From the NCBI GenBank assembly GCA_023910675.1, contig JAAVWC010000003.1, forward strand, positions 1 to 64,000: a DNA stretch of 64,000 nucleotides, in the 5' to 3' direction. This DNA comes from Gemmatimonas sp. (GTDB lineage Bacteria > Gemmatimonadota > Gemmatimonadetes > Gemmatimonadales > Gemmatimonadaceae). Of this stretch, positions 1 to 64,000 are shown in pieces. The notes under the pieces were generated by a model that saw only the letters and a program-made list of their open reading frames with translations, had not been told where the DNA came from and searched no databases. How positions within the stretch are numbered: the stretch's first letter is position 1; each line of letters begins with the position of its first letter. The position numbers and the translations under genes are program-made.

Positions 1-386
1 GATCTCTTTGCGGCAAGCCCCCGCGCCGCGAACCCCCGGTCCGATCCGGCGTGCGCACGGGAGCGCGTTCACTGCCATAAAGACATAGGGCCTTACCTAG
101 TCGCCTGCATACACAAACACATCACCATCCTTAATCAGATAGTGCGAACGGCCACGTTGTAAGATGCAGCCCTGCAGCCTGCTTGATTTTCAAGACGGCT
201 GAACATGTCTTGCGCGCCGGACCTGAGAGGATCCAGGTCCAGCTGAGAGGTTTTTTGTATGTGTTCTTGTCGAGGTGTGCTTAAACGTCGAACAGGTGGT
301 GATGTATCTCCTACGGGCGCTGATAGTGATCCGCGCCATCTAGACAAAGCGCACGGAGGAATGATCTGTCGGCGACTTCTTGCTTA
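1..386. other. No supported gene at the left edge
   Basis: Short open frames on both strands lack ribosome binding sites and protein-like composition, so none is called. The only structure I see is a 7-bp hairpin at 219-240 (GGACCTG/CAGGTCC). It is followed after about a dozen bases by a run of six T on the plus strand, which could be a weak terminator for a gene outside the window. The octamer CTGAGAGG occurs twice around it. Confidence 0.4.
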
Positions 387-761
387 TCAGTCTGGGGTGA
401 TTGACCGTGCAAATGGGACAGGTGTTTCCTTGAGTTGGAGCGTAGGTGGTAATGGCCGGGGATCATTGACAGCAACGTGTTCGTGAGGCTTAGCAACCCG
501 CTGCTCGACCTGCTGTACCCGATCCTCGAGGGCGTGCAGCGCATCAATCACGCAATTGAGATTGTCCCTTGGCATTCGCGTATTTTGCAGGCGGTCTGCT
601 AGCGCACGGCCGAGTGGAATAAACACGGCGCCCACCGCAAGTGGCACACATACCAACGCAAGCACGATGGCAAGATCGCGAATTCCGAGAACGGGTTCAT
701 TCGCGTACGCCGCCTCGCACCAGCGAGTCACTTGAGACGTGGGATGTCGCCCGAGTTCCAT
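387..761 (-). CDS. Small membrane protein with one TM segment and coiled coil, coupled to a bactofilin-like gene
   Basis: Not recognised as a named family. The 124-residue product has one strongly hydrophobic stretch (about residues 28-50, LAIVLALVCVPLAVGAVF region), then a helical heptad-like part (ALHALEDRVQQVEQRV) and a Pro-rich tail. The ATG at 761 was chosen because GAGGG lies about 8 bases upstream; a longer frame upstream is only the shadow of the neighbour. Its start lies inside the end of the bactofilin-like gene (65-bp overlap), suggesting translational coupling. A membrane anchor for the polymer-forming partner is a reasonable inference, not shown. Confidence 0.55.
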   Translation of the reverse strand: MELGRHPTSQVTRWCEAAYANEPVLGIRDLAIVLALVCVPLAVGAVFIPLGRALADRLQNTRMPRDNLNCVIDALHALEDRVQQVEQRVAKPHEHVAVNDPRPLPPTLQLKETPVPFARSITPD

Positions 762-1005
762 GTACGACGCCCTCAACGATCCCCCAAATGGACACAGTTC
801 CTCCTTCGTTGACCACATCGCCTTCGACGACTCCCCACAGCTGTGCCCGGCCACCGTAAGCGATACGGACATTTCCCCTGCACACGCCGCGTAGGACAAA
901 GTCCGCGCCACTCTGCACAGTCACCGAGCCCGCGACAGTACCTCGAACCTCCAACGCACTTGACACCAAGAGGGGCGCCTCGATCTGCCCGCTAATCACC
1001 TGCAT
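697..1005 (-). CDS. Bactofilin-like polymer-forming protein
   Basis: A 102-residue protein made almost entirely of short beta repeats (for example VRGTVAGSVTV, RGVCRGNVRIAYGGRAQLWG, GVVEGDVV, WGIVEG). This is the pattern of the bactofilin beta-solenoid, which polymerises into cytoskeletal or membrane-associated filaments. The ATG at 1005 is preceded by a strong GGAGGT ribosome site 5 bases upstream, which decides the start over longer in-frame options. It is translated just ahead of, and overlaps, a small coiled-coil membrane protein. It is shorter than typical bactofilins and lacks their terminal extensions. Specific role unknown. Confidence 0.6.
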   Translation of the reverse strand: MQVISGQIEAPLLVSSALEVRGTVAGSVTVQSGADFVLRGVCRGNVRIAYGGRAQLWGVVEGDVVNEGGTVSIWGIVEGVVHGTRATSHVSSDSLVRGGVRE

Positions 1006-1152
1006 GTTACCTCCGAAGAAAGATGCCATCCGTACGGTTCTGCGCTCGCGAGGTTTCTCCAACGTACACCATACGCGCATTGCGCTATCGAAAAGCTGGA
1101 GGGCCCCGGGTTGAGGTATGTTCTCCCATCAGCAGTTGGGAATGTCCCAAGG

Positions 1153-1177
1153 CTAGTTGAAAGTCGAGTGGTGCCTC
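1153..1177 (+). repeat. Left terminal inverted repeat of the IS256-family element
   Basis: Begins CTAGTTGAAAGTCGAGTGGT and is the reverse complement of 2501-2525 except for one base (GAG versus GGG in the middle). It lies just beyond the stop codon of the transposase at 1189. Confidence 0.88.
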
Positions 1178-1188
1178 AAGGATGCTGC

Positions 1189-2445
1189 TCACGCAGCATC
1201 GAGTGGTGATGAGAGTTTGCCACGCAGCGCCGCTTGGAGCAAGCCGAGGTGTTGATAGCCCTTCACCTTGCGGAACTGCTTTTCAATGTCGAGCAGGGTA
1301 GCGGCGCACCACCGCTGTTTCTGATCACTTGTCCGCCAGCGCGTGATCCGATGCGTCTTCGCTTCGACGCGGGCCATGACACTCTCAATCAGGTTCGTAG
1401 TTTTAAAGCTGATGCCCAGCTTCGCGAACACCTCCAAGCGATGCAGGGTGAGCGTTTCTTCGAGGCCTTCCTCAAGGCTGCGCGCGGCAGACGCGTTCTG
1501 TTGTTTGAGGTCTTTCACCAGGCGCCACAGGGCGTGCTGGGCGTCGGCGTACGTGGATTTCGCGTAGGCCGTCTGCAGCTTGCGGCGCCAGAGCGCGTGT
1601 TGGGTCTTGGGGAGGTAGCTCAGCACATTCTCGCGCTTGTGCCACTGACAGCGCTGAATCGGGACGCGCTCGCCGAACACGTCGCGGACGGCGGCGCTCA
1701 GGCCCTTGGCCCCGTCCAACACTACCAACAAGCCGGCGGGCGCTTGAAAGCCGCGCTCCACCAACTCGCGCAGGAAGGCGGCACACACGCGCTTATTCTC
1801 CGTGGCCGTCTGCACGAGGCCCAGCAGGCGCTTTTCGCCCGTCGTGGTCACGCCGAGCGCGATGACTACCTGATCGTCGGCGAACGCCTTGCCGTCCAGC
1901 AGGAGCACCAACCACTCGGCATCATCGTGCCGCCGCTCGTGCAGCGTCTGCAGCGCCTTCGCGCTGGCGCGCACGAACCGTCGCGAGACACTCGACTTTG
2001 TGAGACCGAACGCCTCGGGCACGGCTTCCGCCGCCGCTTCGTAGTCGCGACAGGAAAGTCCGCCCAACACCCGGCGAAAGAGACCGACATCCTGACCGCG
2101 AGGCGTCTGCAACTGGGCGTAGGTGGCCAACGGGACCTCGGTGTTCGTCGCGCGGTCGCGCACGCGGGGCACCTGAATCGGCAGTTTCTGATCCGCCAGA
2201 AACACCGAGCCCGCCTGCGCGCCCCAGCGGGCGATACCCGGGCGACCATCCGCATGGGCGTAGCGGGGCCCCGCCAGCGCGAGGACCTCCTGCTGCAAGG
2301 CGTCTTCGACCGCCTGTAGGCCCAGCGGGATCAGCGCTTGTATCATCGCCAACGCGAGGCTGTTGGCCTCGAGCGGCGCCGGCTCCGACCGCGGCGTGGG
2401 CGTCGGCGTCTGGTGCGCGGGTGACTTCGTTCGTACTCTTGGCAT
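1189..2445 (-). CDS. IS256-family transposase (mutator-type)
   Basis: A 418-residue DDE transposase of normal family length. Visible hallmarks are the first catalytic Asp in LLLDGKAF, the second in VVLDGAKGL, the RCQWHKRENV segment typical of the family, and the Glu in NLIESVMARVEAKTHR near the C-terminus. It has a short Pro-rich N-terminal tail. The frame is intact and starts at an ATG about 55-100 bp inside the right inverted repeat, so the element may still be mobile. A long plus-strand frame opposite it is a shadow. Confidence 0.95.
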   Translation of the reverse strand: MPRVRTKSPAHQTPTPTPRSEPAPLEANSLALAMIQALIPLGLQAVEDALQQEVLALAGPRYAHADGRPGIARWGAQAGSVFLADQKLPIQVPRVRDRATNTEVPLATYAQLQTPRGQDVGLFRRVLGGLSCRDYEAAAEAVPEAFGLTKSSVSRRFVRASAKALQTLHERRHDDAEWLVLLLDGKAFADDQVVIALGVTTTGEKRLLGLVQTATENKRVCAAFLRELVERGFQAPAGLLVVLDGAKGLSAAVRDVFGERVPIQRCQWHKRENVLSYLPKTQHALWRRKLQTAYAKSTYADAQHALWRLVKDLKQQNASAARSLEEGLEETLTLHRLEVFAKLGISFKTTNLIESVMARVEAKTHRITRWRTSDQKQRWCAATLLDIEKQFRKVKGYQHLGLLQAALRGKLSSPLDAA

Positions 2446-2500
2446 GGGGGGTGTCTCCTATTGCGGCGCGAATCCTGGCAGGGATCAACGCTTCAGTATG

Positions 2501-2525
2501 GAGGCACCACCCGACTTTCAACTAG
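2501..2525 (-). repeat. Right terminal inverted repeat of the IS256-family element
   Basis: Reverse complement of 1153-1177 with one mismatch; it lies upstream of the transposase start and probably overlaps its promoter. No clean direct target duplication is seen beyond it. Confidence 0.88.
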
Positions 2526-2750
2526 ACTGGGGACAGACCCAACACGCGCTGCAGGCAGGTTTGCACTTGCTCACGAATACACGTTTCCAGCGTCGACCAA
2601 GTCGGGCTTGACGCGGTCGCAGGAATGTCGATCTTCATCACGGGCGGTGGCTCCTTTTTGTTGCCGGGATTCTCCCGGGGGTGACTGGGTTACCTGAAAA
2701 GGTGCCACCGTCTGCCGTTCATTTCCACACTTTTTGATTGTACCTCATCG

Positions 2751-3296
2751 ATGACTGCAGGAATTATAGACCTGGGTGATTTCTCCCCCCTTGGCGAAAT
2801 GTTCGACCCAAGTGGGCACGGATTCCGTGGAGCGTCAGCCACGGTGTGCATCCGAAAGCATCGCCCGAAGGGAAAGGTAAGGCTTTCCTTTACTGATGGA
2901 GAGCGAAGCGAGCTGTTTGAGATGAAGATCGGGAAGGTCACCAAGTCCATGGCGAGTACTTATGCCGACCTGCAGGATGCGACGGAATTTGGAGCCGAGG
3001 CTGTCGCCCTTCTCGTTGCGGCCAAAGTGTATGGGGCGATGTTCCATGCCCGGAGCTATAAGGGGTCCGGATTCGACTTCTACCTTACGAAGTCTTCGGC
3101 ATCGTCAGACCCGAATGACATTTTTTGCGATGCTTGGGCACTCGAAACGTCCGGCATCCTTGAAGGTGGACCTGACGAGATAAGGGCTAGGATCCGTGTG
3201 AAGCGAAAACAAGTAGCGCAGGCTGCGCGTGAGGGAGAAACATGGGTGGCGGTGGTTGAGTTCTCGAAACCCTGCGCCATCTTTGAACGGCAATGA
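2751..3296 (+). CDS. Unknown protein, possibly nuclease-like (SGFDFYL / LETSG / KRKQ motifs)
   Basis: A 181-residue protein of no named family that I recognise. A C-terminal core has a spaced set of polar residues: GSGFDFYL (Asp109), ALETSGI (Glu132), then RVKRKQ (Lys151/Lys153, Gln154) and VAVVEFSKP. The order D, LExSG, KxxQ resembles uncharacterised proteins thought to have a restriction-endonuclease-like fold; this is inference. Its stop overlaps the ATG of the next gene by 4 bp (ATGA), so the two are probably co-translated. Base composition is visibly less GC-rich than the core genes, suggesting acquisition. Confidence 0.7.
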   Translation: MTAGIIDLGDFSPLGEMFDPSGHGFRGASATVCIRKHRPKGKVRLSFTDGERSELFEMKIGKVTKSMASTYADLQDATEFGAEAVALLVAAKVYGAMFHARSYKGSGFDFYLTKSSASSDPNDIFCDAWALETSGILEGGPDEIRARIRVKRKQVAQAAREGETWVAVVEFSKPCAIFERQ

Positions 3297-4438
3297 GTAC
3301 CGTAAGAGAACACCACGAGCGAGCCATGAAGCTCGCGGACGCTATGCTGCTGCATAAGAGGTCGGGAGACCTCGATGCAGCGATCAGCGTCGCGCGCGAT
3401 GCACTGACAGCGGAGCTGGAGGCGACTGAACTTGCCTTTTCGCTTGGCGTTTCCGTGCGAACTAGGTTGGTGCTTCTGCGCAGTGCGTCGGAGCTGGCTC
3501 GGGAAGCTCACGAGTACGAGCGCGGTCTGAGACTGTGTGTTCAGGCGCTGTCGCAAGCTGACCTTTGGGATTTTCGCGAGGAGATCCTTCGTTCGCTCGA
3601 CACGTTCCGGACATTCGAGCACCTTCGACTTAGCGGGATTTCTCTCTCCGATGATGCACTCCAGCTGTCGGTGTCGGGCATGGACGCCGCACCGGGGTTC
3701 GCGAAGGCCGACGAAATCAACCGCAGGGTTAAGGATGCTTCTGCCCTTGTAAAGAACGCTCGCAAGCGCCTCGTTGCTGCAAGCTCCTCAGGGAATCCAA
3801 CGAACAAACTCGTTGACGTAGTTGAGCCGTATCTTTCAGTAGCTAGAGCTGCCAGCTATGCGGTCAGCGTGCGATTCGGCTATTCGTCGCAGGTCGAACT
3901 GGACCTTGAAGACAGAAAGGAGGAGGGTTCGATCCGCCAAGCGATCGACGAGGTGATCGCTCTTGCGAGAGTCTACGCCGATGGAGGACCTTCTGCCGTC
4001 AAAAGGCTGGTGAAGGACGACTCCTACGCCTCTCAAGCGGTAAATCTGCTTCGCGATATGTCACCCGATGATCACCGAATCTCGACGGTTGGCATTACAG
4101 TGTTTCGCGATGGTGCAGAGGTTCCTGTCGCTCTACCGTCACGAAGAAAGTACGACAAGCCCCTCGTTCCATTCCTTCAGAAAATCATTAAGAATGAGGC
4201 GTTACCCCCTGAAGAGTTCCAAGTAAACGGGAAGTTGCTTGAGGGCAACGCAATCAAGAGTGAGCGCGCCACGGCGACATTGGTCGACGAGGACGGAAGC
4301 AAGGTCAAGCTTGAGTACAACGAAACGGAACTTGGTGATGTTATCGGCAACTATTGGAAGCAACAGGTGGTAGCGACACTTCGACGTCGGAGCGGCAGCG
4401 CTAAGCTCTGGCTGGTCCACGTAGACCAGTACGAATAG
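3293..4438 (+). CDS. Unknown helical (TPR-like) partner protein
   Basis: 381 residues, unrecognised. The N-terminal 150 residues are helical with repeat-like Ala/Leu spacing (HKRSGDLDAAISVARDAL, ELAREAHEYERGLRLCVQAL) that resembles degenerate tetratricopeptide repeats. The C-terminal half is mixed and ends in a likely beta-rich segment (ATLVDEDGSKVKLEYNETEL). No signal peptide or membrane segment. It overlaps the preceding gene by 4 bp, so a two-subunit complex is likely. Lower GC than flanking core genes. A defence or stress role is possible from context only. Confidence 0.7.
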   Translation: MSTVREHHERAMKLADAMLLHKRSGDLDAAISVARDALTAELEATELAFSLGVSVRTRLVLLRSASELAREAHEYERGLRLCVQALSQADLWDFREEILRSLDTFRTFEHLRLSGISLSDDALQLSVSGMDAAPGFAKADEINRRVKDASALVKNARKRLVAASSSGNPTNKLVDVVEPYLSVARAASYAVSVRFGYSSQVELDLEDRKEEGSIRQAIDEVIALARVYADGGPSAVKRLVKDDSYASQAVNLLRDMSPDDHRISTVGITVFRDGAEVPVALPSRRKYDKPLVPFLQKIIKNEALPPEEFQVNGKLLEGNAIKSERATATLVDEDGSKVKLEYNETELGDVIGNYWKQQVVATLRRRSGSAKLWLVHVDQYE

Positions 4439-4513
4439 GCGGTGAGACGCGAAACAGTGCGCCATCACCGGCTTCCTGTTTGATTTACACTGTGTCGAAA
4501 AAGGGTGCCGTCC

Positions 4514-5464
4514 ATGCCTTCGTCTGTAGGCAGGTTTGCACCACCCCCGCAACTGCTAATCGTGCAGCGAATGTCAGGTACTGGAGAAGTGAAGTCCCAA
4601 TTACCGCACGGTGCAATAGACCCACGCTTCCCAACGATACTTCCGCAGGGGCAAGCGTCAGACATAGTCGTATTTGCGGGCGTGCGAGTGGCAGAACCCG
4701 TTGAACTTCCTAGCGGAACCGTCCTAACGCCCGGTGAACTAGTAGCCGACACCCGATTCAAAGACTTCGTTGAAAGATCGCGCCGTCGTCAGGCGGAGTC
4801 CAGTGATTTCGTCGTGGCGCTCGAGCCATCCCCCGGGATACTGCACGGCATGTATGGCGACTATACCCGGCTGTCGGTCGTCCTTGCCGCGTTAAGGCTG
4901 TGTGCCCCATGCACCGCACTACAGGCGATTCTGCAAGGGCCCGCATGGCCCACCTGGAATGAAGAGGAGTGGCCGAACGCTCGATTTCCGCTGCGTCAAG
5001 CATACCCGATGGTGAGCGGAAGTAACGTGAAGGACGCATTCCTTAAGCTCATGGTTTTCGACGAAAAGCAGCGTCATCAGCTCATTCAGGCACTAGCGCA
5101 CACGTCCCAAACGGCCACCGGTACGCGCGAAGACATTGCAATTCGCTGCGGACTTGCTTTGGAATGGCTGCTTACTGGAGACTCGTCGACTGAGTTGCAG
5201 TTCCGACTACAAGTTAGGTCGTCGAAGCTGATCGGAGGATCATCAGAAATGCGGCGGTCGACGGCGGAGTTGGCAAAAATTGCATACAACGCACGCTCTC
5301 GAGCTGCGCATTTCTCCACAGACAAAGCGGCCAGAACAGCGCTTTCTAACATGGAAGGTAAGATCGTCGAAATCCGTGAAATGCTTCGTGCAATCGCGAT
5401 GGCCCATGCAGACCGAGGTAGGTTCCCAAAGTGGGAGACGGAAGTGGACTTTGACTTCATCTAA
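4514..5464 (+). CDS. Putative HEPN-domain protein (ApeA-HEPN-like C-terminus)
   Basis: 316 residues from the ATG at 4514; a GTG at 4505 and an ATG at 4571 are alternative starts. The C-terminal third is all helical: a segment REDIAIRCGLALEWLLTG is followed about 45 residues later by AKIAYNARSRAAHFS. The latter contains an Rx4H motif (Arg261, His266) in the setting (YxxRSxxxH) used by HEPN RNases of the ApeA C-terminal type. Such domains are common in abortive-infection and toxin systems. The N-terminal 200 residues are unrecognised. It follows the two-gene module by 75 bp on the same strand and shares its lower GC content. RNase activity is inferred, not shown. Confidence 0.65.
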   Translation: MPSSVGRFAPPPQLLIVQRMSGTGEVKSQLPHGAIDPRFPTILPQGQASDIVVFAGVRVAEPVELPSGTVLTPGELVADTRFKDFVERSRRRQAESSDFVVALEPSPGILHGMYGDYTRLSVVLAALRLCAPCTALQAILQGPAWPTWNEEEWPNARFPLRQAYPMVSGSNVKDAFLKLMVFDEKQRHQLIQALAHTSQTATGTREDIAIRCGLALEWLLTGDSSTELQFRLQVRSSKLIGGSSEMRRSTAELAKIAYNARSRAAHFSTDKAARTALSNMEGKIVEIREMLRAIAMAHADRGRFPKWETEVDFDFI

Positions 5465-5703
5465 CTACTCGGACAATCCGACGCATCTCAATCCCAAATC
5501 TCCGGTGCGGCAGTAAGCTAGGCGACGACCGCCGTCCCCCTCCCTCACTATCCGCACCTTGCCAGTCGCCAGCTCTGAGTCCGCCTCGGGCGAGTGAAGT
5601 GCCATCACTGTGCATCGCGTCGCGATACGGGGGGTATCAATGCATCAGACTTTGTAAGGCGTTTGTCGAGATCAATACCGCGGTTCCGTTTGCACGGCTG
5701 AAG

Positions 5704-7389
5704 CTACTTCTGCTTGAGCGATGCTTCGCGCGCCGCGCGGAACTCATTGCCGACACGCCATTCGGGGAATCGCGATGCGTTCCCCACGCGATAGCCCATC
5801 GCGAGGAACAGCTGCAGGTCCTGCACGGCGCCGGACATGTCCCAGTCAGCCTTGATCTCGTCCTGCGGTGCGTGGTAGTCGTTCGCCGTGTACTCATCAC
5901 GCTTCGCGCGGCCGAACTCCGGCGGCTTGCCGATCACTTCGATGCCGGCTTCCGCGTAGAAGGCCGGCACTCCCTTCTTCGCGAAGTTGAAGTGGTCGGA
6001 GCGATAGTAGAACCCCTTCTCCGGTTCTGCATCCGGACGCAATACGCGCTGCTGTTCCGCGGCCACCGCCTGCGCATAGTCATCGAGTTCGGAGTTGCCC
6101 AAGCCGATGACCGTGAGGTCGCGCGTACGTCCCCACTGACTGAGGCCGTCCATATTGATGTTGGCCGCGGTCTTGTTGAGCGGATACAGCGGCGCCATGC
6201 CGTAGTATGCGGCGCCAAGCAGCCCTTGTTCTTCTGCCGTCACGGCGAGAAACAGGATCGAGCGCTTGGGGCGCGTGGGCATCGCAGCGAACGCCTTCGC
6301 AATCGTGAGCAGCCCCGCCGTGCCGGTCGCGTTGTCGAGCGCGCCATTGTAAATGGAGTCGCCCTTGACCTTCTCTCCAACGCCGAAGTGATCCCAGTGC
6401 GCGCTGTACACCACGTACTCGTCCTTCAACGCAGGATCACTGCCTTCGAGCTTCGCGACCATGTTGCGCGAATTGATTTCGCGCAGGGTGTTCTGCAACG
6501 TCACGCTCGCCGTCGCACCAAGTTGCACCGGTTCGAACTCCGGCGTGGCCGCCTTCGCCTTGAGTGAATCGAAGTTCTGACCGGCCATGGCGAACAGGGC
6601 CTTCGCCTGCTCGATGGTAATCCACCCTTCGACGGCGGCGCGCGACATGTTCTTGTCGGGCGCTACCAGGTCGAATTGTTCGGCGGTCTTGCCTTGTACG
6701 ACGGTGAACGGATAGCCGGCGGGCCCGGTCTCGTGCACGAGCAGCACGCCCGCCGCCTTGTGCTTCATGCCTTGCTCGTACTTGTACGTCCACCGGCCGT
6801 AGTACGTCATGCGCGCGCCACCGAATCGCGACGTGTCCGCAAGCGGCGGGTCGTTCACGAGCATCACGAGCGTCTTGCCGCTCAGGTCCATGCCCTTGAA
6901 GTCGTCCCACTTGAACTCGGGCGCTTCGGTACCGTACCCGACGAACACCAGCTCCGACTTGTCCAACGACGCCGACGGTTGCACATGCTTGCTCCACGCC
7001 ACGTAGTCGTCGCGCCATTTCAGCGTCTGCGTCTTGCCGTCCTTTTCGAAGGTCATCGCGGGCGCATTCGTCACCGTGATGCCCACCAACGGCACTTTCT
7101 GAACGTACGTGCCGTCGGGGTTGCCTGGCGCCAGGCCGATGGCCTTGAACTGACTTTCGAGGTAGGCGGCGGTGCGCTCTTCGCCGAGGGTGCCGGGCTG
7201 GCGGCCCAGCAGGCTGTCGTCGGCGAGGACCCGCACGTGCTGCATGATGGTCGCGGTATCAATCGCGGCCAGCGCCTCGGCCGGAACGGGGGCGGCGTTG
7301 ATGGCTGCGGCGTCCCCGGAGGCGGCACGGTCGGATGGTGAGCACGCGGCGCCAAGCAGCGCGAGCAGGAAAAGTCGGGTGCGTAGCAT
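5704..7389 (-). CDS. Secreted M28-family zinc metallopeptidase (lipoprotein)
   Basis: 561 residues from the ATG at 7389, chosen because it gives a lipoprotein signal peptide ending LLGAAC (Cys16). A protease-associated insert follows, then the M28 catalytic domain. The di-zinc ligands are visible in order: His in YSAHWDHFG, bridging Asp in GALDNATG, catalytic Glu in VTAEEQGLLG, Asp in NINMDGL and His in YRSDHFNFAKKG. Family members are aminopeptidases or carboxypeptidases acting outside the cytoplasm on peptides. It is transcribed divergently from the MscS operon, with about 70 bp shared upstream. Confidence 0.92.
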   Translation of the reverse strand: MLRTRLFLLALLGAACSPSDRAASGDAAAINAAPVPAEALAAIDTATIMQHVRVLADDSLLGRQPGTLGEERTAAYLESQFKAIGLAPGNPDGTYVQKVPLVGITVTNAPAMTFEKDGKTQTLKWRDDYVAWSKHVQPSASLDKSELVFVGYGTEAPEFKWDDFKGMDLSGKTLVMLVNDPPLADTSRFGGARMTYYGRWTYKYEQGMKHKAAGVLLVHETGPAGYPFTVVQGKTAEQFDLVAPDKNMSRAAVEGWITIEQAKALFAMAGQNFDSLKAKAATPEFEPVQLGATASVTLQNTLREINSRNMVAKLEGSDPALKDEYVVYSAHWDHFGVGEKVKGDSIYNGALDNATGTAGLLTIAKAFAAMPTRPKRSILFLAVTAEEQGLLGAAYYGMAPLYPLNKTAANINMDGLSQWGRTRDLTVIGLGNSELDDYAQAVAAEQQRVLRPDAEPEKGFYYRSDHFNFAKKGVPAFYAEAGIEVIGKPPEFGRAKRDEYTANDYHAPQDEIKADWDMSGAVQDLQLFLAMGYRVGNASRFPEWRVGNEFRAAREASLKQK

Positions 7390-7457
7390 CTGGTCCCGGT
7401 TGAGAGGGTGGCGGGTCAAATATGCATCGTCCTGCGGCCCGGCGATTATCTTCCGAC

Positions 7458-9074
7458 ATGTCATGGACGCTACGCATGAGTCGCTGTTGGGCGGGGCTGG
7501 CGCTGGTCGTGCTGGCCGTGGCGGCACCCGCTGCCCACGGACAGTTCGGTCTGGGCGGCAGGTCGGCGCCAGACACGGCGCCCACGGCGGTGTCGCCCGC
7601 CTCGCCGCGTGCGGCGGTGCAAGCGTTTCTGGAGCGCGCGAATGCCGGTGATTGGGACGGCGCTGCGGAGTACCTCAGCGTGCCTGCCGCCGAACGCGAC
7701 CGCTCGCAAACACTCGCGCGGCGGCTCAAGTCGGTGCTCGATCAACGGGTCGCCATCGATGTTCAGCAACTCTCGCCGTTGATGACGGGCGACACGCTCG
7801 ACGGCGATCTCGCCGGTGATCGGTTGGCGGTCATTACCCGTCGCGACGGACACGAAGATCCGGTGCGCCTGACTCGCGTGAGCGGCCCGCCGGTGCGTTG
7901 GGTATTCTCGACGGTGACCGTCTCCCAGGTCGACGCGTGGTTCAATGCCCTCGGCGCACCCTGGATTCGCGAGCGGCTCCCCCAGACGTTGCTCAGCGAA
8001 GGGCCGTTCAACGTGTACTGGTGGCAGTGGATCGGGCTCGGGATTGCCCTGCCGGTGCTGGTCTTGCTGGCGTGGGTATTCGGCGCGCTGCTGCGTTCGC
8101 TGATGGGGCGCGTGGCGCGCAGCACCGTTACCGATTGGGACGACATTCTCCTCGAGAATTTGCGCGGCCCGTTCCGCTTGTGGGCCGCCGCGCTGGCGGC
8201 AACGCCGCTCTTTGCGCTGCTGCAGCTCAACCCGCGCGTCGACGGGTTCCTCGAAGACTTGTCGCGTGGCCTCTGGCTCATTGCGCTCTTTTGGGGACTG
8301 CTGCGTCTCATTCGCATTGTGCAGACGCGTCTGCAGAACGCGGCGTGGGAAACGGGGCAGGGGGCCCAGGCGCGCACGCTGGTGCCGCTGCTGGGCAACT
8401 TTCTGCGCGTCACGCTGGCCATCATCGCCCTGCTCGTGGCGCTCGCGCAGTTCGGCTACCCGGTGGGTACGCTGCTCGCCGGTCTCGGCATTGGTGGTAT
8501 CGCCGTCGCACTCGCCGCGCAGAAGACCGTGGAGCATCTGTTCGGCAGCGTGAGCCTCGCGGCCGACAAGGCATTCCGCGTGGGCGATTGGGTGCGTGCG
8601 GGCACGACGGAGGGCGAGGTGCAGCGCATCGGATTGCGCAGCACGAGCTTCCGCACGATGGACCGGACGGTGGTGCGCGTCCCCAACGGACGGCTGGCCG
8701 ACGAACGCATCGAGACGTTTGGGGAGCGCGACCGCATTCTGTTGCGCACCGATCTCGACGTCACGTTCGATACGACGCCAGAACAGCTGACACAAATTCG
8801 CGATGCGCTCGAAGCGGCGCTGCGCGCGCATCCGCAAATCTGGCAGGAGACGGTGCGCGTCAACATCGTGGCGTTCACCGATTCTGCCATCCGGTTGAAC
8901 GTGGTGAGCTGGTTCCAAACGACAGACTGGAACGAGTTCTTGCGCATCCGCCACGACATGTTGTTGCAGTTCGTGCAGATCATTCGCGAAAAGGGTTCGA
9001 GCTTTGCCTTCCCGTCGCGCACCGTATATCACGTGACGCAGCCCGGACAGCCGCCGGCGCCGGTCGACGGCTGA
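7458..9074 (+). CDS. MscS-type mechanosensitive ion channel
   Basis: About 538 residues with an N-terminal signal peptide (GLALVVLAVAAPAAHG) and a periplasmic domain of about 150 residues. At least four hydrophobic segments follow, then the MscS pore and beta domain: GTLLAGLGIGGIAVALAAQ is the Gly/Ala-rich pore helix, followed by RVGDWVRAGTTEGEVQRIG and RVPNGRLADERIE. It opens under membrane tension to relieve hypo-osmotic stress. Starts at 7458 and 7476 are both possible. Its stop overlaps the start of the histidine kinase (TGATG), so channel, kinase and regulator form one operon. Confidence 0.9.
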   Translation: MSWTLRMSRCWAGLALVVLAVAAPAAHGQFGLGGRSAPDTAPTAVSPASPRAAVQAFLERANAGDWDGAAEYLSVPAAERDRSQTLARRLKSVLDQRVAIDVQQLSPLMTGDTLDGDLAGDRLAVITRRDGHEDPVRLTRVSGPPVRWVFSTVTVSQVDAWFNALGAPWIRERLPQTLLSEGPFNVYWWQWIGLGIALPVLVLLAWVFGALLRSLMGRVARSTVTDWDDILLENLRGPFRLWAAALAATPLFALLQLNPRVDGFLEDLSRGLWLIALFWGLLRLIRIVQTRLQNAAWETGQGAQARTLVPLLGNFLRVTLAIIALLVALAQFGYPVGTLLAGLGIGGIAVALAAQKTVEHLFGSVSLAADKAFRVGDWVRAGTTEGEVQRIGLRSTSFRTMDRTVVRVPNGRLADERIETFGERDRILLRTDLDVTFDTTPEQLTQIRDALEAALRAHPQIWQETVRVNIVAFTDSAIRLNVVSWFQTTDWNEFLRIRHDMLLQFVQIIREKGSSFAFPSRTVYHVTQPGQPPAPVDG

Positions 9075-11026
9075 TGTCCATGTTCATGGCGTGGCTCCCG
9101 CTGCTGCTGCAGGTCGACGTGCCGACCCAGGCACCGCCCATTGTGGCCACCGAGTTGGCGGCCACGCTGTTGCAGGGGGCCATTACCTCCGGCGTCGCGG
9201 TGTTGTGCGCCAACCTGTACGCGCGTTATCGGCGTCCATGGTTCGGCTGGTTCGCCGTGGCGTGGGGCGTGTATGTGGCGCGCCTGTTGTGCATTCTGAG
9301 TTTTCTGCTCAGTGGCCAACGTGTGTGGCTCTATTGGCACCAGGTCACCACAGGCTGGACTGCGCTGGCACTGCTCTGGGCGGCGCTGGTGTTTTTGCGG
9401 CAGCCACGAGCGCGCCCAGCGTATCTGGTGTTGGCGCTGTTCCCGCTGCTCTGGTCGTTCATCGCGATTTATCAGCTCGATCACTTTCTCTGGGCCGCGC
9501 TGCCGGCGGTGCTCTTTTTGAGTGGTGCCACCGCGTGGACCGGCTGGGTGTTCTGGCGGCATCATCGGATTACCGGCTCGCCGGGCGCGCGCCTGCTCGC
9601 CATTTCGTTTGCGCTCTGGGGCGTGCACCACCTCGATTATCCGTGGCTGCGCGCGCAAGGCGCATGGAATCCATGGGGCTACTACCTCGACATCTGTTTC
9701 GAGTTGCTCGTCGCGGCCGGTCTTGTGCTGCTCATCCTCGACGACCTCGGTCGAGGAGTGCGCGCCCTTTCGGCACTCTCCGGCGACCTGCAACGGCGTA
9801 CGAGTGAAACGCAACCGTTCGATGTCCTGCTGTCGCGGCCGCTCGCGCTGCCCGGCGTGCGTGGTACGGCCATGTACCTCTTCGAGCCGGCACGTGCCGA
9901 CCACGAGCCGTTCGACGACGAGTCGCCGGTGGACGCGCTCGATCGCGTGCTCGAAGCGGCGCGCACGCCGCCGCCTGGCAACGCCACGGCGGTCCTGTCC
10001 ACGGTGCGCGGTCGCGTGCTGCGCGGCGCCGGTGTGTGTGAGTCGTGGGTGGGCGCCGAGCTGCATACGTCGGTCAATGACGCGTTGGCGCGCATGCGGC
10101 TCACGCGGCGACCGCAGGTGATTGCCGCGAGCGGCGAGCAGCCGTTCGTGGCCGCGCTGCCCGTTGGCGCCGGCGCGCAACTCGTGGGCGCGCTCATCAT
10201 GGCGGGTGATATCCGCAATCCGTTCACCGCGCTCGACGACGACTTTCTGCTCGCCCTGGGGCAGCAGGTGGGGGCGGCACTCGATCAGTGGTCACTCGAC
10301 CGGCAGCTGGCCACGCGCACGCGGGCGCTCGAACAGCTGTCGGCGCGCATGCTGCGCCAACATGAAGAAGAACGCCGTCGCTTTTCGCGCGAGCTGCACG
10401 ATGAAACCGCGCAGGTATTCTCGGCGGTCAAGATGCAGCTCGAAGCGTTGCGGGGCTCGCTCGCCGATGGCACGGCGCCGCGGCTCGACCGATTGCTGGC
10501 GCTCGTGGACACCGGCATCGCCAGCATCCGTCAGGTTACCAGTGATCTGCGCCCCACGCTGCTCGATGATTTGGGGCTGCGTCCGGCGCTGCATTCGCTC
10601 GTGACGGACTTCACGGAACGTAGCGGCATGCGCACAACCTTCAACGCGCCAGCGTCGTTGCCGACTTTGTCGGGCGATGCCGATCTCGCGGTGTTCCGCG
10701 GACTACAGGAGAGTCTCTCCAATGTGGTTCGTCATGCGGCGGCCACGCAGGTCGATGTGACCGTGTTGGTCACGGAGGACCAGCTTGTCCTGTCCGTGGT
10801 GGACAACGGCGTGGGCTTTCCTACGGTGCGTGGTGGCCGGCTCAAGGACACCGATCACCGCATGGGACTCACCGGTATGCGCGAGCGGTTGCTCGCAGCG
10901 GGTGGCAAGTTGCACACTGGGAATCGTGAGCCGGGCGCCGAAGTGCAGATCTCGGTACCCCGCGCCCCCGTCGCGCCGCATGATGCAGGCACGTTGGTCG
11001 CTTCTTCTTCGGCAGGTCTCGCATGA
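9074..11026 (+). CDS. Membrane sensor histidine kinase, NarL-type (HisKA_3), with GAF-like domain
   Basis: 650 residues. The first 225 residues hold seven or so hydrophobic helices. Residues about 245-405 look like a GAF domain (ending DDDFLLALGQQVGAALDQW). A HisKA_3 dimerisation domain carries the phospho-acceptor in FSRELHDETAQ (His442), and an HATPase domain has the N-box ESLSNVVRHA and G-boxes VDNGVGF and GLTGMRERL. It starts at the ATG overlapping the MscS stop and overlaps the regulator by 4 bp. The partner is certainly the next gene; the stimulus is unknown, though the channel gene suggests membrane or osmotic stress. Confidence 0.93.
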   Translation: MSMFMAWLPLLLQVDVPTQAPPIVATELAATLLQGAITSGVAVLCANLYARYRRPWFGWFAVAWGVYVARLLCILSFLLSGQRVWLYWHQVTTGWTALALLWAALVFLRQPRARPAYLVLALFPLLWSFIAIYQLDHFLWAALPAVLFLSGATAWTGWVFWRHHRITGSPGARLLAISFALWGVHHLDYPWLRAQGAWNPWGYYLDICFELLVAAGLVLLILDDLGRGVRALSALSGDLQRRTSETQPFDVLLSRPLALPGVRGTAMYLFEPARADHEPFDDESPVDALDRVLEAARTPPPGNATAVLSTVRGRVLRGAGVCESWVGAELHTSVNDALARMRLTRRPQVIAASGEQPFVAALPVGAGAQLVGALIMAGDIRNPFTALDDDFLLALGQQVGAALDQWSLDRQLATRTRALEQLSARMLRQHEEERRRFSRELHDETAQVFSAVKMQLEALRGSLADGTAPRLDRLLALVDTGIASIRQVTSDLRPTLLDDLGLRPALHSLVTDFTERSGMRTTFNAPASLPTLSGDADLAVFRGLQESLSNVVRHAAATQVDVTVLVTEDQLVLSVVDNGVGFPTVRGGRLKDTDHRMGLTGMRERLLAAGGKLHTGNREPGAEVQISVPRAPVAPHDAGTLVASSSAGLA

Positions 11027-11700
11027 CCGAACCCGTCGCTCCAGTCGTCTCGTCCCGTATTCGTGTGCTGATTGCCGACGATCACGCGCTTGTCCGCGAA
11101 GGGCTGCGCTACGTGCTCGACGCCGATCCGCTCATCGAAGTCGTGGCCGAGGCGTCGAACGGCCGCCTGGCGGTGGAGCTCGCCCTCGAACACACGCCCG
11201 ATGTCGTCGTGCTCGACATCACGATGCCCGAAGAGACCGGGCTCAAGGCCGCTGCCCGTTTGCGTGAGCTGTTGCCGGCGACCCGGGTGCTGCTGCTCAG
11301 CATGCACGACCAAAGCGAATACGTACGCGAAGGGATGCGCATAGGTACCCATGGCTATTTGCTCAAAGACTCGGCCGGTGAAGAACTGCGGGCGGCCATT
11401 CGGGCGGTGCATGCCGGCGGGACGTTTTTCAGCCCGGCGGTGGTGCGTCGGTTCTCAACGGCCGACGCCGTGGCGGAACGTTCGCCGGCGGCGCAGCTCG
11501 AACAGCTGACCCCGCGCGAGCGGGATGTGCTGGCTGGTGTGGCCCGTGGTCTGACCAACAAGGCGATCGCCGCCGAGTTGGGGATCAGCCGTCGGACGGT
11601 GGAAGCGCACCGCGAGAGTCTCATGCGGAAGCTGGAGATTCATTCCGTCGCGGGGCTCACGCGGTTTGCGCTCGAAGCTGGCATGGTGGCGCCCGGGTGA
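11023..11700 (+). CDS. NarL/FixJ-family response regulator
   Basis: 225 residues. The receiver domain (about 13-130) has the acidic pair in IADDH, the phosphorylated Asp65 in VVVLDITMPE and the Lys in LLKDSAGEE. A LuxR-type HTH at the C-terminus reads LTPRERDVLAGVARGLTNK then ELGISRRTVEAHRESLMRKL. Start is ATG in an ATGA overlap with the kinase, so it is translated from the same mRNA. A DNA-binding transcription factor; targets cannot be read from the sequence. Confidence 0.95.
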   Translation: MTEPVAPVVSSRIRVLIADDHALVREGLRYVLDADPLIEVVAEASNGRLAVELALEHTPDVVVLDITMPEETGLKAAARLRELLPATRVLLLSMHDQSEYVREGMRIGTHGYLLKDSAGEELRAAIRAVHAGGTFFSPAVVRRFSTADAVAERSPAAQLEQLTPRERDVLAGVARGLTNKAIAAELGISRRTVEAHRESLMRKLEIHSVAGLTRFALEAGMVAPG

Positions 11701-11813
11701 GCCTGCCGTGCGTGAGTCTCCGTCCAGTGTGACAAACGGCATGGCTTGCGGTGACACTTCCGACCCACGTTCGTCGATTGTTTGGTTCCGCGCCGCGTTC
11801 CCCCGTCCCGCGC

Positions 11814-12290
11814 ATGTTACTCCCTGACTTTCCTTCCTCCGCCGTCGATGGCGAGGCCATTGAGCCTCAAAGCGAACGATCCAGGCTCCGCCTCGTGCGT
11901 TGCCAGATCGAGCGCCGCCCCGTCGCGCGGTCGCGGGTCTCGGTGGAGTTCGAAGGGCCGTGGTTCACGGGACCGCTGGTCTGCGAGCAGGAGGGGACCA
12001 CCTGTCCCGGCGGCGATCTCCGGCTGGCCGCCCGGGCCACACTCGATGCCCTGACCACCGCGACGCAGGACGCGTTGCGGTTTGATCTGGTGGGGGTGAA
12101 ACCTTCCCGGGCGTTCGATACGAACATGATGCTCGTGGCGGTCATGGTGCATTGCGCCGATGAATCGACCAAGGTGCTGGGCGTTGCCGTTGAAGAAGAC
12201 AACGAGGTGCTCGCGACAGTCCGTGCCACCTTGCACGCGGTAAACCGGTTCGTCTCGCCCATACTCGGCCCGTTGCCGACGACCGAGTAG
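11814..12290 (+). CDS. Unknown protein resembling a stand-alone LeuA regulatory (dimerisation) domain
   Basis: About 158 residues from ATG 11814; a GTG at 11751 is the alternative. No signal peptide. The pattern VSVEFEGPWFTG, then GGDLRLAARATLDALTTAT, then MMLVAVMVHCADESTKVLGV and a final EDNEVLATVRATLHAVNRF follows the order of the C-terminal allosteric domain of 2-isopropylmalate synthase (beta strand, helix, beta strand, GVGVDEDIxxASxxAxxxAxNR). No catalytic TIM barrel is attached. The match is by eye and the function is unknown. It sits alone between the response regulator and a transglycosylase. Confidence 0.6.
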   Translation: MLLPDFPSSAVDGEAIEPQSERSRLRLVRCQIERRPVARSRVSVEFEGPWFTGPLVCEQEGTTCPGGDLRLAARATLDALTTATQDALRFDLVGVKPSRAFDTNMMLVAVMVHCADESTKVLGVAVEEDNEVLATVRATLHAVNRFVSPILGPLPTTE

Positions 12291-12371
12291 GCACAAAGCC
12301 CGACGCCTCGGCGAGGGAACGTCGGCGTGAGACCGGTGTCCGATCGCCCTCCTACCGCATAGGTTGTCCGC

Positions 12372-14039
12372 GTGAATCCTGCCGTCGAACATTTCCGCGC
12401 AGGACCGTTGCCGCGACTGATTCGTCCTGAGCTCTGGGCGCGTCGTTCCCTCCTGGCGATGCTGGTGTTGCTGCCAGCATGTCGTGGCTCCCGTCCTGCG
12501 CCTCCTGCCCGCCCCGTTGTCGCTGCTGCATCGGCGCCGGTCCGTCCCGCGCCGGCAACAACGAGCGCGCCGGCTCCCGCCGTGGGAGCCACCACCGATG
12601 ACGTGGTGCGTGCGGCAGTCGCCGTGTTCGGCGACTCGGCGGTGGTCGCCGCCGCCGATTCTGCGACCGACGAGCCGACGTGGGACCTCGACGTGCGGTC
12701 GTACGAAACGCATGACCGGGTGGAGTACTACGTCGACCTGTTCAGCAACCGGGCCAAAGAGCGGTTCACCGCACGTATGTCACGTGGGACCCGCTATGAG
12801 CCGATGATTCGCGCCAAGCTCCGCGCGAGCGGCATGCCGGAGGATCTTACGTACCTGGCACTCATCGAAAGCGGCTACGACCCGCACGCCTACTCGCGCG
12901 CGGCGGCCGTGGGGGTGTGGCAGTTCATGAGCAGCACGGCCCGCGATGTGGGCATGCGCGTGGACTGGTGGGTCGACGAGCGACGTGACCCGGCACGCGC
13001 CACCGATGGCGCCATTCGCTTCCTGGGCTACCTGCAGCGCCAGTTCGGCTCCTTCTATTTGGCCGCCGCAGCGTACAACGGGGGACCCGGGCGCGTCTCT
13101 CGGGGCCTGACTCGCTTTGCCGATGAATTGGAAGGGATGGCCGGCGAGGACCGCTTCTTTGCCCTGGCCGACCAGGACTACCTGCGTGCGGAAACCAAGA
13201 ACTACGTGCCGCAGCTGATCGCGGCGGCGCTGGTCGCCAAGATGCCCACCAAGTACGGGCTCACGATCGACTCGCTGCCGCCGTACGAGTACGACTCCGT
13301 CCGGGTCGCCCCGGGAACGAGCCTGTCGGCGGTGGCAACGGCCGGCGGCGTACCGGCGACCGAGCTTCGCGATCTCAACCCGGCGTTGCTCCGTGGCGTG
13401 GTGCCCCCCGATGCCGCGCTCTGGGTGCGTGTTCCGGTCGGTCGCGCCGAACGCACGGCCGCGGCGCTCGACTCGATGCCGGACGAGCAGGCGCGTGGAT
13501 ACCGTACCGTGAGGGTCGGCGAGAGCGTGACGCCCACCAGCTTCGCCGCGACGCACGGCGTGTCGGTCAAGCACCTCCGCTGGTTCAATCCCGTGGTGAA
13601 GACGACCAAGCGTGGACGGCTGGTGGCAGGGCAGTCGCTCCGCATACCGGAAGACGCGGCATTGACCTATGCGCGCGACATCCCTGACCCGTCGCTGGAG
13701 AAGTTCGGCGGGGCTGGCGGCCGCACCATGCTCCGGTCGCGCGGCGTCCATGTGGTGAAGCGCGGGGAGACGCTGGGCGGAATCGCCCGTCGTTACGGGC
13801 TCACCGAACGGGCGCTCAAGAGCATGAATGGGCTGCGCGGGACGCGACTCCTTGCGGGGCAGACGCTCCAGATCAAGAAATCCACAACAGCGTCTTCCAA
13901 GTCATTTCGCGTGACATCTGGCAACGCCAAGTCACGAAAGTCCACCAAGAAGTCCAGTGGGAAAGCCGCCGCCACAAAGAAGAAGGCGACCGCGAAATCA
14001 CCGAAGGTCGCCTCCCGCAAGACAAAGAAAAAGAAATAG
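12372..14039 (+). CDS. MltD-like membrane-bound lytic transglycosylase with three LysM repeats
   Basis: 555 residues starting at GTG 12372. A lipoprotein signal ends VLLPAC (Cys37). The SLT domain spans about 140-260 with the catalytic Glu166 in LALIESGYDP, the AVGVWQFM motif and AAAAYNGGPGRVSRG. Three LysM-like peptidoglycan-binding modules follow at about 310-355, 375-425 and 455-505; the last is the most canonical (VVKRGETLGGIARRYG). The C-terminal 50 residues are a Lys/Ser-rich basic tail. It cleaves peptidoglycan glycan strands at the cell envelope. It converges on a second transglycosylase gene with a 4-bp gap. Confidence 0.9.
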   Translation: MNPAVEHFRAGPLPRLIRPELWARRSLLAMLVLLPACRGSRPAPPARPVVAAASAPVRPAPATTSAPAPAVGATTDDVVRAAVAVFGDSAVVAAADSATDEPTWDLDVRSYETHDRVEYYVDLFSNRAKERFTARMSRGTRYEPMIRAKLRASGMPEDLTYLALIESGYDPHAYSRAAAVGVWQFMSSTARDVGMRVDWWVDERRDPARATDGAIRFLGYLQRQFGSFYLAAAAYNGGPGRVSRGLTRFADELEGMAGEDRFFALADQDYLRAETKNYVPQLIAAALVAKMPTKYGLTIDSLPPYEYDSVRVAPGTSLSAVATAGGVPATELRDLNPALLRGVVPPDAALWVRVPVGRAERTAAALDSMPDEQARGYRTVRVGESVTPTSFAATHGVSVKHLRWFNPVVKTTKRGRLVAGQSLRIPEDAALTYARDIPDPSLEKFGGAGGRTMLRSRGVHVVKRGETLGGIARRYGLTERALKSMNGLRGTRLLAGQTLQIKKSTTASSKSFRVTSGNAKSRKSTKKSSGKAAATKKKATAKSPKVASRKTKKKK

Positions 14040-14043
14040 TTAG

Positions 14044-14877
14044 CTAGTCGAGTGTGCCGCGGCCGCGATAGCCCTTGGTCACGATTGTCTCGTAGCCGTT
14101 CGCAGGGCTCATTCCCATCGCCAGTGCACGTCCAACCGCGGCGGGGCCGCGATTGTAGACGAGGAGCGCGAGCTTGAGATCGCCCTTGTATTCGCGAATG
14201 AGCCCACGCAGGTAGCGGAAGCCGATGCGCAGATTGACTTCGGCGGTGAGCAACTCGTTGCGTGTCACGTTGGGCTCGAACTCGCGGGCGGTGCCGAGCA
14301 TGAGCTGCGTGAGCCCGAGGGCGCCAGCGGAGCTGACAGCACGCTCGTCGAAGACACTTTCGACGCGCACGAGGCGGAAGCCCAGCTCCGGCTCGATCCC
14401 GGCCCGAGTGGCCGCATCGTAGATGTGCCGCGCCAGTTCCGGCTTGATCCGGTACTTGGTGCTGTACGTATAGATGCGATGCCAGCGGCTCAACGACTCA
14501 CGACGCTCGGAGGAGCGGGTGTCGGGGGCAAACGCGAGCGCCGGGGTGTTGCTGGCCTTGCCGCGCTTGAGCACGTCGCCGGCCGGCCGCCACAGTGGTT
14601 GCGCAGTGAGTTGCGCGGGGCGGGCCAGGGAGAAGCGAACGGCGGCAGCAGGCGCCGGGCTGTCGGTGACGGTGGTCGACGCCCCGGCGAGCGACGCCGC
14701 ATCCGCCCGTGTGGGCGCCTCAGGGCGAAGCATGACCGCCAACGTAAACACCGTGGCGGACGCCACGAACACTTTGGTCAGGCGACGCTTGGCATGCCGG
14801 CGATGCATCCGCCGGCGCCGCGCGACCGCGTCCTGCTTTACTGCTTTCTGAACGGGAACTGCTATAGGGTCAAGCAT
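14044..14877 (-). CDS. Lytic transglycosylase, SLT domain
   Basis: 277 residues. An N-terminal basic stretch (RRRMHRRHAKRRLTK) precedes one hydrophobic segment (VFVASATVFTLAVML), giving a likely signal anchor. After a low-complexity linker comes an SLT domain with the catalytic Glu in LVRVESVFDERAVSSAGALG, then LTQLMLGTAREF and a YNRGPAAVGRAL motif. It acts on peptidoglycan. It lies tail to tail with the LysM transglycosylase but is a separate unit, upstream of which moaC lies on the same strand 24 bp away. Confidence 0.87.
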   Translation of the reverse strand: MLDPIAVPVQKAVKQDAVARRRRMHRRHAKRRLTKVFVASATVFTLAVMLRPEAPTRADAASLAGASTTVTDSPAPAAAVRFSLARPAQLTAQPLWRPAGDVLKRGKASNTPALAFAPDTRSSERRESLSRWHRIYTYSTKYRIKPELARHIYDAATRAGIEPELGFRLVRVESVFDERAVSSAGALGLTQLMLGTAREFEPNVTRNELLTAEVNLRIGFRYLRGLIREYKGDLKLALLVYNRGPAAVGRALAMGMSPANGYETIVTKGYRGRGTLD

Positions 14878-14901
14878 GGCACCTCTCTATCAGCTGGTCA
14901 C

Positions 14902-15462
14902 TTACAGACCGGCAGTGAAATCTCCCTTCGTGCCGCCGCGTTTTTCGCGCAGTACGATTTCTGAAATCACCATGGTCCGGTCGACCGCCTTGGCCATGTC
15001 GTAGATCGTGAGCAAAGCCACGGACACGGCGGTCAACGCTTCCATCTCCACACCCGTTTGGGCGGTGGTCCTGACGAATCCCTCGACCCGGCAACCCGGC
15101 AGGGACTCCTCTAGGCTAACCCGGACCTCGATCCCGGACAACTGAAGCGGGTGGCAGAGCGGGACGAGCTCAGCCGTGCGCTTGGCTGCCTGAATTCCGG
15201 CCAGTCGTGCCACCGGAATGACGTCGCCTTTTTTCAACCCATTGTCCCGTATGAGGTTGAAAGTATCCCGCTGCATGGAAATCACCCCGCTCGCCGTCGC
15301 CGTTCGTACGGAAATCGGCTTATCGCCCACGTCCACCATCTGAAAATTTCCCGACCGGTCGAGGTGCGAAAACTCGCGCGCGACCGCCGGCACGGGGGCA
15401 GATGGGGGGGGCGATTCGGCGCCGTCGGCCTGGGGCGACGGGGTGGGATCGGGCGAAGTCAT
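14902..15462 (-). CDS. moaC: Cyclic pyranopterin monophosphate synthase MoaC
   Basis: 186 residues, family-sized with a Pro-rich N-terminal extension of about 25. It converts the MoaA product to cyclic pyranopterin monophosphate in molybdenum cofactor synthesis. Visible signatures are MVDVGDKPISVRTATASG, AKRTAELVPLCHPL (conserved active-site segment), GVEMEALTAVSVALLTIYDM and the final EKRGGTKGDF. Other moa genes are not in the window. It lies downstream of holB on the same strand, 23 bp away, so it may be co-transcribed. Confidence 0.96.
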   Translation of the reverse strand: MTSPDPTPSPQADGAESPPPSAPVPAVAREFSHLDRSGNFQMVDVGDKPISVRTATASGVISMQRDTFNLIRDNGLKKGDVIPVARLAGIQAAKRTAELVPLCHPLQLSGIEVRVSLEESLPGCRVEGFVRTTAQTGVEMEALTAVSVALLTIYDMAKAVDRTMVISEIVLREKRGGTKGDFTAGL

Positions 15463-15485
15463 AAGGATTGTGAATGAAGATCGCG

Positions 15486-16577
15486 TTACGGGTGCATCGT
15501 GCGATGCATCGCCTGCAGCAGTGAGGCGGTGAGCAAGTTGGGGCTCACGTTGTTCTGCGCTTTGCTCTTTGCGGCTTCGACCAAGGGCAGTGCGCTCGCA
15601 GTACGGCGTGCGTCGCTTTCACGACCCGCGTGCACCAGTTGCTGCGTACGAGTGTGCAGTAAATGGGTGAGCGCATCGAGCGTATCGCTGAACGCCCCGC
15701 GTGCGCCGGCCACGCCCTGCTTGGCAGCGGCCTTGATACGCGCGGTGGTCCCATCTGGCGTACGCGGCGCGAGTGCGGCATCGAGTAGCACACGGGCATT
15801 GGCGAACGCGGCCCCCATGCTCTCGCCGGCAAACAGGTCGCCGGGGGCGCCGTTGGCCCGCGCGATGACGTCTTCACGAGGCACGCGCGAAAGCTTCCGC
15901 TCCACCACCGGGTCGGCGAGGAACGCCTCCATGTCCGGGCGCGTGAGCGCCGGCACGCGCACCGACACCACGCGCGACTTGATCGTCGGCAGTAAGGCGC
16001 CCGGTTCGCTGGTCGTCAAAATGAGCGTCGTTCCCGGCGGCGGTTCTTCCAGCAGCTTGAGAAAGGCGTTCGCGGCCTGGTCGGCTCCTTCCTGCGAGAC
16101 CATGCGCTCGCAGTCGCCGACCACGAACACCGAGTGCCGCGCCATGGCCGGCCTCACCGACGCCATCTGTACGAGCGCGCGGATGACACCGATGTACAGC
16201 CCTTCGGTGCCCACCGACGGGGCCCACAGCCCTTCGGTCTCCATGCGTTCGGCAATCCCTTCACCCAGATCCGCCTTCACGTCGTCTGTCGACGGATCGC
16301 TGTCCTTGAGCCGAGGACGCGGAAAGAACCAGTGCAGGTCGGGGTGCACGGCGCGCTCGGCGTAGCGGCACTGCTGACATTCGCCGCACGGTGAGGGGAG
16401 CCGTTCGTTCGTCGCGCGGTCGCAAATGAGATACTGCCCGAGCCAGAGCGCCAGTCGCTGCTTGCCGACACCACGTCGCCCCTGCAGCAACAGGCTGGCC
16501 GGGAGCCGGCCGTCGCTGGCGGCGGCTGCGAGGCGGTGCCGGATGGCGTGATGGCCAAAAAGAGGGCGGAGGGACAT
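15486..16577 (-). CDS. holB: DNA polymerase III delta-prime subunit (clamp loader)
   Basis: 363 residues from ATG 16577; longer in-frame starts run into the divergent peptidase promoter. N-terminal AAA+ fold: GRRGVGKQRLAL in place of a standard Walker A (Gln instead of Ser/Thr, as expected for a non-hydrolysing delta-prime), a zinc-binding CGECQQC cluster, NAFLKLLEEPPPGTTLILTT and the sensor region LPTIKSRVVSVRVPAL. The C-terminal helical part is poorly conserved. It loads the sliding clamp with the tau/gamma and delta subunits. Divergent from the S58 peptidase with 78 bp between. Confidence 0.92.
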   Translation of the reverse strand: MSLRPLFGHHAIRHRLAAAASDGRLPASLLLQGRRGVGKQRLALWLGQYLICDRATNERLPSPCGECQQCRYAERAVHPDLHWFFPRPRLKDSDPSTDDVKADLGEGIAERMETEGLWAPSVGTEGLYIGVIRALVQMASVRPAMARHSVFVVGDCERMVSQEGADQAANAFLKLLEEPPPGTTLILTTSEPGALLPTIKSRVVSVRVPALTRPDMEAFLADPVVERKLSRVPREDVIARANGAPGDLFAGESMGAAFANARVLLDAALAPRTPDGTTARIKAAAKQGVAGARGAFSDTLDALTHLLHTRTQQLVHAGRESDARRTASALPLVEAAKSKAQNNVSPNLLTASLLQAMHRTMHP

Positions 16578-16655
16578 GCGCGTAATATATGAGGAGATCG
16601 ATCGACTCCCGTTTGTCCGCCCGTCGTTGTTTCCCCCGCCTCTCGCCGCCGCCCT

Positions 16656-17825
16656 ATGCGCACCACTGCCGTTTCCGCTGTGCTGGCCGTTCACGTGGCA
16701 CTGGCCGCGCTCCTGCCGGTTGCGCTCGAGGCCCAGGTGCGCGCCCGCGCCATCGGACTCGCGCCCGGCATCTTCGCGCCCGGTCCGCGTAATGCCATCA
16801 CCGACGTGGCGGGCGTTCGCGTAGGGCACGCCACCGTCAGCGCCGGCGATTCACTGCGTACCGGCGTCACCGCCATCATCCCGCACGGCGGCGATCTCTA
16901 TCGCGACCGGGTCCCCGCCGCGCTCCACGTGGGCAACGGCTTCGGCAAACTGCTCGGTGTCACGCAGCTGCGTGAACTGGGAGAGCTCGAAACACCAATC
17001 CTGCTGACGTGCACCCTGTGCATCTGGCCGGCCGGAGATGCCCTCGCCCAGTGGATGCTCAACAAGCCCGAGAACGCCAACGTGCGCTCCATCAACCCGG
17101 TGGTTGGGGAAACGAACGACGGGGGCCTCAACAGCACCCGCTCGCGCGCCGGCATTGGAGGCGCGGTGCGCGAAGCGCTCGCGGTCGCCGATAGTGGCCC
17201 CGTAGCCGAGGGGAGCGTCGGCGCCGGACATGGCACGATCATGTTCGGATGGAAGGGCGGTATGGGTACCGCCTCGCGGAAACTGCCCGCGTCGCTGGGC
17301 GGCTACACCGTAGGCGTCCTGGTGCAGGGGAACTATGGCGGCGTGCTGCAGATGGCCGGGGTGCCCATTGGTCAGCTACTCGGGCGCTACGCCTTCCAGC
17401 GCGACGTGGCTCCCGCCGATGGAACCCGCCGGCCCCCCGGCGACGCCGCCGCCGAGCATGGCGACGGGTCGTGCATGATTGTCATTGCCACCGACGCGCC
17501 GCTGCTCGCTCGGAACCTCGAACGACTGGGCGCACGTGCCATCATGGGGTTGGCACGTACCGGGTCCAGCGCGTCCAACGGGTCGGGCGACTATGTCCTG
17601 AGTTTCTCCACCAACCCTCGGGTGCGGCGGAACCCCGACGCCACGCTCTCGACCAACGACGAACTTGGCAACGACGCCATGTCGGCGCTCTTTCAGGCCG
17701 TCACCGAGGCGACCGAAGAAGCGCTGTACAACGCGCTGCTCATGGCCACGCCGGTATCGAGCAAGGCAGGGACAGTGCGGCCGCTCCCCGTCGACTCCGT
17801 GCGCATGCTGTTGCGACGTCGCTGA
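16656..17825 (+). CDS. Secreted P1/DmpA-family (S58) autoprocessing aminopeptidase
   Basis: 389 residues with a signal peptide (VLAVHVALAALLPVALEAQ). The family is an N-terminal nucleophile hydrolase that self-cleaves before a Ser; the site is visible as HGDGSCMIVIATDAPL. Upstream conserved blocks are ITDVAGVRVGHATV, GNGFGKLLG, NPVVGETNDGGLN and GSVGAGHGTIMFGWKGGMGTASR. Relatives cleave N-terminal or beta-amino acid residues from peptides; the substrate here is unknown. It converges on the metX-hom gene with 17 bp between stop codons. Confidence 0.92.
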   Translation: MRTTAVSAVLAVHVALAALLPVALEAQVRARAIGLAPGIFAPGPRNAITDVAGVRVGHATVSAGDSLRTGVTAIIPHGGDLYRDRVPAALHVGNGFGKLLGVTQLRELGELETPILLTCTLCIWPAGDALAQWMLNKPENANVRSINPVVGETNDGGLNSTRSRAGIGGAVREALAVADSGPVAEGSVGAGHGTIMFGWKGGMGTASRKLPASLGGYTVGVLVQGNYGGVLQMAGVPIGQLLGRYAFQRDVAPADGTRRPPGDAAAEHGDGSCMIVIATDAPLLARNLERLGARAIMGLARTGSSASNGSGDYVLSFSTNPRVRRNPDATLSTNDELGNDAMSALFQAVTEATEEALYNALLMATPVSSKAGTVRPLPVDSVRMLLRRR

Positions 17826-17842
17826 CGGCAGCCAACGCGCGG

Positions 17843-21654
<3,812 letters not shown>

Positions 21655-21770
21655 TCAAATCGGGGAAACCGCCGCGCACACCAAAGTATCGGCAGCGCTG
21701 TCCATAAAATCAAGCCCCGGATTCCCTGACAGCCCGGCGGTATGGCTGTTGGCCCCTCACTGGCGGCCGT

Positions 21771-23015
21771 CTACCCCGGTAGCGCCATCCCGCTCACCAC
21801 GCGGTAGGTATCACGCGCGATAAGCAGTTCTTCATCGGTGGGGACGACCCACGCCTCCAGCGAGGAGCCGTGAGCAGAGAACCGTCCTTCGCGCCCACCC
21901 ACCAGCGCGGCGTTAGCCTCGTGGTCGACTCGCAGCCCGGTCCACTCCAGCCCCTCGCAAATTCGCGCGCGGATTTCTGCGCTATTCTCCCCCACTCCAC
22001 CGGCAAACACCACCGCGTCGGCGCCGCCCAGTGCCGCCAGATACGCACCGACATATTTGCGCGCGCGATAACAGAAAATGTCAATGGCGAGACGCGCGCG
22101 ACGATCCTGCAACTCGTTCGCTTCGGCGAGCAGATCGCGCATGTCGTTGGTGAGTCCGGATATGCCGAGCAGCCCCGACGGACTGTTGAGCATCGACTCG
22201 ACCTGCGACATCGAAAGCCCTTCCTTGGCCGCGATATAATCGAGTAACGCCGCGTCAATGTCGCCCGCGCGTGTGCCCATGACCAAGCCTTCGAGCGGCG
22301 TGAAGCCCATGCTCGTATCAATGGACACGCCACCGCGAATGGCACATGCCGAGCAGCCGTTGCCCAGATGCAACGTCACGATACGCACATCGCTGCGCGC
22401 GCGACCAGTGATCTTGCGAAACCGGTACGCAATGGAACGATGCGAGGTGCCATGAAATCCGTACCGGCGGATTTTGTGGCGACGATACAGCGGGTACGGA
22501 ATGGCGTACAGATACGCGTGTTCCGGGAGCGTGTGATGGAATGCCGTGTCGAACACCGCGACTTGCGGCACGCCGGCACCCAAGGCGCGTTGCGTGGCCT
22601 CGATGCCGCGCAGGTTGTGCGGGTTGTGCAGCGGCGCGAGTTCGACGTTCTCCTCGATGCCACGCAACACCGCGTCGTCCACGCGCACACTGCTGCGAAA
22701 TTGCTCGCCGCCGTGCACCACACGATGACCGACCGCGTGTATGTCACCGCGGGCCGTGAGCCCGGTGCCGCTCTCCGGATCGGTCACGTAGCCCACCAGC
22801 CAATCCACCGCCGCGCGCATGTCTCGCAACGCGGCGGTGGTCCTTCGGGTGCTGCCGTCGAGGTTGCGAATGGTGATGACCGCCTCACCACCAATGCGCT
22901 CGATCTGGCCGCGCAGCAGCTTCACGTCCTGATCGCCAGCAATCCGATCCGCGTCAGTGACCACGACCTGAAACTTGACCGTCGCGGAGCCGGCGTTGAG
23001 GACAAGAATGTTCAT
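21771..23015 (-). CDS. ackA: Acetate kinase
   Basis: 414 residues, normal length. Signatures: [16 protein letters not shown] (N-terminal phosphate-binding strand), [61 protein letters not shown] and [17 protein letters not shown]. It interconverts acetyl phosphate/ADP and acetate/ATP. It is the last gene of a minus-strand run after a small membrane protein and purK, with 30-bp gaps, and is closed by a strong terminator. No pta gene is in the window. Confidence 0.95.
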
Positions 23016-23045
23016 GCGGCTAGTCTTCGCAAAAGCAGCGTCGGG

Positions 23046-23423
23046 TCAGAACGGCTTGTACAGCGCCATGTACACGGCCACGCCGGCGAGGAACGGCAGC
23101 AGAAAAATGAACGGCTTGGCGAGCGCCGGCTTGCGATACGGCAGCAGCACAATCGCGCTCAGAATCACCCACACGATGAGCTTCACCCACAGCCAGCCCG
23201 GGAAGTTCGTGCCGTGCGCAAATCCAATCCGTGCCAACATGCCGAAGCCGCCCACCAGAATGAGCAGCGCGCCAAGTCCGTGCACCGTGCCCATCAACCC
23301 ACGCGTCTGACTCGTGGCCTTGTTCCCGCCATTCGCCGCGTGCGTGGCGACACCACCAATGGCGAGGAAGAGCATCGCGATACCAATGACGTGCAAGATT
23401 TCGTAGAAGTCGCGCGGAAACAT
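23046..23423 (-). CDS. Small four-helix membrane protein of unknown function
   Basis: 125 residues with four hydrophobic segments (ILHVIGIAMLFLAIGGV; VHGLGALLILVGGFGML; LWVKLIVWVILSAIVLL; FIFLLPFLAGVAVYMAL) joined by short loops. The His in the first helix and GLMGTVHGLG in the second look conserved-like and recall SirB-type or other small quinone or haem membrane proteins, but I cannot name it. It lies between purK (30 bp) and ackA (30 bp), same strand, probably in one transcript. Confidence 0.8.
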   Translation of the reverse strand: MFPRDFYEILHVIGIAMLFLAIGGVATHAANGGNKATSQTRGLMGTVHGLGALLILVGGFGMLARIGFAHGTNFPGWLWVKLIVWVILSAIVLLPYRKPALAKPFIFLLPFLAGVAVYMALYKPF

Positions 23424-23453
23424 GTGATGATGTTGGAGTGGCGTGGAAGCGCT

Positions 23454-24659
23454 TCAGGAAGAAATGTGCGACAGCACGGGTTCGTGCACGTCGAAGCTGG
23501 CGATCGTGCCTGGCGACAGGCGGCGATAGCAGTCGAGGACGCGTCCGAGGGCGTCCTGCGCCGTATCACCGACGGCAGACAGATGCCCCATTTTGCGACC
23601 GGCGCGCGCACCGGCCTTGCCGTACAGATGCACGCGTGAGCCGGGGACCTGCAACGCATAGGACATATCCGGCGCGGTGTCCTGCAGCCATACATCGCCC
23701 AGCAGGTTGGCAATCGCCGACGGGGCGAACAGCTCCGTCGAGCCCAACGGCAGGTCGCAAATGGCGCGCACGAGCTGCTCGAATTGGCTCGTGGCCAAGC
23801 CGCGCTCGCTGTGGTGATACGTGTTGTGCGGTCGCGGGGCGAGTTCGTTCACCAGCAGCTCGCCACCCGTCGTCACGAAACACTCCACGGCCAGCAGCCC
23901 CACAATGCCAATACGCTCGGCCACGTTGCGCGCCAACGTCTGCGCCCGGGAGGTCATGTCATCGCTGATGACGGCGGGCACCACGGCCCACGTGAGCACG
24001 CCACTCGTGTGGTGATTCCGCGACGGCGGATACACCGCCACCGCACCGCTTGGCGACCGCGCCACCAGCACCGACAGCTCGTAGTGAATGTCGACTTTCT
24101 GTTCGACCAGGCATTCGCGCGATCCGAGTGCGCTCCAGGCACCGTCGCCCTGCTCGGGCTCGGAGAGGCGCACTTGCCCACGCCCGTCGTATCCGCCATG
24201 CGTGCTCTTGGCAATACACGGGCCGAACGACCGCACGGCGTCGGCAACATCACTCGCCTGCTGCGCGGCCACGAAGTTGCCGAGCGGAAATCCTTGCGCC
24301 TTGAGCCACTGTTTCTGCCGGATGCGGTCCTGAATGATGTATACCGGATCGCGGCCCGGTCGCAGCGCCGTGCGTGACGCGACCGCATCGAGCACGTCAG
24401 GGTGGATCTGCTCGATTTCGAGGGTGACCACGTCGCACTGCGACGCCAACTCGATCGCCGCGGCGACATCATTGAACGGCGCGGTGATGGTGCGTGACGC
24501 GACCGGACGCGTCGCACACGAGGCCTCGGGGTCGAGCACGTGGATGTCGTACCCCATACTGCGCGCCGCAAACGCGGTCATGCGACCGAGCTGCCCACCA
24601 CCCAGAAAGCCAATGGTCGCCCCGGGAAGAATGGGCGACGGAGGTGAAGTCACAGTCAC
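23454..24659 (-). CDS. purK: N5-carboxyaminoimidazole ribonucleotide synthase
   Basis: 401 residues. An ATP-grasp enzyme that carboxylates AIR with bicarbonate in purine synthesis. The N-terminus [15 protein letters not shown] binds nucleotide; [54 protein letters not shown] and the C-terminal [17 protein letters not shown] are diagnostic. The start is GTG 24659 in a GTGA overlap with the purE stop; the longer open frame upstream is the purE shadow. Works with PurE. Confidence 0.95.
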
Positions 24660-25183
24660 GGCGTAACGGGCGGAATGGCGTTGGGGGCGTTGAGTGGACG
24701 CGCGAGCGCTTCGGCGGCCTTGGCGGTGCGTCGCGCTTCGAGCGCCGCAAAGAGGGCGTCGTCGTGTGCCGCGAGCAACTGCGCCGCATAGAGTGCGGCA
24801 TTGGCGGCGCCGGGCTTGCCCACCGCGAAGGTGGCCACCGGCACACCGGCGGGCATCTGCACGATGCTGAGCAGTGCGTCCATGCCGTTGAGCGGCGTCG
24901 CCACCACTGGCACCCCCAATACGGGGACCAGCGTCTTGGCCGCCAGCATGCCCGGCAGGTGCGCCGCACCGCCAGCACCGGCGATGATCGCGCGCAAGCC
25001 GCGCGGCTTCGCCTGCTCGGCATACTCGAAGAGCCAATCCGGGGTACGGTGCGCGGAAACCACGCGCGCTTCGTACGGGATGCCAAGTTCAGCGAGAATG
25101 TCGCAGGCCGGTGCGAGCGTATCAAAGTCGCTCGCACTGCCCATGACCACGCCGACCAGTGGCGTGGGAGCAGCAGGGGTCAC
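24656..25183 (-). CDS. purE: N5-carboxyaminoimidazole ribonucleotide mutase
   Basis: 175 residues from GTG 25183, preceded by TGGAG at 6-7 bases. Class I PurE features: [15 protein letters not shown] (phosphate-binding), [55 protein letters not shown] and [16 protein letters not shown]. It converts N5-CAIR to CAIR. A C-terminal tail of about 30 residues follows the core. Overlaps purK by 4 bp. Confidence 0.95.
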
Positions 25184-25236
25184 GTGGACTCCAGGATGAG
25201 GGGACCCGCGAAAGGTACCTTCACCCGGAAGGGTTT

Positions 25237-26292
25237 TTACACCGCCCCGAAGAGGGCGCCGAGGAACTCCACGTCGGTGAACCGCCGGCCGCCCAGGAGA
25301 GAGCCAAGGCGCACGATGACCAGTTCCCGCGACGGGATCACATACAGGCGCTGCTTGCCGGCGCCGGCGGCCATGACCAGGTCGGTGGGCATCCACGGAG
25401 GCATCTGCGCCGAGCGATTGGCTGGCTCGGCGGCGCCACCGCGCCCAAGCCGCCCACGGCGGTTGCCCAGTATTCTGCCGCGGCGGCTCTGGTTCCCCTG
25501 CTCGAGCCCCGCCGCTGGCTGCGACAGGAGCGTCGCGCCCACGAGCCACCACGACAGGCCGTAGGTGGGGTTACTTCCTGATGGACGGAACAGCTCACGC
25601 ACCAGTCGCTCGTCGAGAATGCGTCGGCCCTGATGCACCCCTCCCAACCGGATCATCTCGCCAAAGGTGCCCCAATCGCGTGCCGTCATGGCCGCCCCAC
25701 CCGCCAGTTGTGGCTTGCCATCGCCGCACTTGGCCCGCCACTCCACCTGTACGCCGAGTGGCTCCAGCACGCGCCGGTTGAGATAGGCCTCGAAGCTGGC
25801 TGACTGCACCCGCTCCAACGCCGCGCCCATGGTGATGAAAGGGAAGGGGCCGTACCTGAAGACCGTACCCGGTTCGGCGAACGTGCCGGCATTGAGCACG
25901 TCGGTCCAGGTGCCGCCGCGCCCACCGCAGCCGGTGCCCGGATTGCCACTTTCCACGCCGCCTTCCAGCGACAGCAGCTGGCGGACGGTCACGCGCGACT
26001 TGCGCACGTCCCCCTGCCATTCGGGCACGTAACGAGCCACGGGGGCGTCCAGCTGCATGAGGCCATCCTGCACGGCCGCAATGGTGGCAACGCCCACGAA
26101 GCTCTTGCTCCCACTGGCGAGCATCTGCCGTTTGCCGACGGCGCCGCCATCGAAGTACGCTTCGTGTATGACGCGGCCACGGTGCATCACGAGCATGGCC
26201 TGTCCGTCCGTTTGCGCCACATACGATTCTGCGCGGCGCAGGGCAGCCACGTCCGGCTGCACGAGATTGAGAGCCAGCAAAAGGGTCAGCAT
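25237..26292 (-). CDS. Serine hydrolase of the beta-lactamase/penicillin-binding class C type
   Basis: 351 residues. The N-terminus ([11 protein letters not shown]) is a short hydrophobic segment, probably a signal peptide. The catalytic SxxK is visible in [13 protein letters not shown], with the second motif likely at YGLSWW and conserved [10 protein letters not shown] and [15 protein letters not shown]. Relatives are esterases or D-aminopeptidases; most are not true beta-lactamases. Located upstream of purE with a 53-bp gap on the same strand. Confidence 0.85.
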
Positions 26293-26359
26293 GCCCGTTG
26301 GACGCGGCGTGCTGACCCTGTGTTAATGCCGCGGCGGCCAGCCGCGAGCAATGGCGCCG

Positions 26360-27340
26360 TTACTTGGCGGGCGGCCCGACAATGGGGCGCGTGCTGCCGC
26401 TCCATTCCTGGAATGAGCCGTCGTACATGCGGGCATCGCGGCCAATGAGCGTGGCCACGAACCAGAGCAACGTGGCCTGCTGCCCAATATGACAGTACGT
26501 GATGACCGGCTTACTGCTGTCGACCTTCTGCGCCTCGAACAGCGCCTGCAGCTCGGCCGGCGACCGGAGATAGCCGTTGAGGCTTACGCTCGAGATGGGG
26601 ATGTTCACCGCGCTGGGAATATGCCCCGGGCGCGGATACCCGCCGCCATCGCCGTTGAAAAAGCGCGTGAGTCGGGCGTCGATGATATGGCGCGACTGAT
26701 CCTGCGTGGCCGTTTCCACCTGACCGACCTGCGCAATGAGCTCGAGGCGAACGCGCGGCGTAAACGGCACGGCAGCGGCCGCCGATGGCGTCGTCGTGCT
26801 CACGGCGCGCGCCTCGCGCTTCCACGCCTGATAGCCGCCGTCCATGAGCGACGCGTTGTCGCCGATGCCGAGGTACGCCAACGTGAAGAACACGCGCGTG
26901 GCACTTTGCAGGTTGGCATCGTGCGGAATGACGATGACGCGACCGCTGTCGCCAAGGCCGTTCCGCGCAGCCCACGCCGTGAGTTGCGCGACACTCGCCA
27001 TTTGCAACGAGAGGGCGCCCGGCTGAATGGGAATGGCAATCTCTTCGAGCGACACGAAGCGGCTGCCTGCCACGTGTCCGCTGTCGTACTGCGCCTTGGT
27101 ACCCACATGAAGCAACACGAGGCCACGATCGTTGGCATGTTGGGCCGCCCATTCCGTCGTGACGAGCATGGGGGCCGCGTTCGCAGCGCGAGCATTCGGT
27201 GCCGCGGACACTCCCACTGGTTTCGCCGCGGTGGAGGTGCCAGCGCTGCGGCACGCGCTCAGGGCCACCGCACCGGCGGTGAGGGCGAGCGCGATCGTAC
27301 GTCGGGAGAACATCATCGCAGCAACGGTGTTGAGGGTCAC
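26360..27340 (-). CDS. Lipoprotein with two rhodanese domains (thiosulfate sulfurtransferase-like)
   Basis: 326 residues from GTG 27340, which overlaps the stop of the M16 gene (GTGA). An ATG pair at 27311-27316 is also possible. Signal peptide with lipobox VALSAC. The N-terminal rhodanese domain (TTEWAAQHANDRGLVLLHVG) lacks an obvious Cys; the C-terminal domain carries the persulfide Cys in VITYCHIGQQATLLWF. This inactive-then-active arrangement is normal for two-domain sulfurtransferases. It acts in the periplasm. Same strand and coupled to the M16 pair. Confidence 0.88.
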   Translation of the reverse strand: MTLNTVAAMMFSRRTIALALTAGAVALSACRSAGTSTAAKPVGVSAAPNARAANAAPMLVTTEWAAQHANDRGLVLLHVGTKAQYDSGHVAGSRFVSLEEIAIPIQPGALSLQMASVAQLTAWAARNGLGDSGRVIVIPHDANLQSATRVFFTLAYLGIGDNASLMDGGYQAWKREARAVSTTTPSAAAAVPFTPRVRLELIAQVGQVETATQDQSRHIIDARLTRFFNGDGGGYPRPGHIPSAVNIPISSVSLNGYLRSPAELQALFEAQKVDSSKPVITYCHIGQQATLLWFVATLIGRDARMYDGSFQEWSGSTRPIVGPPAK

Positions 27341-28788
27341 GGGACAATTACCGGGCGGCCGTACATGTCGCGCACATCGACAGGGGCGATCTTGGTGGCC
27401 TTGAGCGCGGGTTCGATCGACGCGCGATCACCCGCGATCACGATCGTCAGTGCGCCGGGCGTGACGTACCGCGCGGCCACTCGCTGCACATCAGCACTGG
27501 TCACGCGACCGATACCCGCGTTGAACGCACCGAGCGTGCTCAACGGCAGGTTGTAAGGCACGAGATTGGCAATCTGTGACGCGATGTCGCTGGTGCTCTC
27601 GAACCCGTCAGCGTAGCCGAGCTGCAGATAGCGCTTCACCTTGGCGAGTTCGCTGGGCGGGAGCGGCTTGCGAATGCCGTTCAGCTCCTTCATGAACTCG
27701 ATCAGCGCCGAATCGGTTTTGGCCGAGACGACCTCGGCGCGCGCCGTAAACGGACCGGCGTTACGCCGCAGGGAGAAGCTCGAGCCCGCGCCGTAGGTGT
27801 ATGCCTTCACTTCGCGCAGCGTGTTGTTGAGCCGCGACGTGAAGGACCCGCCGAGCGCCGTGTTCATGACCATGAGCGGGTAGTAGTCGGCGGTGCTGCG
27901 CGCCGCGCCAATTCCGCCCAGACGGAAGCTCGACTGCGCCGCCTTCGGTTTGTCGACGATGTGAATGGCCGTCGTCGCGTTCTTCGCCGCCACTCGCGCC
28001 GCCGGGACTGCGGGGAGTACCGCGCGCTCCCAACCACCAAAGGCACGGGTCGCGAGCGTTACGGCTTCGGCCACGGTGACATCTCCCACGAGCACCAGCG
28101 TGGCGTTGTTGGGGCGGTACCACGACTTCCAGAACGACTGCACGTCGGCACGCGACATCGTTTCGACCGACGAGCGCACCCCGGCGCTGCTACGGCCGTA
28201 CGGATGCGACTCGCCATACACGATGGCGGCAAAGGCGCGGTCGGCCATGGCCGGCCCACGATCCTGTTCCTGCAACAACGCCGTGAGGCGTTCACTGCGC
28301 AGGCGCGTGAACTCCTTCTCGGGGAAGGTGGGGCGAAGCACGACGTCCGCCATGAGCTGCATGGCGCCGTCGAGGGTACTGCGCGTACTGTGGAGGGCCA
28401 CCGTGCTCTGTTCGAGCGATGCCCCCGTCGACAGGCGAATGGCGAGATACGCGATTTCCTCGGCCAGAGCCAATGCTTCGCGTGAGCCCGCGCCTTCATC
28501 GAGCATGTTGGCGGTGAGTGTCGCGAGCCCGTCCTTGCCGGTCGGATCAGCCACGCTCCCCGTATTGATCACCAACTGCGCGTCGACGACTGGCAGTTCG
28601 CGCTGTTCCACCACCACCAGACGAAGCCCGTTCGGTAGACGGCGTTCGATCATGGTGGGGAGTGTCAGCGGCTTGGGTGCCGATAGCGTGGGCGGCGTCG
28701 AGCTGGCGGCCTTCGGTGTGGCCGGCTGCGCGGCAAGCACCAGCGGCGACGCCGCGAGTGCCAGGAGAGAAACGACTGGGGCGCGCAT
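27337..28788 (-). CDS. M16-family peptidase homologue lacking the zinc site
   Basis: 483 residues with a signal peptide (VVSLLALAASPLVLAAQ). The M16 fold is clear (RRLPNGLRLVVVEQRELPVVDAQLVI; NNATLVLVGDVTVAEA; LNNTLREVKAYTYGAGSSFS), but the HxxEH zinc motif is replaced by LATLTANMLDEGA. It therefore lacks His ligands and the catalytic Glu arrangement, while keeping the C-terminal substrate-binding region. It is probably the non-catalytic partner of the active M16 protein encoded immediately upstream (TAATG junction). Confidence 0.9.
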   Translation of the reverse strand: MRAPVVSLLALAASPLVLAAQPATPKAASSTPPTLSAPKPLTLPTMIERRLPNGLRLVVVEQRELPVVDAQLVINTGSVADPTGKDGLATLTANMLDEGAGSREALALAEEIAYLAIRLSTGASLEQSTVALHSTRSTLDGAMQLMADVVLRPTFPEKEFTRLRSERLTALLQEQDRGPAMADRAFAAIVYGESHPYGRSSAGVRSSVETMSRADVQSFWKSWYRPNNATLVLVGDVTVAEAVTLATRAFGGWERAVLPAVPAARVAAKNATTAIHIVDKPKAAQSSFRLGGIGAARSTADYYPLMVMNTALGGSFTSRLNNTLREVKAYTYGAGSSFSLRRNAGPFTARAEVVSAKTDSALIEFMKELNGIRKPLPPSELAKVKRYLQLGYADGFESTSDIASQIANLVPYNLPLSTLGAFNAGIGRVTSADVQRVAARYVTPGALTIVIAGDRASIEPALKATKIAPVDVRDMYGRPVIVP

Positions 28789-30173
28789 TACTTGATACCT
28801 CCAAGCGTCGCGCTCGTGAGCGCGAGCGACGTCTTGCCTTCGGGAACGATCGTCAGCACCAGTCGCGGTGTGCCGGCGAGATACGTGCGCGCGGCACGCT
28901 GAACGGCGGCCGGCGTAAGCGCGTCGTAGCGCGCGAGATCCTGTGCGAGATAGTCAGGATTGCCGGTGAAGTAGTTGTAGTAGCTCAGGCGGAACGCCTT
29001 GCTCGACACGTTGGCCAAGCCGTCGAGCATGCTGGCGCGCATACCGTTCTTCACTCGGGTGAGCTCGCGATCTGTCACCCCCGACGCGATGACCGTCGCC
29101 AGCGCACGCGTGATCTCGGCGTCGATATCGCTCGGCAGCACGCCCGGCTTGGCCGTCACGACCAACTGAATCATGCCGTCGAGCTTCTGCGACTGATTGC
29201 TCATGCGCACGTCCTGCGCCAGCTGCTTCTCGTACACGAGCGTGCGGTACAGGCGCGAGCTCTTGCCGCCGGCAATGATGTCGGCGAGCGCGTTGAGCGC
29301 CGCGTCATCGGGGGAGAACGACTTCACGCCGTGCCACGTGTAGTACACGCGCGGCAGCTGCACGCGGTCTTCCACCACCAGTACGCTGTCCTTTGAGAGC
29401 GTGATGGCAGGGACCACCGGGCGTGTGATGGCCGCGGGGCTGCGCGGAATGTTGCCGAAGTACTTCTGCACCCAGGCCTTGGCCGAGTCCGCGTTGAAGT
29501 CACCCGCAATGGTGATCGTCGCGTTGTTCGGCGCGTAGTACTGACGGAAGAATCCCTTGACGTCGTCGACAGCGGCGGCGCTCAGGTCGTCCATCGATCC
29601 GATGACGCCCCACGAGTATGGATGCCCCTTGGGGAAGAGCACCGGCAGAATCGTCTCGTCGGCCTTGCCGTACGGCGCGTTATCCACGCCTTGACGCCGC
29701 TCATTCTTCACGACGTCGCGCTGCAGGTCGAGTTTGCCCTGATCCATGGTGGGCAGGAGCCACCCCATGCGATCGGCGTCGAGCCAGAGCATGAGGGGCA
29801 GCGCATTCGACGGACCCGTCTCGTAGTAGTTGGTGCGGTCGAAGTTCGTTGAGCCGTTGTTGCTGGCGCCCGCGGCCTCCAGCCACTCGTCGAACTTGCC
29901 AACGGGGACGTTCTCCGAGCCCATGAACATCACGTGTTCGAAGAGGTGCGCAAACCCGGTGCGCCCGACCTTTTCGTCGCCCGAGCCGACCTTGTAGAAG
30001 TTTTCGACGGCCACGATGGGCACTGAGCGGTCGACGTGCAGAATGACTTCGAGGCCATTGGGCAGCGTGTACTTCTCATGCGGAATGGACGGAGCCTTTT
30101 GTGCACTGAGTGGCGCAAGCGGCACGGCCAGCGCGAGGCCGAGGCACGCTCGGCGCAAGATCGAGGCGGACAT
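28788..30173 (-). CDS. Catalytically competent M16 zinc metallopeptidase
   Basis: 461 residues from ATG 30173; longer frames run into the divergent permease. Signal peptide LGLALAVPLAPLSAQ. Zinc motif HLFEH in TGFAHLFEHVMFMGS, with the downstream Glu in VVKNERRQGVDN. NNATITIAGDFNADSA and the C-terminal half of an M16 repeat follow. It cleaves small peptides in the periplasm in a clamshell with a partner, here probably the zinc-less homologue translated next. It shares its upstream region with the APC permease. Confidence 0.93.
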   Translation of the reverse strand: MSASILRRACLGLALAVPLAPLSAQKAPSIPHEKYTLPNGLEVILHVDRSVPIVAVENFYKVGSGDEKVGRTGFAHLFEHVMFMGSENVPVGKFDEWLEAAGASNNGSTNFDRTNYYETGPSNALPLMLWLDADRMGWLLPTMDQGKLDLQRDVVKNERRQGVDNAPYGKADETILPVLFPKGHPYSWGVIGSMDDLSAAAVDDVKGFFRQYYAPNNATITIAGDFNADSAKAWVQKYFGNIPRSPAAITRPVVPAITLSKDSVLVVEDRVQLPRVYYTWHGVKSFSPDDAALNALADIIAGGKSSRLYRTLVYEKQLAQDVRMSNQSQKLDGMIQLVVTAKPGVLPSDIDAEITRALATVIASGVTDRELTRVKNGMRASMLDGLANVSSKAFRLSYYNYFTGNPDYLAQDLARYDALTPAAVQRAARTYLAGTPRLVLTIVPEGKTSLALTSATLGGIK

Positions 30174-30194
30174 GGTCTGGGTCAGTTGGGAGAA

Positions 30195-30236
30195 TTGGGT
30201 AGAGAAAGAATTGTATTGGGTAGCGAAAGAAATGTA
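30195..30236. repeat. Two adjacent 21-bp repeats in a divergent promoter region
   Basis: TTGGGTAGAGAAAGAATTGT(A) at 30195-30215 is followed immediately by a copy at 30216-30236 differing at two positions. The AT-rich repeats lie between the M16 start (30173) and the permease start (30256), so they may hold promoter or regulator sites. Confidence 0.7.
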
Positions 30237-30255
30237 TACGGGGCAGTTTGGCCCG

Positions 30256-31599
30256 ATGACACAGGTGAGATACGCCGCCAGGCTCGGTACGTTCTCCGGC
30301 ACCATGCTGGTGGTTGGGGGGATCATCGGGTCCGGCATCTTCCTGTCCCCGTCGGTGGTGGCGCAGCGGGTCGGCACCGCGCCGCTCACGCTGGCCGCGT
30401 GGGGGCTGGGCGCGGTGGTGGCCATTCTGGGGGGCTTTGTGTACGCCGAGCTGGGGCGGCGCCGTCCGCAGGCGGGGGGAACGTACGTGTATCTGCGGGA
30501 CGCCTTCGGGACCTTTCCGGCGTTCCTGTATGGGTGGGCGCTCTTCCTCATCATGGCGACGGGGGCCATGGCGGCGGTGGCCATGACCGGAGCCAACTAT
30601 CTCGCGGAGCTGCTGCAGCTCGGAGATGGGGCAGGGCGCCCCATCGCAATCGCGCTCATTGTCGTGCTGACCGTGCTGAACGTCCTCGGCGTAGGTATCG
30701 GCGCGACCACCGGGAACGTGCTCACGCTGCTCAAGTTGGCCGCCATCGCGGTACTGGTCGTGGCGGCGCTCGTACTCTCGCCGCAACACGCGCTCCCGGT
30801 GGCTCCGCTGGCCGCCCCGATCGAGGCGCCGCACGACGTTTGGAGCGTGGTCGTTGCCATGGGTGGCGCACTGGTACCGGTGCTCTTTTCGTTCGGCGGA
30901 TGGCAGCAGACCAACGCCGTGGCCGAGGAATTGGTCGACCCGGCGCGAACACTCCCGCGTGCGCTGATCTTCGGCGTACTGATCGTGGCGGCAACGTATC
31001 TGCTGGTCAACGTGGCCTATCTTCGGGCCCTGGGCGTCGAGGGGCTCGCTGCCAGTCGTGCACCCGCGGCCGACACAATGTTCGTCTATCTGGGGCCGGT
31101 CGGCCGGACGCTCATCACGTGCGGCATCGTCACGTCGACGATTGGCTTTCTGAGTATGGTGATTCTCATGTCGGCGCGCGTGTATCAGGCCATGGCTGCA
31201 GACGGGTTGTTCTTCCGCCGCATGGCGCGACTGCACCCAAGCTGGCAGACGCCGGTGGATGCGCTCGTGGCGCAAGGTGTGGTTGCGCTTCTGTTGCTGC
31301 TCTCGGGAACGTACGGGCAGCTGCTCGATTACGTGGTGTTCGCCGATTGGATCTTCTTTGGCTCCACCGCGGCATCGCTCTTCGTGCTGCGGGCCCGCGA
31401 CCGCAGCCCCGATGGCCGGGCACAGCTGCATCCGCTTGGCATTCTGACGTTCATCGCAGCCGCCGTGTACGTGTTGGTCGGGTCGGTGCAGTCGAACCCG
31501 TGCAACGCCGCCCGTGGTGCCGGCCTGCTGGTGCTGGGGATTCCGGTGTATCTCTATTGGAATCGTCGTCGGTCACGTTCAGGAGACGTTGCCACATGA
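30256..31599 (+). CDS. APC-family amino acid permease
   Basis: 447 residues from ATG 30256; an ATG at 30234 is also in frame. About twelve hydrophobic helices. The first carries the family signature GGIIGSGIFLSPSVVAQ; EELVDPARTLPRAL is the conserved loop after helix 6. The GGTYVYLRDAFG segment is typical of LAT/YfnA-type transporters. It imports or exchanges amino acids across the inner membrane; specificity cannot be read. Divergent from the M16 pair; MOSC gene follows within 8 bp. Confidence 0.92.
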   Translation: MTQVRYAARLGTFSGTMLVVGGIIGSGIFLSPSVVAQRVGTAPLTLAAWGLGAVVAILGGFVYAELGRRRPQAGGTYVYLRDAFGTFPAFLYGWALFLIMATGAMAAVAMTGANYLAELLQLGDGAGRPIAIALIVVLTVLNVLGVGIGATTGNVLTLLKLAAIAVLVVAALVLSPQHALPVAPLAAPIEAPHDVWSVVVAMGGALVPVLFSFGGWQQTNAVAEELVDPARTLPRALIFGVLIVAATYLLVNVAYLRALGVEGLAASRAPAADTMFVYLGPVGRTLITCGIVTSTIGFLSMVILMSARVYQAMAADGLFFRRMARLHPSWQTPVDALVAQGVVALLLLLSGTYGQLLDYVVFADWIFFGSTAASLFVLRARDRSPDGRAQLHPLGILTFIAAAVYVLVGSVQSNPCNAARGAGLLVLGIPVYLYWNRRRSRSGDVAT

Positions 31600-31606
31600 G
31601 CCAGTC

Positions 31607-32458
31607 ATGATCACAAGCGCTGCCCGCGTTGCCGGGCTTACGGTGTATCCGCTCAAGTCGGCGGCCGGTATCAATGTGAACGAACTGCCGCTCGATGATC
31701 GCGGCGCCATCGGCGACCGTCGCTGGTTGCTCGTCGATGGCGGAGGGCATGCGATCACCGCGCGCACCGATCACCGGTTGCTGCACATTACGCCGCGCTT
31801 CGCGACGGCCAACCGCGATGGGGCGCTCCAGTTGGATGCGCCGCGACTCTCCACCTTCACGGCGGTGGTGCCGGGGGCCGACGCGCTGGCGCGCCCAGTG
31901 TTCGTGTGGGACGATGCGGTGCTCGCACTCGACGCCGGGGACGAGGCGGCGGCGTGGTGCAGCGATGCTATCGGACGCGCCTGTCGACTCGTACACCTGG
32001 ACGACGAGGCCTCGCGACCGCTGCGTCCCAAGTATGCTGGCCCACTTCCGTATCGCGAGCGTCGCGTGGCGTTTACCGATGGCGCACCGTTGCTGGTGCT
32101 TGGCCTCGCGAGTGTCGCGGCGTTGAACGCGAAACTTCTCGAGCGTGGAGAAGAGGGGGCCCTCGCGCTGCGACGCTTTCGTGCCAACGTGTGGCTCGAC
32201 GGCGTTGCGCCGCACGAAGAAGATTCGTGGGGCGCCATTCAAGTGGGGAATGTCACGCTGGGCATGGGCTCGCTGTGCACTCGCTGCGTGCTCACCACCG
32301 TAGACCCCGACACCCTCGACACCGGGACACAGCCACTGCGGATCTTCGCCGAGTACCGTCGCGGGCCCGACGGCGTGGTGTTTGGGGTGAACGCCACGCA
32401 CGCTCGTGAAGGGACCATTGTCGTGGGTGACGGCGTGACGGTGTTGGCGGCGCGTTAG
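31607..32458 (+). CDS. MOSC-domain protein (YcbX/mARC-like)
   Basis: 283 residues. N-terminal MOSC_N beta barrel (AGLTVYPLKSAAGINVNE, GDRRWLLVD) and a MOSC domain with FRANVWLDGVAPHEEDSWG and the cofactor-binding Cys in GSLCTRCVLTTVDPDTLD. The family carries molybdenum cofactor and reduces N-hydroxylated compounds. The C-terminal 2Fe-2S ferredoxin domain of YcbX is absent, so it should need a separate electron donor, as mARC does. moaC is elsewhere in the window. Confidence 0.9.
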   Translation: MITSAARVAGLTVYPLKSAAGINVNELPLDDRGAIGDRRWLLVDGGGHAITARTDHRLLHITPRFATANRDGALQLDAPRLSTFTAVVPGADALARPVFVWDDAVLALDAGDEAAAWCSDAIGRACRLVHLDDEASRPLRPKYAGPLPYRERRVAFTDGAPLLVLGLASVAALNAKLLERGEEGALALRRFRANVWLDGVAPHEEDSWGAIQVGNVTLGMGSLCTRCVLTTVDPDTLDTGTQPLRIFAEYRRGPDGVVFGVNATHAREGTIVVGDGVTVLAAR

Positions 32459-33291
32459 CCGTCCAGCAAAAAACGCACGGCGGCGTCGACGACCTGCGGC
32501 GCGCGCAGAATGCGTCGGTGTCCGAGGCCGTCTACCGGAAGCAACGTGGCATGTGGCCAGGCGGACGCGATGCGTTCGCCGTCGTTGAACGGGACCTCTT
32601 TGTCGTCGCGCGCGTGGATGACGAGGGCACGCGTCGGGACGGTCGCGACGAGTTCGAGCACATCGACTTCCGGATGACCACGCGAGGCCACTTGTTGGCG
32701 CAGTGCCGCCACGAAGTGCTGCGTGGCGGCCTTCGGCATATGCATGGCGCTCGCGAAGCGGTGAAGGACATCGTGTAGCGAGGCCGGGCTCGCAATGAGC
32801 ACCGCGCGCGACGCGGGCAGGCCGGCGGCCAGCGCAATCCCAATGGCGCCGCCACCCATGGAGTGGCCAACCATGCCATGAAACGGCCCGTGGCGTTCAG
32901 CCGCCTCGTGAAGCGTTTCCGCAAAGGAGTACGGGTCGGAGCGCGTCCCGCGTGAATGGCCGTGCGCCGGCCCGTCAATGGCGACAATGCGGAAGCCTGC
33001 GGCCAGCAGCGACGGCGCGAACAGCGCGAACTGCGTGGCGCGTCCCTCCCAGCCGTGGATGAGGGCAACGGTGCGCGGTCCGGCGCCCGCCGTGAGCATC
33101 GAGGCCCCGTTGGGGAGGCGCTCGCGGGTGCCGAGGACTGCGAGCGCAAGCTCCCACTCGCGCGGCGCAAACCGGCGTGGGGTGGAGAAGAGGCGGCGGT
33201 TCAAGCGGGCCACCGTGCGCGGCGCGATGCCGCCCAACGTGCGGTTGGCGCGCTGGATGATTCGAAGCGACGTGGGCATGGAGTTTGGCAC
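32455..33291 (-). CDS. Alpha/beta hydrolase
   Basis: 278 residues (or 274 from the second ATG). Oxyanion-side HGWEGRATQF, IDGPAHGHSRG, nucleophile elbow GHSMGGGAIG, acid in HARDDKEVPF and His in DGLGHRRIL are all visible. No signal peptide. Substrate unknown; esterase or lipase-like. Its stop codon overlaps the end of the convergent MOSC gene by 4 bp. Confidence 0.9.
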   Translation of the reverse strand: MPNSMPTSLRIIQRANRTLGGIAPRTVARLNRRLFSTPRRFAPREWELALAVLGTRERLPNGASMLTAGAGPRTVALIHGWEGRATQFALFAPSLLAAGFRIVAIDGPAHGHSRGTRSDPYSFAETLHEAAERHGPFHGMVGHSMGGGAIGIALAAGLPASRAVLIASPASLHDVLHRFASAMHMPKAATQHFVAALRQQVASRGHPEVDVLELVATVPTRALVIHARDDKEVPFNDGERIASAWPHATLLPVDGLGHRRILRAPQVVDAAVRFLLDG

Positions 33292-33349
33292 ACCGAAGTA
33301 TGCGCTCCCTGCTCACGATAACGGCACTACCGGCATTTCGCCGAAGAGA

Positions 33350-34573
33350 TCAGTATAACTGCGCCCAGCTCCGTTCCTTGGTGCGCGTGAGAATGGCCGA
33401 ACCGCGCAATGCTGACTCCACGGCGCACTTGGACCACCGGAATGCCGACGTCCCCACGATGCTGTTGTCGTCGTTCACGTTGGCGTTGCGGCTCATGGCG
33501 CTGCCCCACAGGTCGAAGGTGCCGGCACCTTTCACGATATCGTCTCGGGCTATGATCAGCCCGTACCACTGGAAGTTGCCCACGCTACGCAGGTCGCCGT
33601 TCACCAGCAGAATGCCCTGTCCGCGCCCACGGGAGAGCGTCGCACTACCGCTGAAGTAGATGATGGGGAAGTAGTCTTCGCAGCCTCGTACCCAGCCGTT
33701 GCCGGAGCGGAGTGGTTCCCCCCAGTTGAGCTGTTGAGAGACATCGCACGTGCTCGAGGAGCCCACAGGGTCCGGCCCGTACGACCCGCCCGGCAAGCTG
33801 ATGTCAGCCGCCGCCACCAGCGAATTCCATGACTCCGTACCGTACCGCACATATGTGTTGGAATCGCCGGCCATGGGATCGGCGTTGGTCCCGCCGATGA
33901 TGTTGGATGATCCGCCGGTATTGACGGTCCGGCCGGGCGCATAGGCGATAGCGAAGGTGTCGCGTCCCGCAATCTGTGAACACTGCGTCCAGTTGGCCGG
34001 GTTGGTATTCTGGCCCGTAACGGTCGCGTTGCCCGAGATAAGCGTATTGCCGGCCGTGGTAATGGCGCCACCGGGGTTGATGGTCGGATACGCGATGCGC
34101 ACCACCATGTTCGTCATTCGCTGCGCTTCGAGCTGCGCATTGCCGATGCTCGCGCGTCCCACTGAGCGCACCCAAAAGGTGTTGTCGGTCAACCGCTGAA
34201 TGAACACCTTGGCCGTATCGCCCTGCGCGACGAACACGTTGGCAGAGTCGATCGCGCCGATGGCCATGCCACGCGGAGGCGGCAGATTGCGCCCGCGATC
34301 CCAGTTGGAGATCTCGGAATTGAGGCCGAACTCGGCCACGGCAAAGGCGCGTTGTTCCACCAGCGCGTTCCGGCCACCGCGGAATTCCTGCATCGAACTG
34401 ATCACGGCACCGGTGGAGAGAATGGCCAGGACAACGACCACCACAAGGGTGAGCACCAGCGCCATACCCCGCCGGGCGCGGGAAACGCGCGGTGTCGCTG
34501 GCGCCTCGGTTTGCACCGCGAGCGTGTCGTGCTCCTCGGCGACCGGAAGCAGCGTGGACGGGTCGGTCATCAT
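33350..34573 (-). CDS. PilX-like minor pilin / pilus assembly protein
   Basis: 407 residues. An N-terminal cytoplasmic stretch (about 35) precedes RRGMALVLTLVVVVVLAILSTGAV, a pilin-type hydrophobic helix after an RRG/M cleavage-like site, as in PilX N-terminal domains. The remainder is an extracellular beta-rich domain with Gly/Asn-rich repeats (GGAITTAGNTLISGNATVTG) and SGSATLSRGRGQGILLVNGDL, resembling adhesive or polymer-like repeats. Last gene of the minor pilin operon, overlapping pilW-like by 4 bp. Confidence 0.8.
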   Translation of the reverse strand: MMTDPSTLLPVAEEHDTLAVQTEAPATPRVSRARRGMALVLTLVVVVVLAILSTGAVISSMQEFRGGRNALVEQRAFAVAEFGLNSEISNWDRGRNLPPPRGMAIGAIDSANVFVAQGDTAKVFIQRLTDNTFWVRSVGRASIGNAQLEAQRMTNMVVRIAYPTINPGGAITTAGNTLISGNATVTGQNTNPANWTQCSQIAGRDTFAIAYAPGRTVNTGGSSNIIGGTNADPMAGDSNTYVRYGTESWNSLVAAADISLPGGSYGPDPVGSSSTCDVSQQLNWGEPLRSGNGWVRGCEDYFPIIYFSGSATLSRGRGQGILLVNGDLRSVGNFQWYGLIIARDDIVKGAGTFDLWGSAMSRNANVNDDNSIVGTSAFRWSKCAVESALRGSAILTRTKERSWAQLY

Positions 34574-35487
34574 TGGCGGTTCCTCAGGGCTATGCGGAAA
34601 GCGAGCGAATCGGTGTTGGCCACCGAGGTCGTCCCGAACGTGCCGGAGCTGTTGAGCCCCTTGGCACGCAAGAGCAGGTCAATGCGCGAGACTTGCCGCG
34701 AGCTGGCCGCGTTGATGACTTCGGTGCCAAGGCTGTCGAAGTACGCGAAACGCATCCCGCCAGCGCCGCCGGATGAAGGCGGTGCGTACGGGCCACTGAC
34801 GGCCACCGGCGCGGTCCAGCCACCGTTGACGAACTCCGAACGGTGCAAGTACCACGCACCGCTGGTCTGCGATTTGAGCGTGTAGCGCGTGCTGCGGGTA
34901 AAGCGGATCGCCGCACCGGCGCGCACGGAGTCACCGACTGCGGCGTGCACAGAGATCCGGAATCGCGGCTTTCCCGCATCGAGCGTACCGTCGATGTACG
35001 GTGATCCGCTGCACAGCGACGCGGACTGCGCAACCGATGTGATACGCAGCGCTTTCCACTCGTCGTCTTCAGCGCCTCGCGAGAGCGAATCATTGAAGAC
35101 CCAGAGCGTATCCCCAGCCACGGGCTCGGTGTACCAGCTCGTGAGGGTGTTGCGCACCATGTTGAGTGGCGGAATGTCGATCTGGGTGTTGCTGTTCCGG
35201 TTGCAGATCATCGAGGCGCCGATGACCGCCCGGAACTGAATGGAGTCTCGCGCAAGCACCGTCAGATCGCCGCCCGACGACGAAATGGAGCGCAGGTCGG
35301 CAGGGATGAGGCTCATGGCCGACCGCAGCTCTCGGCGCATTTCGATCTGCTCGTTGGTGCGCTGATAAAAGCGCTGCTGCCCGAGCATGAGACGCGACAC
35401 GATGATGCCGATGACACCGAGAATGCCCAGCGTGATGATCAGTTCGGCGAGTGAGAAGCCGCGGCGACTACGGGTCAATCGCGGCAT
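34570..35487 (-). CDS. PilW-like type IV minor pilin
   Basis: 305 residues. A type III signal, SRRGFSLAELIITLGILGVI, with the expected Gly before Phe and Glu at +5, followed by a soluble domain (QIEMRRELRSAMSLIPADLRSI). Prepilin peptidase would cleave after Gly. Position third in an operon of FimT/GspH, PilV, PilW and PilX types supports the name. Overlaps the pilV-like gene by 13 bp. Confidence 0.87.
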   Translation of the reverse strand: MPRLTRSRRGFSLAELIITLGILGVIGIIVSRLMLGQQRFYQRTNEQIEMRRELRSAMSLIPADLRSISSSGGDLTVLARDSIQFRAVIGASMICNRNSNTQIDIPPLNMVRNTLTSWYTEPVAGDTLWVFNDSLSRGAEDDEWKALRITSVAQSASLCSGSPYIDGTLDAGKPRFRISVHAAVGDSVRAGAAIRFTRSTRYTLKSQTSGAWYLHRSEFVNGGWTAPVAVSGPYAPPSSGGAGGMRFAYFDSLGTEVINAASSRQVSRIDLLLRAKGLNSSGTFGTTSVANTDSLAFRIALRNRQ

Positions 35488-35891
35488 GGGATCACCATTT
35501 GATACCGGAGTTCGTTCACACGACGCGGGACGCGTACGCGCACGTCGATGGTTTGGATGTTGCGGCCGTCAGTGACCGTCCACGACTCGCGCACGCCGCG
35601 CTGCGTCGTGTTGCCTGAGGCCGCGCCCGCGGCCAGCTGCGCACACGAAAGACTGGTGAGGCTGTCGAGGCGGGCCTGCGCGAGGCTGGCCGCGACCATC
35701 TGACTGCCACCGCCGCCCATTTGCCGGGCCACCGATGCGGAGCTGCCAAGCAGTCCGCCCACGGCCACGGTAATCATGATCACGGCGATGAGCACTTCCA
35801 TGAGCGTGATGCCGTCGCGGGGGCGCACATGCGCAACGCGTGACGCTCGCCCTCCACGTGGTGCGGAAGAGATCGGTCGAGAGGACATCAT
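35475..35891 (-). CDS. PilV-like type IV minor pilin
   Basis: 138 residues with a long basic leader and the prepilin motif DGITLMEVLIAVIMITVAVG (Gly then Ile, Glu at +5). Short soluble domain ending RYQMVIPC. Minor pilins prime assembly of type IV pili or pseudopili. Overlaps both neighbours, indicating translational coupling. Confidence 0.85.
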   Translation of the reverse strand: MMSSRPISSAPRGGRASRVAHVRPRDGITLMEVLIAVIMITVAVGGLLGSSASVARQMGGGGSQMVAASLAQARLDSLTSLSCAQLAAGAASGNTTQRGVRESWTVTDGRNIQTIDVRVRVPRRVNELRYQMVIPCRD

Positions 35892-36382
35892 AGGCCGCAG
35901 CTCTTGGAAAGGATGAGTCCCGCCGTACTGATGCAGAGCGTGTCGAGCTTGGTGCCGTAGCGTAAGCGATAGCGGAACACCTGGTCACCGACGGCCATGG
36001 CGTTCGTCATCATCCCGCGGCCGTTGTAGTTCACGGTGGTCGGCGCGCTGTTGAGCGCCTCGAGAGACACGCCCAACGACTGCGACAGGCGTACCGGCCC
36101 AAAGACCCGTACCTCGGTCCCCGCCAGACCGCTCAGGACCGTGACGGTGGCCACGTTGCCATCGAGGGTGAGTGTTGCGGTCTTCCCCTTTTGCAGGGCG
36201 GCGGCGCGGGCCGCGGCGAATGCGGAGGCCAGCTGCTGGTGGCCTGCCCGGAGCGCCGAGCTCTCGCGCATGGTGGTCATTCGCGGCAGCGCGATGGCAA
36301 ACACGATGCCGAGCGTTCCCACGACGAGGAGCAACTCGATCAAGGAATAGCCAACGCGTCGGCGCTGCTGTGAGGTGGTCAT
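35888..36382 (-). CDS. GspH/FimT-family pseudopilin
   Basis: 164 residues. Prepilin signal RRRVGYSLIELLLVVGTLGI with Gly before Tyr and Glu at +5, followed by the GspH domain (SALRAGHQQLASAFAAARAAALQKG; a C-terminal GTKLDTLCISTAG beta segment). It is the first gene of a four-gene minor pilin operon. No major pilin, PilY1 or pilus ATPase is in the window. Confidence 0.88.
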   Translation of the reverse strand: MTTSQQRRRVGYSLIELLLVVGTLGIVFAIALPRMTTMRESSALRAGHQQLASAFAAARAAALQKGKTATLTLDGNVATVTVLSGLAGTEVRVFGPVRLSQSLGVSLEALNSAPTTVNYNGRGMMTNAMAVGDQVFRYRLRYGTKLDTLCISTAGLILSKSCGL

Positions 36383-36630
36383 GACAACTCGTTGTAGAGA
36401 AGCTGAGACGTCCGCCGCTGCTGCCTGCAGGGTGGTGCACTGCCTTGCGCGGGACTCGCCCTTTCGCGAACGACGAACCGGCCATCATACGGCGGTCCGA
36501 TGCGGGTCTCCACGGTCACGACGCCCGGTGTTGCGTCAACTCAACATGATATTCACTTCATTCGAGGCATTTGGAGCATTTGTTGCCACTGATGTGACAC
36601 TGTGGCGTGTACGAGACAGGGGGCGAACGC

Positions 36631-36666
36631 ACGACGCGCCCGGACAGTGATGGCCGGGCGCGTCGT
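36631..36666. terminator. Hairpin left of the outermost att copy
   Basis: ACGACGCGCCCGG pairs perfectly with CCGGGCGCGTCGT around a 10-base loop. No long T run follows on either strand. Similar hairpins lie just left of the other two tRNA-Asn 3' copies, so this may be the original terminator of tRNA-Asn before any integration. Confidence 0.6.
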
Positions 36667-36703
36667 GTAACAGCTAAACCGATCGATTTTTATGCGGTAC
36701 TGA

Positions 36704-36723
36704 CAGCTCCCGGGGAGGGACTC
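36704..36723 (-). repeat. Partial tRNA-Asn 3' end (20 bp), outer att site
   Basis: CAGCTCCCGGGGAGGGACTC is identical to 42571-42590 and, except for the first base, to the end of the intact tRNA-Asn at 49458-49477. It covers the acceptor 3' strand and part of the T arm, then the sequence diverges. I interpret it as attL of the distal element. Confidence 0.75.
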
Positions 36724-36784
36724 TGACGTGACCCCAGTTGCTGTCCTCCTCCGCCCGCTCTCGGGGCATGGGCCAGCCTCTACG

Positions 36785-37585
36785 CTACCGACATTTTGTG
36801 AGTCCCGTCGGAGCAGGATCTTGGGTGCAGACCACCGCCACTCCCCCCGACGTCTCGGGCTCAGGCGGTACCATCGCTTCGAACATCGGCACCAAGAGCT
36901 GATCCGTCGCTTCGCAGAGCGCGAACGCGAGCACAAGCACGGCATTCAGGCAGCGCATATAGCGCGCGGTGTCCGCCGTCATCTCCTCGTTGGGGATCTG
37001 CAGCAGGTGCGTATGGGGGAACTGCTGCTGCAGCGCGAGCACCGCGGCATCGCTCGGGACCTCATCATCGAACACGCTGAGTACCACATCGAGCTCCGGC
37101 ACCACGTAGAACACGCCCGATGACGGGCTGATATCCCATTGCACAGCCATCACGCTGTTGGGTTGCCGCCGCTTCATCGCTTCACGGATATCATTGGCGA
37201 CATAGTGAAACGCCAGCTTGTTCCGAACGCGCCTGAGGTATCCCCCCTGCATCGCGGTCGCCACCGGATGCGCGCGCAACGCGTCCAGTGCCTCCATGCC
37301 CGGCACGTTGGCCATGACACGTTGAAACTTCTTGTCGTTGAGCACAGACAGCGCCTCAAACACCGCGGCGGCCATCAGCACGCCACCCGTGAAGCGCGCG
37401 CGGACCGCTTCGGCGGAGTTGCTCTCCGTGTCGCTGGAGGCATGATCGATCACGAACCGCATCGTGTTCGTTGCCCGCGCGAGACGCAGCGCGTGCACGA
37501 ACGTCTCGTCAGCCGTGGCGGCCTCGATGGCCTCACGTGGGACGTACAGCGTCAGCTGCTGCCCGTCGAAGTCGTCGCGTGCCAA
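36785..37585 (-). CDS. Putative HEPN-motif protein next to an XRE regulator
   Basis: 266 residues, family not recognised. The central part is helical, and after VMANVPGMEALDALRAH comes RRVRNKLAFHYVAND. This holds RNxxxxH (Arg121, Asn122, His127), the form of the HEPN RNase catalytic motif with a polar residue after Arg. No membrane segment. It starts 11 bp after the stop of an XRE-family gene on the same strand, an arrangement typical of toxin-antitoxin or autoregulated defence pairs. The C-terminal third is acidic and unrecognised. Toxin function is inference. Confidence 0.6.
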   Translation of the reverse strand: MARDDFDGQQLTLYVPREAIEAATADETFVHALRLARATNTMRFVIDHASSDTESNSAEAVRARFTGGVLMAAAVFEALSVLNDKKFQRVMANVPGMEALDALRAHPVATAMQGGYLRRVRNKLAFHYVANDIREAMKRRQPNSVMAVQWDISPSSGVFYVVPELDVVLSVFDDEVPSDAAVLALQQQFPHTHLLQIPNEEMTADTARYMRCLNAVLVLAFALCEATDQLLVPMFEAMVPPEPETSGGVAVVCTQDPAPTGLTKCR

Positions 37586-37596
37586 ACCCGCAAGCC

Positions 37597-37878
37597 TCAG
37601 CGTACGCGGCCGCGCGCGGCGGCCTTCGACGACTTCACCGCCGGCACGACGCTACGACGTGTAGGGCGGACGGACTCGCGCTCGAAGAGCTCACCAGGGG
37701 TCACCCCAAGCACATCGCAGAGCGCATCCAGCGCAGCGGCGTCGAATGATTCCAGTCGGCCTTTCAGGCGGCAGAGGCGATAGGCGATGCTCAGACTGAT
37801 CCGCTCTCCAGACTGTTTCGCGAGAGCGTAGGCCGTGAGGTTGGCGGCGTCCAGTGATTCGGGGAGGCGAAGGCGCAT
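37597..37878 (-). CDS. Small XRE-family HTH regulator
   Basis: 93 residues. The HTH spans about 13-66: LTAYALAKQSGERISLSIAYRLCR for the first helices and FDAAALDALCDVLGVTPGELFE, a very typical Cro/CI-type end. The C-terminus is a basic tail (RPTRRSVVPAVKSSKAAARGRVR). It is first in a two-gene unit with the HEPN-motif gene and lies beside two palindromes at 37887-37952 that may be its operators, between it and the divergent small-ORF operon. Confidence 0.8.
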   Translation of the reverse strand: MRLRLPESLDAANLTAYALAKQSGERISLSIAYRLCRLKGRLESFDAAALDALCDVLGVTPGELFERESVRPTRRSVVPAVKSSKAAARGRVR

Positions 37879-37886
37879 CTTGGAGA

Positions 37887-37952
37887 ATCGCCACTATGGC
37901 GATCACTCGCGATAGTGTGAGTATTGGCGATGTAGCGATCTCTAGCAATACT
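37887..37952. promoter_or_regulatory. Palindromic operator candidates between divergent units
   Basis: ATCGCC (37887-37892) and GGCGAT (37898-37903) form one inverted repeat. CACTAT (37892-37897) and ATAGTG (37912-37917) form an overlapping one. AGTATTG (37920-37926) and CAATACT (37946-37952) form a third. They sit directly upstream of the XRE gene and of the plus-strand operon, fitting autoregulation. Confidence 0.55.
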
Positions 37953-37965
37953 GTTACCACCCGTA

Positions 37966-38202
37966 TTGTTTCCCCCATGTCTGTGGAGCCTTGAAGACGC
38001 GCCCTCGCGTGTCACCCCTCCCACGAGTCCGGCACCGCTGTTCGCTCGCGTAGCCGCGCAACTGGAGACCGCCGAGCGTCGCGATCTCATATCCAAAACG
38101 TTGCCGGTGCACCTAGTCCGCGAACTGCTGCAGCACGCGCAGTCGGCCACACGGAAGCAGCGACTCACGGCGCGCGCTCACACCGCCGGGGCAGCGCGAT
38201 GA
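37966..38202 (+). CDS. Small protein, first of a coupled operon in element A
   Basis: Up to 78 residues if TTG 37966 is used; no in-frame ATG is available. The helical part VAAQLETAERRDLISKTLPV and HLVRELLQHAQ is protein-like, followed by a basic tail. Its stop overlaps the next ATG by 4 bp (ATGA), which supports the frame. Function unknown. Confidence 0.4.
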   Translation: MFPPCLWSLEDAPSRVTPPTSPAPLFARVAAQLETAERRDLISKTLPVHLVRELLQHAQSATRKQRLTARAHTAGAAR

Positions 38203-38543
38203 GCGCGCATCCGGCGACTCCCGTGCACCGCCCCCACGACCTAGCCACGGCAGCGGTCGTGCCGTCGTGCTCGATCGATGTGAGTGTGCCGATCTCGCGC
38301 GGGCGCTTTTTCGACGTGACCGTCGGCATGGCCTCCGCACAGGAGCTGTCACTGAGCTTCGCCGTCTCCGGTGCCGATGGACTGCGCACGGAATGCGGTG
38401 TCCTGTTCCGCGGGGCCGACGACATCGCGCATGGGCTGGCCGGCATCCGCGAAGCCCTACACCACGTGTCCCTGTTGCAGACGTTCGTGGAGGATAACCA
38501 CGCCGCGCCGATGCCGGTGTGCGGGCTCGGGGCGCCACGGTAA
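38199..38543 (+). CDS. Unknown protein in the coupled operon of element A
   Basis: 114 residues, unrecognised. Predominantly beta segments (SIDVSVPISRGRFFDVTVGM, ELSLSFAVSGADG) then a helix (DDIAHGLAGIREALHHVSLL). Starts in an ATGA overlap with the preceding ORF and ends TAATG with the next, so it is embedded in a translationally coupled set. Confidence 0.6.
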   Translation: MSAHPATPVHRPHDLATAAVVPSCSIDVSVPISRGRFFDVTVGMASAQELSLSFAVSGADGLRTECGVLFRGADDIAHGLAGIREALHHVSLLQTFVEDNHAAPMPVCGLGAPR

Positions 38544-38884
38544 TGGCGCGCGCGCGATCGCATCGGGCCCACGCGAAGCCCGAACCAATGCCGTTCGATG
38601 TCGACAGCATGTGGCGCGCGCTGCGGTCGCTCACGTCGGGCCCGGCAGATGTCCCGGTGACCGCCGACGAAGTCGCCCACCAGGTGCGCAGCGCCCACCC
38701 GCGCACCGCCGGCGCGCGGATAGTCACCCACAATGACCTGATCGCCTGCCGTCGCATTCTCGATCAGCTCATACTCGACGGGGTCGCCTCGAGCGGCGCC
38801 GATCGCCCGGCGATCACCGGCCGGTGGCCGCGGACGTATCTTGCGAATCAGCCACCAGCCACAACATCGGGAGACGCACCATGA
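38543..38884 (+). CDS. Unknown protein, possibly winged-helix, in the coupled operon of element A
   Basis: 113 residues with a basic N-terminus. The middle (DSMWRALRSL, VPVTADEVAHQVRSAHPRTA, NDLIACRRILDQLILDG) resembles a small helical or winged-helix domain. Start ATG 38543 shares one base with the previous stop; its own stop overlaps the next ATG (ATGA). Function unknown. Confidence 0.55.
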   Translation: MARARSHRAHAKPEPMPFDVDSMWRALRSLTSGPADVPVTADEVAHQVRSAHPRTAGARIVTHNDLIACRRILDQLILDGVASSGADRPAITGRWPRTYLANQPPATTSGDAP

Positions 38885-39125
38885 GCCGCCAGAACGAGAC
38901 GCCACGCCGGCCCAGCGAAGACCCGGACCTCGTTCGATGCCTGAAACAGCTGCCGCACCATGTTCAGGCGGACGTGCGGTACTTGGTGGATACGACACCC
39001 TCGACGATCTCTTGTCGATTCTTCGTGCGGCACGCTTCGGTGACGATGACGATAGTCGAGCCGTGTATCGGCTTGGCCGGCTGCACGAGCGGGAGATTCA
39101 TCGGGCGTATCTCCGGCCCGGGTGA
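38881..39125 (+). pseudogene. Short ORF with apparent frameshift near 38984
   Basis: Translation from the coupled ATG 38881 gives a plausible start (DPDLVRCLKQLPHHVQADVRYL). It then becomes implausible, while the minus-one frame from 38985 encodes a convincing end (GGYDTLDDLLSILRAARFG then AVYRLGRLHEREIHRAYL, stop 39125). Adding one base near 38984 joins them into about 81 residues. Either a 1-bp deletion, a sequence error or a programmed shift; alternatively a 62-residue ORF starts at ATG 38937. Confidence 0.45.
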
Positions 39126-39155
39126 ACTGCCTTCGACGGTGTCCATCAAACGAAA

Positions 39156-39179
39156 CAGGGCGCCGGTAAGGGCGCCCTG
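39156..39179. terminator. Hairpin between convergent units in element A
   Basis: CAGGGCGCC pairs with GGCGCCCTG around a 6-base loop, between the plus-strand small-ORF operon and the minus-strand hicB-like gene. There is no T tail, so intrinsic termination is uncertain. Confidence 0.5.
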
Positions 39180-39206
39180 GGGTAATCTGCGAGAGTGTCG
39201 CTGCGT

Positions 39207-39563
39207 TCAGCGCACCGCGTACTGCAGCGCTGGCCCCGCACTCGCGCGAAGCTCTTCGAAGAGCGCTCCATGGCCGCGGAACACCAGATTTCTCCGAGCG
39301 CCGACCGGCGAGGCGCCTTTTTCCCACGGAACAATACGGCCGAGGGGCATTGGAATGGGATCCCCACACGCGAGCATCGTCTCGATGACCGCAGAAAGTG
39401 AAGCCATAAGATCGGCCTGCAACTCACGTTCGTTGCTTCCGGTGCCGATCACGCCTTGCAGCTCTTTCACGCGCGCGACGAGCTCTCCGTCCTCTTTGGT
39501 GACCAGCACCGTCCACGGCTGCCGTAGCAGCTCCGCCCGCTTCTGTTCAGTCGTCCAATCCAT
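39207..39563 (-). CDS. HicB-like antitoxin
   Basis: 118 residues from ATG 39563, chosen for GAGG about 6 bases upstream. The core (PWTVLVTKEDGELVARVKEL, GVIGTGSNERELQADLMASL) fits the partial RNase H-like HicB fold (beta hairpin with an acidic turn, then a helix). The C-terminus continues for 60 residues and lacks an obvious HTH. It follows the HicA-like gene by 13 bp, the usual toxin-first order. Confidence 0.7.
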   Translation of the reverse strand: MDWTTEQKRAELLRQPWTVLVTKEDGELVARVKELQGVIGTGSNERELQADLMASLSAVIETMLACGDPIPMPLGRIVPWEKGASPVGARRNLVFRGHGALFEELRASAGPALQYAVR

Positions 39564-39576
39564 CTCAGCCTCGTTC

Positions 39577-39864
39577 CTATGATCCGTCTGGCAACAACCC
39601 GGCGTCACGAAGCGCCGCGACCATGTCCCTGATATACACCGGCTTAATGGTGCCGTGCCCTTTCTCTACCAATGTGACGATTGTCGTCCGGTGAACGTTG
39701 CCACTTGGATCGGCACGGCGCCAGACCCGGTGACTTCCGCCTCGTTTCCCCGCCGGCCTCGCAAACCCGAGCGCCTTGAGGATTCGAACCGCGTCCGCAT
39801 AGGTGTAGTTCCTCGGATCGGGATCCGCGACCATCTGTGCTAGGAGCTTTGCCCAGTTTGCCAT
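39577..39864 (-). CDS. HicA-like mRNA interferase toxin
   Basis: 95 residues. The dsRBD-like HicA pattern is visible: YADAVRILKALGFARPAGKRGGSHRVWRR, with the catalytic His in GGSHRVW, then TIVTLVEKGHGTIKPVYIRDM. Slightly longer than the classical 60-residue HicA. Stop to hicB start 13 bp; its own start is 3 bp after the DUF6941-like stop. Ribosome-dependent mRNA cleavage is the family function. Confidence 0.75.
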   Translation of the reverse strand: MANWAKLLAQMVADPDPRNYTYADAVRILKALGFARPAGKRGGSHRVWRRADPSGNVHRTTIVTLVEKGHGTIKPVYIRDMVAALRDAGLLPDGS

Positions 39865-39867
39865 GCG

Positions 39868-40305
39868 TTACGCACTGGGCGCCTGATCCACATAAAACGG
39901 CGCGCTGGCAATAGGAATGCCGTCCACCAGGAGCACCACTTCGTAATCGCCGAAGGCAGGGAACACCAACCCGTGCAGCTCCATGATCACCTGCGCCCGC
40001 ATCTGCCTTCCGTGGGGATTCAGGCGGAAGTCGAGCGGCCCGAATTCCTGTGGAGTGATGAGGTACTCGCCGTCCTCGTGCTTTACCGCAAAACTGAGCT
40101 CGTGGGACAACCCGTCAGACAGGGATGCTGTAAGCACGACAACGAGGTAGAGAGGGGGAATGGGGATCTGAGGATTCTGCCCATCAGCCGGGGCTTTCAC
40201 AATCTGAACGCTCACCCCGTCAAGTGTTCCGGCTATTGTCAGTTTTCCCTCTGGGCTGCTCACTGCATACGTGGCGAGCGTAACGACTTTGCACTCCAGT
40301 GGCAC
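39868..40305 (-). CDS. DUF6941-like protein, first of a three-gene operon with hicAB
   Basis: 145 residues from GTG 40305 (AGGA 7 bases upstream); an upstream start at 40350 is possible. The order VVTLATYAVSSPEGKLTIAGTLDGV, then PPLYLVVVLTASLSDGLSHEL, then a C-terminal strand set (FGDYEVVLLVDGIPIASAPFYV) matches the DUF6941 pattern I recall, an uncharacterised all-beta family. It ends 3 bp before the hicA-like gene, so the three are surely co-transcribed. Confidence 0.65.
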   Translation of the reverse strand: MPLECKVVTLATYAVSSPEGKLTIAGTLDGVSVQIVKAPADGQNPQIPIPPLYLVVVLTASLSDGLSHELSFAVKHEDGEYLITPQEFGPLDFRLNPHGRQMRAQVIMELHGLVFPAFGDYEVVLLVDGIPIASAPFYVDQAPSA

Positions 40306-40551
40306 TATCGAATCCTCATGTGAAATGGTCGCCCCAAAAACGCTGACCACCGCAGGCTCTGCCGAGATCGTTTCTCAAAAGATCGCGATCGGGCGCGTAT
40401 TGCGCGACACAGCTCTTGCGCAGCAGCGGACGCCAGCGGCCTCAACCAAGCCGGCGCCCGCGATATTTTGGACGTCAGCCCCTTCTATGTGGTGGGGTGC
40501 AGGTACACCGCCTTGCGACAGCACCGGGGCATTCGACCCAAGCGCCCCCGA

Positions 40552-40710
40552 TCACTTCGTCCGTGCGTCCCCGGGCCGAGCCGTCCATCGGTGACCGCAG
40601 CGACACTGAACGTCGATGGCGCGAAGACCCACTAGGAGCACAGCGGCGGTGTTCGGGCCGATCTCTGCAGAGGCTTCGGTGCGGAATCGTGGGTGAGAAA
40701 ACGTGAGCAT
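40552..40710 (-). CDS. Possible small Cys-containing protein
   Basis: 52 residues from ATG 40710 with GAGGAC 4-8 bases upstream. VQCRCGHRW near the C-terminus is a half zinc-ribbon. Base composition and length make this tentative. Confidence 0.3.
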   Translation of the reverse strand: MLTFSHPRFRTEASAEIGPNTAAVLLVGLRAIDVQCRCGHRWTARPGDARTK

Positions 40711-41032
40711 GTCGTCCTCGGGAAGGGGATAGTCTCGCCGCCCCGTGGTGGGCGACGCTCGCCACGATAGGATGCCGTGGGCACACCGACTGAGGAAACC
40801 CACCAGTGGTGTGAAGGGGGGCCCTGTGCGCCCCCGTCGCGTTTCACGTGGGCGCCGCGCTTGGACGCGTCAGCGGGCAGTGGTGACGCGAGCGGGGGCT
40901 CAGGACCACTCCGCAGTGTCGACGCCGGCAGGCAGACGCCTTGCGGGTTTGGCACGGGCAACGCACCATCTGGTTTCGCCTCTTGCACCACGGAGCCCGA
41001 CGACGATCCCCCCGGAACCGCTCACGGTGTCG

Positions 41033-41281
41033 ATGTGGCGCCTTGACCCGGCGCCATGGGACACGAGCGCGACAGTCCGGCCGCTGCGCCGCTTCGCCAT
41101 CCGGGAAGCCACTAGCTTCGGTACGGAGCTCGGCGACGCGCCAGAGACGGTGTACGTCCTCGAGCAGCCTGATGGCCCCGCTGTCGTCGTGCCGCAGCGG
41201 GTGTGCGGCCTCTGGGACCCGATCGCTACGCCGGCGCGCCGATTCTTCTACGCTGGGAGCCTGACGGGGCGCTTGACGTAG
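41033..41281 (+). CDS. Possible small hypothetical protein
   Basis: 82 residues from ATG 41033. LRRFAIREATSFGTELG, TVYVLEQPDGPAVVVPQRV and DPIATPARRFFYAGSLTG look protein-like; the open frame upstream of 41033 does not. No clear ribosome site. Unrecognised. Confidence 0.35.
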   Translation: MWRLDPAPWDTSATVRPLRRFAIREATSFGTELGDAPETVYVLEQPDGPAVVVPQRVCGLWDPIATPARRFFYAGSLTGRLT

Positions 41282-41475
41282 TCACGGTGCAGCACACGGC
41301 GACGGTGTTCGGCCGACTCTGCTACCCCAGCGGCTGGTAGGCAGGCTCGTGGTTCGCGCATCGCTCACGCGCGGTCTGTCGGCGCCAGGTCTTCGCGCAC
41401 GCGAGCGCTGTCCTTGGCCGGACGCTGGCCCCGTGGTGGATCAGCCCCTGCCACCGTTGCTGAACGCGGACAGGG

Positions 41476-42321
41476 TCAGCCGATTTCGCCGGTGCGCCGT
41501 TCACGCTCTACGAGCTGATCCAGCGTGAGATCCGCTCGCTCGCACAGCGCGCGATACCGGAATCGCCACCCCGCGCTCGCATAGCGCGACGTGCCGCGCA
41601 AATCGAAGTTGAGGAAATCGTCGTACAGTCCGGGTGCGCGCCGATCTTCGGAATGCACAGTGAACGGCAGATCGTCGATGGGATCATCAATAGGATCGTC
41701 CCACGCACTCACGTGCGCGCGCGCCGGCGTTGGATAGTAGAGCGTGGCGGCGCCATCCGGCGAAGACCGGAACGCGTGGGCTTCGGGCGACGCCTCACGG
41801 GCGAGCACCACGTGGGCCCGCGGCAGGAACAGCGTCGGGGAGAGTCGCGAGAGCAGAAACACCACGTCATGCGGCCGACGCCGCAGGTCCTTGCCTTCGA
41901 TGCGCAGCAAGTCGTGCACGACCCCACATCCCAACATCGCGGCATCGCGCCACTTGTCACGCAGCCGATCATGGAATTCTCTGCCATCGCATTCGATGAC
42001 GAGCACACGGCCCGTCTCGGGTGCCACCAAGTAGAAGTCTGGCCGGAATCGGCCGAACGGAGTCGGCACCGGGCGCTGCGCAGTCTTCCGCGTCGCAGGC
42101 GTCAAATACTTGGCAAGGAGGTCCTCCAGCACGGCCTCGATGGGGCTCGCCGTGCGCTGTACCACATGCTGCCCAGGTCTCCGCTGCTCCGCGCTCTCGA
42201 CCACCGCCATCACCGTCTCGGTGATGCGCACCAATCCCGCGCGCCCCTCAATGCCATGCTCTCGGCGACGCTCGCGATATTGCTGCATCAAATCCTCGTC
42301 ACTGACTGCCATTGCCGCCAT
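41476..42321 (-). CDS. PD-(D/E)XK-like (DUF559/Vsr-type) endonuclease domain protein
   Basis: 281 residues from ATG 42321 (GAGGG 4 bases upstream). Residues about 75-160 carry a nuclease-like core: PFGRFRPDFYLVAPETGRVL, VIECDGREFHDRLRDKWRDA and LRIEGKDLRRRP. The Asp in RPDFYL, the Glu-Cys-Asp strand and the following FHD and R/K helix match the DUF559 and very-short-patch-repair style of this fold. The rest is unrecognised. Cargo at the right end of element A; could be a restriction or defence nuclease. Confidence 0.65.
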   Translation of the reverse strand: MAAMAVSDEDLMQQYRERRREHGIEGRAGLVRITETVMAVVESAEQRRPGQHVVQRTASPIEAVLEDLLAKYLTPATRKTAQRPVPTPFGRFRPDFYLVAPETGRVLVIECDGREFHDRLRDKWRDAAMLGCGVVHDLLRIEGKDLRRRPHDVVFLLSRLSPTLFLPRAHVVLAREASPEAHAFRSSPDGAATLYYPTPARAHVSAWDDPIDDPIDDLPFTVHSEDRRAPGLYDDFLNFDLRGTSRYASAGWRFRYRALCERADLTLDQLVERERRTGEIG

Positions 42322-42514
42322 GCCGCCCTCAACGCGGTGAACAGGTGCCCGTGTGTGCCCTGACCGCACGATATCACAAGACGCCAGTTCGGCTACAGTG
42401 ACGTATCACCGGAGGGGGGCCACCCTGAAGCGGCTGGTGCGCGCGTGTCCCAAGCGGGGGCAGACTGGTACGCCAATAGCCGGGTCCTCGGTGTAGCACC
42501 GGCGTAGATCCAAA

Positions 42515-42548
42515 CGAAAAACGGCCAGCCTTCAAGGGGCTGGCCGTT
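42515..42548 (-). terminator. Rho-independent terminator next to the inner att copy
   Basis: An 11-bp perfect stem (AACGGCCAGCC/GGCTGGCCGTT) with a TTTTTCG tail on the minus strand, 24 bp left of the tRNA-Asn 3' fragment. It probably served a tRNA-Asn copy when this junction was the chromosomal 3' flank. Confidence 0.8.
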
Positions 42549-42571
42549 CTCGTAAGTCCTTCAATTTCAAC

Positions 42572-42615
42572 AGCTCCCGGGGAGGGACTCGAACCCCCGA
42601 CAGGGTGATTAACAG
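42572..42615 (-). repeat. 44-bp att repeat: tRNA-Asn 3' end copy (inner junction)
   Basis: Identical over 44 bp to 49459-49502, covering the tRNA from the anticodon loop to the 3' end plus two bases. It is immediately outside the integrase gene stop at 42620. The first 19 bp are also shared with 36705-36723. Confidence 0.93.
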
Positions 42616-42619
42616 CGAG

Positions 42620-43906
42620 TCAGCCCCCGCTCTGTAAACGCCGATAGGACAGCACCTTGGCTGGCGTTGCGGGTGCGCTTTGTGGCGTCGGTGTGGTAGC
42701 GGTGTTTGCCGGCGCCGCCAATAGCGTGTCCATCATGTCAGCGAGCTTCACCGCGTCACCTGGAATCGACTTCGCGTAGAACGCCAGCGTGGTCTTGGCG
42801 CTCTCGTGGCCGGCCATCTTCGACACGGTGGTGATCGGCATCCCGTTGGCGAGCAAGAGCGAGAGACAGGAGTGGCGTAGCTCGTACATACTCATGTCTT
42901 GCGGGATACCAACATCTGCGAGGGTCCTGAGCAGCTTCTTGAATCGACGAGACACGTTGTTCGCGTGCTCAGGCGTGCCGGTCTCTGACGTGAAAACCAG
43001 CGCCTCAGGCAGACGTGCGCGTGGGCCAGAGGCGACAAGGTGCGCCCGGAGCGCTGTGACGGTAGCCGTCGTCAACGACAACGTACGGATACCGGCCTTG
43101 GTCTTCGTATCGCCGCGCGTACGGGATGGTGTCAGCGTCTTCGTGATGCGTGCAATCTTCAGGTCGAGGTCTACATCTTCCCAGCGCAACGCTAGCGCTT
43201 CACCCGGTCGAACCCCTTGCGACAGCTCAAGCGTCCAGAGCGCGCGGTGTTTGTGCGAGGCGATCGCCTCAAGAAAGCAGCGGGCTTGATCGGCTGTGAG
43301 GATACGCACTTCGCGGGTTCGCGTCGCCTTCGGTCGCTTCACCCGGTCAAGCGGGTTCTCCGACAGCTTCCGTTCTTCGATCGCCTTCTCAAGCGCCGGA
43401 TGCAGAATCGCGTGAAGGTACTGCGCGGATCGCGCGCCTTTCCCATCATGCCGAATGGCATTGTAGAGGCGCTGGAAGTCTACGGGCCGTAGCGACGCAA
43501 GCGGGCGAGCGCCAAGGTTCAGCTCTCGCACCTCGTCGGGGACGGCACGGCCATTCTTCGGCCGCTCTGCTACCGGGACCGGCTCCCCGTCGGCGTCGAG
43601 CCAACCATGAGGATCTATCACGTACCGCTGCAACGTGGCGCGATAGTGTGCCCGGGTGTGTGGCCGAAGATCCGGCATCCATACGTCTAGCCAATCGGTG
43701 AGCCATGCTGCCAGCGGTTCTTTGCTGGCGATCGTCAGGCCGCGACGCTGAATCTCTTCGTTCCGCTGAGTCAGCCACCGTTCTGCGTCGGCTTTCCGCG
43801 TGAAGGTCTTCGACGTAGACCGATGGCTGTCAGCCCAGGCGCGCGCGACGTAGCGGGGTTCTCCCGCCTTGGTCACTCGCTTGGTGATTTCGCCACGTCC
43901 AGCCAT
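42620..43906 (-). CDS. Tyrosine site-specific integrase of element B
   Basis: 428 residues from ATG 43906 (GAGGGG 5 bases upstream). N-terminal Arm/SAM-like DNA-binding domain (TFTRKADAERWLTQRNEE; WLTDWLDVWMPDLRPHTRAHY). The catalytic domain has Arg in ELSQGVRPGEALALRWEDVD, Lys-region TKTKAGIRTLSL, His-x-x-Arg type box YELRHSCLSLLL, and GHESAKTTLAFYAK with the nucleophile Tyr. Last gene of the element, abutting the 44-bp att repeat, as expected for tRNA-targeting integrases. Confidence 0.96.
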   Translation of the reverse strand: MAGRGEITKRVTKAGEPRYVARAWADSHRSTSKTFTRKADAERWLTQRNEEIQRRGLTIASKEPLAAWLTDWLDVWMPDLRPHTRAHYRATLQRYVIDPHGWLDADGEPVPVAERPKNGRAVPDEVRELNLGARPLASLRPVDFQRLYNAIRHDGKGARSAQYLHAILHPALEKAIEERKLSENPLDRVKRPKATRTREVRILTADQARCFLEAIASHKHRALWTLELSQGVRPGEALALRWEDVDLDLKIARITKTLTPSRTRGDTKTKAGIRTLSLTTATVTALRAHLVASGPRARLPEALVFTSETGTPEHANNVSRRFKKLLRTLADVGIPQDMSMYELRHSCLSLLLANGMPITTVSKMAGHESAKTTLAFYAKSIPGDAVKLADMMDTLLAAPANTATTPTPQSAPATPAKVLSYRRLQSGG

Positions 43907-44024
43907 GCACCCCTCGTTGTTGGATACGAAACAAGATAACACAACCACACGGGATTTACCACACTAGCGCCACAGAGCACAAAAACAGGCTATACAGGAC
44001 AACGAGTTAGCAGCTACATAGTGA

Positions 44025-44348
44025 CTATCGGTCACTCGATACTGCGCCAGAATCGGCCAGTTTTCCCCGTGTCTGCTGACTTCGGCTTGCCGCCTTCCCG
44101 ATGCGGTAGAGACCGGGGGCGCCTCGGTTCGGTGGCTTTGCGCAGTCGAGAAAGCCCATGCCGAGTAGGAGCCGAATGGCATTGCGCACGGTTCGACGGT
44201 GCATCCCCAGTGCTTCGCCGGTCACCCGCACTTTGATTGCGCGCGGGTCCGACTCGTCCAACATCGGCGCCATGTAGCACCATATCAGCTTGGCAGCTAA
44301 CCGCTGCCGCAATCGCTTGGAGTGCAGGACGTGCAAGTATGTCGTCAC
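44025..44348 (-). CDS. Small winged-helix protein (paralogue 1)
   Basis: 107 residues from GTG 44348. LAAKLIWCYMAPMLDESDPR, then an HTH (VTGEALGMHRRTVRNAIRLL) and wing (GMGFLDCA, APGLYRIG). It aligns along its whole core with the neighbour at 44454-44765 (AAKLxWxYxAPMLD; TVRxAxRxL; GxYRxG). Likely DNA-binding, role unknown. Confidence 0.7.
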   Translation of the reverse strand: MTTYLHVLHSKRLRQRLAAKLIWCYMAPMLDESDPRAIKVRVTGEALGMHRRTVRNAIRLLLGMGFLDCAKPPNRGAPGLYRIGKAASRSQQTRGKLADSGAVSSDR

Positions 44349-44453
44349 GGATCACCGCCAGAAAATGTCAGCTTTTGTTAACCGCCCTTTGGGGGGAGGT
44401 CTCCCAATGGGAGCGCGGTAGTTGTCGGACCGACTCTAGTTTTCTTCAGCACC

Positions 44454-44765
44454 CTATGGGGCGTGGTGGCCATCTTTGACACGGCGCCATGCCGGTCCAA
44501 GCCGGTACCAGCCGGCCGACTGCGGACCGGGTTCGTCTACGCACTCCACCAGCCCCCACGCGTGCAGCGAGCGCAGGGCGCGCCGCACGGTGGAGAGCTT
44601 GGTGTCAAGCGTTCGGGCGATCGCGTAGCCACTCAGCGGCCGCGCGTGGTTGTAGTCGAGCATTGGCGCCACGTAGACCCATACCAGCTTGGCGGCGTGC
44701 TGCGGTGACCGGATGCGCAGCGCCAGGAACGCCGTGAATGCCTGGGCGTGTGTGACGGATTCCAT
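44454..44765 (-). CDS. Small winged-helix protein (paralogue 2)
   Basis: 103 residues. HAAKLVWVYVAPMLDYNHAR precedes an HTH (LSGYAIARTLDTKLSTVRRAL) and a wing (AWGLVECV, AGWYRLG). Paralogous to the preceding gene in position and motif order, so a tandem duplication within the element. Probably a replication-initiation or regulatory DNA-binding protein. Confidence 0.72.
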   Translation of the reverse strand: MESVTHAQAFTAFLALRIRSPQHAAKLVWVYVAPMLDYNHARPLSGYAIARTLDTKLSTVRRALRSLHAWGLVECVDEPGPQSAGWYRLGPAWRRVKDGHHAP

Positions 44766-44797
44766 AACTCAGTGCGAACCGTACGTCTCGCGGCGAT

Positions 44798-44983
44798 TCA
44801 CTTTCCGTCGCGGTATTCGGTCATCGTCGCCTCGTCGAAATCGTCGACGTTGATGATGACGAAACCCGATTCGGTGTCTTCGCTCACGATCGTCATCGTG
44901 GCGGGGATCGGCGCCGGCGTGATAAACGGCGGAACAAAGTCGTCGTTCTGGCTCACGCCATTGATCGTGCGTTCGGTGGACAT
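44798..44983 (-). CDS. Small acidic protein of unknown function
   Basis: 61 residues with GGAGAG upstream of ATG 44983. Rich in Asp/Glu/Thr (SEDTESGFVIINVDDFDEA), no recognised domain. Common among phage and satellite small genes; the ribosome site and operon position support it. Confidence 0.55.
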   Translation of the reverse strand: MSTERTINGVSQNDDFVPPFITPAPIPATMTIVSEDTESGFVIINVDDFDEATMTEYRDGK

Positions 44984-45041
44984 GGTGACGCTCTCCGTGT
45001 GCAGGGTGGTCGCCTCCGGCAGTCGCCGGAGACGGTGGCGA

Positions 45042-45566
45042 TTACTTCAGCCGGACGCCGAGCGGCATCGGACTGCGACGGATGCGTTCCCGTTCGGCTT
45101 CGATGCGCGCCAGCTCTTCCGCGTGTCGTGCGCTGAGGGCGGCAAGCTCCTTGTCGGCCTTCTCCTTGGCGTCGCGCTCAAGGATGGCGTTCACCTTGGC
45201 CATCTGCTCCCGCTGCTTCATCTCGCGGGCCTTGTGTGTGACGGGTGTATCGTCGCCACTGAGAACGTGAATCGCCTTGCCGATGCGCTCGGTATGGGCC
45301 AGCACGGACGCCTGATCCGACGCGCGCACCCAAGCCAGCACGAAGCTGCCGTCAATGTCGCGGGCGTAGAGTGTCTGGTCTTCGGGAGCGAGGTAGCGCA
45401 GCGTCGCGAGGCGCTCAGGGAGCGCCGACGTGCGCTCAGCGAGGGGTGCCACGAGTTCAGCCTCTTCGGCCGCCTTCGCGCGGAGCGTGACTTCGGCGTA
45501 GGCGTCGCGGTCCATCTCCGCTTTCGCGAGGGCTTCGCGTGCTTGGTCTTTCAGTGCTTCGGACAT
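45042..45566 (-). CDS. Coiled-coil protein of unknown function
   Basis: 174 residues from ATG 45566 (GGAGAT upstream). N-terminal helix (KDQAREALAKAEMDRDAYAE), a central mixed segment (YARDIDGSFVLAWVRASDQ) and a C-terminal charged coiled coil (AKVNAILERDAKEKADKELA then ARHAEELARIEAERERIRR). Possibly a phage scaffold-like or accessory protein; not recognised. Confidence 0.65.
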   Translation of the reverse strand: MSEALKDQAREALAKAEMDRDAYAEVTLRAKAAEEAELVAPLAERTSALPERLATLRYLAPEDQTLYARDIDGSFVLAWVRASDQASVLAHTERIGKAIHVLSGDDTPVTHKAREMKQREQMAKVNAILERDAKEKADKELAALSARHAEELARIEAERERIRRSPMPLGVRLK

Positions 45567-45633
45567 CGGGGTATCTCCAGCCACCAGAAGGGAGCCGCGC
45601 ACCGGGTGGCAGACAGTGCGCGGTGAACGTCGT

Positions 45634-46011
45634 TCAGGAAACCGGCGACGGTACGTCTATCGGGTCTACGACTTGGTGCACGACGTGGACGCTGAGCGGG
45701 GTGTTGCCGTCCGTATCCGTTTGGGTCACGGTGGCACCGAGCCCGTACCGTGCGAGCTGTTCCAGCGCCCGGAGCCGATCGCTCACACTCAGGCTGGCGT
45801 CGTCGGCAAAGGCTTCAAGCAGGTGAATGCGATCGGCGAACGCTTCACGCATCGCTTCACGGACGGCGGACGGTGGTCGTCCACTACGGCCGGGCTTGCC
45901 CCCCGTGTTGCCAGCGTGTGCACCAACGGGGAGTGCCACACCGCTAACCGGCGACGGCCTAGCGGTTTTCGTAGCGGTTTTCTTGGGAAGAGTCACCAAT
46001 CGGGATGCCAT
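45634..46011 (-). CDS. Possible small-terminase-like satellite protein
   Basis: 125 residues from ATG 46011 (GGAG 10 bases upstream; a TTG at 46032 is possible). A basic low-complexity N-terminus leads to NTGGKPGRSGRPPSAVREAM, a Gly/Pro/Arg entry often seen before helical domains of phage small terminases and related proteins. Then come helices FADRIHLLEAFADDAS and DRLRALEQLARYGLG. The terminase link is weak and by analogy only. Confidence 0.5.
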   Translation of the reverse strand: MASRLVTLPKKTATKTARPSPVSGVALPVGAHAGNTGGKPGRSGRPPSAVREAMREAFADRIHLLEAFADDASLSVSDRLRALEQLARYGLGATVTQTDTDGNTPLSVHVVHQVVDPIDVPSPVS

Positions 46012-46056
46012 ACGGTGCTGGTCTCCGGTCAAGGGAAAGGGAGTGAAACGGCGGGG

Positions 46057-47673
46057 TTACGCGGCGCCAAGGGTGCGCCAATAGCCTTCGTCTACGGGGT
46101 CCAGTCCGGGCGGCAACACGGACGAGACGGGCACGGCAACGCAGTGCGTCTCCCTTCGGGAAAGTGTCCCATGTGTTGTTTCTGTCCCATCTGTTCCGGC
46201 ATTCGGGGACACTTGGGACGGTGGCAACACATGGGACGGATGCGCAGACGGAAACGCGTTGCTGTCGTCGGGCTCCGTGGGCTCTGGGCAGTAGCGCGCC
46301 CAAGCGTCCGCGAACATGGCGGCATGGAGCCACCGAGCTTTGGTGCCCTCGTGCCACTGAGGCGCCGTGCTGGCGATGTCGAAACGCTTCAGCAGGTCGT
46401 GCAGCGCGCGCGCCGAAAGCGGCCGCGACTGCCGGTAGTCCGCCCACGGGCTGCCCTCTTGGTCATGCAGCCAAGCGAGCAACGCCGTCGGCTGTACTGA
46501 GGCGTCCTGGTGATCGGCGAAGTATCGACGGATGTCGAGTAGCAACAACACGCCGATGTCCGCCTCTTCGTCTGCTGAACGACGGGTCAGCGCGTCACAT
46601 GCTTCCGACAGCAGCACCGAGAACGGTCCGCCAATCGCGTTGCCGAGTGCGAGTGCTGGTCCCCAGAGGTCGCGCGCGCGCCCGTCAAGATGACTAGGGA
46701 ACGGCAGGTGTGCCGCGTCTTCGTGTAATGCGTCGGCCAATGGCGCCCGGAGCTGTTCGCCTAAGCGGGCAAGCTGTTGCCGCATGGGGTCCGCCCAGGT
46801 GTCCGCGTGCATGGCTTGTAGCGGGCGCGGGTGTACGCCAGCCGGCGCCCGCTCCAACGTGATCGTATACGCACGGCTTCGGGTCGTATCGTGCAGGGTG
46901 CGCCCGATGCCAGCGACGGCGCGGAAGCCGAACACGTCGAACGCTTTCGGCTCGTGATCGTCGCCGACGCTGCGCAGAAATCGACCACCACGAGAAAAGC
47001 CGGCGTTGAGCAACCCCGTGATTTCGCCCGCGCGATCACCGATAAGCCATTGGTCTAGCTCGTCAAGCACCAGCGTTGCCCGATCACGTTCGGCCAAGCG
47101 AAACAGCGCGCTCAGTGTGGCGTTCTCACACTTGAGTGACCGTGCCGCCAGCAGCGTTACCAAGTCCAGTAGCGTGGATTTCCCACAACCACGCGTAGGG
47201 CTTCGTACCCACAGCAGTGGCGCCACCGGCAGCACATCGAGACAGTAGGTCAAGACGAGCCACGCCACTACCACCACGTCGGCGTGTTTGGGCAGGTGCA
47301 GGTGCATCGCGATGCGAGCGAGCAACGCCTCTAGCACCATATCGGCCGCGACAGGTTCGGGCCATGCTTGCACCGGGCGCACCAGTCCCGACACAGACAC
47401 GGGCGTGTCCGCTCCATTGGCGGGTGGTGGTTGTATGGCGAGCGTTACCAGCGCGTTGCGGATTACCTCGTGCACGGTGGTGTCCTGCACTTGCTTCACC
47501 AGCCGTTCCCGTGCGTTGCCGTTCATGAGGTCCACGGCTTCGAGCGTCATACCGCCATCTATCGTGATCGCCACGGCCGGCCGCTTTCGACCCTTCGTCC
47601 ACACCAACCGCACAGAACCTCGTCCTGGTATTTCGATGCTATCGGCGCTGAGTTCCGCGTCAGGCGGCAGCAT
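46057..47673 (-). CDS. DUF3631-type AAA-like ATPase, putative replication helicase of the element
   Basis: 538 residues from ATG 47673 (GAGG 7 bases upstream; it overlaps the previous gene by 14 bp). Walker A in SPTRGCGKSTLLDL (about 158-171), Walker B in TLVLDELDQWL, and the DUF3631 signature ITGLLNAGFSRGGRFLR, FRAVAGIGRTLHDTTRSRAY, TITLERAP. The C-terminus has a helical domain (LHDLLKRFDIASTAPQW) and a disordered tail. Such proteins pair with primases in mobile elements; no separate primase is visible here. Confidence 0.85.
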   Translation of the reverse strand: MLPPDAELSADSIEIPGRGSVRLVWTKGRKRPAVAITIDGGMTLEAVDLMNGNARERLVKQVQDTTVHEVIRNALVTLAIQPPPANGADTPVSVSGLVRPVQAWPEPVAADMVLEALLARIAMHLHLPKHADVVVVAWLVLTYCLDVLPVAPLLWVRSPTRGCGKSTLLDLVTLLAARSLKCENATLSALFRLAERDRATLVLDELDQWLIGDRAGEITGLLNAGFSRGGRFLRSVGDDHEPKAFDVFGFRAVAGIGRTLHDTTRSRAYTITLERAPAGVHPRPLQAMHADTWADPMRQQLARLGEQLRAPLADALHEDAAHLPFPSHLDGRARDLWGPALALGNAIGGPFSVLLSEACDALTRRSADEEADIGVLLLLDIRRYFADHQDASVQPTALLAWLHDQEGSPWADYRQSRPLSARALHDLLKRFDIASTAPQWHEGTKARWLHAAMFADAWARYCPEPTEPDDSNAFPSAHPSHVLPPSQVSPNAGTDGTETTHGTLSRRETHCVAVPVSSVLPPGLDPVDEGYWRTLGAA

Positions 47674-48070
47674 GGTCCGCCTCACTGACTCGGTGTCGAT
47701 CCCACGCGCGACGTACCAGCGCGTCCAACCGGATACACTGTTCTGGGGTGGCGTTGCGGCGGGTGGCGTACCGCTGTACCTCGTGGCGCGCGATGTCGAG
47801 CGTTGAGAAATACCGCGCGGCATCGGCGGCCACGTCTGCCGCTTCGGCCGTGGTCATCGGCGGTTGCGCGTGGTGCGCATCCGTGACCACCATCGTGGCG
47901 AGCAACCCGAGCACGTCCTCTCGGAGTTCGACGCCGGCCTCGTCACGCCAGCGAATAAGCAGAAAGGTCAGATTGTCGCGACCGACGCCGAACGTCTCGT
48001 GGAGCCCTCGCGCGAGACGAAGGGCACGCACCAACGGCGGGTCTTGGTCAGTGGTGTGCAAGGCGGTCAT
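47660..48070 (-). CDS. Unknown helical protein of element B
   Basis: 136 residues from ATG 48070, which overlaps the preceding stop (ATGA). Helical: DPPLVRALRLARGLHETFG, DNLTFLLIRWRDEAG, VLGLLATMVVTDA, AADVAADAARYFSTLDIARH. No recognised motif. Its end overlaps the DUF3631 ATPase start, so a functional link in replication is possible. Confidence 0.65.
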   Translation of the reverse strand: MTALHTTDQDPPLVRALRLARGLHETFGVGRDNLTFLLIRWRDEAGVELREDVLGLLATMVVTDAHHAQPPMTTAEAADVAADAARYFSTLDIARHEVQRYATRRNATPEQCIRLDALVRRAWDRHRVSEADHAAA

Positions 48071-48384
48071 GCGGGCATCTCCGCACGACTGGTGAACGCG
48101 AGCACTTCGGACGCCAGCCAATCGAGTACCAGGCGCCGCACGCGTTCCGTTGGGATGGTCGCGACGCTGCGCAACGGATGGCCGGGAGCGTTCCCGAACA
48201 CCACCAGCGGCAGGAGCGGGTGCGAGGGGCGGACAGCGAGAATGTCCCCACGACGGGCGTGGAAGGGGCCAACGATGGCCGTCTCTACGCGGTACATCGT
48301 CACGAAGCCGGCGACCGGCAGAGCGGTGAACGTTGACACCGCTTCCGTCTCACGAGCTGGGCGGATAGCTTTTGCTTTCGGCAA
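48067..48384 (-). CDS. Unknown small protein of element B, TTG start
   Basis: 105 residues if the TTG at 48384 is used; AGGAG sits 6 bases upstream, whereas the longer ATG at 48456 has a poor site and adds an Arg/Pro-rich stretch that overlaps a hairpin (arms GGGTCCCCG/CGGGGGCCC near 48400-48423). VGPFHARRGDILAVRPSHPLLPLVVF is a likely beta domain. Stop overlaps the next ATG. Confidence 0.6.
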   Translation of the reverse strand: MPKAKAIRPARETEAVSTFTALPVAGFVTMYRVETAIVGPFHARRGDILAVRPSHPLLPLVVFGNAPGHPLRSVATIPTERVRRLVLDWLASEVLAFTSRAEMPA

Positions 48385-48439
48385 TGCAGTCTCCTGACGG
48401 GTCCCCGCGCAAACGGGGGCCCGTCGTCGTTTGGGGGAT

Positions 48440-48634
48440 TCAGCGGCGGGGGGCATCGGCTTCGGTGCCTTCGTCCAGGATGCGCGCGAGGTCGCGCTCT
48501 CGGATGCGCAGTGCGCGCGTTCCGATCCGGACCGCCGGGAGTATCCCTCGGTCGATCATCGAGTAGATCGTGGCCGGCGTGAGGTCGAGCCGAACAGCGA
48601 CCGCTTTCACCGTAACAAGTCCTTGCGCGGGCAT
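48440..48634 (-). CDS. Excisionase/AlpA-like HTH protein
   Basis: 64 residues from ATG 48634 (GGAG upstream). The MerR-like excisionase HTH reads LVTVKAVAVRLDLTPATIYS then MIDRGILPAVRIGTRALRIRERDL. First gene of the minus-strand operon and divergent from the repressor, the normal place for a recombination directionality factor or an operon activator. Confidence 0.8.
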   Translation of the reverse strand: MPAQGLVTVKAVAVRLDLTPATIYSMIDRGILPAVRIGTRALRIRERDLARILDEGTEADAPRR

Positions 48635-48678
48635 CGGGGCTCCGGTTGGCAGTGGCAAGAATAAACCCATGTGACAGG

Positions 48679-48719
48679 ATTCTACACAATAGCAGACAAG
48701 TACACAATATGTGTATAAT
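48679..48719. promoter_or_regulatory. Overlapping divergent promoters and palindromic operator of element B
   Basis: Minus strand: TTGTGT (48702-48707) and TAGAAT (48679-48684) with a 17-bp spacer, for the excisionase operon. Plus strand: a perfect TATAAT at 48714-48719, only 6 bp before the repressor ATG. The palindrome TACACA-ATA-TGTGTA (48701-48715) overlaps both, and a half site TACACAAT recurs at 48683-48690, 18 bp away. This is the layout of an autoregulated lysis-lysogeny type switch. Confidence 0.75.
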
Positions 48720-48725
48720 ACTGCC

Positions 48726-49409
48726 ATGACTGATAATCGAGCCAAGCAAGTCGAGATCGGCGCGCGCCTTCGATCGACGATGGAAGACAAGGGGCTTTCT
48801 GCCCGTAGCCTTGCGATCGCCCTAGAGGAACGTGGGCTCCAGTCGGTGAACCGGACGACGATCGGCGATTATTTGGCCGGCCGGTATAGCCCCACGGCGG
48901 CGCTCCTTCTCGATATTGCCGACGTGCTTGGGGTAACTCCTGGGTGGCTGCTTACTGGGGAGGGCCCCCAAGTGGTGTTGGCGACTGAACGCGCGAGCAC
49001 CGAGCGATGGGGGTGGCTTTCGGCAGCACTTCAGGAACGGATAATCCGTGCTGCGCAGCGCGCCAGCGCGCCGGGTCAGTCGGCTGAGGAGGCAGTGCAG
49101 GCCGTAGATGCCTATCTACTCGGCGCGCTCCATTTGGCAGACACGAGACTCGCGCCACACTCAATGGCCGAAATCGCCGCCCGGTGCTTCAACCAAGGGG
49201 CGGAGCAGGATCTAGGCGACGTGATTGCCCTGCTGGTGTTCGCCTTCGACAAGATCCACACCGTTACCGGCAAGAGCCCGTGGGGCGGGTGGGACGTAGC
49301 CGCGCGCTACCCGGACGATTTCGGCGAGGAGAGTGTGGCGCCGAGTGTGGTAACAAGCCACAAAACGACTAAACAAGGCAGCAAACAACCGAAAAAGAAA
49401 AAGGGCTAG
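48726..49409 (+). CDS. CI-like XRE-family repressor of element B
   Basis: 227 residues. The N-terminal HTH (about 8-75) is IGARLRSTMEDKGLSARSLA then NRTTIGDYLAGRYSPTAALL and IADVLGVTPGWLLTGEG. The rest is a helical domain without a LexA-type Ser-Lys peptidase; the C-terminus is Lys-rich. The only gene on the plus strand in the element, next to the tRNA. With the -10 box ending 6 bp before the ATG, the mRNA is probably leaderless. It likely represses the excisionase operon and itself. Confidence 0.85.
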   Translation: MTDNRAKQVEIGARLRSTMEDKGLSARSLAIALEERGLQSVNRTTIGDYLAGRYSPTAALLLDIADVLGVTPGWLLTGEGPQVVLATERASTERWGWLSAALQERIIRAAQRASAPGQSAEEAVQAVDAYLLGALHLADTRLAPHSMAEIAARCFNQGAEQDLGDVIALLVFAFDKIHTVTGKSPWGGWDVAARYPDDFGEESVAPSVVTSHKTTKQGSKQPKKKKG

Positions 49410-49427
49410 CCCGTAGGCTAACCCCTT
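49401..49427. terminator. Bidirectional terminator at the repressor end
   Basis: AAGGGCTAGCC-CGTA-GGCTAACCCCTT forms an imperfect hairpin that includes the repressor stop codon. It is followed by CTCTTTT on the plus strand and by a T-rich stretch on the minus strand, so it can end both the repressor and the tRNA-Asn transcript. Confidence 0.75.
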
Positions 49428-49458
49428 CTCTTTTCACGCTATATCCTTCGTTTTCAAT

Positions 49459-49502
49459 AGCTCCCGGGGAGGGACTCGAACCCCCGACAGGGTGATTAAC
49501 AG
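49459..49502 (-). repeat. 44-bp att repeat within intact tRNA-Asn
   Basis: The right-hand copy of the 44-bp repeat at 42572-42615. It runs from the anticodon loop of tRNA-Asn through its 3' end, so insertion restores a complete tRNA gene. Confidence 0.93.
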
Positions 49503-49533
49503 TCACCTGCTCTACCACCTGAGCTACCCGGGA
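49461..49533 (-). tRNA. tRNA-Asn (anticodon GTT)
   Basis: 73 bases with a full cloverleaf: acceptor TCCCGGG/CCCGGGA, D stem GCTC/GAGC, anticodon stem GGTGA/TCACC around loop CTGTTAA (anticodon GTT), five-base variable region, T stem GGGGG/CCCTC with loop TTCGAGT, discriminator G. No encoded CCA. It is the integration site of the array to its left. Confidence 0.97.
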
Positions 49534-49625
49534 ATACTCGACCAACGGCACCACACCTGCTGCTCCGGCCGACCGCCACAAGGACGCGCCAGAGCCTCAT
49601 ATAATCACAGGGCAGGGCACGTGAG

Positions 49626-52478
49626 TCAAGCGGGGCCCGCCAACGGGAGTACGGTCCGGAGCCAGCGGCCCGTGTGGGACGCCGGCTCGTTGATGATGTC
49701 TTCCGGGACGCCCCATGGCCACGACCTGGCCACCGCCGTCGCCGCCGTCGGGGCCCATGTCCACGATCCAGTACGGCCAGCTTGATCACATCCAGGTTGT
49801 GCTCGATGAGAAGCAGCGTGTGCCCCTGGTCCAAGAGGCGCTCGAAGACCTGCGCGAGCTTGCGGATGTCCTCGAGGTGCAGCCCGGTCGTGGGCTCATC
49901 GAGTACATAGAGCTTCCGGGCGCTCCCCTTGGCCGTCAGTGCGAGTTCGCGGGCAATCTTGAGACGTTGCGCTTCGCCGCCGGACAGTGTCGTAGCCGGC
50001 TGCCCCAGGCGCAGATAGCCAAGCCCCACCTGCTGCACGTGCCAGAGCGCCTGCGCCAGTTTGTCTTCGCGCGGGAAGAACTTGATCGCTTCGTCGACGG
50101 TGAGCTCCAGCACGTCGGCAATGTTTCGGCCCTTGAGGCGCACTTCGAGCAGATCCGGCTTGAACCGCTTGCCGCCGCAGGCGTCGCATGGCACGAAAAC
50201 GTCGGCCATGAACACCATTTCCACCTCGAGCGAGCCCGCGCCTTCGCAATGTTCGCATCGTCCGCCGGCCACGTTGAACGAGAAATGCCCGGGCCCGTAA
50301 CCTCGCGTGCGCGACAGCGGCAACTCGCTGAACAGGCGACGGATCTCGTCAGTACGCCTTCACGTACGTTACCGGGTTGGAGCGCGGGGACTTTCCAATG
50401 GGGCTCTGGTCGACGAGCACGACATCATCGAGATGTTCGTCGCCCGACAGCGAGGTGAAACTGCCTACGGTTTCGCCAAGGTGCTCCTTGGCCGAATGCT
50501 CGCCGTGCAGCCGCGCCTCGATGGCGTGAAAGAGCACGTCGTGCACGAGGGTGCTCTTGCCGGAACCGGAGACGCCGGTCACCACCGTCATCGCGCCGAG
50601 CGGGATGCGCACATCGACGCCATGCACGTTGTGCGCACGGGCCCCCCTCAAATCGAGCCAGCGTGGCCCCACTTTGCGTCGCGTGACGGGCACTTCAATA
50701 CGACGAGCACCGGTGAGGTACTGGCCGGTGAGCGGACTCTTGGCGATATCCGCCATGGGGCCGGCGAAGACCACCTGCCCGCCATGTTCACCGGCCGCAG
50801 GCCCCATCTCCACCATGTAGTCGGCAATGCGCATCGCTTCGAGATCGTGCTCCACCATGATCACGGTATTGCCCAGATCGCGCAGGCGCACCAGCAGCGA
50901 CAGCAGCCGGTCGAGGTCGCGTGAATGCAGGCCGATGCTCGGCTCATCGAGCACATACGTGGCATCGACGAGCGCGGCGCCGAGTGCGTTCGACAGGGTA
51001 ATGCGCTGCGCCTCACCGCCACTCAACGTGCGCGTGGCACGATCGAGTGTGAGGTACGTGAGTCCCACGTCGACCAGAAAGCGTACGCGGGTGCGCGCTT
51101 CACGCAGTACCGTTTCCGCAATGTGGGCGTCGCCACCGGTGAGCGCGAGATCGTCGATCCACGTGCGCAGATCCCGCACCGGCATCTGCGTCACGTCGGC
51201 AATGGTGCGCCCCTCCACGCGTACCTGCATCGCGTCTGGCTGCAGTTTGCTGCCGCCGCACGACGCGCACGTTTGCGCGCTCTGATACTTCCGGAGAAAA
51301 ATGCGGATGTACTGCTTGTACTTCTTCTCTTCGAGCGCCTGCAGGAACGGATAGATGCCCGTGTACTGTCGGGACTTGCCATGCAGCAGTTCCTTGCGCG
51401 CCTTGGCGGGCAGCGACTTCCACGGCGCGTCGGGCGACACGCCAAGGGTCCGCGCCTGATCGACCACCAGCCGGCGCTGCTTCTCGTAGCGCGGCGCCGT
51501 CCACGGGTCGATGGCGCCGTCACGAACGGAGCGCTCGTGATTGGGAACGATGAGCCCTTCGTCGTAGTCGAGTGTGGCGCCGAACCCGTTACAGGTGGGG
51601 CAGGCGCCGCGCGGATTGTTGAACGAAAACAGCTGCGGCGTGGGCATGGGCGCACGCGTGCCGTCGTTGGGACACTCGAAGCGTTCGGTGAACGACAGCC
51701 GTGTGACGGCGACGCCGTCGGCGGCCGCGCCGAGTCCGGGCGGCGGCACTACGGGCTCGGGAAAGAGCAGCGCCGCATCACCATCGCCTTCGAGAAATGC
51801 CGTCTGCACCGCATCGGCCACGCGGCCGCGGCCACTCGGCTCCACGCGTAACCGGTCGACGACCACGAAGACATCGGCCGCCGACGACAGATCGATCGTC
51901 TCCGGGCCAATGTCATCCAGATGATGCACCGTGTCACCCACGGCAATGCGCACGAACCCACGCGCACGCAGATTCTCGGCGATCACCGCGTGCGTGACGG
52001 CGCTGGAGCGGATGAGCGGGCAGGCGACCATGAAGCGCGTCCCCTCCGGCAGCGCGAGCACCACATCGGTGACGGACTGCACGGTGTCGGGGCGCAACTC
52101 CCGATTGCAGACGCGGCAATAGGTGCGCCCCACGCGTGCCCACAGCAGTCGCAGGTAATCGTAGATCTCGGTGGCTGTTCCTACCGTCGAGCGCGACGTT
52201 TTTGTGGGATTCTTCTGCTCGATCGCGACCGCCGGGGACATCCCCTCGATGCTATCGACGTCGGGCTTCTCCATGCGCTCGAGGAACTGCCGCGCATACG
52301 CCGACAGCGACTCCACGTACCGCCGCTGTCCTTCGGCGTACAGCGTGTCGAAGGCCAGCGAGGATTTACCGGAGCCGGAGACCCCGGTCACCACGGTTAT
52401 CGCGCGGCGCGGCAGGTCGAGATTGAAGCCCTTCAGGTTGTGCTGACGGGCACCGAGGATGCGGATCGTGTCCTTCAT
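49626..52478 (-). pseudogene. uvrA: Excinuclease ABC subunit A with three single-base frameshifts
   Basis: Reading from 52478, a full UvrA of about 949 residues is present: Walker A GVSGSGKSSLAFDTL, RTLSGGEAQRITLSNALG, second Walker A GVSGSGKSTLVHDVL, zinc cluster CEHCEGAG with CDACGGKRF, and TTLSGGEAQRLKIAREL. The frame breaks three times by one extra base: at 50351 (after TYVKAY), at 49773 (LDVIKLA should continue DWIVDMG) and at 49703-49704 (GRPEDII). The stop is then 49626. All three look like insertions, and the intervening frames are well conserved, so either very recent decay or sequencing error. Confidence 0.9.
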
Positions 52479-52538
52479 TCTTTGAAAACTATCGGGAACC
52501 CCAAACGGATTCCGACGCGCGTATAGATTCCGCCACTT

Positions 52539-54479
52539 ATGGCCGCAGCCGCTCCTTCCGCTCCCCCCGACGACGACGCGATGGGCAAGGCGTACGACGC
52601 CCGACTCGTTCGTCGGTTGCTGGCGTACGTCCGGCCCTATGCCTCGGTCGTCGCCGCCGCGCTCGGCTGCATAGCGCTCGCGGCCGGTATGCAGCTGGCG
52701 GGGCCGCTGCTCACGCGCTGGGTGATCGACGTGGCGCTGCCATCGCGCGATCCCGCGCTGGTGGTGCGGGTGGCCCTCGCCTTCGCGCTCATGCTCGTGG
52801 TGCAGTTTGGGGCGGCCTATGGTGAAACGCTGCTGACGTCACTGCTGGGGCAGCGCGTCATGCGTGATCTGCGGGCCGAACTGTTTGCGCGGCTTCAGCA
52901 GCTTCCCATTGCGTACTTCGATCGCACGCCGGTAGGCCGGCTGGTCACCCGGGTCACCAGCGACGTGGAGGCGCTCAACGAGCTCTTCACGTCGGGGGTG
53001 GTCTCCGGCATTGGCGATCTGTTTACGCTGCTCGCCATTGGCGTCGTCATGCTCGTGGTCGACTGGCGGTTGGCACTGGCCGCCTTCGTCGTCATTCCGT
53101 TCGTGCTCCTGGCGTCGCGCCTATTTCAGAAGTACGTGCGGAGTTCGTACCGCGACATTCGGACTCGCCTGGCGCAGCTCAATGCGTATCTGGGTGAACG
53201 ATTGGCGGGCATTCGGCTCGTCCAGCTGTTTGGGCGCGAGCAGGCGGAACGTCGCCGTTTCGAGGGGCTGAACAGCGCCCACCTCGGCGCGCATCTCACG
53301 TCGATCACCGTGTATGCCCTGTACTTCCCCGTCATCGAGTTTCTCACCACGCTGGCGTTGGCCAGTCTGCTGGTGACGGCCGGGTATGAAGTGAGCGCGG
53401 GCGGTGTCACCGTCGGCACGGTGGCGGCATTTCTCCAGCTCGTGCGGCGCTTCTTTCAGCCGCTCCAGGACCTCTCCGAGAAGTACAACATTCTCCAGTC
53501 GGCGATGGCTGCGTCCGAGCGCATTTTCGGCCTGCTCGATACGCCGGGCGCCCCGGGCGTGGCGCACACCCCCGATCGGGACGTGCAGGTCGCGGCGCTC
53601 CGGCAGCGCGGCGTGACGATTGTCTTCGACGACGTGTGGTTTGCCTACGGTGCCGACGGCGGCGTGACGGATGACGCGGCAACGCGTGGCAGGGAGGCGG
53701 TCGCGGAAACCGATGCCGAAGCCCAAACAGCGGCCCCCCGGTGGGTCCTGAAGGGGGTGAGCTTCACCGTGGCGCCGGGGCAGTTTCTGGCTCTGGTGGG
53801 CCACACCGGCGCCGGGAAGAGCACGATCGTGAACTTGCTGCTCCGGTTCTACGAGCCGCAGCGCGGGCGCATCCTGGTCAACGGAACCGACATTGCGGCC
53901 ATGCCGGTGGACGTGCTCCGTTCGGTCGTGGCCTACGTCCAGCAAGACATTTTTCTCTTTGCGGGGGACGTGGCCGCCAATGTCCGGCTGTCGGCACCGC
54001 TCGATGACGCCGCGCTGCAGGAGGCGGCGACCCGGGTGGGCGCCGACCGGGTGATCGCGAAATTGCCGGGCCAGTGGCATCACGAGTTGGGCGAGCGCGG
54101 CGCCGGCGTAAGCGTTGGGGAGCGCCAATTACTCGCTTTCGCCCGCGCTATTGCGTCTGATCCCTCGCTGCTCATTCTCGACGAGGCCACGAGTGCCGTC
54201 GATTCGCACATCGAAGCCGATATCCAACGGGCGGTGGCAACGCTCATGGGCGGCCGGACGACCATCGCCATTGCCCATCGCCTGAGCACGATTGTGCACG
54301 CCGACGAGATCCTGGTACTGCACCACGGCGAGATCCTCGAACGTGGCACACACCGGGCGTTACTGGCCGCCGGCGGCACGTACGAGCGCCTCTTCCGCTT
54401 GCAGGGCGGGGGGGACGCCGAACGCGAGTTTGCTGTCACGTCGGATATACGCTTGCCAACCGACGTGACTCTCGGGTAG
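52539..54479 (+). CDS. ABC exporter half-transporter (MsbA/MdlB type)
   Basis: 646 residues: an ABC membrane domain with six helices (about 30-330) fused to an ATPase (about 360-620). Walker A LVGHTGAGKSTIVNLLLRFY, Q-loop AYVQQDIFLF, and a signature written VSVGERQ instead of LSGGQ. Walker B LLILDEATSAVD and switch His in IAIAHRLSTI. About 40 residues of Ala/Glu-rich insert lie between the domains. Exports a lipid or drug-like substrate as a dimer; substrate unknown. Confidence 0.93.
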   Translation: MAAAAPSAPPDDDAMGKAYDARLVRRLLAYVRPYASVVAAALGCIALAAGMQLAGPLLTRWVIDVALPSRDPALVVRVALAFALMLVVQFGAAYGETLLTSLLGQRVMRDLRAELFARLQQLPIAYFDRTPVGRLVTRVTSDVEALNELFTSGVVSGIGDLFTLLAIGVVMLVVDWRLALAAFVVIPFVLLASRLFQKYVRSSYRDIRTRLAQLNAYLGERLAGIRLVQLFGREQAERRRFEGLNSAHLGAHLTSITVYALYFPVIEFLTTLALASLLVTAGYEVSAGGVTVGTVAAFLQLVRRFFQPLQDLSEKYNILQSAMAASERIFGLLDTPGAPGVAHTPDRDVQVAALRQRGVTIVFDDVWFAYGADGGVTDDAATRGREAVAETDAEAQTAAPRWVLKGVSFTVAPGQFLALVGHTGAGKSTIVNLLLRFYEPQRGRILVNGTDIAAMPVDVLRSVVAYVQQDIFLFAGDVAANVRLSAPLDDAALQEAATRVGADRVIAKLPGQWHHELGERGAGVSVGERQLLAFARAIASDPSLLILDEATSAVDSHIEADIQRAVATLMGGRTTIAIAHRLSTIVHADEILVLHHGEILERGTHRALLAAGGTYERLFRLQGGGDAEREFAVTSDIRLPTDVTLG

Positions 54480-54547
54480 CTTCGCTGCTACTCTGTAGTG
54501 TCCCTCTGAGTTCCCTGAGTTTCCCCCCGGACGTACACCCCACCCAC

Positions 54548-55324
54548 GTGCAGCTATCTGTCGCCGCCGGTACCGATGTCGGTCGTATTCGGGCAGGCAA
54601 TGAAGACAGTCTCTATGCGGACGCCGATCAGGAGCGCGGGCTCTTTATCGTTGCGGATGGCATGGGTGGACACGCCGCTGGCGAAGTTGCCAGTGAAATG
54701 GCGGTCCAGATTGTCGCCCGGGATCTGACCGATGTTCGTGACCTCAATGGACACGACGCCGGCACGCGAATGGCCGAAGCGCTCAAAGCAGCCAACCGCG
54801 CCATTTACGAACGCACCATTCAGGAAGCCGACAAGCAGGGAATGGGGACCACGGCCTCCTGCCTGATGATGGGGCAGGGACGCTACATCGTCGGCCATAT
54901 CGGTGATTCTCGGGTGTATCTGCTTCGTGATGGGGGCTTCCGTCAGATCACAAAAGACCACTCGTACGTGCAGGAACAGGTCGACGCCGGCTTCCTGACC
55001 CCTGAGCAGGCCCGCTATCACCCCTACAGCAACGTGATCACTCGTTGCGTTGGCGCCAACGCCGTGGTCGAAGCCGACGTGCTCACCGGCGAACTGCAGG
55101 CCGGTGATCTGTACCTGGTGGCCTCCGACGGCCTTACCGGCATGGTCGAAGACCCCCAGCTCAAAAAAATCCTCGAGTCCAATCAGACGCCCGGCCGCAT
55201 GGTCGATGCGATGATCACGGAGGCCAATCGCCGTGGTGGGCTCGACAACATCACGGCCATTGTCGTGCAGGTCGTCAAAGTCACGGGCGTCGCCACGGGC
55301 GAAATGCCCGCGATCCTTGGCTGA
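54548..55324 (+). CDS. PP2C-family serine/threonine protein phosphatase
   Basis: 258 residues, Stp1/PrpC-like size. Metal-binding Asp residues lie in RAGNEDSLYAD, LFIVADGMGGHAAGE, YLVASDGLTGMVEDP and RGGLDNITAIVVQ; GTTASCLMM and HIGDSRVYLLRDG are also diagnostic. Removes phosphate from Ser/Thr targets of Hanks-type kinases in the cytoplasm. No kinase gene is adjacent. Followed by coupled small genes. Confidence 0.95.
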   Translation: MQLSVAAGTDVGRIRAGNEDSLYADADQERGLFIVADGMGGHAAGEVASEMAVQIVARDLTDVRDLNGHDAGTRMAEALKAANRAIYERTIQEADKQGMGTTASCLMMGQGRYIVGHIGDSRVYLLRDGGFRQITKDHSYVQEQVDAGFLTPEQARYHPYSNVITRCVGANAVVEADVLTGELQAGDLYLVASDGLTGMVEDPQLKKILESNQTPGRMVDAMITEANRRGGLDNITAIVVQVVKVTGVATGEMPAILG

Positions 55325-55529
55325 GGAGTCCGTCGGCGGGATTGCCGAGCTGTACCTCGGCAACCTGCTGTACGCCCTCGAGCGGTGCGCGCTCTCCCTC
55401 GAATCCGACGGGAAGTCGCTCGACGCCGCGTTTTATCGTGGAATTGGCCGGAAGCTCGCGGAGGCGCACGGCCGTGCGCAGGCCGCGTCCCGTGGAGAAA
55501 GCCCATCAGCACCCGGAGCCTCGTCATGA
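55317..55529 (+). CDS. Small helical protein coupled to phosphatase and thioredoxin-like genes
   Basis: 70 residues if TTG 55317 is the start (within the phosphatase stop region); no ATG is available in frame. ELYLGNLLYALERCALSLES and AFYRGIGRKLAEAHGRAQAA are protein-like. Its stop overlaps the next ATG (ATGA). Unrecognised. Confidence 0.45.
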   Translation: MAEESVGGIAELYLGNLLYALERCALSLESDGKSLDAAFYRGIGRKLAEAHGRAQAASRGESPSAPGASS

Positions 55530-56239
55530 AGCATGTTCGTCGTCGTGTGAGCCTGTGTGCCGTTGCCGGCGTGCTGGCCTCGGTGGTTGCCTCGCAAGAG
55601 GCGTTTGCGGCCGTTCCCTGCGGCGACGGATTGCCGCCCATGTTCCGCCCGGCGGCCGGCGCGGTGCGGGCCGACAGTACGCTGGGCGCCTTGCATGCGA
55701 GTGGACAGACCTTCACCGACTTCGTGGCGGCCGCCAAGGCGCGTCGTGAGGGGTGGGTGAAGCTTGCGGACAGCGCCGAGGTCGCCGCTCCAGTCGCGGC
55801 GCGCGCCAAGGCCGCGGCGGCGGGCGGCTCGTGGCGCCTGTTGGTGGTGGCGATCGACGCCTGCGGCGACTCGATGAACACCGTCCCGTATGTGGCCAAG
55901 GTGGCCGCGCTGGCGGGAGTGGACCTTCGCATCGTCCTCCCGTCGGTCGGCCGACCCGTACAGGAGAGTCACCGGTCGCTCGACGGCCGTGTGGCCACGC
56001 CCACGTTCGTGCTGATCGACGCGGCGGGGAACGAGCGCGGCTGCATCGTGGAGCAGCCGCGCGCGCTGCGCGAATGGTCGGCTCCGGCGCGCAGTGCCGT
56101 TAGCCTCGATTCGGTGCACGCCGGCATTCGCGCCTTCTATGCCGCCGACAAGGGCGCGGCCATCGCCATGGAAACGGCCGAAATGCTGGAAGCGGCGCGT
56201 GCCGGTCGCGTACACTGCGATCGCGGCACGGCGCGCTGA
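55526..56239 (+). CDS. Secreted thioredoxin-fold protein with CGDS in place of CxxC
   Basis: 237 residues from ATG 55526 with signal peptide LCAVAGVLASVVASQEAFA. A thioredoxin-like core reads WRLLVVAIDACGDSMNTVPY, then VDLRIVLPS and the cis-Pro loop VATPTFVLIDAAGNERGC. The usual active site CxxC is CGDS, so only one Cys remains there. Periplasmic. Last gene of the phosphatase unit. Confidence 0.75.
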   Translation: MKHVRRRVSLCAVAGVLASVVASQEAFAAVPCGDGLPPMFRPAAGAVRADSTLGALHASGQTFTDFVAAAKARREGWVKLADSAEVAAPVAARAKAAAAGGSWRLLVVAIDACGDSMNTVPYVAKVAALAGVDLRIVLPSVGRPVQESHRSLDGRVATPTFVLIDAAGNERGCIVEQPRALREWSAPARSAVSLDSVHAGIRAFYAADKGAAIAMETAEMLEAARAGRVHCDRGTAR

Positions 56240-56250
56240 GCGCACCCCGG

Positions 56251-57531
56251 TTACACCAGAAGCGCTCCCCCCGCATCGAGACGCGCGCGCACTTCGGCGG
56301 CGTCCATGCGCAGCACCGACAACACCCGCTCTGACGGAACTGGTGCGCGGTTGGCCGTGAGCACGCGGAGCCGGCGGGCGCTGCGATAGAGTTCATCGCT
56401 CAGGCGCGGCAGGTTGAGCGCGCCTTCCCATCCGTCGGCGGTGAGGTGCACGACGCGCCCGTCGCGGCGCTGCATAGGGATGTCCACGCCAAGCATTTGT
56501 GTCTTGGCCGGATAATCGAGCAGCACGGCGCCCTGCGGAAGCTGCAGCTCGCGCGCAAAGGCATCCTCCACGCGACGGGTGAGGGTGTAGTCGCTGGAGA
56601 TCCACTCACCCACGTCGTCGCCGAGCGTGGCTGCGGGGCATTCGTACGCCCGCTTGTGCAGTCGGCGCACTCGAATGGCGTCGAGCAACGTGCGCGCCTC
56701 CGGCACGAGCCCCGGCGTGTCGAGATGGACAAGCAACCCTTCGTCGGTGAATCGCGCGACGCGATCGGCGGCCACCGCGCCGGTATCGATCGCAACGGCC
56801 ACGAGGCGCTTGTACATCGCGGTCGCACTGCGCACGGCGTGATGCCAATACACGTTGCGGTACATCTGGTACTTGGCGAAGAGCAATGACTCGAGTGCCG
56901 ACAATCCTTTTTCGTGCACGCCGATACCCGGCGCTTCATTGGGCAGCGTGACGACGACGAGCGAATTGAGCAGCCGGTCGACATCGATCTCGCCGTACGG
57001 CACGCCGCACATGGTGGCGTCGCGCTTGAGATACTCGATCTTGTCGAGATCGATGGAACCCGAAATGAGCCCCTGCAATGCATGGGTGCTGCGCCCGGTG
57101 ATGAGCGCGAACACGTCGTCTGGTGCGTCGTTTCCGAGATGGGCGCGCAGACACGCTCCGATCTCGCCATCCGTCACCAGCGGACGCGCGACTTCCTCGT
57201 GGTCGGTCACGCCGATTTCTTCGAGGGCGTGCGAGAACGGGTAGTGTCCCACGTCGTGCAGCAGCGCCGCCGCCCGCACGATTTGCTGCTCGCGTGCGGA
57301 AATCCCCTGCAGCGCACCACGTTCATCGAGCAAACGCAGCGCCATGCCGGCCAGGTGCCACGCGCCGAGGGCGTGTTCGAAGCGGGAGTGGGTCGCGCCA
57401 GGATAGACCAGAAAGGCCAGCCCGAGCTGCCGCACATAGCGCAGCCGCTGCATGACCGGCGTTTCAAGCAGCGCCAGCGCCAACGGGTCGAGACGGATGT
57501 TGTTCCACAGAGGATCGCGCAGAATTTCCAT
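56251..57531 (-). CDS. HD-superfamily phosphohydrolase (SAMHD1/YwfO-like)
   Basis: 426 residues. RLRYVRQLGLAFLVYPGATH then SRFEHALGAWHLA provide the first His, AALLHDVGHYPFSHALE the HD pair, and SGSIDLDKIEYLKRD the last Asp. This is the order of the dGTPase-like branch of HD proteins. Relatives hydrolyse nucleotides; the substrate here is unknown. Convergent with the thioredoxin-like gene, 11 bp apart. Confidence 0.9.
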   Translation of the reverse strand: MEILRDPLWNNIRLDPLALALLETPVMQRLRYVRQLGLAFLVYPGATHSRFEHALGAWHLAGMALRLLDERGALQGISAREQQIVRAAALLHDVGHYPFSHALEEIGVTDHEEVARPLVTDGEIGACLRAHLGNDAPDDVFALITGRSTHALQGLISGSIDLDKIEYLKRDATMCGVPYGEIDVDRLLNSLVVVTLPNEAPGIGVHEKGLSALESLLFAKYQMYRNVYWHHAVRSATAMYKRLVAVAIDTGAVAADRVARFTDEGLLVHLDTPGLVPEARTLLDAIRVRRLHKRAYECPAATLGDDVGEWISSDYTLTRRVEDAFARELQLPQGAVLLDYPAKTQMLGVDIPMQRRDGRVVHLTADGWEGALNLPRLSDELYRSARRLRVLTANRAPVPSERVLSVLRMDAAEVRARLDAGGALLV

Positions 57532-57851
57532 GCGCGAAAGATATGCGCGGTGTGCGTCAGTGGCGCGTCAGTCGGTGCGTCATTCGTGGTGCCGTCGAGT
57601 GTGGCCTGTCCGTTCGTATTCGCGACTCAGGGCTGGTGTGCCCAGAATGCCGAGTCAATTCATCTGGATGCGGTCGCCGCCGTCTCGTCCCCAGCGCGAA
57701 GTGGGCCGAGTCGCAGGTTTAGGGAAATTCACAACGAAAATCGTGCTCGACGCATTAATGCCACATGCAGTGCATTGCACTAAACGGCAGGCGCGCGCAA
57801 GGCGTTCGCGAAGTTCTTAACGAACGCCCGAAATCATTCGTCTCACTCGTC
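57532..57851. other. Intergenic region before the outer-membrane receptor gene
   Basis: No gene is supported. It should hold the divergent promoters of the HD phosphohydrolase and the receptor. A small perfect palindrome, AGTGCA-T-TGCACT, lies at 57769-57781 about 70 bp upstream of the receptor start and could be an operator. Confidence 0.4.
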
Positions 57852-60800
57852 GTGACTACTACATCGCTCATTTTTCGCCGCCTGGCGTGCGTATTGACTG
57901 TCTGTCTGGCCTTTGCGGTCAGCGCGACATCCGCCGGGGCGCAGCAGATCGACATCATCCGAGGGCGCGTCCTCGGCACGGACACCCTCCCCATTCCTAA
58001 CGTGCTCGTCACGGCGACGACGCTCAGCGGGAATGTGAGTCGTACGGCCCGGACCGCCGCCAACGGCCGCTACACCATCTCGTTCCCTGGTGGTGAGGGC
58101 GATTACTGGATCACCTTCTCCGGCATCGGCCTCTCGCCGCGTCGTTATCAGGTGAAGCGCACGGCCGATCAGGAAATCCTCATTGCCGATGCGCGCATGG
58201 CGCCGGCGACGATCACGCTCGACGCCATGCAGATCACGGAGCGGGCGGCGGTGTCGCGAAGTGACACGGTCTCCGACGTCGGTGGGACGGAAAAGAGTGT
58301 CAGCGACGAGACGGCCGGGTTCCTCAACGCCGAGCAGATGGGTGACCTCGCGGCCATGGCGTCGGCGATTCCGGGTGTGCAGCTATTGCTGGGTGCTGAC
58401 GGTGCGGCCGATGCCTTCTCGGTGTTCGGCTTGGGCGGCGACCAGAACAATACGCAGCTCAACGGCCTCAACTTCGGTGATGCGCAGGTGCCGCGCGATG
58501 CTGGTGTGATGACGTCGCTCAACACGTCGCCGTACGATGTGTCACGCGGTGGCTTCTCCGGTGGCCAGCTGCAGGTGCGGACGCGCTCGGGCTCGAACTT
58601 CGTGTCGCGTGGACTCAGCGGCAACTTCGTATCGCCGCAGTTGCAATGGCTCGATCGCATCGGTACGGCCACGGGGCAGCAGTTCACGAACATGTCGCTG
58701 GGCGGTTCGGCGGCTGGTCCGATCAAGCCCGACCAGCTCTTCTACAATACGTCGTTCCAGTTCGATCGTCGTCTACAGGATCTGCAAACGCTGTTGAGCA
58801 CGAACACCGATGGTTTCGCCGCCTCAGGTGTGTCCGCCGACTCTGTTGCCCGTTTGCTCGACATTCTCGGCACCGATCAGATCCCGGTCACGATGCCCGG
58901 CTACGATCCGCGTCGTATTCGCACGACGCTGAATACGCTGAACAGCTTCGACTGGGTGCCGCAGAATTCGTCGCGCGGCAGCACGTACGCAATTACGCTC
59001 TCGGCCAACTTCAATCGCACGTCGCCCGTCGGCGGCGGCGGTGGTTTCGGTGGATTCGGCGGTGGTGGAAGCAGCCTCATCACGCCCTCGCGCGACGGCA
59101 CGCGCACCAACTGGGGCGGGTCGGCGCAGGCGCGTCACAGTGGCCTGCTCGGCTGGAAGGGGATCTTCAGCGAAACGACGGTGGGGTACAGCACCAGTCG
59201 TAGCGACGGCGAGCCGTTCTTTTTCCTGCCGTCCGGCAACGTGCGTGTGAACTCGCAATTCGGCGACGGCTCGGCGTCGGTGAGCAATCTGCAGTTCGGT
59301 GGCAGCAACGCACTCAATAATGCCAATTCGAACAGTACGCTGGCGGGCAACAACACCATGTCGTGGTTCTCGGCCGACAACCGTCACCGTGTGAAGTTCA
59401 CCACCGAAGTGCGGCGCGACGAGTTCAGCTCGCTCTTCAACTTCAATGAGTTCGGGTCGTATAGCTACAACACGCTGGGTGACCTCGAAGCCAATCGCCC
59501 GGCGTCGTTCACCCGCCTGCTTTCGCCGCGCACGCGGGTCGGTAGTCAGTACGTAGCGGCCATGTCGATGGGTGACGCTTGGCGTCCCACAAACGACCTG
59601 CAGGTACAGTATGGCGTGCGTGTCGACGGAAACCATTTCAACATGGGTCCGCAAACAAACCCAGATGTGCTGGCGCGTTTCGGATATGACAATGCCGAAG
59701 TCCCCAACCGTTTGTACGTGAGCCCGCGTCTCGGTTTCTCGTGGACCGTTGGTCAGGCTGATCAGCTCACGTTGTTGCCGGGCATGGTGCGCGCTCCTCG
59801 CGCCGTCATTCGTGGCGGTATCGGTCTCTTCCAGAACACGCCAGGCACGCAGCTCATCTCGAACGCCATCGACAATACCGGTCTTCCCACTGGACTGCAG
59901 CAGCTCACGTGCGTGGGAGCGGCTACGCCAATCCCCGATTGGACGTCGTTTGCGGCGGACGTGAACAACATTCCGCGTACCTGCGCCGACGGCACGAACG
60001 GAACGGTGTTCTCTAACAGCTCGCCGAACGTCACCCTCTTCCTCCCAGATTACTACGCGCAGCGCTCATTGCGTGGTAACCTCGGCTGGCAGGGGCCGGT
60101 TCTCAAGAACCGCTTCAATTTCTCCGTTGACGCGACGTTCTCGCGCAATCAGCGCCAGCAGGGTGGCATCGATATCAATTTTCCGAACGTTCAGCGCTTC
60201 TCGCTTGCGAATGAATCGGGACGTCCGGTTTACGTGACGCCAGGTGCCATTGTCTCCACTACGGGTCAGGTGGCGTGGCGCGAAGCGCGCCTCTTTCCGC
60301 AGTATGGTCGCGTATCTGCGCAAACGTCGGAGCTTGAGTCGGAAAGCAAGCAGGTGAGTGCATCGCTTCGTCCGATTCTGGTGAACTCGCGGTGGGGATG
60401 GAACCTGTCGTACGTTCTCGCGGATGTGCGTGAACAGTTCCTTGGTTTCAACAGCACGGTCAACACTCCGCAGGGCATTGAGTGGTCGCGTGGTTCAAAC
60501 TTCTCGCGCCACCAGATTCAGTATCAGGTGAGCTACAACGCATGGGACGCGGTCCGTATCTCTTGGTTTGGCAACTTCCGCTCGGGTGTCTATTACACGC
60601 CCACGGTAAATCAGGACATTAACGGCGACAGCTATGGCAACGATCGTGCGTTCGTGTTCGACCCTGCGGCAGTGGCGGACCCGGCGCTCAAGGCGGGCTT
60701 GGAGAACTTCTTGGCGACTGGCACGCGTGAGGCCACGGCGTGCCTCCGCAGTCAGCTCGGTCAGTTCGCAGGGCGGAATTCGTGTCAAGGTCCTTGGACG

Positions 60801-61610
60801 ATGTCTGGCAACCTGAACGTTCGGTTCAATTCACTCAAGCTCGGCCTCCCGCAGCGAGTCTCGTTTGAGTTCCAGGTTCAGAACCCGCTTAACGGTATCG
60901 ATCGCCTCATCAATGGCGAGTCGGGATTGAAGGGGTGGGGCGCTTTTGCGAGCCCACAGAACAATGGCGCACTCCTCTTCGTGCGCGGCTTCGATCCCGT
61001 GACAAGCAGCTACAAGTACGAAGTGAACGAGCGCTTCGGGAGCACCCGTCCAAGTCAGACGACGCAGCGTTCGGCACCGGTCACGTTCACGCTGCAGATG
61101 CAGTATGATCTGTCTCCAACTCGTGAGCAGCAGCAACTCATGCAGCAGCTCGATCGTGGCCGCAGCCGCCCGGGGAACAAGCCGAGCCTGCAGCAGCTTC
61201 GGCAGACAGCAAACGTGGGCATCCTCAACCCCATGCAGCAGATCCTGCAGCAGGCGGACACCCTCAAGCTCACGCGCAAGCAGGCCGACAGTCTCGCCAC
61301 GCTCAATCGTCTGTACGTGCTAAAGAGCGACAGCATCTGGACGCCAGTCGCGCGTTTCCTCGCCGACCTGCCGGACAAGTACAACCATGATGCTGCTTAC
61401 GATCGCTACCTGCGTGCTCGTGAACTGAGCATTGACGTCTTGATCAAGGTCGCCCCGGGCATCAAGGACCTACTGACGCCGGAACAGTTTCGAATCCTGC
61501 CCGCGGCACTCGTGCCGTTCATGGACAAGCGGAACCTGCAGGGCATTCGCTCGGGTACTGCTGGTGGGAACCGCTTCATGGGCGGTGGCATGGGCGGCCG
61601 AGGCCGTTGA
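57852..61610 (+). CDS. Large outer-membrane receptor-like protein with CarboxypepD_reg domain
   Basis: About 1252 residues from GTG 57852 (an ATG at 57765 is also in frame). Signal peptide LACVLTVCLAFAVSATSAGAQ. Residues about 30-110 form a carboxypeptidase regulatory-like domain (GRVLGTDTLPIPNVLVTATT, TAANGRYTISFPGGEGDYW). A plug-like region (AGFLNAEQMGDLAAMASAIPGVQLL, NNTQLNGLNFGDAQVPRDA) and a long beta-barrel follow. The C-terminus adds an unusual helical, Gln-rich tail (QQLMQQLDRGR). Typical of TonB-dependent or OmpA-like importers; a TonB box is not visible. Confidence 0.88.
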   Translation: MTTTSLIFRRLACVLTVCLAFAVSATSAGAQQIDIIRGRVLGTDTLPIPNVLVTATTLSGNVSRTARTAANGRYTISFPGGEGDYWITFSGIGLSPRRYQVKRTADQEILIADARMAPATITLDAMQITERAAVSRSDTVSDVGGTEKSVSDETAGFLNAEQMGDLAAMASAIPGVQLLLGADGAADAFSVFGLGGDQNNTQLNGLNFGDAQVPRDAGVMTSLNTSPYDVSRGGFSGGQLQVRTRSGSNFVSRGLSGNFVSPQLQWLDRIGTATGQQFTNMSLGGSAAGPIKPDQLFYNTSFQFDRRLQDLQTLLSTNTDGFAASGVSADSVARLLDILGTDQIPVTMPGYDPRRIRTTLNTLNSFDWVPQNSSRGSTYAITLSANFNRTSPVGGGGGFGGFGGGGSSLITPSRDGTRTNWGGSAQARHSGLLGWKGIFSETTVGYSTSRSDGEPFFFLPSGNVRVNSQFGDGSASVSNLQFGGSNALNNANSNSTLAGNNTMSWFSADNRHRVKFTTEVRRDEFSSLFNFNEFGSYSYNTLGDLEANRPASFTRLLSPRTRVGSQYVAAMSMGDAWRPTNDLQVQYGVRVDGNHFNMGPQTNPDVLARFGYDNAEVPNRLYVSPRLGFSWTVGQADQLTLLPGMVRAPRAVIRGGIGLFQNTPGTQLISNAIDNTGLPTGLQQLTCVGAATPIPDWTSFAADVNNIPRTCADGTNGTVFSNSSPNVTLFLPDYYAQRSLRGNLGWQGPVLKNRFNFSVDATFSRNQRQQGGIDINFPNVQRFSLANESGRPVYVTPGAIVSTTGQVAWREARLFPQYGRVSAQTSELESESKQVSASLRPILVNSRWGWNLSYVLADVREQFLGFNSTVNTPQGIEWSRGSNFSRHQIQYQVSYNAWDAVRISWFGNFRSGVYYTPTVNQDINGDSYGNDRAFVFDPAAVADPALKAGLENFLATGTREATACLRSQLGQFAGRNSCQGPWTMSGNLNVRFNSLKLGLPQRVSFEFQVQNPLNGIDRLINGESGLKGWGAFASPQNNGALLFVRGFDPVTSSYKYEVNERFGSTRPSQTTQRSAPVTFTLQMQYDLSPTREQQQLMQQLDRGRSRPGNKPSLQQLRQTANVGILNPMQQILQQADTLKLTRKQADSLATLNRLYVLKSDSIWTPVARFLADLPDKYNHDAAYDRYLRARELSIDVLIKVAPGIKDLLTPEQFRILPAALVPFMDKRNLQGIRSGTAGGNRFMGGGMGGRGR

Positions 61611-61665
61611 TCATCATGCCGAAGATCCTGATGTTTTTTCGAAGCACACTTCAATGGGTACTCCC

Positions 61666-63288
61666 ATGAACAGTTTTTCTCGGACGGCGCTCTGGAGCGC
61701 AGCGGGAGTCGTTCTCTCCGCAGCAACTGCGGTGGCGCAGAATGCGCCGCCGGCGGCGCCCGCCGTACAGGTGCCAGTTCGCGACGTCTCCGCGGTCATT
61801 TCCCGTTCGGCTCAGCCGCTGACGAGTGCCACGATGGTGCGTGCACTCAGCGATGGCTCGGTGTTCGTGAACGACGTGCAACGTCGTCAGCTGCTCAAGT
61901 TCGATGCGTCGCTCAAGAACGCGTTGGTGGTGGCCGACACCGCCCCGGGTGGTCTCATGCCGTACCCGCAGCGCCCCATTGGGCTGCTGCCGTATCTCGG
62001 TGACTCCACCATTGTAGTAGATGCGTCCACGCTGTCGCTCGTCGTGGTCAACAAGGACGGCAAGACAGCGCGCATCATGGCGTCGCCGCGCCCCAACGAC
62101 ATCAACACGCTCAGCGGCGCGAACCTCGGCTCGCACGCCTTTGATGCCAAGGGGCGTTTGTACTACCGCCAGGGTGGGCAGGGCGGTGGGCCTGGCGGCG
62201 GTGGGGCCATGGGCATGATGTTCGGCGGTGGCAATGACCGCGGCGGAAACCGTGGCGGTCAAGGCGGGCAGGGCAGCAACAACACCGCGCGTCCCGCCAA
62301 CACGCAGAACCGCGGCGAGTTCGGTGGCGCTCCGCCGGGCGCCGCCGGTGCAGGCGCCGGTGGTGGCGATCGTGGCGGGCAGCCGTTTGGCGGCCCCGGC
62401 GGTCGCGGCTTCAACCCGGCCAGCCAGCCCGATTCCGTGCCCATCGTGCGCGTCGACTTCGACACACGCAAAGCCGACACGGTCACGTATGTGAAGGTGC
62501 CGAAGAACGAAACGGCCATGACGCGTGGCGAAGACGGCTCGACGCGCATGACCATCAAGATCAATCCGCTACCGCAGGCCGATGACTGGGCGCTGCTCAG
62601 CGACGGCACCGTGGCCGTCATGCGGGTGCTCGACTACCACGTGGACTACTATCGTCCCGATGGCAGCCATGTCGCGTCGGAGAAGCTGCCCTTCGACTGG
62701 AAGCGCATCAGCGACGAAGACAAGACCAAGCTCGTCGATTCGTTGCAGACGATGGCCAAGATGGCCACCGATCGTATGGGTGCCGGCGGTGGTGGCGGTG
62801 GCTTCCGCATGTCGTTCGAGCCCATCGGTGCCGACAAGCTGCCCGACTATTACCCGCCGGTGCGTCAGGGCTCGAGCATCGCCGACATGAGCGGCAATCT
62901 GTGGGTGGTGCCAACTACCTCGAACCTGTCGGCGCAGCTCGCGCAGTCGTTCATGGGCGGTCGTGGTGGCCCGCCAATGGGGGCCATGGGTGGTGCCCCG
63001 GCTGCGGGGGCCGCTGCAGGGGCCGCTGCCCGAGCTCCACGTGCGCCTGGCGCGGCACGCGATTCGACGCGTCAGGGACCGCCGCCGGCAGCCATGATGG
63101 CGATGGTTGGTGCCATGATGAATCAGCCGCCGCTCGTGTACGACGTGATCTCGCCAGACGGCAAGCTCTTGCAGCGCGTCAAGCTGCCGCCGGGACGTCA
63201 GGTCGTCGGTTTCGGGCCCGGTGGAATCATTTTTGTCACGGCACGCGAAGGCCGTCAGATGTTCCTCGAGACGGTGAAGCTGCAGTAA
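61666..63288 (+). CDS. Secreted Gly-rich protein with probable beta-propeller
   Basis: 540 residues from ATG 61666 (ATG 61654 possible). Signal peptide TALWSAAGVVLSAATAVAQ. Propeller-like segments (DGSVFVNDVQRRQLLKFD, GDSTIVVDASTLSLVVVNKDG, LLSDGTVAVMRVLDYHVDYYRPDG, DMSGNLWVVPTT, VISPDGKLLQRVKLPPG) are interrupted by two low-complexity Gly/Arg/Asn- and Ala/Pro-rich inserts (about 170-275 and 425-480). It follows the receptor gene by 55 bp on the same strand and is probably its partner. Confidence 0.8.
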   Translation: MNSFSRTALWSAAGVVLSAATAVAQNAPPAAPAVQVPVRDVSAVISRSAQPLTSATMVRALSDGSVFVNDVQRRQLLKFDASLKNALVVADTAPGGLMPYPQRPIGLLPYLGDSTIVVDASTLSLVVVNKDGKTARIMASPRPNDINTLSGANLGSHAFDAKGRLYYRQGGQGGGPGGGGAMGMMFGGGNDRGGNRGGQGGQGSNNTARPANTQNRGEFGGAPPGAAGAGAGGGDRGGQPFGGPGGRGFNPASQPDSVPIVRVDFDTRKADTVTYVKVPKNETAMTRGEDGSTRMTIKINPLPQADDWALLSDGTVAVMRVLDYHVDYYRPDGSHVASEKLPFDWKRISDEDKTKLVDSLQTMAKMATDRMGAGGGGGGFRMSFEPIGADKLPDYYPPVRQGSSIADMSGNLWVVPTTSNLSAQLAQSFMGGRGGPPMGAMGGAPAAGAAAGAAARAPRAPGAARDSTRQGPPPAAMMAMVGAMMNQPPLVYDVISPDGKLLQRVKLPPGRQVVGFGPGGIIFVTAREGRQMFLETVKLQ

Positions 63289-63306
63289 GCGGTTGTAGCG
63301 CTGAAT

Positions 63307-63349
63307 ACCACGAAGCCCCCGATGCGACAGGCATCGGGGGCTTCGTGGT
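63307..63349. terminator. Long perfect hairpin after the Gly-rich protein gene
   Basis: A 19-bp perfect stem (ACCACGAAGCCCCCGATGC with its complement) around loop GACAG, 19 bp after the stop codon. No T tail, but the stability and position suggest it ends the receptor operon transcript. Confidence 0.75.
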
Positions 63350-63425
63350 GTGCGCAAAGGCAAGGGCGATTGGGTCGCCTGCTGTCTTCGGGGTGCTTGG
63401 GGTCGAGGCCTTGGTCGTGGCGGAA

Positions 63426-63709
63426 GTCGGGGCACAGCCACGACAGTCTGGGCACTGACACCACCGTCGGGGCACTGCCACCACGGTCGGGGTCCCGGCC
63501 GGGTCTGGCGCTACGCTGCGCTGGCGCGTCGGAGTCGGGGCTCAATTGTCGCGGTCGGGGCTGCCCCGACACGTTATCCCCGACCCCGACGCGCCAGCGC
63601 CGCGCCGCGCCAGACCCGACCAGGACCCCGACCGCAGGTAGACCCCGACTGTAGTGGCAGTGCCCCGACCGTTGTGGCAGTACCCCGACTGTGGTTGCAG
63701 TACCCCGAC
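63426..63709. repeat. Giant imperfect palindrome made of 20-bp tandem units
   Basis: The left arm has GTCGGGGCAC-type units starting at 63426, 63446, 63466 and 63486, exactly 20 bp apart. The right arm has the complementary CCCCGAC at 63643, 63663, 63683 and 63703, also 20 bp apart. Between them the inner arms (GTCTGGCGC to GGCGCGTCGG near 63505-63540 and their complements near 63580-63615) also pair, and the centre holds GTCGGGGC-TGCCCCGAC. No gene is supported across 63289-63838. Confidence 0.85.
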
Positions 63710-63755
63710 CCCGACCGCAGCCGGGACCCAGACCACAAAAAGTGACCAACACCAA

Positions 63756-63786
63756 GAAGGGCCGGCGCAATGTGCGCCGGCCCTTC
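63756..63786 (-). terminator. Terminator of pckA
   Basis: A 14-bp perfect stem (GAAGGGCCGGCGCA/TGCGCCGGCCCTTC) with loop ATG, about 55 bp beyond the pckA stop. On the minus strand it is followed by TTGGTGTTGG and, further on, TTTTT. Confidence 0.75.
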
Positions 63787-63838
63787 CGTCTCTCCTCGTC
63801 TCTAGCGAACAAACCTGAGTCAGAAATTTCGAAATGGT

Positions 63839-64000
63839 TCAGGACTTCGGGCCGGCCGCGAGAATCGCCGGCGACACCGCATCACCGAACTTCTTGATGT
63901 TCTCGCGGAACATGCCCGCGAGCTTGGTGGCCTGCGTGTCGTACTCGGCGCCGTTGGCCCAGGTGCCACGCGGGTTGAGCACTTCGTCGGGTACACCGGC
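63839..64000 (-). CDS. pckA: Phosphoenolpyruvate carboxykinase (ATP), C-terminal fragment
   Basis: The last 53 residues of a gene running off the right edge. [35 protein letters not shown] and [10 protein letters not shown] match the C-terminus of ATP-dependent PEP carboxykinase, the gluconeogenic enzyme that converts oxaloacetate to PEP. Stop TGA at 63839-63841, then a strong hairpin. Confidence 0.88.

Follow-up and report, generated by a model that had tools for sequence, protein, structure and literature searches.

Tandem integration at a tRNA-Asn gene of Gemmatimonas: a decayed island and a second, probably later element

Organization of the tRNA-Asn Locus

The 3′ end of a tRNA-Asn gene is present three times in the window, that is, in the whole stretch of 64,000 nucleotides that was analyzed from a Gemmatimonas genome. 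As an earlier note on this DNA had claimed, the copies are graded in length: besides the tRNA called by ARAGORN, there is an exact 44-bp copy of its 3′ half and a short copy, which has 19 bp (36705–36723) in common with the tRNA and 21 bp (36703–36723) in common with the 44-bp copy (Table 1). The complete tRNA-Asn 73-mer is identical in many genomes of the same genus. The 20-mer of the short copy has three matches in the window, with 0.00 expected from shuffled sequences. When the 4.5-Mb draft genome (84.9% complete) was searched for the 19-mer with up to three mismatches, four sites were found, namely the three known copies as the only exact matches and one site with three mismatches. The match is thus not a common one elsewhere in the genome, a point on which the earlier reading depended. 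A hairpin lies to the left of all three copies (ΔG of −29.3, −28.0, and −31.5 kcal/mol). The terminator-like character that had been proposed for each of them holds for two, whereas the outermost hairpin, conserved beside tRNA-Asn in G017 and G028, has no U-tract.

Table 1. Features of the tRNA-Asn locus, in window coordinates
Feature	Position	Strand	Remarks
Original chromosomal hairpin downstream of tRNA-Asn	36630–36667	−	Same in G017, similar in G028, beside tRNA-Asn
Truncated displaced tRNA-Asn 3′ end	36704–36723	−	20 bp; what remains of the outer att site of A
Element A, decayed island, no integrase	36704–42571		Absent from G017 empty site
A cargo gene, 266 aa	36785–37585	−	No Pfam match; among 148 genomes of the family, a single relative (28%)
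A small XRE-type regulator	37597–37878	−	PF13443, 4.9e-8
A HicA toxin and HicB-like partner	39207–39864	−	HicA, 39577–39864, PF07927, 2e-6; HicB-like, 39207–39608, UPF0150-like, 4.3e-4, below cut-off
A DUF6941 protein	39868–40350	−	PF22091, 8.1e-16
A protein with weak restriction-endonuclease-like match	41476–42369	−	PF18741, 1e-4, below cut-off
Two GGTGTAGATCC-like 11-bp sites in tandem	42490–42511	+	Only tandem pair in 64 kb
Terminator hairpin with U-tract	42506–42559	−	On tRNA-proximal end of A
Displaced 44-bp tRNA-Asn 3′ half	42572–42615	−	Exact copy of 49459–49502; reaches anticodon loop; A/B boundary
Element B, 6.9 kb	42572–49458		Perfect 44-bp direct repeats at ends; absent from G017 empty site
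B tyrosine integrase, 442 aa	42620–43948	−	PF00589, 2.2e-21; phrog_1, 1.4e-59; ends 5 bp from 44-bp copy
B small winged-helix-like protein	44025–44348	−	Weak HTH matches (Pfam); similar one at 44454–44765
B small protein, no assigned family	45634–46032	−	No Pfam/PHROG match; no relative in viral contigs
B DUF3631 protein, Walker A/B motifs	46057–47823	−	PF12307, 2.8e-26
B excisionase-type HTH_17 protein	48440–48790	−	PF12728, 1.1e-10; TIGR01764 above cut-off
B divergent phage-type repressor (XRE HTH)	48711–49409	+	PF13560, 6.7e-9; phrog_4, 2.6e-12
Terminator hairpin with U-tract	49390–49438	−	On tRNA-proximal end of B
Intact, regenerated tRNA-Asn (gtt)	49460–49533	−	Sole tRNA-Asn called by ARAGORN; target of B, forming its right end

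The DNA between the short and the 44-bp copy is referred to as element A, and the DNA between the 44-bp copy and the intact gene as element B. Element A has a coding density of ∼53%, calculated from ORF coordinates, and about half of it is noncoding. That only B possesses an integrase, as stated before, is borne out: neither a Pfam search of nine frames from the noncoding gaps nor a PF00589 search over the whole genome detected an integrase remnant in A. PADLOC found no defense genes among ten proteins from A and B.

Element B has a coding density of ∼95% by the same measure. Counted from the 44-bp copy, it encodes the integrase, two winged-helix-like proteins, two proteins of no assigned family, the DUF3631 protein, two further family-less proteins, the HTH_17 protein, and the repressor. 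The DUF3631 protein is probably a replication helicase. A search with it gave three weak matches in the plasmid collection, with similar proteins in two small Streptomyces (actinobacterial) plasmids, and one phage match; no relative was confirmed in viral contigs. The relatives of the B integrase in the genome_contigs search are mostly actinobacterial and chloroflexotal, with ∼24–43% identity. No Pfam match to relaxase, secretion (T4SS), or capsid genes was obtained among the B proteins tested; judged by these proteins, B does not qualify as an ICE or IME, which are recognized by relaxase or T4SS genes. Of a PICI-type gene set, integrase, HTH_17 protein, repressor, and DUF3631 protein are present, and no AlpA or PICI primase model was matched in Pfam or PHROG. 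The possibility that B is a phage or plasmid already known was rejected, as no close relative was found.

As to arm sites shared by the two ends of B, just two weak 11-bp inverted matches were seen. Because B is almost fully coding and has perfect ends and a full-length integrase, its excision on its own is plausible, and B could still be active in this respect. A second integrase gene on the same contig (G000:C3:168007–168822; L189), the product of which is 38% like that of B, has no tRNA-Asn fragment nearby.

A Related Genome Possesses the Empty Site

We compared the locus with thirty genomes of the same genus. The closest one at tRNA-Asn is G017, which shows 93–94% identity in the flanks: L018:1–422 of this genome matches window positions 36302–36723 (94%), and L018:404–1978 matches positions 49459–51036 (93%). 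Both flanks of the window are therefore contiguous in G017 around one intact tRNA-Asn, which represents the empty site. Because these flanks meet at tRNA-Asn, positions 36704–49458 are inserted DNA. The original 3′ end of the tRNA survives, displaced, as the 20-bp copy, with the original hairpin to its left. The empty site, a comparison already proposed in the earlier note, proves the tandem integration at tRNA-Asn that was claimed there and provides the A+B block with the unoccupied counterpart in a relative that is expected of a tRNA island. No relative was found that carries the genes of the 36.7–42.6-kb region in the same place without a tRNA fragment.

The order pilins, tRNA-Asn, and uvrA, in which the pilin gene gspH adjoins tRNA-Asn and uvrA is located on the other side, is found in nine relatives (G017, G001, G003, G004, G028, G021, G029, G024, and G026). 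In G012, G010, G016, G014, G027, and G025, a lipase-like or MOSC-domain gene, which lies beyond the pilins in the window, directly adjoins tRNA-Asn. G009 (L037), G018 (L048), and G007 (L049) seem to have in common a ∼7.5-kb block near tRNA-Asn that replaces the pilin genes, and neither an integrase nor a second tRNA fragment was noticed there. The shared block was read from the all-against-all tblastx of the loci, which was too noisy in G+C-rich DNA and was not relied on.

The tRNA-proximal End of Element A Recurs in the Genus

The tRNA-proximal end of A is organized as a module (42490–42571), in which the tandem pair of 11-bp sites is followed by the terminator and then by the tRNA 3′ half. 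The site pair probably represents integrase arm sites of A. The same end is found beside tRNA-Asn or a fragment of it in G005 (91%, with a second copy that is more diverged), G015 (86%), G012 (80%), and G023 (78%); the remaining places scored in the genus do not have it.

Next to a 44-bp fragment in G005 come three exact GGTGTAGATCC repeats and, after these, an intact integrase of the Arm-DNA-bind_3 type. In G023, an A-type end is separated by a 2.3-kb remnant from an outer 44-bp copy, which has one mismatch and a left flank that matches the tRNA-Asn flank of G014. Because G023 pairs the A-type end with an outer 44-bp copy that is flanked by G014-like sequence, this end behaves as the end of an element. 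The architecture of G005 is also seen at another tRNA: an integrase in G021 (L188:7200–7700; G021:C30), which is 39% like that of G005, lies behind a displaced tRNA-Gln 3′ half and a terminator, and this 3′ half, as read from the sequence, also ends about at the anticodon. It appears that elements of the A family use the anticodon loop for crossover and that outer fragments of 44 bp remain, with the integrase next to them.

The assignment of A to this family rests on ∼80 bp of its end, because no cargo is common to A and the G005 element. Only the small XRE gene of A is found again, in a remnant in G026, where a 64% relative (L058:2576–2782) is located between gspH and tRNA-Asn. This XRE gene is apparently what is left of an A-like element in G026. 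The genome was also searched for another integrase of the A family that might act on A in trans, and none was found at E < 1e-20.

G005 (L038, L039; G005:C51, C52) seemingly carries an element at tRNA-Asn, and outside its 44-bp fragment a second, more diverged A-type end adjoins a MOSC-domain gene. In G012 (L041) and G015 (L040), an A-type end is located to the left of tRNA-Asn with no second tRNA fragment within ∼19 kb, which makes these sites look like scars of elements since lost.

Proposed History of the Locus

We consider it likely that a single tRNA-Asn accumulated two unrelated integrative elements, with a deletion on the integrase side of A and the subsequent arrival of B at the regenerated tRNA. 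A, a member of the Arm-DNA-bind_3 (DUF4102-type) tyrosine integrase family, would have inserted by a crossover at the anticodon loop. It would have contributed a tRNA 3′ half, a terminator, and arm sites of its own and displaced the original 3′ half, with its hairpin, to the outer side. Subsequently, a deletion from inside the outer fragment would have taken away the integrase together with its arm sites and left no more than 20 bp of the fragment itself; one such event would account for an outer fragment that measures 20 bp and has neither arms nor integrase. B, with its unrelated integrase, would then have entered the regenerated tRNA-Asn. The best reading of A is that of a decayed island that lost its integrase, the integrase-side arms, and the anticodon-loop half of the outer att site by deletion.

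With just 20 bp, the short copy might be taken for a chance match and A for ordinary chromosome, a view that we reject and to which we assign next to no probability, because zero matches are expected from shuffles and the G017 flanks join exactly at the short copy. A T-arm crossover by the integrase of A is unlikely in our view, yet it would account for the length and position of the 20-bp block, which reaches from the T-loop to the 3′ end. The 20 bp would then be the complete core, merely the integrase gene would have been lost, and the G005-like end would have been obtained by recombination of end modules. The T-loop (J) class is common and comprises about half of the catalogued tRNA islands (1836 J versus 2083 anticodon (A) sites) (PMC4383910). 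In G005 and G023, however, the same terminator and arm end accompanies 44-bp fragments that reach the anticodon, which argues against the T-arm reading. The order of events had also been dated, with A first and B later. This order is the simplest and the likelier one and fits the decay of A, but it is no strict date, because A entering the outer att site of B would leave an identical final structure. Both integration into the att site of a resident element and composite transfer are discussed in the literature (PMC5704250), and either B came first and was joined by A at its outer 44-bp att site, or A and B arrived as one composite, in this second group of scenarios. We regard these routes as rather improbable, since the primary target is the intact tRNA and decay has gone much further in A than in B.

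The earlier note had further suggested that A can be excised alone or together with B. A would then be a non-autonomous, cis-mobilizable element with a working outer 20-bp site, at which the integrase of B excises A or A+B. Indeed, tRNA 3′-end sequence is present at both ends of A, and CIME–ICE tandems with cis-mobilization are known (PMC5704250). However, the outer copy extends no further than the T-arm and does not include the anticodon-loop region in which the 44-bp core of B and the fragments of G005, G023, and G021 end. The integrase of B is also outside the family to which the end of A points, the integrase-side arms are missing, and the genome search returned no A-family integrase. Because the 20-bp copy is without the likely crossover region, excision of A or A+B is not expected; from the sequence of the site, neither the integrase of B nor the lost type of A should recombine at 36704–36723. 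The suggestion is thus not supported by these findings, and we hold cis-mobilization of A to be very unlikely.

Comparison with Known Systems

For ICESt1-related elements and for streptococcal tRNA-Lys islands, a decayed island (CIME) has been described in tandem with an element that arrived later at the common target (PMC5704250). The general process of tandem accretion at a tRNA gene is thus already known, and the locus is a new instance of it. In contrast to the CIME tandems, no conjugation or mobilization gene was recognized in A or B. A shares with a CIME that it carries no integration or transfer genes. It does not appear to retain both attL and attR, as a CIME does, because its outer att site is truncated to 20 bp, is without the anticodon-loop region, and has probably lost its function.

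Similar to the A-type tRNA islands of Islander (PMC4383910), B possesses a regenerated, intact tRNA, a displaced 44-bp 3′ half in the same orientation, and a tyrosine integrase inside. A+B is not an Islander tandem, because each island needs a fragment and an integrase (PMC4383910) and A has no integrase. In size, divergent repressor and excisionase, and the replication-type gene, B resembles PICI-like or AICE-like elements or phage satellites, whereas neither AlpA nor a PICI primase was recognized in it, nor any gene for packaging or FtsK-like transfer.

The locus provides a natural example, with an empty-site control, of islands piling up at one tRNA gene while the outer one decays, and it points to a hotspot at which integration has recurred in a genus that is represented here mostly by draft genomes. 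New here are the proof by the empty site, the end module of A, the probable type of its lost integrase, and the repeated use of the hotspot within the genus. Because each element brings its own tRNA terminator, the terminator changes with every integration. It is conceivable, and we propose it only tentatively, that the region downstream of tRNA-Asn in this genus is a fossil record of repeated integrations, in which terminators were swapped and terminator and arm sites persist after deletion, could bind later integrases, and might guide accretion. Candidate scar ends in such a record are those of G012 beside the lipase-like gene, of G015 at ∼2 kb from the MOSC-domain gene, and of G005 beside the MOSC-domain gene.

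Tyrosine recombinase genes with identical scores are also found at two places in contig 1 of this genome, G000:C1:471107–472863 and 746167–746673, and one of them adjoins a second recombinase gene. This pair of loci possibly represents a repeated recombinase-based transposon.
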